Source of the DNA: a virus
IMG/VR virus record: IMGVR_UViG_3300032323_002180
Coordinates: 1 to 30,331 of that record
Strand: one strand, 5' to 3'
DNA: 30,331 bases
Shown here: in pieces, positions 1-30,331 of the stretch
Position numbering within the stretch: the first letter of the stretch is position 1
How the letters are laid out: each line of letters opens with the position of its first letter
Notes under the pieces: generated by a model
What the model saw: only the letters and a program-made list of their open reading frames with translations
Told to the model about the DNA's origin: nothing
Databases searched by the model: none
Translations under genes and position numbers: made by a program

Positions 1-192
1 AATATGCAATGGTGGAAAACTTTGATTAGCGCCAAAATAGATATGCTCGCAATCGTTATTCTTTGCTTCTTGCAAAACGATTTGAGGGTCTTGTTCACCT
101 ACTACAAAGAGTGTACGCTTACCAAATGCCGGTGTGTGTTCTACTTCGGTTCCTACAAAGAAACTTACCGATTCGTGACCTACTCGATCCAT
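1..192 (-). CDS. Hypothetical protein, N-terminal part (cut by window edge)
   Basis: An open frame starts at ATG 192-190, which overlaps the TAA stop of the preceding DUF465 gene by one base (TAATG), and runs off the window edge after about 64 codons. The visible start reads MDRVGHESVSFFVGTEVEHT and then continues with a TLFVVG segment. These look like alternating beta strands, but I do not recognise the family. The tight overlap indicates translational coupling to the DUF465 and DpdA-like genes upstream. A role in 7-deazaguanine metabolism could be suggested only from that neighbourhood; no CxxxCxxC radical-SAM motif is visible in the part present. The gene itself is well supported; the function is unknown. 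Confidence 0.75.
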   Translation of the reverse strand, partial: MDRVGHESVSFFVGTEVEHTPAFGKRTLFVVGEQDPQIVLQEAKNNDCEHIYFGANQSFPPLHI

Positions 193-398
193 TATTTGTT
201 TTCCTGTTTGCCAAGTTCATGTGCAATCTTATGTTGTATTTTAACAATTTCATCCTTTAGATGCAACCGTTGTTTCTTCAAAACTTCCAGGGTAGCATCC
301 TCAAACACACCGGTGCTTTCCATACCGTCGATACGTTTATCAAGTTCGGCATGATCTTTTTCTAGATGAGCTAATCTATGTTGTAAATGGTCAATCAT
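192..398 (-). CDS. Small coiled-coil protein of the DUF465/YdcH type
   Basis: A 68-residue, strongly charged, almost wholly helical protein. It has the pattern of the DUF465/YdcH family: a first helix with HLxKDHAELDKRI, a short turn, then a second helix with LKKQRLHLKDEIVKIQHKI, so it probably folds as a helical hairpin. The biochemical role of the family is not established, although members are common in bacteria and phages. The ATG overlaps the TGA of the DpdA-like gene (ATGA), so it is probably translated by coupling. Family assignment rests on the pattern of charged heptads and the LKDEI motif; no function is claimed. Confidence 0.7.
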   Translation of the reverse strand: MIDHLQHRLAHLEKDHAELDKRIDGMESTGVFEDATLEVLKKQRLHLKDEIVKIQHKIAHELGKQENK

Positions 399-1951
399 TT
401 GGTCTCCTCTAATTGGTCTAATTTGATTTGATCAAATTCTACTTCGTCTTCACTGGCATTATCCTGCGTGTCTTCAACATCAAATAACACATTAAACATG
501 GGCCTTCCACTCTTGGCTTTTTTGCCTTTGAATCCTCGAGTTCCAATGATATCCATCCAGTAACGATCGTAGCTTTCGATAATCTCTTCGGCTTCTGCAC
601 GGTCTGGTGTGGCAAAGATGGCATCCACAATATCGCGGAAATACTTGTGATCGCCATTCTCGTTACGCATCATATAAGGATACTTGCCGTTATCATATTC
701 GCGATTGGCACGTTGAACACTTTCAATGTGCATCCAAACATTATGACTCATTAACAAGGCATAACTGAAGCTGTCCCACGAAGTTTTACCTTCTTTGCCA
801 ATCTTGTTTAAATCACCAGGCTTGTATATACAGATATCTTTCATCTGTAACTGTTTTGAAATCGGGCTTTCGTCAAAATGATCAATTAATCCATCTGCAA
901 TTACAGCTGGACCAAATGGGCGTGTGTCTGTGGCATACTTTTTGTCATCCACAATAGGACTCATTCTGTAGCACCATTTGCCTTCGTGTGGAAGATCAAT
1001 GTGATGATACACTTGACCGTTGGCAGTGGCCAAGAAAGGACTTGCACAGTCAAAGCTGATAGTGAAGCTAGGATTAACATAACGACGAACAGCACGTTGG
1101 ATGTCAGTTAATAACACCGCCCACTCTAGTTTACTTGTGCCTAGGAAGTGCATCCAGTCGTGAACACCTTCTTTGAGCAATCCATCATGACGTAATGCTA
1201 CAAGTCTACGCAGAATCAAATGTACATCACACATGTTCTGACCGCCCATGGCCCAACCATCAAAGTGTGTATCGGGATACTTGACAGGATCACAATACTC
1301 TTTCATGATATCATACCAGTCGTCGGCATTCTTATGATTGTCGCCTTGTAGCACGTTTAGGATCTTGGTGCCGCTATTGGCTTTGCCTCGGCGATGCTTC
1401 ATGAAGTATTCGTTGTTGTACTTGGTGGCGTCAATTGCTTGTTGCAGGGTTTTAATTTGACAGGCATCTGAAGCTTTTTGATCATGTATTACCCAAGTTG
1501 GAATATCCAGGGTCATACAATAGTTGCTGATGTTGTCTAACCAGTTTAACACTGCCTTGCGTTTGGCTTCGGCTTTTTTACAACCTGAGTTGGCCTTCCA
1601 GTCACCTTCCCACAGGCCCTTGGCAATTTGGAATCCACCCGAGTCTCCCAGCATGAGTGTGTTGGGATCTCTGTTGCGAACCATGTCCTCGGACCAGTCA
1701 TGCTTGTTCAAATCCAAGTTGGCATGTCCGCCTGAGTACAGGCTCCACTTGTACGGAAACAAACCTGTTTGATCATTGAGCCAGTTCATCTGTTCCATGT
1801 CCTGGATACCAGCCGGCATTCTGGCAGGATCTACATAAGGACCGTTGACTGGATCTCGTTGCTTGCCTACAAAGGTGGCATAGAAGCCCGATATGGCTGG
1901 CAGAAAGACTGCATAATCATTCTGCTTGGCAGTTAAGTTGTCTTGAGTCAT
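395..1951 (-). CDS. dpdA: DpdA-like 7-deazaguanine DNA transglycosylase (TGT superfamily)
   Basis: A 518-residue protein with the active-site layout of tRNA-guanine transglycosylases. DSGGFQ at 103-108 holds the general acid/base Asp. LDIPTW has a conserved Asp near 149, LQGD is at 201-204, the AMGG substrate-binding glycines are near 236-237, and SFDCASPF carries the candidate nucleophile Asp301. The C-terminal CxCxxC zinc site of tRNA-acting TGTs is absent. Phage and bacterial DpdA proteins use this fold to exchange guanine in DNA for a 7-deazaguanine base such as preQ0, which blocks many restriction enzymes. It lies 4 bp after the clamp gene, within the replication cluster, fitting a DNA substrate. 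The synthesis genes (folE, queD, queE, queC) are not in this window. A tRNA-acting enzyme is less likely given the missing zinc site. Confidence 0.82.
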   Translation of the reverse strand: MTQDNLTAKQNDYAVFLPAISGFYATFVGKQRDPVNGPYVDPARMPAGIQDMEQMNWLNDQTGLFPYKWSLYSGGHANLDLNKHDWSEDMVRNRDPNTLMLGDSGGFQIAKGLWEGDWKANSGCKKAEAKRKAVLNWLDNISNYCMTLDIPTWVIHDQKASDACQIKTLQQAIDATKYNNEYFMKHRRGKANSGTKILNVLQGDNHKNADDWYDIMKEYCDPVKYPDTHFDGWAMGGQNMCDVHLILRRLVALRHDGLLKEGVHDWMHFLGTSKLEWAVLLTDIQRAVRRYVNPSFTISFDCASPFLATANGQVYHHIDLPHEGKWCYRMSPIVDDKKYATDTRPFGPAVIADGLIDHFDESPISKQLQMKDICIYKPGDLNKIGKEGKTSWDSFSYALLMSHNVWMHIESVQRANREYDNGKYPYMMRNENGDHKYFRDIVDAIFATPDRAEAEEIIESYDRYWMDIIGTRGFKGKKAKSGRPMFNVLFDVEDTQDNASEDEVEFDQIKLDQLEETK

Positions 1952-1955
1952 TGAC

Positions 1956-2678
1956 TTATTTGGATTGAGCTGGCAGAATATAATTGTAAACAGCCAAACC
2001 CGAATCCACAGTGATCATAGCAGCTCCGTCGTCACTGATCTTGAATGTTTTATCGCCAGTTAGATCAAGAATACTGATCACAGTTTTGATTGGCCAGGAC
2101 CATGCACGTTTGAGTGTGCCTGCGACTCCGGGCTGAAACACAAAATTACCAGCGTGAGTAGAGTGGTCACCAAAGTAAAACTTTAAGTCGCCATTTTCGG
2201 TCTTGGCCTGAAAATTAACTTCTTCGGCATTGGCCTGTGCCTGCATCTTGAGTCGCTGAATGGCAGCCACAGTTGGCTCAAATTCAATATTCCAGTTTAC
2301 GCCTTTGAATTTTACAGTTTTGAGTTTTTCGTTTACAATCTCACTGGCCATAAATCTATAGTTGTTTTTAAAGTCGCCAGTGGCATTTTTAAAGTTGATA
2401 CCATCTGCGGCACCAGTGTCTTTGCGAGTCAGGCTGAGGTCTGCACCTTCACGATACTCCTGTAGATTTAACAAGATTTTCAACTTACTCAAATTGGGCA
2501 TGCCAAACGTGCCAACAAAGTCTGCATGCGGGCCAGCAAATTGTCCTTCTACTACCACGGAGCGATCTTCGGCAATGCCATTGATCACAGTTGATTTGTC
2601 GTCACCGGTGATCTTCACCAGGTCAATCACGCCCAAGTCGTGTGTGTGCTCTACTAAGTCTAACAAATGATCTCTCAT
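1956..2678 (-). CDS. 45: DNA polymerase sliding clamp (gp45-like)
   Basis: A 240-residue protein resembling the T4-type PCNA-like clamp, a trimeric ring that tethers polymerase to DNA and, in T4, also activates late transcription. Supporting segments are the first-domain VVVEGQFAGPHADFVGTFGM stretch followed by NLSKLKILLNL, the basic and aromatic middle, and the C-terminal DSGLAVYNYILPAQSK, which reads as the final clamp strands. Length is close to T4 gp45 (228 residues). It has the clearest Shine-Dalgarno in the window (AAGGAG, 6 nt before ATG) and a late-promoter-like TCTAAATA at 2710-2717. It lies downstream of the polymerase and methyltransferase genes in transcription order. The identification rests on sequence pattern and on the neighbouring polymerase. 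Confidence 0.82.
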   Translation of the reverse strand: MRDHLLDLVEHTHDLGVIDLVKITGDDKSTVINGIAEDRSVVVEGQFAGPHADFVGTFGMPNLSKLKILLNLQEYREGADLSLTRKDTGAADGINFKNATGDFKNNYRFMASEIVNEKLKTVKFKGVNWNIEFEPTVAAIQRLKMQAQANAEEVNFQAKTENGDLKFYFGDHSTHAGNFVFQPGVAGTLKRAWSWPIKTVISILDLTGDKTFKISDDGAAMITVDSGLAVYNYILPAQSK

Positions 2679-2709
2679 GTAATTCTCCTTTTGTTTATTG
2701 TACAGGGGT

Positions 2710-2717
2710 TATTTAGA
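2710..2717 (-). promoter_or_regulatory. Late-promoter-like box TCTAAATA before the clamp gene
   Basis: On the minus strand this matches 7 of 8 bases of the T4 late consensus TATAAATA. By T4 spacing, transcription would start near 2704, leaving a 26-nt leader that contains the AAGGAG ribosome-binding site of the clamp gene. Confidence 0.45.
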
Positions 2718-2725
2718 TTTTGCAA

Positions 2726-3664
2726 CTATTTTGGTATTATTTTTGCCAGGGCCTGGCCGCCTCTTAAAGAGATAAAATTGCCGGGTTTCCGCAGTTCCAG
2801 CCAGGTTGTGGGCCCTTGATCGGTCCAACTGAATTCTACCTCATAACCCAAACTCTGTGCCAGTTCACGCACTAGATATCCCGGGGTGTAACAACAAAAA
2901 TGTCGTTCTACTAGCATGACCCCTTTGGCTCGATCGCAATCGTTAAAGGTCATAGCCAATATTCCACCCGGTCTGAGTTTTTGATAAATTTCTGCCAGAT
3001 ACTTGCGAATAATCTCAAAAGGTTTGAAATTAAAAAAGTTGTAGGCCAACACAATACCAAACTGTTCGTCGGGCAACTTGTATAAAATTTTGTTGCTGTT
3101 GCGTTCGTTAATACTATAGGGCCTAAGGCGTTGTTGATACAACGGGTTAAACTGACTTATAGCCGGCTGTAACAAGTCATGTGATTCATCTACTAGATAT
3201 AGAGGATCTGAGGCCAATAAATTATTAATGTATATTTCTTTTCCTGGTCTAATGATCATAGCTGGGTGGTGCCAATTGTTATATCGCATAATTCTTGTAG
3301 AATAAAACTGTTGAGTCTCGTCTGTGATGTTGGGCCGGCGATTCAAAACATATTCTGTAGATTCGTGAATCATTTCTTGTTCGTACAATCGGTAACTTTC
3401 GGCAAACCAAGGTTTCTCTGTATCAACAATTAATTGTTTGAGTTCGGCCTTTAATTGGTTTAGAAGCGTTTCAAATTCATCAAAAGTCTGTTGTATTTCT
3501 TTGTGTTTATGTTGCAATGTGTTGGCATGTTCGCCCAACTGAATTGACTCATGTGCAACTATATAGGTAATTTTTTCCAGATCAATGTCGGCCTGTTGAC
3601 GAGTACTCACAGCCGACATAGCGTCGAGCTCCATTTGATAGTTGACCAGGTCACTCAGCTTCAT
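2726..3664 (-). CDS. SAM-dependent methyltransferase-like protein with coiled-coil N-terminus
   Basis: A 312-residue protein. Residues 1-110 are helical and charged (a probable coiled coil from about 45 to 95), and the C-terminal half looks like a class I methyltransferase. YLVDESHDLL fits motif I with its acidic residue, FGIVLAYNFFNF fits motif IV, and LRPGGILAMTFND is the typical post-helix strand. The canonical GxGxG loop is not obvious, so activity is uncertain. The start was set at ATG 3664, just after the polymerase stop (TAATATG), because the upstream part of the open frame lies inside the polymerase gene. It could modify DNA, a small molecule or protein; the substrate cannot be inferred. 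Confidence 0.6.
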   Translation of the reverse strand: MKLSDLVNYQMELDAMSAVSTRQQADIDLEKITYIVAHESIQLGEHANTLQHKHKEIQQTFDEFETLLNQLKAELKQLIVDTEKPWFAESYRLYEQEMIHESTEYVLNRRPNITDETQQFYSTRIMRYNNWHHPAMIIRPGKEIYINNLLASDPLYLVDESHDLLQPAISQFNPLYQQRLRPYSINERNSNKILYKLPDEQFGIVLAYNFFNFKPFEIIRKYLAEIYQKLRPGGILAMTFNDCDRAKGVMLVERHFCCYTPGYLVRELAQSLGYEVEFSWTDQGPTTWLELRKPGNFISLRGGQALAKIIPK

Positions 3665-3665
3665 A

Positions 3666-6323
3666 TTACCACTCAAACAAGGTCTGAAAAGTATTTTCTG
3701 TGTTGGTCGCTGATTTAAGATCCCAATCCAACACACCCAGCAAGTTGTCTAGTTTTTGATCAACCACAGTAGTTTCCATTTCGGCATCATCAAATGGCAG
3801 GTCCTTGAACCATTGCGGAATGTGGGTTTCGTCTGTGGGATATCCGATACTGGTCCAACCTAGAGGATTGGCCTTGAGTTTACACACAATGGTTTTCATG
3901 CCGTCTACAATTTGCATTGAATATTTGTCGCCGTTCATTCTACGTAGATTGTTCCAGTTGATGGCCGCACGCACATGTCCGGGCATGTTGGCTTTGCCTA
4001 GACGTTCTTCTTCTTTGGCATACTTGGTTAGATTGTTCACACGCTTGGGACTGCCTTTTTCCCAACCCGGACGTTCTTTGAAAATATACTTGAACGCACG
4101 TATTTTTTCAATGATATCTTCACGTGTGGCACCTGTTAAGACATCGTTTAGAATTTCACTGAGAAAGTCCTGAATCACCTTAGGAGTATCACTGCGCTTC
4201 AAATCCAAGCCCATGGCCTTGACCTTGCCAGGAACACCATGAGTGTCTACACGTTTGTTTTCTTTGTCGTAGTACATGACAGCATAGCGTTTCTTGGTAA
4301 TGAACAAGCCCTTGCTGGCCACAATCTCTCGACCACCGCGAATCACTTCGCCCATTTCTCTAGGTACATGGAATGCACGTTCCATAAAGCCCGGAAATGA
4401 ATCGTTGACTTGATCCGCAATGCTGTTGTAAAGTTGCACAGCAATTTCTCTTGACCATGACATGTTGCCAGCTTCAATTTCTTTTTGTAGCACAGGATAC
4501 GCTGTAAAATAGCAGGAATCTGTGTCGCCATAGATAATTGCTTCGCCCACATGGTCGTAATTGCCGGTGATACACTCATTGACATAGGCGTCCATGTGTT
4601 GGGCAATTGCACGGCCAGTGAGTGTTGTTGATTGTCCAATACGTTTGTCAAAGAACCTGCAACCAGGATTGAGAATAGCACCATACAGGCTGTTCAAGTT
4701 AATTTTCTTGACCAGTTGACGCTTGTCCCAATATTCTTCTTCTTCTGGTGTAGTACATTCTTTAAGTCGGGCCTGCATTTCTTTACGCTCGGCATACCAA
4801 CGTTTTAACAGGCCAGGAATCACTGCTTCTTTCTCGTAGGTAAAAATGGTACCATTGGCAGTGATCATCCAAGGACGGTTGGTATCAAATACAATTTTCC
4901 ACACCTCTGCAGCACTGTGGACCGATTCTTCGCCATCTTGCCAATCAATAGTAATCTCTGTACCGGGTTCGGTATTCATAACCGCTGTGTATTCTAGACT
5001 ACCAAATAGACCTTCCCAGGCAGCTGCAAAACTGGACCCCGACCGCATTTTGTCTTGAATATAACGATCAGTCATGATGGGTCTTAATTGACCCACAATG
5101 GTTTCTGGACCCATGTTCAGCGCACGAATTGCTGACGGATACAAACTGTTGATGTCTATTGACCCTACATATTCGTGTATGCCCTTGCGTGGATATGCCA
5201 CATAAGCACCAGCTGCCTGTGTGTCTTCGTCTGAGTAACGTTCCTTGCGGTTAGGCACAACCATGCCACGTTCGTGGGCTTCGTTGATGATGGCCTGTTC
5301 TGTTACAGCCACAGCACCCATGGTAGTTTGTAGTAGTACAGTATTTTCATGTGCCAGTGTGTTGGCAAGATCCAAGAACTTGAGTTTCTTGTCTAGCTTG
5401 GCCAGGATCATGGTATCTTGTCTGTTGTATTCAATAAACCGTTTGAAGTTTTGATTGTATAACTGATCCAAGGTGCCTTCAAACACAGTTTTGGTTTCGC
5501 CTAGTTCGTATTCAGCAATGGCATCCAAGCTGTAGCTGTGTCGTTCTTCGTAGGTGTATTTGCGATACAATTGCATATAGTCCATGTGTACACGACCAAT
5601 CAAGTCATAAGTCTGACTGGTTGCTCCAAAGCGTTCAAACTCTCTGGGTTTGGGATATTGATTCCACAGGCACATTCTGCGGGTATCGTCTTTGCTGAGA
5701 ACTCTAGTGATACGATTGATGGTGTAGGGTATATCGTATCCTTCACTATTCCATCCCGATACAGCATCGGCATCTTCAATTAAATCCAGGAATGTTTTTA
5801 GCAGATCGCCTTCGTCAGTAAACACCACAGTGTTGGAAAACTCGCTGGCAATTTCTTTTGCGGTTTCGGCGGTCATGTGACGTGGTGGAATTACAAGAGT
5901 AACCATCTGGTCTAGCCACTGTAGATACACTGAGATGGCAGTGATAGGATTGAATGGATCTTCAGGACGACTGAACCCACGCTCAGGATCAAAATCTACT
6001 TCAATGTCAAAGAACGCTACATTTAACTTGGGGCCATCCTGACCTTTGTAGTTTTCTTCAAGACAACGGAATATAGGATTGATATCACTCTCAAATAACT
6101 TCTTGCCCGACTGTATACGGATCTCTTTGCGAAACTCCTTGTTGTTTCTAGTGCTGAAACGACTTACCGGAGTACCAAAGATGCTGGTAAATTTACCGCG
6201 GGGGTCTTCGTAATAAAAAATGTAGTTGGCAGCATATTCCTGATAGCGTCGCTCGCCATCTCGCCGTTCAACCACATGTATGCGATCGTGTTCACGATCA
6301 AAAAGTGCGTCTATGTAACTCAA
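3666..6323 (-). CDS. 43: Family-B replicative DNA polymerase (gp43-like)
   Basis: An 885-residue polymerase with complete 3'-5' exonuclease and polymerase signatures. Exo I is FFDIEVD (Asp106/Glu108), Exo II is GWNSEGYD (190-197), and Exo III is YNRQD (299-303). Polymerase motif A is DINSLYPS (390-397), motif B is KKINLNSLYG (539-548), and motif C is YGDTDS (598-603). The C-terminal tail TFQTLFEW is probably the clamp-binding peptide, as in T4 gp43. Length is close to T4 gp43 (898). The start is TTG in a TTGA overlap with the previous gene, preceded by GGGGA. The N-terminus MSYIDALFDREHDRIHVVER fits the beginning of related phage polymerases, so the TTG start is favoured over a later ATG. It would replicate the phage genome with the clamp encoded downstream. 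Confidence 0.97.
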   Translation of the reverse strand: MSYIDALFDREHDRIHVVERRDGERRYQEYAANYIFYYEDPRGKFTSIFGTPVSRFSTRNNKEFRKEIRIQSGKKLFESDINPIFRCLEENYKGQDGPKLNVAFFDIEVDFDPERGFSRPEDPFNPITAISVYLQWLDQMVTLVIPPRHMTAETAKEIASEFSNTVVFTDEGDLLKTFLDLIEDADAVSGWNSEGYDIPYTINRITRVLSKDDTRRMCLWNQYPKPREFERFGATSQTYDLIGRVHMDYMQLYRKYTYEERHSYSLDAIAEYELGETKTVFEGTLDQLYNQNFKRFIEYNRQDTMILAKLDKKLKFLDLANTLAHENTVLLQTTMGAVAVTEQAIINEAHERGMVVPNRKERYSDEDTQAAGAYVAYPRKGIHEYVGSIDINSLYPSAIRALNMGPETIVGQLRPIMTDRYIQDKMRSGSSFAAAWEGLFGSLEYTAVMNTEPGTEITIDWQDGEESVHSAAEVWKIVFDTNRPWMITANGTIFTYEKEAVIPGLLKRWYAERKEMQARLKECTTPEEEEYWDKRQLVKKINLNSLYGAILNPGCRFFDKRIGQSTTLTGRAIAQHMDAYVNECITGNYDHVGEAIIYGDTDSCYFTAYPVLQKEIEAGNMSWSREIAVQLYNSIADQVNDSFPGFMERAFHVPREMGEVIRGGREIVASKGLFITKKRYAVMYYDKENKRVDTHGVPGKVKAMGLDLKRSDTPKVIQDFLSEILNDVLTGATREDIIEKIRAFKYIFKERPGWEKGSPKRVNNLTKYAKEEERLGKANMPGHVRAAINWNNLRRMNGDKYSMQIVDGMKTIVCKLKANPLGWTSIGYPTDETHIPQWFKDLPFDDAEMETTVVDQKLDNLLGVLDWDLKSATNTENTFQTLFEW

Positions 6324-6625
6324 AGGTTATCCCCAAAATCAAACAGAGGCAAAACGTCTGGATGGATATTACAATATTCAACTTGTTCAATTACCGATAC
6401 ACCCTGTGTGGACAGCATAGTGTATGTTATAAAACTTTTTGGAATATTGTTGAATTTTATAAAAAACCCATCGTTGTTATTTAGGTCTGTATAAAAAGAA
6501 TATTGATGGGGATAATGTGATTCTGCCCACTGTGCAATTTTTTTTGGCGTTTCTCCCCAGACATAATCATCTCCTATCCAGGTAGAAAAGTCAAAGGCAA
6601 ATGTTACTGATCTTAGATTTTTCAA
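6320..6625 (-). CDS. Small hypothetical protein, TTG start
   Basis: A 101-residue protein I do not recognise. It is rich in aromatic residues (FDFSTWIGDDYVWGE near the start) and lacks a signal peptide or membrane segment. It starts with TTG at 6625, six bases after a good GGAG ribosome-binding site; no ATG lies nearby in frame. Its TGA stop overlaps the TTG start of the DNA polymerase (TTGA), so it probably affects polymerase expression by translational coupling. It sits between the dsbA gene and the polymerase. The coding call rests on the ribosome-binding site, the overlap and the lack of a better frame. Confidence 0.65.
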   Translation of the reverse strand: MKNLRSVTFAFDFSTWIGDDYVWGETPKKIAQWAESHYPHQYSFYTDLNNNDGFFIKFNNIPKSFITYTMLSTQGVSVIEQVEYCNIHPDVLPLFDFGDNL

Positions 6626-6662
6626 ATTTTTCTCCAGTTATGGCTGGTCTGCCATGATTCAT

Positions 6663-6677
6663 GTTGCTTACGGCAAC
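6663..6677. other. Small hairpin between dsbA and the next gene
   Basis: A 5-bp perfect stem GTTGC / GCAAC with a 5-base loop lies in the 75-bp gap (6626-6700) downstream of dsbA. No U-tract follows on the minus strand, so it is not a convincing intrinsic terminator. Nothing else recognisable is seen in the gap. Confidence 0.3.
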
Positions 6678-6700
6678 GACTCGCTGTTGTAAAACAATAC

Positions 6701-6958
6701 TTATAGTGTTTTGCCCACTGTGACCAAAATCTGCTCCAGCAGCTCGTGATCCTGTTGCTCTCGACCAAATTCACTCTTATGAGCCAGCTTGATGGCCTTC
6801 TTGAGAATGTTGGGTTTGATATCCAGTTCTTCGGCAATGGCCTTGACTGTGTCGTTGAGTCCGCCGGTCAAGGTTTCAATTTCGTGCATGACCTGACAAC
6901 CTTCATTGATTACCTGGTTAAGTTTTTTAGTTTGTTCTACGTTGAATGTTCTAGACAT
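6701..6958 (-). CDS. dsbA: DsbA-like double-stranded DNA-binding protein
   Basis: An 85-residue, helix-rich protein resembling T4 DsbA, a small dsDNA-binding protein that binds near late promoters and modulates late transcription. Matching features are the N-terminal LNQVINEGCQVMHEIETL helix, GLNDTVKAIAEELDIKP, and LKKAIKLAHKSEFG followed by an acidic HELLEQIL tail; T4 DsbA has the same order and a similar length (about 89). ATG 6958 has an AAGGA ribosome-binding site. The gene is upstream of the polymerase in the transcription direction and is divergent from the HNH gene by 29 bp. Its presence agrees with the use of T4-like late promoters in this phage. Confidence 0.85.
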   Translation of the reverse strand: MSRTFNVEQTKKLNQVINEGCQVMHEIETLTGGLNDTVKAIAEELDIKPNILKKAIKLAHKSEFGREQQDHELLEQILVTVGKTL

Positions 6959-6972
6959 AATGTTCCTTAATA

Positions 6973-6980
6973 GTTAAATA
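6973..6980 (+). promoter_or_regulatory. Late-promoter-like box GTTAAATA before the HNH gene
   Basis: Plus-strand box matching 6 of 8 bases of TATAAATA. It ends 7 nt before the HNH ATG. T4 spacing would put the start of transcription at about 6986, two bases before the start codon. There is no Shine-Dalgarno. Confidence 0.35.
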
Positions 6981-6987
6981 TAGTTAT

Positions 6988-7512
6988 ATGATATTTACAG
7001 ATAACAAATATACACGTTGCTATTTTAGCATTGTTAATCGAGCATTGTCAAGAGCAGTAGGTGATATGTATGTTGAAAAACATCACATAATTCCAAAATC
7101 TCTTGGCGGATCAAACGATAAAAGCAATTTGGTAAAGTTAACCGCAAAAGAACATTTTTTGTGTCATAGACTTTTGACCAAAATGGTTGATGATCCAAAA
7201 GCAAAAATAAAGATGCACAATGCTGTGTTTCAAATGACTATTTCTAGTAAAAACCAAAGTCGCTATAAAATAACATCCAGAGTTTATACGATCTTAAAAC
7301 AAAACAAATCACTAGCTATGGCAGGAAACAAATATGGTAGAGGCCCAACATCAGAAGTTACTAAACTTAAGATTTCACAAGCCAAAAAAGGTAAGTCGGT
7401 CAACAAAGGAAAGTCAATATCCGTTGAGCAAAGACAAAAGCTGTCGGCGGCACTAAAAGGTAGACAGCCTTGGAACAAAGGCTTAACCTACAATCATAAA
7501 AGCTCACTTTAG
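6988..7512 (+). CDS. HNH homing endonuclease with NUMOD3-like tail
   Basis: A 174-residue protein on the opposite strand from every other gene here. Residues 30-65 carry an HNH core: VEKHHIIPKSLGGSND, then NLVKLTAKEHFLCHRLL, with the His-His and downstream Asn/His metal and catalytic positions. The tail has two short basic repeats, KKGKSVNKGKS and KGRQPWNKGLT, which are NUMOD3-like DNA-binding motifs usual in phage homing endonucleases. It has an AT-rich composition, unlike its neighbours, and no Shine-Dalgarno; a TAAATA box lies 7 nt before ATG. It separates dsbA from the next minus-strand genes and looks like a free-standing mobile gene. Its target is not visible but would lie in a homologous phage genome lacking the insert. 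Confidence 0.9.
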   Translation: MIFTDNKYTRCYFSIVNRALSRAVGDMYVEKHHIIPKSLGGSNDKSNLVKLTAKEHFLCHRLLTKMVDDPKAKIKMHNAVFQMTISSKNQSRYKITSRVYTILKQNKSLAMAGNKYGRGPTSEVTKLKISQAKKGKSVNKGKSISVEQRQKLSAALKGRQPWNKGLTYNHKSSL

Positions 7513-7661
7513 GTTTCACGGTAGCGAATCGTTACACCAGGCCAGCAGCCGGCCACCCTCGCAACTAGTGCGGTCCTAAGGGTATTCTATACAGGTGAGT
7601 ATGGAAGATGTGGTGTGTCATCTTCACCTGTGCGTTCTGGATATACAGGATAGTCGTTCAT
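7509..7661 (-). pseudogene. Small ORF interrupted by TAG, possibly broken by the HNH insertion
   Basis: ATG 7661 overlaps the TGA stop of the next gene (ATGA), and the frame encodes a 24-residue peptide, MNDYPVYPERTGEDDTPHLP..., ending at TAG 7587-7589. The same frame then continues for 25 more sense codons (including GCWPGVTIRYRET) to TAA 7509-7511, which overlaps the HNH stop. The continuation reads like normal protein. Either the real product is the 24-residue peptide, or a longer gene of about 50 residues has an inactivating TAG. TAG is used as an ordinary stop elsewhere (26204-26206 and 15361-15363), so recoding is unlikely. The family is unknown. Confidence 0.45.
7521..7631. other. Cluster of inverted repeats downstream of the HNH gene
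   Basis: Several consecutive stem candidates lie here: a near-palindrome at 7521-7535, GGCC/GGCC at 7540-7543 and 7551-7554, CGCA/TGCG at 7560-7563 and 7569-7572, and a larger hairpin. The larger one pairs GAAGATG (7604-7610) with CATCTTC (7619-7625) and is extended by ACAGGT (7591-7596) with ACCTGT (7626-7631). Whether this is functional RNA or incidental is unknown. Confidence 0.35.
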
Positions 7662-8302
7662 GATGTTTCGGTTCCACGGTAAAACCACGAATCGTCGCCA
7701 CCGGCGGACCATTTGGCTTGATTCTCCACACAGTACACATCTGTGGGTATTTTGAAATCAGGAGTTTTTAACACAGCCGGAACTAGACTCACATCATACC
7801 ACAAACAACGATTGTTGGGTTGACAGGCAAACTGTCCATTGTCCAGGCGAATAAAATTATAGCTCTTGTGTTCCTGCACGCCTTCACTGAATGAAACATC
7901 CAGTCTGTTGTGATCAGGTGCTGCAAAATCTATAGTAAACAGATACTGGCCAAAGTGAAATAGTTTGTCCTTGCCAAAATATTTGACCTTGAGTCCACGC
8001 AGATTTGATTTTTCCAACACGGCAATGTCGTAGCCCAGGCAATCCCAGATCTGTAAGTGGTCCAGATCCAGCATGGCGTCGGGTTCGACTGGTTTCCATA
8101 CATAGGCGCTGATGGGCAATTTATCGTAAAGTGCACCGTATTCGGTCAGCATGCACTCTATTCTAAAGGCCTGGCCCTTTATGGCCTTGGCAGTGACCCA
8201 GTAGCAGGGCTCTAGCTCACCGTGTCCACGCTCGTGATTATATAAAAACTCTCGGCGTACAAAACATTTTACAGGGGGTATATTGGCTATTAGGAAACTC
8301 AT
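7658..8302 (-). CDS. Conserved phage hypothetical protein
   Basis: A 214-residue, beta-rich soluble protein starting MSFLIANIPPVKCFVRREFL and ending DDSWFYRGTETS. It has many aromatic residues (CYWVTAKAIKGQ, GALYDKLPISAYVW, NNRCLWYDVS) and no signal peptide or membrane helix. I believe it belongs to a protein type common next to the replication genes of aquatic T4-like phages, but I cannot name a function. The start ATG 8302 lies 4 nt after the stop of the deaminase-like gene, and its TGA overlaps the start of the small ORF below. Co-transcription with dsbA would be expected were it not for the HNH insertion. Confidence 0.8.
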   Translation of the reverse strand: MSFLIANIPPVKCFVRREFLYNHERGHGELEPCYWVTAKAIKGQAFRIECMLTEYGALYDKLPISAYVWKPVEPDAMLDLDHLQIWDCLGYDIAVLEKSNLRGLKVKYFGKDKLFHFGQYLFTIDFAAPDHNRLDVSFSEGVQEHKSYNFIRLDNGQFACQPNNRCLWYDVSLVPAVLKTPDFKIPTDVYCVENQAKWSAGGDDSWFYRGTETS

Positions 8303-8306
8303 GTGT

Positions 8307-8939
8307 TTACTTACCAGCTACAAACAGGTTGGCGCCATTATTGAAGCTGGGAGAGAATGGACTGTTACCAGGCACACCGCCTTTACTTTGGCTCCAAGCG
8401 TATCCAGCACGATGACCTGAACAGTCTTTGGTGCAGGGACTGCCCAAGAAGCTGAGTTCATCCAGTTTGTGCTTTAAGAATGTGTTGGCAAATGCTTTAC
8501 ACAATGCTTGAATTTTTGGATTACTGGTTGTTTCAAGATCAAATGCCGGGTTGTCAGCGACCTGTTCTGGATCTATTACTCCGCAGTAGACCTTACGTAT
8601 GCCATGTTGTTTAACTAGATCCGTACAGCTGGCTCCTTCTCTTTCGGCCATGTCTTGACTACAGGGATTCAGTGTGGTAACAATCGTGCTGCCAGGCGGC
8701 ACAGGACCAAAACGGGCTGTGTAGCTGTCTATGGCCGCACGTTCGGCATGTACACGTCGACCGTTGCGAGTGGGATAGTTGATGCCAACCACACAGTTCA
8801 TGTTGGGATCCAACACAGCGGCTGCTACCATGCCTAGGTCTTGGCCTTTTGTTTGACCTTGTATTACCAGTTCACATAGGCCTGTTAGAATTTCATCCAA
8901 CTGATCCTGGCTACTGGTTTCAAAGTCTGTGGCTCGCAT
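8307..8939 (-). CDS. Cytidine-deaminase-fold protein with Cys/His C-terminal module
   Basis: A 210-residue protein. The first 130 residues look like a zinc deaminase: HAE at 64-66 supplies the His ligand and catalytic Glu, and NPC (Cys93) followed by Cys105 would supply the two Cys ligands. The spacing PC-x11-C is longer than the usual PCxxC. The C-terminal 50 residues form a separate module with SPCTKDCSGHRAG and SPSFNNGANL, a motif I associate with phage virion proteins. The start was set at ATG 8939 (TAATATG after the upstream stop), giving the leader MRATDFET, similar to its neighbours. It could act on free nucleotides, on nucleic acid or on a host target; dCMP deaminase is less likely because of the spacing and the fused module. 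Confidence 0.7.
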   Translation of the reverse strand: MRATDFETSSQDQLDEILTGLCELVIQGQTKGQDLGMVAAAVLDPNMNCVVGINYPTRNGRRVHAERAAIDSYTARFGPVPPGSTIVTTLNPCSQDMAEREGASCTDLVKQHGIRKVYCGVIDPEQVADNPAFDLETTSNPKIQALCKAFANTFLKHKLDELSFLGSPCTKDCSGHRAGYAWSQSKGGVPGNSPFSPSFNNGANLFVAGK

Positions 8940-8940
8940 A

Positions 8941-9348
8941 TTAGTCTGTGACCGGGCCACCTTCTACCCAGGCATCGCATGTGCGTCTTGAAGCGCATTT
9001 AAATTTTAAAAATTTACAGTAGCCTAAATCACCGGCATCCACAGTGTCATGTGGATCACTTCCTGGTTCAGCACCAATGCCGCGGGCTATGCAGTCCAGC
9101 ATTTTATCTGTGATGTCAAAGGCCGCACAGTTGCCGCAACGATTCGCCTTGACTGAATCAATGTCATTGGTATTCCATTTGTCGGCAAGTTCTTGCCAGT
9201 ATTCTTCATTGGGTTCGGCAGGATTCAGTGGACCGTAGTGATATTCATCTATGGCCTTTTGACGATTTTTCAAATTAAGGTCGATACTTTGTGTTGCAAC
9301 CGGGCAACCTGACTCCATAGCTTCGATTAAATTTAACAAGTTTCTCAT
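8941..9348 (-). CDS. Cys-rich conserved phage protein
   Basis: A 135-residue protein with a metal-binding look. NRCGNCAAFD (CxxC), a Cys in MLDCIARGI, YCKFLKFKC and RRTCDAWV give six cysteines in the last 70 residues, enough for a zinc or iron-sulfur site. The N-terminus MRNLLNLIEAMESG carries an LIE|A sequence that fits the (L/I)xE cleavage rule of T4-type prohead protease. It sits between the deaminase-like gene and a Cys-module protein with ATGA/TAATATG junctions, so the three are one operon. I have no name for the family. A structural or packaged role is inferred from the neighbours only. Confidence 0.75.
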   Translation of the reverse strand: MRNLLNLIEAMESGCPVATQSIDLNLKNRQKAIDEYHYGPLNPAEPNEEYWQELADKWNTNDIDSVKANRCGNCAAFDITDKMLDCIARGIGAEPGSDPHDTVDAGDLGYCKFLKFKCASRRTCDAWVEGGPVTD

Positions 9349-10802
9349 TTTTTACCTTTGTTGCCCCAGTTGGCTGCACCTTTTTTACGACACTGAACAA
9401 GCGCACCCGATGCATAGGCACTTGGCCATACCTTGTAACGACTCTTTACCTTACGGTAGCAGGCGTCTTGTTTCTCATCCAATTGATCTTCCATGAATTG
9501 TTGTATATATTGATAGTATTCTCTGCCTATAGGTAACTTATGAGTTTTTATCATCGTCCCAATTTGGCCTAGTAATCTTGCTTTGGCATTAGGTTTTAAT
9601 GACGCATCTCTACCAATTTTTTGGATTGCATTTTTTACAGCATCCACATCACTGTTCCCTGTGACCTGCAAGTAGTCTCTAAGTGCATCTGCTACAGCAC
9701 CTTCCTTAACCTTGGTAGCAACATTCTTAGCAGCACCACGGCGTTCTGGATTGGGATCTTCTCTACGTTTTTTGGCCGCACTTGCCGCACGACCTTTTTT
9801 ACCCAGGGCATGTGCCTTGCTTTGTGGCAAGCACTTGGGCTTGCCTTCCTTGCTGGATCCACGGGCACAGTCACCACGTATTTTGCCATCAGGACCAAAA
9901 CGCACCCATTTTTCCTTGAACCACTTCTTGAGATCTTCAGCAAGTTCTGCTTCTGTTTCTTCAAGAGATTTGGTTGCAGGTTTGATTCGATCTGTAGGAA
10001 GAGCATGCGTCTTCCAATATTCTTCTGCACCAGCAGGAGTGGGTGCCAGCTTTTGTTGTCTACGTTGTTTGGCCACTTGTTTGCCTTGCTTCAGCAGGGC
10101 CAACTGTCGATCTATTTCTGCACGTTGGGCCAACAAACGTGGTAGTTCACTGGGTTGGTAAGGTATGCCATAAATCCGGCTGGCCTGTTTAATGGCCTGT
10201 TCGTAATCTAAGGACTGCCCTTCTTGACTGGCATCTCTCATGGCCATGGCGGCTGCTTTGAACAACAAATCTTTGCCAGTGATTTCGGGACCGCTCTTTA
10301 CTTCCTCCACAGGCACACAGTTGGGCACCTGTCGACCGCCTTTGTCTTTCATGCCTGCCTGGCGATAACCATCCCAACATTTTTCGTCCAGTTGTTGCTC
10401 ATTGGTTTTCTTGTTGGCATTGATATAACGTCGGTATACTGCGGCTGCAGATGCCTTGCCTGCGGCTCGGGCACGTTGTTCCATGGCCACTGCTGCCTGT
10501 ATCTTGTGTGCGTGACTACGTCCACTTGCACGTATTTTTGACACACTGGCACGTGCATCTTCTACAGTGGCAAACTTTAATCCTGTGATAGTTCCTTTGG
10601 GATTTTCGTCCGTGTATAGGTCTGAATGTTTTTTGCTGTCAGCAGGCTGTCCGGGCTTGCGGGCCACACGCTTGCCTTCTGCTACATCCTCATTTTTTTT
10701 CTTATTTTTGACACAGTTGGGATAGGTTTTTCCAAACATCTTTTTGTTACCTTCTTTGTGGTAACCCTTCCAGCAGGCTTCGAGAATTTCCTGATATCTC
10801 AT
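9345..10802 (-). CDS. Basic multi-module Cys-pair protein, probable virion or internal head protein
   Basis: A 485-residue, very basic protein built of short modules each holding a Cys pair. These are CWKGYHKEGNKKMFGKTYPNC (about residues 10-30), CWDGYRQAGMKDKGGRQVPNC (about 141-161), a KWVRFGPDGKIRGDCARGS / KPKCLPQSKA module near 295-330, and a C-terminal CYRKVKSRYKVWPSAYASGA / LVQCRKKG module. The first two are clearly copies of one unit. Similar modules recur in proteins of aquatic T4-like phages; no enzymatic motif is seen. The leader MRYQEILE|A resembles a T4 capsid-targeting sequence with an (L/I)xE cleavage site. Basic charge suggests DNA contact inside the capsid, which is inference. 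Both gene ends overlap neighbours by ATGA. Confidence 0.72.
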   Translation of the reverse strand: MRYQEILEACWKGYHKEGNKKMFGKTYPNCVKNKKKNEDVAEGKRVARKPGQPADSKKHSDLYTDENPKGTITGLKFATVEDARASVSKIRASGRSHAHKIQAAVAMEQRARAAGKASAAAVYRRYINANKKTNEQQLDEKCWDGYRQAGMKDKGGRQVPNCVPVEEVKSGPEITGKDLLFKAAAMAMRDASQEGQSLDYEQAIKQASRIYGIPYQPSELPRLLAQRAEIDRQLALLKQGKQVAKQRRQQKLAPTPAGAEEYWKTHALPTDRIKPATKSLEETEAELAEDLKKWFKEKWVRFGPDGKIRGDCARGSSKEGKPKCLPQSKAHALGKKGRAASAAKKRREDPNPERRGAAKNVATKVKEGAVADALRDYLQVTGNSDVDAVKNAIQKIGRDASLKPNAKARLLGQIGTMIKTHKLPIGREYYQYIQQFMEDQLDEKQDACYRKVKSRYKVWPSAYASGALVQCRKKGAANWGNKGKK

Positions 10803-13762
10803 TTTTTACGTCCTGCACAGTGTGCCTTCTGACTGAACCCTTTTGGATTACTACAATTGATTGAACTCTTGTATTTGGCACTCCACTTTTCATTTACTTG
10901 AGTTTCATTTACAGCACCTAAAATCTGTTTGACTTGATTGACATAAGCACTGACATCACTGGTGCCAATTTCATCCACATCACCCACATTGTATGACACT
11001 TCTTCTGCGGCCTGCATAACCTTGTCCGGGCCATATTTCATCAACAGGTCTGTGTGTGCTACCATGATACGATTCAGGATAGCACGTTCAACTGCTTCGC
11101 TGTCATTGTCTTCTCTGAGATGTTGATAGCGTTGCTTGATCGTTTCAAGTTCCTTACGCAGGATCTGTAGATTGGCTGGATTGCGTTCCTGTGTCATCAT
11201 GCGTTGTATCTTGTCCACACGGTTCAACAGTTCTTGGCGTGTGGTAGGTTCTTTTTCAGCTTCCGTCATGTCCGAGTGTAGTTGAAAATCATAATCCACA
11301 CGGTCTACAGCCTGGCCACGTTTGGTGTAGTAATCAGCCACATCAAATTCGTCGCTGGTCACACGTATACGTTTCTTGGTACCGTCTTTGAAATACACAG
11401 TGTGTATGTAATACTCGCCTGGTTTCGAGCTTTCTTCCATGTTGCCTGGATCCAATCTGCGTGGGTTGGCCGTTTGACGTGGCGCATAACCGTCATCATC
11501 ATCGTCACGTGGCGCAAGCCCTGCAAAAGCATCGCGTATGTTGGCAGTCATTCCATCTGCGTCAAATGAGTCTGCATAGCGTTGCATGGGCAAGTCGTCG
11601 GCGTAGGCACTCAGCTGTCCTGCTACATTTCTGTTTTCGTTGGTATGCCAATCTATGGCAGCACGGATCTTGCCAACCAGGTCAGGATCCCTAGGGTTGA
11701 ATTTTTTAGAAGCAAGATACTTCTGTGCCAGCTGAGTCGACACCTGCTCGTAGCGTTTTCTCCATCCAGGATTCAATGTCTTGCCGTCTCGGGTGATTGG
11801 CATGCCACTCCGTTCCATGGCCAACAACCATGGTTCAATGTGTTGATCAACCAGTTCTTCTATTTCATATTCCCAATTGGGATCTGAGTTTAACTGTGTC
11901 CAAGGATCTTTGCTTATTTTGCTCATCATGGCATCAAACTTGCTATCGCCAGTGGCTTCGTCCATGTCACGTACTCGTTGCTTACCAAAGTAGCGTTGTA
12001 CATCAGGATCGGTAGGGTCCACACGGGTCAAGCGACCAGGTTCAATGTACCATCCTCTACCGTCACGGTCCAGGATTCGCACTCGACGTTCTTCGGGGTC
12101 TCCCTGCATGCGGAATATTTCGCCCGACTCGCCATCCTGGGTGTCACGCACATAGTCACCTGAACGTAGACGCAGGTCTTGATCTTCATCATCATACCAG
12201 TCATCGTCGTCGGTATTGAATTGCTCGGGCATAAGGTCTTGCCAGTGTTGTTTGGGACCTATACCGCCACCGTGTTCTGTAATATCAGATCCAGCGGTTA
12301 ATTTAAATTCGTCTGCGTTGGTTGCCACTTTTGGTCTGAGAACTCTTAACTTTGAAGGAAGTTGAATAACATCACTGTCAGTTTCTGGTGCTGTTCCAGC
12401 AGTTTTACGAGCCGTTGGCGGTACCGTTGCAGCTGAAGTTGTAGTCGCCATTGATGGTGCCGGAGAACCCACATCAATTATGCCGCCACGGGCTATATCA
12501 CTAGAGCCCCGCGGCGCGGCTGTTTTGGTTTTAGCGGCAGATTTCTTGGTGCCAGTCATTTGACCAATGGTCTGTTGTAAACGATCATTGGTGGCCTGTA
12601 TCCGTGCCAGGCGCTGTTCTAGGCTGTTGTTTTCTTGGTCAAGGCCGTCAATTTCACGTCCTTGTTCCTTATCTAGATCCACTAGTTGTTTCAATAGTGC
12701 ATCTTGTTTTTCATTGGCACCACGTATGGCTGCCAGTTGTTGTTGACTGCGTTCTGTACTGTCTATTTCTGCACTGGCCACAGCTTCAATATCGCTACGT
12801 ACAGCAGGATATCGCGCACGTAATTTTTGTAGTTCGCGTGCTACTTTAACATCGCCGGCTTCTAGATCGTCTTCAGACTTTTTTTTTTCCTGCAGTGGCA
12901 GTTCGCCTTGCAATGGTATTTGTAGAGTCCAGCCCAGTTGGTTGAGAACTTTTAGAGTTTGAGCACTATTGGGCAACACATTATAGATAAAATAATTTTT
13001 AGCCTGATCATCGGCTAAACCATCATAATAGTCACTGATAAGATCAAGACCTTTTTGATCCAGCTTGAAGTTTTCTTTGGGGTTGATGAATTCTAAACTA
13101 ACTGTGGGTAAATTGCCCATGTTGGCCTTGACTAGCCGCTGAAAGTTGGCTACACCATAGGCTCGCGGACTTTGCCCTGCTGTTGGCTGGTCTGCTTCTT
13201 GGAAGGCTTTACGGAAGTTTGGACCAGGACCCATGCCACGATACGCCTGACGAAATGCGTTAGCTACACCGCTCTTTATCTTCTTGAGATCTACAGGTTC
13301 GCCAGCAACCTTAAATTCATCAAGATAACTGTCAATTATTTCTACTGCAAACTGCACATCAGTGTCATCAGTGATATTGTAGTGTTCGCAAAATCTCTTA
13401 CCTAGGGCAATTGCTTCTGGACTGTATGTTCCAGCATAATCCTCGGCACCTTCGTAATATGTACGACCTTTGCCTTTTAACAGGTCTTCTTTGCCTGGAA
13501 TCTTTTCAGTAGGAATGTTGCCTGGAATGCCAGCTTCACGTACTTTGTAATAACTGTCACGTTCTGTTTTGATTTTTTCCAGTTCGCGTTTGAGACCAGC
13601 CAAAGCCGCAGGATTTTTCTTGTAAGCTGGTTCTTTGGCACGGGCCAGGAGGTCCTGCATTTTCATATTTAAATCATCGATGCGTCTGGCTTCAAGATTG
13701 TCCACGCCGCCTTCTTGTAGTTGGCGTTCGTATCGGGTATTGAATAGGTCTAGTGCAAACAT
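10799..13762 (-). CDS. Large coiled-coil virion or internal head protein, unknown function
   Basis: A 987-residue protein with no recognised enzyme domain. A helical N-terminal region is followed by a globular part, a long coiled coil (about residues 315-400, including QENNSLEQRLARIQATNDRL), an Ala/Thr/Pro-rich linker (about 410-470), an acidic patch with a DDDDWYDDEDQD run, a second globular part, and a C-terminal NCSNPKGFSQKAHCAGRKK module. An element NPAALAGLKRELEKIK near the N-terminus is repeated as NPANLQILRKELETIK near residue 870, indicating internal duplication. The N-terminus MFALDLFNTRYERQLQE|GG fits an (L/I)xE cleavage site. Size, modular build and operon place it among virion proteins, but it could also be an injected effector. 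Confidence 0.72.
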   Translation of the reverse strand: MFALDLFNTRYERQLQEGGVDNLEARRIDDLNMKMQDLLARAKEPAYKKNPAALAGLKRELEKIKTERDSYYKVREAGIPGNIPTEKIPGKEDLLKGKGRTYYEGAEDYAGTYSPEAIALGKRFCEHYNITDDTDVQFAVEIIDSYLDEFKVAGEPVDLKKIKSGVANAFRQAYRGMGPGPNFRKAFQEADQPTAGQSPRAYGVANFQRLVKANMGNLPTVSLEFINPKENFKLDQKGLDLISDYYDGLADDQAKNYFIYNVLPNSAQTLKVLNQLGWTLQIPLQGELPLQEKKKSEDDLEAGDVKVARELQKLRARYPAVRSDIEAVASAEIDSTERSQQQLAAIRGANEKQDALLKQLVDLDKEQGREIDGLDQENNSLEQRLARIQATNDRLQQTIGQMTGTKKSAAKTKTAAPRGSSDIARGGIIDVGSPAPSMATTTSAATVPPTARKTAGTAPETDSDVIQLPSKLRVLRPKVATNADEFKLTAGSDITEHGGGIGPKQHWQDLMPEQFNTDDDDWYDDEDQDLRLRSGDYVRDTQDGESGEIFRMQGDPEERRVRILDRDGRGWYIEPGRLTRVDPTDPDVQRYFGKQRVRDMDEATGDSKFDAMMSKISKDPWTQLNSDPNWEYEIEELVDQHIEPWLLAMERSGMPITRDGKTLNPGWRKRYEQVSTQLAQKYLASKKFNPRDPDLVGKIRAAIDWHTNENRNVAGQLSAYADDLPMQRYADSFDADGMTANIRDAFAGLAPRDDDDDGYAPRQTANPRRLDPGNMEESSKPGEYYIHTVYFKDGTKKRIRVTSDEFDVADYYTKRGQAVDRVDYDFQLHSDMTEAEKEPTTRQELLNRVDKIQRMMTQERNPANLQILRKELETIKQRYQHLREDNDSEAVERAILNRIMVAHTDLLMKYGPDKVMQAAEEVSYNVGDVDEIGTSDVSAYVNQVKQILGAVNETQVNEKWSAKYKSSINCSNPKGFSQKAHCAGRKK

Positions 13763-13774
13763 GTTGGTCTCTCT

Positions 13775-14404
13775 TTAAGCTTCGTCTATGTAATCTTGCG
13801 ATTGATTGGTATTCTTCACTCGGTTCTGAAACATCTCCAAGGCCATTTCGGCTTGACTCATGTCCTGGAAACGAGTTGGCAAAATCTGCGTGCCACGTCG
13901 AATTTCAAATCCATCTTGTTGGTTGCCGTGTATCTCACACATGATACCATTGGATAGGGTTACAGTTTTTACAGCTGAACTAGCGGCGGGTTCTTCCGGT
14001 GCAGGTTCTTTGTTTTTTAGAGCACGATCAGTAGTGTCTTTGAGTTTGATGTCTGAGTCTGTGACAATTTTATCTTTGAGGTCTGGATCGCTTTTGAGTT
14101 CGTACTCTAGAGTTTTTAAATAATCTGTAAAACTACGTTTGACAGTGTCCAAGACATCTTCAACCATCTCATTGGCAGGATCTACACTTTCTCCTGATCC
14201 TACCATGTAGCCACTCATGGGATTTTTTGCATTGGGATTGCCACCCAGTATCTTTTGTGTCTTGGGACGAAACAGGGCCGGCAGTTGCGGCACTGATTTT
14301 TGCTGTGCATTGAGACCACTGGTCACAGAGGCAGGCGTAATCCGACCTTCCAGTATGGCCAATTTTTCTACAATAGTGTGGATGCTGTTGTGGTCTGTGG
14401 CCAT
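13775..14404 (-). CDS. Phage protein with QKSVPQLPALF motif, probable structural or accessory
   Basis: A 209-residue protein. The N-terminal 50 residues (a helix with IVEKLAILEGRITP, then GLNAQQKSVPQLPALFRPK) form a motif I associate with small virion-linked proteins of T4-like phages. An acidic helical region and a Pro/Glu/Ala linker (PAPEEPAAS) follow. The C-terminal domain is beta-rich (VTLSNGIMCEIHG, FEIRRGTQILPTRF) and the tail is NQSQDYIDEA. That SQDYIDE tail recurs at the end of the nucleotidylyltransferase encoded at 23725-24516. The ATG lies 3 nt after the Dps stop. The function is unknown; the conserved motif supports a real gene. Confidence 0.75.
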   Translation of the reverse strand: MATDHNSIHTIVEKLAILEGRITPASVTSGLNAQQKSVPQLPALFRPKTQKILGGNPNAKNPMSGYMVGSGESVDPANEMVEDVLDTVKRSFTDYLKTLEYELKSDPDLKDKIVTDSDIKLKDTTDRALKNKEPAPEEPAASSAVKTVTLSNGIMCEIHGNQQDGFEIRRGTQILPTRFQDMSQAEMALEMFQNRVKNTNQSQDYIDEA

Positions 14405-14407
14405 GTG

Positions 14408-14848
14408 TTATGCTCGTGCGTCTTTCAAGTAGCTCTTTAACTGCCATGAATATTTGCCATGATTGCTTTGACGTTCTGCGGCAAAGTTTGCAACATCTTC
14501 ACGTCCTTCGGCAGCAGCAGCATCAAACACTTGCTTGCTCATGTCAATCATGGTTTGTGTATCTGCAAGTAATTCTTGTAACATTAATCTAGCACGGGGA
14601 ACTTTGGTTTGTCCCTGTATTTGGCTTAGTTCTTGAAAGCGTTCAAAACTTCCTGGAGCATACTCTTCTGTGGTGCGGATGTATTCAGCAATGGGATCTA
14701 TAGCATCAAAGGCATCTTCGTAGATCTTAGACAAAAACTTGTGCAATTCGCCAAAATCTGGGCCTTCAACATTCCAATGAAAATAATGGGCCTTGAGATA
14801 ATACGCAAATGTACTGGCCAAGTAAGTTTTTAACAAGTCTGATAACAT
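14408..14848 (-). CDS. dps: Dps-like ferritin (DNA protection / iron oxidation)
   Basis: A 146-residue four-helix protein with the Dps signature. FHWNVEGPDFGELHKF supplies His24 and His36 with the 12-residue spacing of the inter-subunit ferroxidase centre, and DAIDPIAEYIR supplies Asp51 and Glu55 at the expected offsets (15 and 19 after the second His). The usual Asp four residues after the second His is Ser40 here, so iron affinity may differ. Dps proteins form 12-subunit cages that oxidise Fe(II) with peroxide and often bind DNA. The gene lies between two probable virion genes (TAATG overlap with the small MRLHEF protein). It might protect host or phage DNA from oxidative damage, or be packaged. 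Identification of the fold is secure. Confidence 0.88.
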   Translation of the reverse strand: MLSDLLKTYLASTFAYYLKAHYFHWNVEGPDFGELHKFLSKIYEDAFDAIDPIAEYIRTTEEYAPGSFERFQELSQIQGQTKVPRARLMLQELLADTQTMIDMSKQVFDAAAAEGREDVANFAAERQSNHGKYSWQLKSYLKDARA

Positions 14849-15060
14849 TATTTCTTCTTCCGTTTGTATTTTTTGTACTCTGCAGGCGTATTAGGCGTTG
14901 CATTGTCTGTAGTATATTTAGTGCCAGAAAAGAAAGAACCGCCATTTCTACTAATCATGCCGCCCAACGGCATAGCTACAGGTGCTATACTACCACTACA
15001 AGTGGTGCCACCGCTGGCACCGCCATCTTCTTTTAACTCCACAAATTCATGCAGTCTCAT
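14848..15060 (-). CDS. Small Gly/Ser-rich protein with capsid-targeting-like leader
   Basis: A 70-residue protein: leader MRLHEFVELKE|D, a Gly/Ser-rich middle (GGASGGTTCSGSIAPVAMP, then GGMISRNGGSFFSGTKYTT) and a basic tail YKKYKRKKK. The leader resembles T4 MKTYQEFIAE|A and ends in an LKE site. The whole pattern recurs in aquatic T4-like phages, but the function is unknown to me. It overlaps the next upstream gene by 14 nt and the Dps gene by one base. A small packaged DNA-associated peptide after leader removal is a reasonable guess. Confidence 0.7.
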   Translation of the reverse strand: MRLHEFVELKEDGGASGGTTCSGSIAPVAMPLGGMISRNGGSFFSGTKYTTDNATPNTPAEYKKYKRKKK

Positions 15061-15343
15061 TGACGATCCTTAATACTGTGTTGTTTTTTACATTGCCCGG
15101 ACCATAGTCTACTCGTACATTTTGCACAGTCAACTGGGCCAAGTGTGGCGGAACTAGTTCCCAACGCAGGGTGTAGACACCGGGTTCAGCTTCAATCTGT
15201 AGCATTTCTTCCAGATACGAATCAGTCCACCGCCAGGTTCTCTCGGCAAACAATTCGTCATCGACATACACGCGATAGACAGGATCAAGTCCTTCCCACG
15301 CACAGTCGACATCAGCTAAAACACGCACGAACTTTTTGGTCAT
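15047..15343 (-). CDS. Small beta-rich hypothetical protein
   Basis: A 98-residue protein starting MTKKFVRVLADVDCAWEG. Alternating strands (YRVYVDDELFAERTWRW, YTLRWELVPPHLAQLTVQNV) suggest a small beta-sandwich, as in phage tail, head-decoration or carbohydrate-binding proteins; I do not recognise the family. The ATG at 15343 was chosen over an in-frame extension because the extension overlaps the previous gene without a ribosome-binding site. The gap contains ACTAAATA ending 4 nt before this ATG. No Shine-Dalgarno is present, so leaderless initiation from a late promoter is possible. Confidence 0.65.
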   Translation of the reverse strand: MTKKFVRVLADVDCAWEGLDPVYRVYVDDELFAERTWRWTDSYLEEMLQIEAEPGVYTLRWELVPPHLAQLTVQNVRVDYGPGNVKNNTVLRIVNETA

Positions 15344-15347
15344 GCTG

Positions 15348-15355
15348 TATTTAGT
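15348..15355 (-). promoter_or_regulatory. Late-promoter-like box ACTAAATA, 4 nt before a start codon
   Basis: Minus-strand box in a 17-nt gap between genes. T4 spacing (6 nt from the last A) would start transcription at 15342, within the ATG of the gene ending at 15047. It matches 6 of 8 bases of TATAAATA. Confidence 0.35.
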
Positions 15356-15360
15356 GTAGG

Positions 15361-15549
15361 CTATTTTAGTTCTTTTGTGCTGCCAATGTGCCAATCTTCT
15401 ACGCCATACTGGGCTTTCATTAGTCTGCGGGCATCTTGCATGTTGGCTGCTGTCACAGTGACTTCAATATAGCCCACATAGTTGGGCTGATTGATACGAA
15501 CAGGTGCTGTCCAAAGTTTGTATTTGGGATAAATGTCTTTTGCTCTCAT
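15361..15549 (-). CDS. Small conserved phage protein (AxxLMKAQYGVEDWHIG type)
   Basis: A 62-residue protein, MRAKDIYPKYKLWTAPVRIN at the start, then a strand-helix-strand core (YVGYIEVTVTAANMQDARRL, KAQYGVEDWHIGS). The fold looks like a small ferredoxin-like alpha-beta unit. The start was set at ATG 15549, overlapping the GNAT stop (ATGA), rather than an in-frame ATG four codons upstream. It ends in TAG, showing that amber is a normal stop here. I recognise it as a type seen in T4-like aquatic phages but know no function. The MRAKD start echoes the leader of its neighbours without a clear cleavage site. Confidence 0.7.
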   Translation of the reverse strand: MRAKDIYPKYKLWTAPVRINQPNYVGYIEVTVTAANMQDARRLMKAQYGVEDWHIGSTKELK

Positions 15550-16142
15550 TGTCCTGTCCACCGTGCTATCATTGTACTATCTGGTCTAGTATATATGCCT
15601 GTTCCGGGTCTGGTGCTTCGCATGCTGCGTCGGCCAGCCCGCACAGGAAATGTGTAGTGTGTGTAGTTTTCATCCTGTAGCACAATATTGTCTCCAGGTC
15701 TGGCCCGATAGTCTGATGTGCGATCCATGGCAGATCCTACCACTTCAACTCCAGGGATTGAGTTCAACATGAGCCACATTTTTTGACCATAGCCGGTTTG
15801 TAGTTGACCGGCTTCTACTGGCAGCTTTAGTATGCTGAGTGCTATACCATAAAGAGCCTTGGCAATGCCACGGCCACGGTGTTGGGGATCCACTGCTAGA
15901 TTTTCTACACTCCATGTTTGCATTGGTCCACGGGTGTCTGCTAGATCCAGTTCGCCCACTATCTCGTCCTGATCGAATATCATGATCTCTAAAAATTCTG
16001 TATCTTTTTGGTTGATACCGTAGGTCAAGCCCGATCCACCAGGCAGTTCTCGGCGGTCTACTTCGGGTACACGTTCGGCATCAATGGTACCGGCTGTGCC
16101 GTAGTCACCTTGTGGTATGCGGGTTATTTCAAAAAATCTCAT
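15546..16142 (-). CDS. GNAT-family N-acetyltransferase
   Basis: A 198-residue protein with a GNAT core. VENLAVDPQHRGRGIAKALY is motif A with the Q/RxxGxG/A acetyl-CoA loop, preceded by the FDQDEIVGELDLA strands and followed by a helix and strand ending in QTGYGQKMWLMLNSI. The N-terminus MRFFEITRIPQGD is leader-like. The C-terminal tail is basic (RAGRRSMRSTRPGTG). The family transfers acetyl groups to amines of proteins, drugs or small molecules; the substrate here is unknown. The ATGA junctions with the ART-like and small downstream genes place it in an operon with other possible effector enzymes. A packaged protein-modifying role is speculative. Confidence 0.85.
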   Translation of the reverse strand: MRFFEITRIPQGDYGTAGTIDAERVPEVDRRELPGGSGLTYGINQKDTEFLEIMIFDQDEIVGELDLADTRGPMQTWSVENLAVDPQHRGRGIAKALYGIALSILKLPVEAGQLQTGYGQKMWLMLNSIPGVEVVGSAMDRTSDYRARPGDNIVLQDENYTHYTFPVRAGRRSMRSTRPGTGIYTRPDSTMIARWTGQ

Positions 16143-17185
16143 TTTTTTCTACCTGACTTCATGTTGGCACACCAGTGATACATCCGGGCCTTTTCGCCTG
16201 ACGCACGTTTGGCACGGGCTCGTAGATCAGTTACTGAACCGTTGCAACTGGCGCCGGCACGTTTTACACGTCCAGGACGACTTTTGCCTTTGACCTTACC
16301 ATCCGCAAAGTTTTCAGCAACTGTGTCTAAAAATGCCACTTCTTCCGGAATACCTAACTTTTTGATACTCCATAGTATTTGATTGTATTTGCCATCGTAC
16401 ATCATTGTACCTGGACCTTGTTGATTCAGAGCTTTGGCCGCCACTTTGTACATACTGGGTTTAAGATGTTGACGAGCTTCAGCAGGCCAACCACCCTTGG
16501 CAACATTGTATAATGTGACTAAACTAAATCCCTCAGCATCGGGTTCCCAGCCATTGGGACCATGCGGATCTACTACAAATATAGCACCACGTTTGATAAG
16601 TTCAGGAACATTTAATGGGCGTCTTGGCAAATTATAAGTTGCTGGATTGGCATTATATTTGCCTTCCGTCACACCTTGCTTGGCTTTGGCTTTGTTTGCT
16701 TGAAATATTTTCTGTTCTTCTGGAGTGGGTTTTCTCAACAAGTGCAGGTATTGATCTACCGGCAACGGTTTGACTTCTGTAGGAGTGATCTCTTTTACAC
16801 CTGGCCGAGAATACCATTCAGCATCTGCTGCCCCACGAACAAACAATGGTCGTCCTTGTTCATCTCTAGTTGGTAGTATGTGTAGATAGACATTTTGACC
16901 GTGCCTGATTTTGCCACCAAAAAATATTAGATGAGGATCTTTCTTCCATCCAAAAGTACCAGTATCGGAACCACGCTCGGCCAAACTGTAAGCTATAGCA
17001 AAGTTAGGATCGTCCGTGGCATAGATGGCATTTTTATTACTTTTTTTAGCACCACCTATGTCATGGGCTTGCCTTGGAGTCAACGGACCATTGATTTCTT
17101 GTGTGGAACCATGATACAAAACTTCTGGATATGATTTACTGTTACCATCGGCAAAGTTTTCGTTGATAAATTCGTGCGCTCTCAT
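16139..17185 (-). CDS. Putative ADP-ribosyltransferase-fold protein with basic Cys module
   Basis: A 348-residue protein. The N-terminal 150 residues have an ART-like pattern: VLYHGS near 22-27, then NAIYATDDPNFAIAYSLAER near 52-70, as in phage and toxin ADP-ribosyltransferases where a Y/HG strand and a YxT-D segment line the NAD pocket. A catalytic Glu cannot be assigned confidently. A middle domain (about 195-285) is unrecognised. The C-terminus is the basic module ENFADGKVKGKSRPGRVKRA plus Cys-containing repeats, ending MKSGRKK. The leader MRAHEFINE|N closely matches T4 capsid-targeting sequences; T4 Alt is also a packaged ADP-ribosyltransferase. ATG 17185 is preferred to the TTG two codons upstream. 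The ART call is moderate, the gene is certain. Confidence 0.6.
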   Translation of the reverse strand: MRAHEFINENFADGNSKSYPEVLYHGSTQEINGPLTPRQAHDIGGAKKSNKNAIYATDDPNFAIAYSLAERGSDTGTFGWKKDPHLIFFGGKIRHGQNVYLHILPTRDEQGRPLFVRGAADAEWYSRPGVKEITPTEVKPLPVDQYLHLLRKPTPEEQKIFQANKAKAKQGVTEGKYNANPATYNLPRRPLNVPELIKRGAIFVVDPHGPNGWEPDAEGFSLVTLYNVAKGGWPAEARQHLKPSMYKVAAKALNQQGPGTMMYDGKYNQILWSIKKLGIPEEVAFLDTVAENFADGKVKGKSRPGRVKRAGASCNGSVTDLRARAKRASGEKARMYHWCANMKSGRKK

Positions 17186-17187
17186 AC

Positions 17188-18078
17188 TCAATTGGCCTCA
17201 AAACTCTTTTGAACGCGATATGCTTCATCAGGAAACTTGGCCAAGTAAGCATCAACCAAGGCATCAAAACTACTGCCAAATCTGGCCTTTAAACTTTTCA
17301 AGCTCACTGGCTGATCTTTTTCGTTCATAAACTGACCGGTTTGTTCATTGTTGATGATATAGTCTTCGCCTTGTTGGAAAAACACTTCGTTGTATTCGTC
17401 GTCATTGTACACAGGCAGATTATCAATGCTGTAGTCAAACCACAACTGATATTTTTCACCCGGATATTGCGGCTGTTGCGGTATCACTATTAGCAAGGGT
17501 GTGTTTTCAGCATAGTCGTTGAACAAGTTGCGACCCTTGGTAGCCGCTGTACACCAGCGAGCACCTTGTCCATAGTAACAGGCAGCGGCCTGATCATAGG
17601 GTATGATCACTCGCACTTGCCGATCTTGATATATTTCTTCGGCCTCGCCTTTGTCCTTTAACTCTGCGGCTTCAGGATCTGGATATTCATCCATCACGCT
17701 CATAAAGTCACCAAAGTTGCTGTATCGTAGAATGTCATTGCGTGGTGCTGGTATTTTTCGACGCTGGTTCAGTACGTGAAACTTTTCCAAATACTCACGT
17801 ACCTGTGAGAGTACATCCTCAAAAAATGTTTCACCTTTGACGTAGGTGCGAGCCAACCAAGGCATGTACTGCTTGTTGGCTGTGGGGTCTGCCTGTTCCA
17901 ACATGCGGATTAGAGCTTCTATGGTATCGGCATCGCTGTCCTGTGGTCCAAGATCACGACCCAGTACTCTGCGTATGCGGCCCGGACCTTCTTTACGGAA
18001 TGTGTCCAGCACTTGAGCTCCCAAACGTTGCTTGGTTATGTCACGACTGTATTCTAATAGGAATTCTTGGGCTCTCAT
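17188..18078 (-). CDS. Conserved phage protein with RWCTAAT motif and capsid-targeting-like leader
   Basis: A 296-residue protein starting MRAQEFLLE|YSRDI, the best match in the window to a T4 capsid-targeting leader with an LLE cleavage site. The first half is helical. The second half has a conserved-looking core, DQAAACYYGQGARWCTAAT, then LFNDYAENTPLLIVIPQQPQ and EKYQLWFDYS. The invariant-looking Cys/Trp/Tyr residues suggest a catalytic or binding site, but I cannot name the reaction. The gene overlaps the giant polyvalent gene by ATGA and is followed 2 nt later by the ART-like gene. It probably shares their fate, namely packaging into the head or delivery, by inference. Confidence 0.75.
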   Translation of the reverse strand: MRAQEFLLEYSRDITKQRLGAQVLDTFRKEGPGRIRRVLGRDLGPQDSDADTIEALIRMLEQADPTANKQYMPWLARTYVKGETFFEDVLSQVREYLEKFHVLNQRRKIPAPRNDILRYSNFGDFMSVMDEYPDPEAAELKDKGEAEEIYQDRQVRVIIPYDQAAACYYGQGARWCTAATKGRNLFNDYAENTPLLIVIPQQPQYPGEKYQLWFDYSIDNLPVYNDDEYNEVFFQQGEDYIINNEQTGQFMNEKDQPVSLKSLKARFGSSFDALVDAYLAKFPDEAYRVQKSFEAN

Positions 18079-21000
18079 AGCGTGGTAGACTTGGTTGTTT
18101 CAAACATCTTGCCATGACTGGATTGATGCAAGCGTAACATGGTGCTGGCCAGTTTGGCCACAGTCATCACTGCCTGCGGACTGCGTGGGTTGGCCTTGAC
18201 ATCGGCCCAGTTCTTGTAGCCATTTTTTTGAGCAGCTTGATCCAGGGCATGTAATACAGCAGGTGGAGTTTCTTCCATTTCCATGACACTGTCGCCCAGT
18301 TGTCTGGCCATCTTGATCTGTTGGGTCATGTCTTCTAGGTCTTTCTTGCTGATAGCTTGCCCTATGGCACTGCGGTAAGGTAGTCCGGGCACAGTATCCT
18401 GTTGAGCTTTTGCCACAGGCGTCACTGCTTTCTTGCTAATGCTTTTTGGGTCTTGACGTGGAGGTATAGCACCTGCACCACTGATGGGATCTATGGTTTC
18501 ACGCACAGTTTGTTGTGCTCTGATGGCATCGATTCGATCACTGTTGCGTTCAAACGCACTGTAATCACCTGTTGGTCGATCCTGCAAGTTGGCCTGCAAG
18601 GTGGCACTGTCTCTGGCACTGTCAAAATTCTGTGCTACCCAGGGTGGTTCTTCAGCTGGTTTAGCCGCAACTTTTCTATAGCCATAATCGGCAGTGTCGT
18701 CGGGTAGGTCTTTGCTTTTCAGCCACTGTGAATAGACCTTTTGCGCATCCGTGTCACTGGTTGCATAAAATTTATCAACCACAGGCAAACGCACATCAGC
18801 CTGATTCACTATCTCATAGTTATAGTCTACGGATTTACGTGGTTGGCCGGTGATACGCTTGGCCAACTTGGCTCTTGGAGTCATTGTGGCAGGATCTTCA
18901 TAAGGACGCACATTGAATCCAATCTTTTGGGCCGCATACTTGTCAAATACCAAATCGGCTGCTTCGCCTTTGTTGCGACCCGTGACTATTTCAAGAGTTT
19001 CACCTGTGTCAACACTGTATATTTCCCACTGTTGATCTCCACTCATGTTGCGTAATTCGTAGGCGGCATCAAAATCTCGATCGGATGAACCAGGACTGAT
19101 TTTTCCTTTGGCTTTGGCTCGGGCTTCCTCTTCGGTATAGCCATTGTATTCTTGTCCAGGAACTGGTTCACCAGTAGCACGGTTATATAATTTCCAACGC
19201 TGATTCATTTTGCGTTCTGTGCCAATGGTTCGTTCAGCCCACTGTTTCTTCAGTTGCTCTTTGTCAATTTCGCCTGCGGCAAACTGACTGAATAGAGCCA
19301 GTTGGCTATCACCTTCAGGAGCAACCAGCTTGTATAACTTTTTGGCAAACTCCTTGCGTTCGGCACTGGGGTCAGCTGCTATCTGCATGGCCCGGGCATA
19401 GCGCAACATGGTATTTTCTAACTTGCCAGGTTCTGCATCGCCCTCGGCCAACCAGTCTCCACCTGCGGATCTGAATTCAATGTAGCCGTCCTGTATGTGC
19501 GCACTGGTGTACTTGCCGGTGCCCACACCTTTTTGTATTTCTCTGTAGGCAAACTCTATCAAGTTGCTTTTCATCAAGGCCATGGCACCTGCAGGATCAG
19601 CACGACCACCTTTAATATTTTCGCGGAACTTTTGCATGGCCGACTTGGTATATGAGTTGGCTTCACGTCCAAATGATTGTAGCACATATTCATCGCCTAG
19701 GAACAGGATCAGTTTTAGGTAGTCTACATCGCCGCCTTTATAAGGCACGCTGACACCCATGTGTAGGCCTGTTGACTCATTGGTATAGGCGCTGCCATAC
19801 GGGCTGTTGGCCCAGTCGGTCACGGCCTGCAGTTGTTCCAGTGCTTGTAATAAAGGCATGGGCGGTGAAACAATTTCCAAGCCAAAGTCTTCGCTGTCGT
19901 CGGGTCTCAAACTGGTGTCAGGTTCCACAATCCACTGACCTTCTTTACGTGTGGCGTTGTGATAACCTGAGCTTACTTTGACCGGCATGCCCACGGTTTG
20001 CTCTAGGCTGCTGCCAATTTCGTCCCATTCACGACTTCCGCCGTTGTTGCCACCGCCCGATCCGGTCAGGTAGGGCCAGTCCAGGCTGTATTCTGCTGCA
20101 ATGTCGCTCATGTAAGTTAGTCCAACATCACTAAAGAAGTCACTGTCGTCGTCAACATAAAAATTCTCACGGAAGTCATCCAGTGCAGCATCCCAGTTTG
20201 CACCTTTTTTACGAACTTCGTCGGCTACGAGATCATCTAACAAGCCTTCGGCTTCGGCCTGTGCATCCAGGTATTTTTGATACAGGGGATTTGCTTCAGC
20301 ATACGCGGTTTGTTCTTTGCTGGTGGTAAACTTGGGTGCTCGTTCTCCGGCATTGACGATGTCATTTATTTCATCGTTGGTCAAGTCCAACAGAGCCAAC
20401 TGTTTTTGTATTTCGTCGTCTTCGTCCCAGTCGCCTTCATCGACAAGAACTTTACGGATCAAGTCTTCGGCTTCGTCATCAAATGCATCACGCATGCGCT
20501 CATCCTGCCACTCCATGTACTGTTCATCTAAGCCGTCTTGTAATCGACCTTCTTGTCGTTCACTGAGGCCACCGTAGTCACCGCCGTTGAAAAAGTCTAT
20601 GACCTGAGATACGCTACGAGCACGTTCATCGTAGTCATAGTCGGGCTCTATATCCCCTTCGTCATCATCGTCATTGGTGGTGTCGCGGAAGATCAGTTCG
20701 GCTTCAAAACCAGCACGTATGCCTTCAGCTTCTGGACTGCGTGCCCACTGTTGCAAGGCCGACGGACTCATTTTAACTTCATCTAATACCTCAGTAGATT
20801 CAGCCAGTTTCTGCTGGCGATACATCTGATACATTTTTACATAGTCTTGTTCGCCGCGTGTGAGTGGGCGGCCCATTTTATGTTTGGCCAAGATAAACCG
20901 GTAGTATTGTTCAGCATCCTGATCCTTGGCCGCAGGAACCTGTATGGTCTCATCCACGTTGTAGGTAGGATCTGTTTTGACCTTACGCATGCCAGGCGGT

Positions 21001-22715
21001 TGTTTAGGATCTATAGGATCAATGTCTGTTACATCCAAGCCGGTGGCTTCTAAGTCTTTGATAAATTTGTGTTCGGTATCTTCGTCACCAAAGCTGATAA
21101 TACTGCTAGGTGGTCCAGCACCAAAGTCGTGTTTGCCTAGGCCTTTCATGTTGCTAATGTGTTGACCCAGTTTGTACCAGTCATACACATCGCTCACATC
21201 CACACGCAGGGTGCCAGCTGGCATGGTGGGTTTGAATTCTGGGCCCGGTGGATTGTCTGGGCTATAATCTTCGTCGGCCTTGTATTGCTTATATTCTTTA
21301 AACAAGTTTTCAAACAGGCCATCAGCACGAGCTATCTGAGGTGTTCCTTGCTTGTCGGTTTTTAATTTTAATTTGTTGGCCTCTTTGCCCACTTGTCCAG
21401 GCTTGATATCTTGTGTAAGAGCCATGCTGAATCTAGGATCCTTGGCTTGTGCCTTTGTGGGAATGTATCCGGATGCACCTTCGCCTAGTTTGGTTTCATT
21501 AGCATCAAACAGTTCTGGATGCAGTCGACCGTAGTCACGCATGAGTACACCGGCGCGAGCATTGGCTTCATTTTCATAGGGTGATCCAGTTTCGCCTGCA
21601 TCAACCGGCACATCGGCACGTTCGTGTTGATGTTTGTGTGTGAGCTCATGAGCTACTGTGCGTAACACGTCCATGATATGACGTTGACCAAATGCTACCT
21701 CCAGCGTGTTAATATCATCTATGTAACGACCAAATGTTCGATTTACCACACTCCACTGTGGGTCTTTGCGCAGTTTCACACGTGGCATGTGTTTTATCTT
21801 TAATTCTTTGACACAAAATTCAATAAAGTCTTTCAATATATCTTCATCGGACAGGTCAGCAGATTCACGTAGACTTTCTCCTCCACCGCCATCTCCACCA
21901 CCCTCAGATCCGGCGGCGTGATCCTGTCCAGCATAGCCAGTACCTGGATACCAGTATGCTCCGTAACCATAGCGCACTTTCTTTTTCTTTTTCTTGCGTC
22001 GTTCGTCCAGACTCAACAGTTGATCCTTGGCTGCATTACGGGCATCATACAACTGTTTGATCTTGCCCTGGCTACGCAACATTTTGAATGCTAGATTTTC
22101 AGGACCAAATTCGCCATGCTGGTCAAGACCCGACTGTCGCATGTCACGAATTTTTGCAGACAATGCACTCATTACATCATAGTCGCCTGTTGCAACAGCT
22201 TGTTCAATGCGTTGTTCAAGATCTTCATATTTGCTACGTGTGCTGACATCGTCTATGTTGGTTTTTCTACGTTTAGGAACATCGATCCAGTCATTGCGTA
22301 GTACACTGTAAATTCCTTGACTGTGATGTGGTTTGTTCGCATCTTGCACATACAGTTCAACATCATATCCGCCAATTTTGATGTTGTGCTGATCGTTGTA
22401 CTGATATTTTTTTGCATCAAACAGTTCGCGGTACACTTCTGAAGCATCGGCTTCGGGTAAATCCACTACCAGGTGCAGGTCAATGTCGCTGTGCGGCGTA
22501 TAGGTGTAGGCGGCATTACTTCCGCTTATTGTGATGTCTTTAAGTTGTAAGTCTGTTATGCCAAGGAACTCGCGAAAATCTTCAGCGATCTCCAGCAACT
22601 TGCTGTGCGCCTCGGGTGTCAGGTGTTCATCTGGGCCCCACAGTTTGGGATTTAATTTGTCATTGAACTTGACTGCATCGCCAAGATTGTAAGACTCTAA
22701 CTGATCAATATTCAT
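18075..22715 (-). CDS. Giant polyvalent protein: nucleotidyltransferase, HExxH metallopeptidase and amidoligase-like domains
   Basis: About 1546 residues. Residues 40-170 form a Pol-beta-type nucleotidyltransferase: TISGSNAAYTYTPHSDIDLH gives the GS and DxD motifs. A Lys-run and Gly-rich linker follows (about 240-282). Residues 290-420 are a metallopeptidase-like domain with AHELTHKHQHE (HExxH at 356-360). Residues 660-1090 fit the amidoligase (glutamine-synthetase-like COOH-NH2 ligase) pattern: GFEAELIF, WIVEPDTSL, LEIVSPPMPLLQALEQL, STGLHMGVSV, and a later IEFRSAGGDWL. Around 1170-1390 are three related repeats (WKLYNRATGEPV, WEIYSVDTGETLE, YEIVNQADVRLPV). The start ATG 22715 follows AATAAATA by 5 nt with no Shine-Dalgarno. 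Polyvalent proteins are known phage conflict proteins delivered early; delivery here is inferred. Confidence 0.8.
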   Translation of the reverse strand: MNIDQLESYNLGDAVKFNDKLNPKLWGPDEHLTPEAHSKLLEIAEDFREFLGITDLQLKDITISGSNAAYTYTPHSDIDLHLVVDLPEADASEVYRELFDAKKYQYNDQHNIKIGGYDVELYVQDANKPHHSQGIYSVLRNDWIDVPKRRKTNIDDVSTRSKYEDLEQRIEQAVATGDYDVMSALSAKIRDMRQSGLDQHGEFGPENLAFKMLRSQGKIKQLYDARNAAKDQLLSLDERRKKKKKKVRYGYGAYWYPGTGYAGQDHAAGSEGGGDGGGGESLRESADLSDEDILKDFIEFCVKELKIKHMPRVKLRKDPQWSVVNRTFGRYIDDINTLEVAFGQRHIMDVLRTVAHELTHKHQHERADVPVDAGETGSPYENEANARAGVLMRDYGRLHPELFDANETKLGEGASGYIPTKAQAKDPRFSMALTQDIKPGQVGKEANKLKLKTDKQGTPQIARADGLFENLFKEYKQYKADEDYSPDNPPGPEFKPTMPAGTLRVDVSDVYDWYKLGQHISNMKGLGKHDFGAGPPSSIISFGDEDTEHKFIKDLEATGLDVTDIDPIDPKQPPGMRKVKTDPTYNVDETIQVPAAKDQDAEQYYRFILAKHKMGRPLTRGEQDYVKMYQMYRQQKLAESTEVLDEVKMSPSALQQWARSPEAEGIRAGFEAELIFRDTTNDDDDEGDIEPDYDYDERARSVSQVIDFFNGGDYGGLSERQEGRLQDGLDEQYMEWQDERMRDAFDDEAEDLIRKVLVDEGDWDEDDEIQKQLALLDLTNDEINDIVNAGERAPKFTTSKEQTAYAEANPLYQKYLDAQAEAEGLLDDLVADEVRKKGANWDAALDDFRENFYVDDDSDFFSDVGLTYMSDIAAEYSLDWPYLTGSGGGNNGGSREWDEIGSSLEQTVGMPVKVSSGYHNATRKEGQWIVEPDTSLRPDDSEDFGLEIVSPPMPLLQALEQLQAVTDWANSPYGSAYTNESTGLHMGVSVPYKGGDVDYLKLILFLGDEYVLQSFGREANSYTKSAMQKFRENIKGGRADPAGAMALMKSNLIEFAYREIQKGVGTGKYTSAHIQDGYIEFRSAGGDWLAEGDAEPGKLENTMLRYARAMQIAADPSAERKEFAKKLYKLVAPEGDSQLALFSQFAAGEIDKEQLKKQWAERTIGTERKMNQRWKLYNRATGEPVPGQEYNGYTEEEARAKAKGKISPGSSDRDFDAAYELRNMSGDQQWEIYSVDTGETLEIVTGRNKGEAADLVFDKYAAQKIGFNVRPYEDPATMTPRAKLAKRITGQPRKSVDYNYEIVNQADVRLPVVDKFYATSDTDAQKVYSQWLKSKDLPDDTADYGYRKVAAKPAEEPPWVAQNFDSARDSATLQANLQDRPTGDYSAFERNSDRIDAIRAQQTVRETIDPISGAGAIPPRQDPKSISKKAVTPVAKAQQDTVPGLPYRSAIGQAISKKDLEDMTQQIKMARQLGDSVMEMEETPPAVLHALDQAAQKNGYKNWADVKANPRSPQAVMTVAKLASTMLRLHQSSHGKMFETTKSTTL

Positions 22716-22720
22716 GCATG

Positions 22721-22728
22721 TATTTATT
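22721..22728 (-). promoter_or_regulatory. Late-promoter-like box AATAAATA before the giant gene
   Basis: Matches 7 of 8 bases of TATAAATA and directly follows a terminator. By T4 spacing the first transcribed base would be 22715, exactly the A of the start codon, giving a leaderless mRNA. Confidence 0.5.
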
Positions 22729-22740
22729 GGATATACAAAA

Positions 22741-22757
22741 GCCGCTATCAAAGCGGC
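22741..22757 (-). terminator. Intrinsic terminator after the glycosyltransferase gene
   Basis: Perfect stem GCCGCT / AGCGGC with a 5-base loop. On the minus strand it is followed by TTTTGTATAT; on the plus strand by CTTTATA. It lies between the glycosyltransferase stop (22784) and the late-promoter-like box for the giant gene (22721-22728), a clean end-and-restart arrangement. Confidence 0.7.
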
Positions 22758-22783
22758 CTTTATACACTTGTCCCAATTGCTGG

Positions 22784-23674
22784 TTACTTTTTCTTGGTTT
22801 TGTCTGATTTTTTACTGGATGCCAACACAGTTGCAGCAACCGGAGCAGGTGGTTCTGCAGGTTTGACATCAACCGGTGCGGCTTGACCGTTGGCTGTGGC
22901 CAAACTGTGTAGATCCTTGTACAGTTGATCCTGTGTAGCAAAATCAAACACGTAGGTACCTGTGTGTTTCAGCAACACTCGTTTGTCTACCCACACTTTA
23001 CCGCCTAGATCACGCCAGTTTTCACAGAAAGTCCAGTCCTCGCTGTAGTAACGATTTTCACGCACAGCAGTATCAAAGTAGGTTTTCATGTAGGGATTCA
23101 ATTCTGGGGGCAGGCCTATATCGTTTATAAAAGGCTTGGTTGCAGGATGGGCGTTTAATTTTTCAAACACACCGCGTTTGATCAACATGAAGCCAGTGCC
23201 AGTTTTTGACACTTCTTGCAAGCCATCTGCACCTTCTTCGGCTCCGTCGAAACCGTTGACACACCATTTAACTGGTAAAGATTTCATTGGGTACAAGCCG
23301 CCAATAACATCCACGTCACGATTCAACATGACCAGCAAATGCCAAGGCTCCCACCCGATATCAGCATCAATAAACATCAAGTGTGTAGAGTCTTTGTTGT
23401 TGAGGAACTTGGCTGTGAGTGTATTACGAGCCCGGCTGATCAAACTCTCATTGGTCATGGTTTCCATGGTCCAATCAATGCCCAGTTGTCGGCAAGTGTT
23501 TGACCACTTGATGTAACTCATAAATGTTGATTCTGTCAACATGCCACCATAACACGGCATGCAAATATGAACTCGTGTGGTTTTTAAATAGTCTATGTTT
23601 ACTTGGATCTGTTGTTGACCTGCCGGAGCAGCTGGTGGTTGTGTTGTGGGTGTTGCAGGTTGGGTTTCAGCCAT
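22784..23674 (-). CDS. GT-A type glycosyltransferase
   Basis: A 296-residue protein. After a Pro/Thr/Gln-rich N-terminal tail (about 1-28) comes a nucleotide-sugar-binding fold: TTRVHICMPCYGGML, ISRARNTLTAKFL, then HLMFIDADIGWEPWHLLVML with the DxD metal site at Asp103-Asp105, and DVDVIGGLYPMK. The tail ends in SDKTKKK. GT-A enzymes move sugar from a nucleotide donor to DNA bases, proteins, lipids or glycans; the acceptor cannot be read here. Glycosylation of DNA or virion surface are candidates. Expression looks tightly regulated by a promoter within a hairpin just upstream (23681-23710). A terminator follows the gene. Confidence 0.85.
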   Translation of the reverse strand: MAETQPATPTTQPPAAPAGQQQIQVNIDYLKTTRVHICMPCYGGMLTESTFMSYIKWSNTCRQLGIDWTMETMTNESLISRARNTLTAKFLNNKDSTHLMFIDADIGWEPWHLLVMLNRDVDVIGGLYPMKSLPVKWCVNGFDGAEEGADGLQEVSKTGTGFMLIKRGVFEKLNAHPATKPFINDIGLPPELNPYMKTYFDTAVRENRYYSEDWTFCENWRDLGGKVWVDKRVLLKHTGTYVFDFATQDQLYKDLHSLATANGQAAPVDVKPAEPPAPVAATVLASSKKSDKTKKK

Positions 23675-23680
23675 GAGTTC

Positions 23681-23710
23681 CTCTATTAAAGTGTCTGATA
23701 TTTAATAGAG
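23681..23710 (-). promoter_or_regulatory. Hairpin with embedded late-promoter box before the glycosyltransferase gene
   Basis: A perfect 10-bp inverted repeat (23681-23690 and 23701-23710, CTCTATTAAA / TTTAATAGAG) with a 10-nt loop. Its 3' arm on the minus strand ends in the AGAGGA ribosome-binding region, 6 nt before ATG. The late-promoter-like ATTAAATA (23699-23706) lies in the 5' arm and loop. A transcript starting there (about 23693) would lack the 5' arm and leave the ribosome-binding site free. Confidence 0.6.
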
Positions 23711-23724
23711 TTTAACACACTTGG

Positions 23725-24516
23725 TTATTTTTTCCTATGATGTTTTTCGTCAATATAGTCCTGACTTGTGTGTTCATTCAGTTTTGATCGACGAAAATTA
23801 GCCAGTTGCTGTTGTATTTCTGTGATTTTTTTGGACAATTTTTCTCTACGTTCTCGCATGACAGCGACTGGATTGTCACCGGCAAAGATTTTTTCTTGGC
23901 CGTAAATAATGCCTTCTGCAGGTTCATTTACTCCTAGACGTTGATCAAATATATCTTTTATTTCTGGGTCTGCACTGCCATACAAGTCTGTAATGATTTG
24001 CATACGATCAGTGTCGTTGCCATCGCGATACAGTTTACGTATAGCACTGGCAGAATCAGCGTCTTGGCCTTGGACTCGAAAATTTACAGTGGGAGTAATA
24101 GCCACATAGCCGTGCGTGGTCAATGGTTTTAACTTTTTAAGATTGGCTGGTAAAGGTTGTAGATAGCTGGGGTCGCCGTTTTTCTTTGGAGCAAACGTAA
24201 AACGTTCGTGATCTTTGGCACTCACAGCAAAAATCAAAGCAGTTGTGGCTTTTCCTTCGTCACTGAGGCTGCCAACAATTTCTTTGGCTTGATAAGGATT
24301 TTTAACCTGCACAATGCGTCCTGCTGGAACGCCTAACCGGGTCATCATTTTTACTTTGTCAGCATAGGCAAATGGGCTGGTTTCAGGATCTTGCACCCCT
24401 GAAGTAGCAATGTAAACAGAATTTTCGCCGTACTGTTTAGTTAGATAGTCGTAGCTGGCCTTGTGCCCCAAATGGAACGGATGGAAACGACCGGGATAGA
24501 TTACGAGATAGTTCAT
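23725..24516 (-). CDS. HxGH nucleotidylyltransferase (NMN/cytidylyltransferase-like)
   Basis: A 263-residue protein. YPGRFHPFHLGHKASYDYL holds the HxGH signature of the nucleotidylyltransferase superfamily, and DADSASAIRKLYRDG near residue 145 is the matching phosphate-binding S-x-S-x-I-R motif. KVKMMTRLGVP and IFAVSAKDHERF fit the Rossmann core. Enzymes of this type attach AMP or CMP to NMN, pantetheine phosphate, glycerol phosphate or sugars; an NMN adenylyltransferase or cytidylyltransferase is most likely. The C-terminal 45 residues are a charged helix (RERREKLSKKITEIQQQLAN), then SQDYIDEKHHRKK. The ATG follows CATAAATA by 7 nt without a Shine-Dalgarno. It could feed NAD for the ART-like enzyme or counter NAD-depleting defence, which is inference. 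Confidence 0.8.
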   Translation of the reverse strand: MNYLVIYPGRFHPFHLGHKASYDYLTKQYGENSVYIATSGVQDPETSPFAYADKVKMMTRLGVPAGRIVQVKNPYQAKEIVGSLSDEGKATTALIFAVSAKDHERFTFAPKKNGDPSYLQPLPANLKKLKPLTTHGYVAITPTVNFRVQGQDADSASAIRKLYRDGNDTDRMQIITDLYGSADPEIKDIFDQRLGVNEPAEGIIYGQEKIFAGDNPVAVMRERREKLSKKITEIQQQLANFRRSKLNEHTSQDYIDEKHHRKK

Positions 24517-24523
24517 TATCTTA

Positions 24524-24531
24524 TATTTATG
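24524..24531 (-). promoter_or_regulatory. Late-promoter-like box CATAAATA, 7 nt before a start codon
   Basis: Matches 7 of 8 bases of TATAAATA. T4 spacing places the start of transcription at 24518, two bases before ATG of the HxGH nucleotidylyltransferase gene. It sits in a 16-bp gap. Confidence 0.45.
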
Positions 24532-24532
24532 G

Positions 24533-24973
24533 TCACATGTGCTCTAAAAGCCACAGGTACACAGGGGTAGTAAATTTCAAGCTCACAGTACCATTACAGC
24601 CTATCTCACCGTAAAATTTATCCTGCACAGGAGTCGGTAATTGTGCATTTTGATCATGGGTGTACACTGCATGAGCTGTTACTAATTGTCCTAGAGCTAT
24701 TTCATCAAAGTTCAAGTCAGTTATAACTAACCTGGCATCGGAGATTATATTACCCTCCTGATCAACTTTGGTGTGGTCCTGTATTTTATTTTTTAGCACA
24801 AGACACAGTTCGTGTTCGGCAGCATCAGCGGATATTTCTATCTGAATTTTTTGATTGGATTGTACGTGTTCAGTATCATAAAATTTATTGTCATCAATCC
24901 AAGCTTCAAATCCCAATGGAACTGTTGCGTTGGTTGTGTCCAACGCAAATGAAATTGCTACCAAATTAGACAT
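24533..24973 (-). CDS. Beta-rich hypothetical protein, possible virion or carbohydrate-binding domain
   Basis: A 146-residue protein made of alternating strands: LGFEAWIDDNKFYDTEHV, KIQIEISADAAEHELCLVLK, DARLVITDLNFDEIALGQL and a terminal NGTVSLKFTTPVYLWLLEHM. The pattern suggests a jelly-roll or CBM-like sandwich, as in phage tail or neck-associated proteins. There is no signal peptide or catalytic motif. Its ATG follows directly after the stop of the preceding gene (TAAATG). It appears in a late-type cluster of small proteins with 24974-25500. I do not know its family with certainty. Confidence 0.7.
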   Translation of the reverse strand: MSNLVAISFALDTTNATVPLGFEAWIDDNKFYDTEHVQSNQKIQIEISADAAEHELCLVLKNKIQDHTKVDQEGNIISDARLVITDLNFDEIALGQLVTAHAVYTHDQNAQLPTPVQDKFYGEIGCNGTVSLKFTTPVYLWLLEHM

Positions 24974-25339
24974 TTAATAGGCTACTGAAATGGTAATAGT
25001 GCCAGATTCAAAGCTGGTGATGTTGGCACGTAGCCAGGTAAAATTGCCCACCACGTTGACCGGAATAGTGCCGTTGTCAGCAGAACTACCATCTCCGTAC
25101 GTGGCTACTTCAAACCATGGGGCAGATTCACGTGCATCGTTTAGGGTGGCTTCCATGGTGATTACACCCACAAAATTTTGCAACTGATACGTGATGGTTT
25201 GCAATGCTCCTTGACCACCGTAGTAGTTGGCAGCAGGAACAGCGTTGCTAAACCAATCTTGACTGCTGCCGTCGTAGTTACCGGATGCGGTTCCGTAGGT
25301 TACAGCGTCTACTAGAATCTGTGTGGTGTAAACGGTCAT
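24974..25339 (-). CDS. Small beta-rich probable structural protein
   Basis: A 121-residue protein, low in charge and rich in Gly, Thr, Asn and aromatics (YTTQILVDAVTYGTASGNYD, GALQTITYQLQNFVGVITME, a C-terminal GTITISVAY). It resembles a phage virion beta-sandwich more than an enzyme; the exact role is unknown. The ATG overlaps the stop of the 54-residue gene (ATGA), and the stop abuts the next start. The gene is thus the middle of a three-gene set, 24533-25500. Confidence 0.7.
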   Translation of the reverse strand: MTVYTTQILVDAVTYGTASGNYDGSSQDWFSNAVPAANYYGGQGALQTITYQLQNFVGVITMEATLNDARESAPWFEVATYGDGSSADNGTIPVNVVGNFTWLRANITSFESGTITISVAY

Positions 25340-25500
25340 GCCTGTTTGATTTCAACCAAAGTGCCTGCACCTGCCAGTTCACCCACAACTGCTTCCAGTT
25401 GAGCAACTATATCGTCAGTCAAAATTGCTGTGGTGTTAGCATCGTCCTTGAGCAATTGGCTCAGGGTAATTACCAAAGTTTGTTCGTTGATTTTTGCCAT
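25336..25500 (-). CDS. 54-residue helical protein
   Basis: A short gene starting at ATG 25500 and overlapping the next gene by ATGA. The product begins MAKINEQTLVITLSQLLKDD and is predicted helical (AQLEAVVGELAGAGT), without membrane segments. It is supported by the precise ATGA overlap, the TAAATA box 7 nt before ATG and a normal phage codon pattern. No family is recognised. It may be a small structural or chaperone partner for the downstream beta-rich proteins, which is inferred from position only. Confidence 0.6.
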   Translation of the reverse strand: MAKINEQTLVITLSQLLKDDANTTAILTDDIVAQLEAVVGELAGAGTLVEIKQA

Positions 25501-25506
25501 AGTGTT

Positions 25507-26244
25507 TTATTTAGTCGGAATAATCTGCATGGTTTTTCTAATCAGGCCGGATCGCACCAACGACAGCATAGTCAACCAGGACATGTCAGTATGATCCACA
25601 AAAAAATAGTCCTGTGTACGGTTGAAACTGGTTGTGCACCAACTGGTAAGCGCAGGACTGATTCTTGCATGCCCTGTTTGATTGTTTAAAAAATTGGTCA
25701 GCATGGTTTTTTCGCCGGCAGTAAGTTTGGTTGTTCGAAAGTAACTGCGAAAATTATAACAAGAATTTTTTAATTTCAAAGTATTTTTAGGCCGTGACAC
25801 CTGGGCTCGGGTGTAGATTTTGTGATCCAGTATGGCTAATTTAGACAGTTGTTGCACTAGATCAATACTGTTGGTATAGACCCATCCATAATTGGTACTG
25901 ACAACCAGTTTAAAATCCACTGCACAGGTGCGCAATACGTCAGCAAAATCATACAGGTGTTGTTCAACCAAATCAGTAATTTCTTTATAATCGCGGCGAG
26001 TCAGAACTGATCTATTGGCGCCCTTTTTATTCAAGGTAACCCAGCGTTGCTGTGCTATCTGGCGCCATTCTCGTCGCCGTTCAATCATATGACCAATTTT
26101 TACACGGTCAAGATCCTGATCACGCAGGCAACTGATTTCTTGCAGGACAAAGTTGACAGAATATTCGAAGCGATCATAAAATAATCGATCCTTGTCAACT
26201 GATCTAAACTTCAGGGTTGACTTGGTCGACAACGATATATCCAT
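25507..26244 (-). CDS. Conserved phage hypothetical protein overlapping the end of clpA
   Basis: A 245-residue basic protein. The N-terminal part STLKFRSVDKDRLFYDRFEY and IERRREWRQIAQQRW, with several Arg/Trp/Tyr residues, is of a type I have seen in T4-like aquatic phages; the function is unknown. The start is ATG 26244, which overlaps the ClpA stop region by 41 nt; an alternative TTG at about 26229 would reduce the overlap and has GAGG 12 nt upstream. There is no signal peptide. It may bind nucleic acid given its charge, but this is not shown. The TAA stop is followed by the TAAATA box of the 54-residue gene. Confidence 0.7.
   Translation of the reverse strand: MDISLSTKSTLKFRSVDKDRLFYDRFEYSVNFVLQEISCLRDQDLDRVKIGHMIERRREWRQIAQQRWVTLNKKGANRSVLTRRDYKEITDLVEQHLYDFADVLRTCAVDFKLVVSTNYGWVYTNSIDLVQQLSKLAILDHKIYTRAQVSRPKNTLKLKNSCYNFRSYFRTTKLTAGEKTMLTNFLNNQTGHARISPALTSWCTTSFNRTQDYFFVDHTDMSWLTMLSLVRSGLIRKTMQIIPTK
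25508..25515 (-). promoter_or_regulatory. Late-promoter-like box ACTAAATA, 7 nt before a start codon
   Basis: Overlaps the stop of the upstream gene. T4 spacing gives a start at 25502, two bases before ATG 25500. It matches 6 of 8 bases of TATAAATA. No Shine-Dalgarno is seen. Confidence 0.35.
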
Positions 26245-28480
26245 CCTCAGTTACTACTACCTTACTGGCCGGAATTTCTGTGACAAATTCCACTGCATCA
26301 TCTTTGATTGCAGCATGTATTGTGCAATTTTCCAATCGGTCAAACAGAATACGTTTACTCAATGGCACACGAATCAGTTCATCAATTTTGCGACCCAAGG
26401 GTCTAGCACCCATTTTATTATCATAGCCTTTGTCTGCCAACATGTCAACTACAGACTCAGCCAAGGTCAATCGAATATTTTTGTTTAGCAGACTGTCTTT
26501 GAGTTCATCAACAAATTTCAACACCACTTTCTTAATTGCTAAGGTATCTAGTTTGTTGAACCGACACACACAGTCTATACGATTACGCAGTTCTGGTTTG
26601 AAAAACTCTTTCATAGCACGGTCTTCTGATCCGGTACGTTCTAGACTTTGTCCAAAACCAATATTGTTGGTTTCGTTGTCTCGGGCGCCCAGGTTACTGG
26701 TCATGATGATTATGCAGTTTTTAAGATCTACAGTTTTGCCATTGCTGCTTGTTATTCTTGCTTCGTCCAGCATCTGCAACATGATGTTGATCACATCCGG
26801 ATGAGCCTTTTCAATTTCATCAAACAACAAGATACTGAATGGATTCTTGCTGATGTCACTGATCAACTTGCCACCGCCCAGATTGCCATCTTCGAAGCCC
26901 ACATAGCCTGGGGGTGCACCAATCAGGCCCGATACTGTGTGTCGTTCTTGATATTCACTCATGTCGTATTTCAACAGCTTCATGTCAAGATGTTCACTTA
27001 ACAATTTGGCCAATTCTGTTTTGCCGGTGCCGGTTGGCCCCAAAAACAAAAAGCTGGCAATGGGACGTTTGGCATTACCGATACCACTAAAATTGATATA
27101 AACACGTTCCAGCACACGATCTACCGCTGCATCTTGCCCGTATAGTTTTTGTTTGATGTTGCTTTCTAATTCAATGATCTTTACACTGCTTTCATTTTCT
27201 AATCGATCCAAGGGAACATCTGTGACTCGACTCAGTTGCTCCATGATCATGGCCTTGGTAATGGTAACATTGCCAAGATCTTTCACACGCTCTCTAGCAC
27301 AAGCACCGTCAAGCAGATCAATTGACTTGTCAGGATTTTTACGATCATGTATATAACGACCACTTAGATCTACTGCGGCTGTAATGGCATCAGTGTCAAT
27401 CATGACATTGTGGAAAGATTCCAATCTGGGGCTAAGGCCAATCAGGATCTGTTCTGTAGTCCCAGCATCGGGCTCGTCAATGCCCACTCGATGAAATCTA
27501 CGCATGAGTGCGCGATCTTTTTCAAATGATTCGTAATATTCTTCCCAGGTGGTACTGGCTATGACTTTCAAACTGCCCTTGGTGATGCTGGGTTTTAACA
27601 TGTTGGCCATGTCCAGGCTGCTTTGGCTCGAAGCACCGGCACCCTTCATGGTATGTGCTTCGTCCACAAACAAGATGCATTTTTTCTTGGTTTCCAGTGC
27701 GGTAATGACTGCTTTGAACTTTTCTTCAAACTCACCGCGGTACTTGGAGCCGGCTAGGAGACTGCCTACTTCAAGACTCCATACTTCGTGATCCTTTAGG
27801 AATTCTGGCACACGTCCTGCGCTGATCTCCTGGGCCAGGCCTTCCACAATGGCAGTTTTGCCCACACCAGGATCACCCACCATGAGCACATTGGCTTTAA
27901 ACTTGCGGGCCAGTACAGTGATCATTTCATCTAGTTCGCCACTGCGACCGATCATGGGTTCTAGACGATCTTGTCCGGCCAAGTCTGTAAGATTGGTGCA
28001 GTGTTCGGTCAGTATCTCGGTGGCCTGCTGATCAGTGAGTCGCACGTCACTTTGTTTGTAATTGGCTTGATAAAATTCTGCAAACTCGGCTTTCTTGACT
28101 CCGTACTTGAGCAAAAAATAGTGCGCATGACTGTTGTTTTCACTCATCATGGCCAGATATAGATCCACAGTACTAATTGTTCTGCGCCCCGTGAACAGCA
28201 CCTGTGTCAACGCACGATTAAACACACGTTCCAGTGCATTGGTCTTTTTGGGTTGCACATCCTTGGTTGTGGCCAATCCAGCCAAGCTGGCCAAATAGGC
28301 TTCTACTTCTTGTTCCATACGAACAACATTGGTGCCAAATTTTTCTAATACCGCACGGAAAGGTTGATGCCGTAACAAGGCCAACAACACATGCTCGGTC
28401 ATTACATACTCATGTTTGCAATCACGTGCTAGTTTAACTGCAACATCAACTATCTGTTCAATTTCTGGATTGTTTTGCAT
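26204..28480 (-). CDS. clpA: ClpA-type AAA+ unfoldase
   Basis: A 758-residue Clp/Hsp100 ATPase, length equal to E. coli ClpA. It has a Clp N-domain (1-145, EYVMTEHVLLALLRH), AAA-1 with Walker A GDPGVGKT (202-209) and Walker B CILFVDEAH, and AAA-2 with Walker A GPTGTGKT (481-488) and LLFDEIEKAHPD (551-562). There is no ClpB-type coiled-coil middle domain, so the protein is ClpA-like rather than a disaggregase. The loop TNNIGFGQ (IGF at 607-609) matches the ClpP-docking tripeptide of ClpA/ClpX. No ClpP gene is seen here, so it may use host ClpP. ATG 28480 has AAGGAA 5 nt upstream. It lies directly downstream of the DnaJ gene, forming a chaperone pair. Confidence 0.95.
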   Translation of the reverse strand: MQNNPEIEQIVDVAVKLARDCKHEYVMTEHVLLALLRHQPFRAVLEKFGTNVVRMEQEVEAYLASLAGLATTKDVQPKKTNALERVFNRALTQVLFTGRRTISTVDLYLAMMSENNSHAHYFLLKYGVKKAEFAEFYQANYKQSDVRLTDQQATEILTEHCTNLTDLAGQDRLEPMIGRSGELDEMITVLARKFKANVLMVGDPGVGKTAIVEGLAQEISAGRVPEFLKDHEVWSLEVGSLLAGSKYRGEFEEKFKAVITALETKKKCILFVDEAHTMKGAGASSQSSLDMANMLKPSITKGSLKVIASTTWEEYYESFEKDRALMRRFHRVGIDEPDAGTTEQILIGLSPRLESFHNVMIDTDAITAAVDLSGRYIHDRKNPDKSIDLLDGACARERVKDLGNVTITKAMIMEQLSRVTDVPLDRLENESSVKIIELESNIKQKLYGQDAAVDRVLERVYINFSGIGNAKRPIASFLFLGPTGTGKTELAKLLSEHLDMKLLKYDMSEYQERHTVSGLIGAPPGYVGFEDGNLGGGKLISDISKNPFSILLFDEIEKAHPDVINIMLQMLDEARITSSNGKTVDLKNCIIIMTSNLGARDNETNNIGFGQSLERTGSEDRAMKEFFKPELRNRIDCVCRFNKLDTLAIKKVVLKFVDELKDSLLNKNIRLTLAESVVDMLADKGYDNKMGARPLGRKIDELIRVPLSKRILFDRLENCTIHAAIKDDAVEFVTEIPASKVVVTEDGYIVVDQVNPEV

Positions 28481-28513
28481 GTATTCCTTTGTTAGTATGC
28501 ATGAATTACTACT

Positions 28514-28542
28514 AGTTTACAATACTTTTGTGATTTTCGCAA
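28514..28542 (-). promoter_or_regulatory. Possible sigma70-type promoter for clpA
   Basis: TTGCGA (28537-28542 on the minus strand) and TAAACT (28514-28519) are separated by 17 nt, each matching 4 of 6 bases of the consensus -35 and -10 boxes. It lies in the 75-bp gap before clpA. Confidence 0.3.
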
Positions 28543-28552
28543 GTCTCATGGG

Positions 28553-28560
28553 TATTTATT
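28553..28560 (-). promoter_or_regulatory. Late-promoter-like box AATAAATA before clpA
   Basis: Same octamer as upstream of the giant gene (7 of 8 matches to TATAAATA). It overlaps the DnaJ stop. Predicted transcription starts near 28547, giving a 67-nt leader to clpA. Confidence 0.4.
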
Positions 28561-29335
28561 TTTGATATTTGGATCGAATCATGTCAATCAAATCTTCCGG
28601 AATATCCTTGGGTATTTGTGCCTGCACACGTATCAACAGGTCACCCGACTGTCCAGATCTATTTTGTAGGCCTCGGCCACGCAGTCGCATCAAGGTGTTG
28701 GGTTGAGTACCTGGCGGAATGGTCAAACTCAGATTGTTGCCCAGAATATCCTGCACATTTACATTGCAACCCAGGATCAAATTCCACACATCAATTGGGT
28801 GATCAGTAATTAAATTATGGGCTTGCCGCTCCCATCGTGGATTGGGATGTATTCTAAAGGTAATTATCAGATCCATCCCACCAGGACCAACGCCAGGATA
28901 CTGCACACTGGCGCCATCGTCAATACCAGGCGGCATTTCTATCTCTACAGTTGTAGTGCCTTGATTTGTGCCCACGCTGATAGTTTTTGGACCGCCACGA
29001 GCTACGTCTTGCAGGGTGACCCATAAACTCATTACAGCACGCTGATGTTGCTGTCGTTGTTGCGGATGATTAAATCTAGCACCAAAAACATTAAATATGC
29101 TGTCAAAATTAAATGCCTGTCCGCCCATGCCTTCAAATTGATGCCGAGGATTGTCATACGCAGAACGTTTTTGCGGGTCACCAAGAGTGTCGTACGCACT
29201 TTGAATTTCTTGAAATCGAGATTTATCACCGCCTTTGTCAGGATGATGCTGACTGGCCAACCGCCGGTAGGCACGTTTAATAGTATCCGAGTCGGCGTCA
29301 CGATCAACACCTAGAGTTTGATAGGGATTTTGCAT
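28556..29335 (-). CDS. dnaJ: DnaJ/CbpA-type J-domain co-chaperone
   Basis: A 259-residue protein. The J domain covers residues 3-62 with HHPDKGGDKSRFQEIQSAYD, and the HPD at 31-33 stimulates Hsp70 ATPase. A short linker (60-95) replaces the usual Gly/Phe region, and there is no zinc-finger domain. The substrate-binding C-terminal domain follows (TLQDVARGGPKTISV, IPPGTQPNTLMRLRGRGLQN). It is therefore a type B, CbpA-like protein, shorter than E. coli DnaJ (376). Partner Hsp70 is presumably the host DnaK. The ATG has no clear Shine-Dalgarno; a perfect hairpin lies 12 nt upstream. It pairs with clpA downstream, pointing to protein folding or turnover during infection. Confidence 0.93.
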   Translation of the reverse strand: MQNPYQTLGVDRDADSDTIKRAYRRLASQHHPDKGGDKSRFQEIQSAYDTLGDPQKRSAYDNPRHQFEGMGGQAFNFDSIFNVFGARFNHPQQRQQHQRAVMSLWVTLQDVARGGPKTISVGTNQGTTTVEIEMPPGIDDGASVQYPGVGPGGMDLIITFRIHPNPRWERQAHNLITDHPIDVWNLILGCNVNVQDILGNNLSLTIPPGTQPNTLMRLRGRGLQNRSGQSGDLLIRVQAQIPKDIPEDLIDMIRSKYQK

Positions 29336-29346
29336 ATAAAGAAATT

Positions 29347-29375
29347 ACAGACAGTATTGTAATTATACTGTCTGT
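29347..29375 (-). terminator. Perfect 11-bp hairpin between the secreted-protein and dnaJ genes
   Basis: ACAGACAGTAT / ATACTGTCTGT with a 7-nt loop. On the minus strand it follows the stop at 29391 and is followed by AATTTCTTTAT, a weak U-rich tail, so an intrinsic terminator is likely; an operator or processing site is possible. Confidence 0.5.
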
Positions 29376-29390
29376 TGAGACTTAATGCAA

Positions 29391-29615
29391 TTACTTCTTG
29401 TCAGGAACTGGTGTGCCTTCGAGTTTTTTGTGTACCTTGATGGTTTTGCAGGCCCGTTTGGCGGTACCGTCTTTGTTTTTGACTGTTTTACCATCTTTGC
29501 CCACAACATCCTTGCAGACTTCTTTGGTTTTGGTTTCGGCATAAGTTGGAACTGTGAGTGTGATGGCCGCAACAGCAATTACTGTTGCCCAACAGATTTT
29601 GATAATTGCGTTCAT
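29391..29615 (-). CDS. Small secreted protein with signal peptide
   Basis: A 74-residue protein with a clear Sec signal: MNAIIKICWATVIAVAAITL then TVPTYA, with cleavage after AxA-like TYA (about residue 26). The mature part is about 48 residues, basic and Lys-rich (KDVVGKDGKTVKNKDGTAKR), with two Cys that could form a disulfide. A periplasmic location is expected. Its ATG overlaps the TGA of the membrane microprotein gene (ATGA). It may take part in lysis control or superinfection exclusion given the holin-like neighbour, but nothing in the sequence proves it. Confidence 0.75.
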   Translation of the reverse strand: MNAIIKICWATVIAVAAITLTVPTYAETKTKEVCKDVVGKDGKTVKNKDGTAKRACKTIKVHKKLEGTPVPDKK

Positions 29616-29731
29616 TTTTTATCCTTGATCATTGAGGTAATTTTGGCCTGTATGGCCCGGGCCCAGAACGGTTGTGGAAAGTTCCAGCCTACAAATGCTC
29701 CTACTGCTATCCAAAATATGGTATCTAACAT
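29612..29731 (-). CDS. 39-residue single-helix membrane microprotein
   Basis: A short gene with a strong AAGGAG Shine-Dalgarno 7 nt before ATG 29731. The product starts MLDTIFWIAVGAFVGWNFPQ, a hydrophobic helix ending in a Trp-Asn-Phe-Pro-Gln motif, then a basic amphipathic tail (FWARAIQAKITSMIKDKK). It is a likely inner-membrane peptide with the tail in the cytoplasm. It overlaps the secreted-protein gene by ATGA and is 11 nt downstream of the holin-like gene, so all three form a membrane/envelope operon. It is of a type I associate with T4-like phages but without assigned function. Confidence 0.7.
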   Translation of the reverse strand: MLDTIFWIAVGAFVGWNFPQPFWARAIQAKITSMIKDKK

Positions 29732-29742
29732 TTTACATCTCC

Positions 29743-30204
29743 TTAAATTTCTGGGTGGTCGGGTTGTACTGGTCCGCGGCCAAAACTGCCAGATGAGCTC
29801 ATGCTATTTCCGCCCAAGGGTGCATTGCTAAAACTGGGCGCAGGAGTGTAGGCTCTAGGAGCTGGCGCACCAAAACCGGATGGTGCTGGTGTGGTGCTGG
29901 GCAGTTGTAGGCCACCGTTGTTGGCACCGGCCATTTTTTCCTGTGTACGACCATAAGCAGCAATACCCAAGATAGCACCCATGGCAATGTGAAACAGGCC
30001 AGCACCTTGTAGAGTAATGGGTTGCCATTGGCTTTCGACCTTGCCGTCGCCTACTACCTGGATCATGCTCCATAACACAGGAAAGATCACAAAGTCAGTG
30101 ATACACACCAACATGTACATCCAACCCATGGCCGGACGCCATTTGGTATTCATCCAATCTTCGTTTTTCTTAGCACTTTCGCTTTTGACTTCTTCAGCGG
30201 GCAT
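29743..30204 (-). CDS. Holin-like 3-TM membrane protein with disordered tail
   Basis: A 153-residue protein. Residues 17-90 follow the 3-TM holin (gene-transfer-agent type) pattern: WMNTKWRPAMGWMYMLVCIT, VIFPVLWSMIQV, then a periplasmic loop and LFHIAMGAILGIAAYGRTQEK, the GRTxEK ending being characteristic. Residues 95-153 are Pro/Ala/Ser/Gly-rich and probably disordered, longer than usual in this family. Holins assemble in the inner membrane and open it to endolysin at the end of infection. The Shine-Dalgarno GGAG is strong. The gene is followed by the membrane microprotein and the secreted protein. No endolysin gene is seen in the window, so the lysis role is inferred from the family. Confidence 0.75.
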   Translation of the reverse strand: MPAEEVKSESAKKNEDWMNTKWRPAMGWMYMLVCITDFVIFPVLWSMIQVVGDGKVESQWQPITLQGAGLFHIAMGAILGIAAYGRTQEKMAGANNGGLQLPSTTPAPSGFGAPAPRAYTPAPSFSNAPLGGNSMSSSGSFGRGPVQPDHPEI

Positions 30205-30230
30205 ACCTGCTCCTTTTATTTTTATTATTA

Positions 30231-30331
30231 TTACACTGCCGAGGCTATAGTGATCAGGGCAGTTATAGCTGTATTTAACCTTTGCTTGGTTTCAAATTGT
30301 GACACGTTTTCTGTGATGGTGATTTGACGCT
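30231..30331 (-). CDS. C-terminal end of a partial gene
   Basis: An open frame enters from the window edge and ends at TAA 30231-30233. The visible 32 or so residues include ITITENVSQFETKQRLNTAI and end ALITIASAV. It is supported by uninterrupted coding and by a stop 27 nt before the holin-like start. The function cannot be judged from the fragment. Confidence 0.55.
   Translation of the reverse strand, partial: RQITITENVSQFETKQRLNTAITALITIASAV

Follow-up and report, generated by a model that had tools for sequence, protein, structure and literature searches.

The window, that is, the whole stretch of DNA analysed here, is a virus fragment of 30,331 bases whose genes lie almost all on the minus strand and which encodes a T4-type DNA polymerase (phrog_262), a ClpA/B-type ATPase and DnaJ. 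The virus contigs most closely related to it measure up to 353 kb, and the element described below is carried by a lineage of uncultured, T4-related jumbo phages. A co-directional run of genes, headed by clpA, ends with a gene for a 296-aa protein (Table 1). The product is probably a glycosyltransferase of the GT-A type, judging from its sequence matches. In addition to the family assignment, a weak profile match to STIV A197 (2c0n, E 4.6e-4) was obtained, and the homologues keep the motif FxDADIGW. Among distant homologues, one in Ochrobactrum phage OC carries the annotation putative glycosyltransferase. A Pfam search of the protein gave no match. An AlphaFold model of the protein was of low confidence (pLDDT 51) and was dropped as a query for fold searches because its quality was too poor. 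A terminator-like element of the kind found 3' of the gene in the window is present at 31 of 77 loci, the window counted.

Table 1. Features of the glycosyltransferase locus, in window coordinates and in the order of transcription.
Feature	Position	Strand	Basis
Sigma-70-like promoter before clpA, TTGCGA-17-TAAACT	28514..28542	-	conserved in relatives
ClpA/ClpB-type ATPase gene (clpA), likely early	26204..28480	-	phrog_4871, E 3.6e-234
TAAATA leading the cytidylyltransferase-like gene, close to its ATG	24524-24529	-	sequence
Upstream cytidylyltransferase-like gene	23725..24516	-	phrog_395, PF01467
A-tract 24-29 nt upstream of TAAATA	23728..23733	-	leader columns
5' arm CTCTATTAAA, only in read-through RNA	23701..23710	-	sequence, fold
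TAAATA, T4-type late promoter core	23699..23704	-	relatives' leaders, late-gene association, gp55
Loop TATCAGACAC	23691..23700	-	sequence
Predicted late transcription start, A of conserved ACA	23694	-	inferred from T4 spacing and leader column pattern
3' arm TTTAATAGAG, kept in late RNA, overlapping the Shine-Dalgarno site	23681..23690	-	sequence, fold
Shine-Dalgarno site AGAGGA, 4 nt from ATG	23679..23684	-	sequence
Glycosyltransferase gene (controlled gene), 296 aa, probable GT-A type	22784..23674	-	phrog_1574, E 3e-38
Terminator-like hairpin GCCGCTTTGATAGCGGC followed by TTTTG, 3' of the glycosyltransferase gene	22741..22757	-	sequence

Read 5' to 3' on the minus strand, the glycosyltransferase leader consists of CTCTATTAAA, TATCAGACAC, TTTAATAGAG and GAACTC, followed by the ATG (23674-23672). 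A preliminary description of this locus reported a perfect 10-bp inverted repeat with a 10-nt loop, and the repeat is indeed found at 23710-23681. The same description had the 3' arm touching AGAGGA at a spacing of 6 nt from the ATG; the AGAG of this site does fall within the arm, and the spacing had to be corrected to 4 nt. The stem is AU-rich and modest (-8.4 kcal/mol at 37 C), and an Rfam search of positions 20000-30331 gave no match up to E 1. When the whole window was scanned for perfect repeats of at least 10 bp with loops of 3-15, two loci were recovered, the glycosyltransferase leader and the dnaJ leader, and first-order Markov controls of the window contained a mean of 0.7 such repeats (range 0-4). 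The glycosyltransferase-leader repeat by itself is only mildly unlikely by chance, and the case therefore rests on its position at the ribosome-binding site and on its evolutionary pattern.

The late motif was described as lying within the 5' arm and loop, which is where ATTAAATA is located (23706-23699). TAAATA is present in the glycosyltransferase leaders of all but a few unique relatives, as TAAATA(T) at a distance of about 30 nt from the ATG and among bases that vary. When 681 upstream regions and two complete genomes are surveyed, TAAATA shows two preferred positions, near -30 and at -10 to -15; the ORFs of this survey and of the genome-wide hairpin survey came from a simple open-frame caller and are not curated genes. 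Ten TAAATA-led genes sampled from relative G003 all have matches in head, tail or connector families, the portal included, and each of the nine relatives larger than 220 kb in which it was looked for encodes a gp55-like late sigma factor. The sharp positioning before genes, the association with virion genes and the presence of gp55 in relatives agree with the earlier reading of the motif as a late promoter. The window motif differs at -13/-12 from that of T4, TATAAATA, which spans -13 to -6 (PMC1524935), and the consensus of the lineage is NNTAAATA. Since comparable motifs have been reported for T4, S-PM2 (NATAAATA) and Aeh1 (CTAAATA) (PMC2984593, PMC1524935), we take NNTAAATA, together with gp55, to be an ordinary T4-family late promoter. 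The predicted late start still lies past the 5' arm, with the likeliest position being the A at 23694 instead of about 23693.

The A-tract is a further feature of the glycosyltransferase leaders, with A in 49 of 50 representatives at column -27. It was not seen at other TAAATA promoters, and a search elsewhere for the combined A-tract and TAAATA pattern gave matches almost only at the glycosyltransferase gene. The A-tract could belong to a middle-type promoter, in which it would be joined by a -10 resembling TATACT or TAAACT and located about 10 nt 5' of TAAATA; such a promoter might overlap the late one. Its spacing is fixed, a -35 element is absent from T4 late promoters (PMC2988020), and an overlap of early and late promoters has been proposed for T4-like phages without motA, such as RB49 and S-PM2 (PMC2984593). 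However, the -10-like hexamer is found in a minority of leaders only and no hexamer resembling TTGACA is conserved, and we consider a middle-type promoter unlikely.

In most relatives the promoter before clpA has the form TTGNNN-17-TATAMT, with a 17-bp spacer. No minus-strand terminator-like site was found between clpA and 23674 in the window, and 48 of 53 loci have none in the 3 kb upstream of the glycosyltransferase gene. Because a conserved sigma-70-type promoter precedes clpA and no terminator intervenes, read-through into the glycosyltransferase leader is plausible, and the read-through RNA is presumably early. The silenced RNA may also be late, since the cytidylyltransferase-like gene just upstream has its own TAAATA. 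It is possible, at somewhat less than an even chance, that the hairpin insulates the gene from read-through of every kind, late or early, so that output would be set by the gene's own promoter and not by timing. Late RNA from the TAAATA of the cytidylyltransferase-like gene would also read into the glycosyltransferase leader, and genes with TAAATA but no Shine-Dalgarno site would, in the same way, be read best from their own start, although the conserved clpA promoter makes early read-through likely as well. Insulation and an early/late switch are mutually compatible. By inspection of the relatives, the hairpin showed no link to the strength of the clpA promoter, and several relatives without the hairpin have a strong clpA promoter (L052, L055 and L077).

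By the predicted folds, the Shine-Dalgarno site should be hidden in the read-through RNA only and open in the late RNA. The predicted cost of opening it in the window is 7.2 kcal/mol for the read-through RNA versus 1.5 kcal/mol for RNA from the predicted late start, and the same energy measure gives 13.8 versus 3.5 kcal/mol for T4 gene e, where the mechanism is proven. T4 soc, used as a positive control, showed no contrast in opening cost. A difference of at least 5 kcal/mol was found in 25 of 75 glycosyltransferase leaders compared to 4 of 71 other genes with TAAATA and a Shine-Dalgarno site (p 2e-5). Only 40 of 76 leaders passed a cut of 3 kcal/mol, and at least 22 changes of state occurred on the tree; therefore, the hairpin device is labile across relatives.

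When 58 unique leaders were folded, a good part of them formed strong helices, whose arms differ from one relative to another. The arm pairs CCTCTTAA/TTAAGAGG, TGATGTAA/TTACATCA and CCTCTTGAgATGT/ACATCAAGAGG, for example, are unrelated, and wider searches added further unrelated solutions. When flanks were swapped among 50 diverse leaders, pairing energy was -6.5 kcal/mol with the leader's own flank versus -4.4 kcal/mol with a swapped one (0/5000 permutations). Against a tree-aware null in which the upstream flank evolved independently, the 76 leaders gave -6.78 versus -3.72 +/- 0.36 (0/300, z -8.5), and the negative controls of this test, a neighbouring flank and a reversed flank, gave z of +0.5 and -1.5. 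The Shine-Dalgarno opening cost likewise exceeded the same null (3.76 observed versus 2.22, 0/300). Since many lineages have no helix or use another register, double substitutions counted on the tree in a fixed register did not differ significantly from the tree-aware null (2.5 vs 1.4), and register-free folding tests were used in place of this test of compensatory change. Among homologous phages, where the preliminary description had proposed to check covariation and conservation, register-free pairing is supported by the swap and tree tests, covariation in a single register is not significant, and the hairpin itself is present in about half of the relatives. We read these results as selection for pairing that acts in many lineages but not in all, the hairpin being often lost or remodelled.

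The same tests bear on two other explanations. About 0.7 perfect 10-bp repeats are expected per random sequence of window size, and many relatives are without the repeat, as would fit a chance repeat in an AT-rich leader; however, with the tree-aware and swap tests significant and their controls near zero, chance is a very improbable explanation. The dyad might instead be a DNA-level operator or promoter element, or a site of RNA processing or stability. In some relatives it is tight around TAAATA and stops short of the Shine-Dalgarno site (GCGTAAATATACGC in L371 and L373, GTGTAAATAGTTTACAC in L014), and the conserved A-tract upstream of the glycosyltransferase promoter would also fit such an element. 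However, complementarity stays while the arms vary widely, unlike a protein site, and the cost of opening the Shine-Dalgarno site is itself selected, so that we regard this explanation as quite unlikely.

Roughly half of the relatives have the promoter without a strong hairpin, and in the cultured phages OC, Cr30 and phiM12 the homologues of the glycosyltransferase gene have neither the promoter nor the hairpin. The genome-wide excess of hairpins at other genes with TAAATA and a Shine-Dalgarno site is weak (z -3 vs -2 for Shine-Dalgarno genes without TAAATA), with about four cases of strong hairpins in three genomes; therefore, the device is gene-specific. Four other gene starts of this kind with strong promoter hairpins were noted (L096:3583, L125:11420, L122:10265 and L136:9269), one of which belongs to a possible tail fibre gene.

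We propose that the glycosyltransferase leader is a T4-style cis-acting RNA switch in which the choice of transcription start controls translation, an interpretation that we hold to be probable. An RNA begun farther upstream, such as at the sigma-70-type promoter of clpA, would carry both arms, which would fold into the 10-bp hairpin and bury the Shine-Dalgarno site. Late in infection, polymerase programmed by gp55 would start at the TAAATA in the 5' arm and loop, and the resulting RNA, beginning near 23694 and lacking the 5' arm, would leave the Shine-Dalgarno site open and be translated with a leader some 20 nt long. The T4-like logic of a hidden site in read-through RNA and an open one in late RNA, as suggested earlier, is supported by the predicted opening energies, the promoter and the selection on pairing. 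These, along with the repeat and the association of the motif with late genes, were read from the sequences themselves; the actual 5' ends and the size of the translational effect we infer.

Other leaders in these genomes may also favor RNA from a gene's own start. In the dnaJ leader (29347-29375, minus strand), a strong, terminator-like stem stands just before the ATG, and its 5' arm contains TATAAT, a sigma-70-like -10. A stem with such an embedded -10 is also present in L002, L003, L005, L008, L011-L013, L019, L021, L031, L034, L051 and L062; its arms vary together across relatives with complementarity kept, and L019 has TTGACA-17-TATAAT. Read-through RNA would terminate at this stem, and RNA from the dnaJ promoter would not contain the 5' arm. 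At other genes, TAAATA lies 10-15 nt before the ATG (31/417 and 33/432 ORFs in two genomes); the portal gene of G003 is one of these. It is found close to an ATG at 24524-24529 and 22721-22726 on the minus strand of the window and in relatives G001, G003 and G004. The RNA of such genes would have its 5' end on or beside the start codon, giving seemingly leaderless late mRNAs. The absence of a Shine-Dalgarno site from the -10 to -15 class is partly forced, since the intervals scanned for the two motifs overlap, and is not independent evidence, and in the cultured relative OC the arrangement was absent at the late genes checked. Whether the ribosome-binding-site hairpin of the glycosyltransferase gene, the promoter within a terminator at dnaJ and the leaderless-looking late genes form one strategy of expression only from a gene's own start is speculative, and we consider it rather doubtful.

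Several other features of the window were noted. The gene at 18075-22751 (minus strand) encodes a protein with an amidoligase-like domain; its listed TTG start is probably wrong, and the ATG at 22715 sits 6 nt after TAAATA. A similar stretch, coding for approximately HCAGRK, seems to occur at the ends of several different genes (about 9349-9385 and about 16143-16190, minus strand) and in leaders of L002 and L003, a similarity at the DNA level only. A homing endonuclease gene (6988-7512, plus strand) begins inside the leader of a divergent small gene (6701-6958, minus strand), which has a TAAATAT/ATATTTA repeat 5' of its Shine-Dalgarno site.

With the proposed switch, a classic mechanism of T4, described for a few genes of T4-like phages, would reach into uncultured jumbo phages as well. 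The leaders argue in quantitative terms for selection to conceal the ribosome-binding site, which is achieved with unrelated arms, and start-site choice as a general control device in these phages becomes testable. In T4 gene e (lysozyme), early read-through RNA folds into a hairpin that covers the ribosome-binding site; the late promoters are located within the 5' strand of this hairpin, and the late RNA lacks this strand (PMC3014915). The glycosyltransferase leader shares this layout, which the same energy measure detects in both. However, gene e has two promoters of the form TATAAATA, whereas here a single promoter of the form NNTAAATA is combined with a weaker, AU-rich stem, before another gene, in jumbo phages, and with the hairpin in about half of the relatives. 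Late promoters and hairpins are arranged alike at T4 I-TevI, I-TevII, I-TevIII and segB and at Aeh1 mobE (PMC2988022), although these are homing endonuclease genes and not a probable glycosyltransferase gene. A hairpin has also been proposed to block translation of read-through RNA of sigG in Bacillus subtilis; it cannot form in transcripts that start at the promoter of sigG itself (PMC5942855). The logic of the read-through hairpin is the same, but sigG is a bacterial sporulation gene with a much longer stem and an unrelated promoter and sigma factor. Control by a T4-type late promoter within a hairpin is already known, and the glycosyltransferase leader appears to add a further case.
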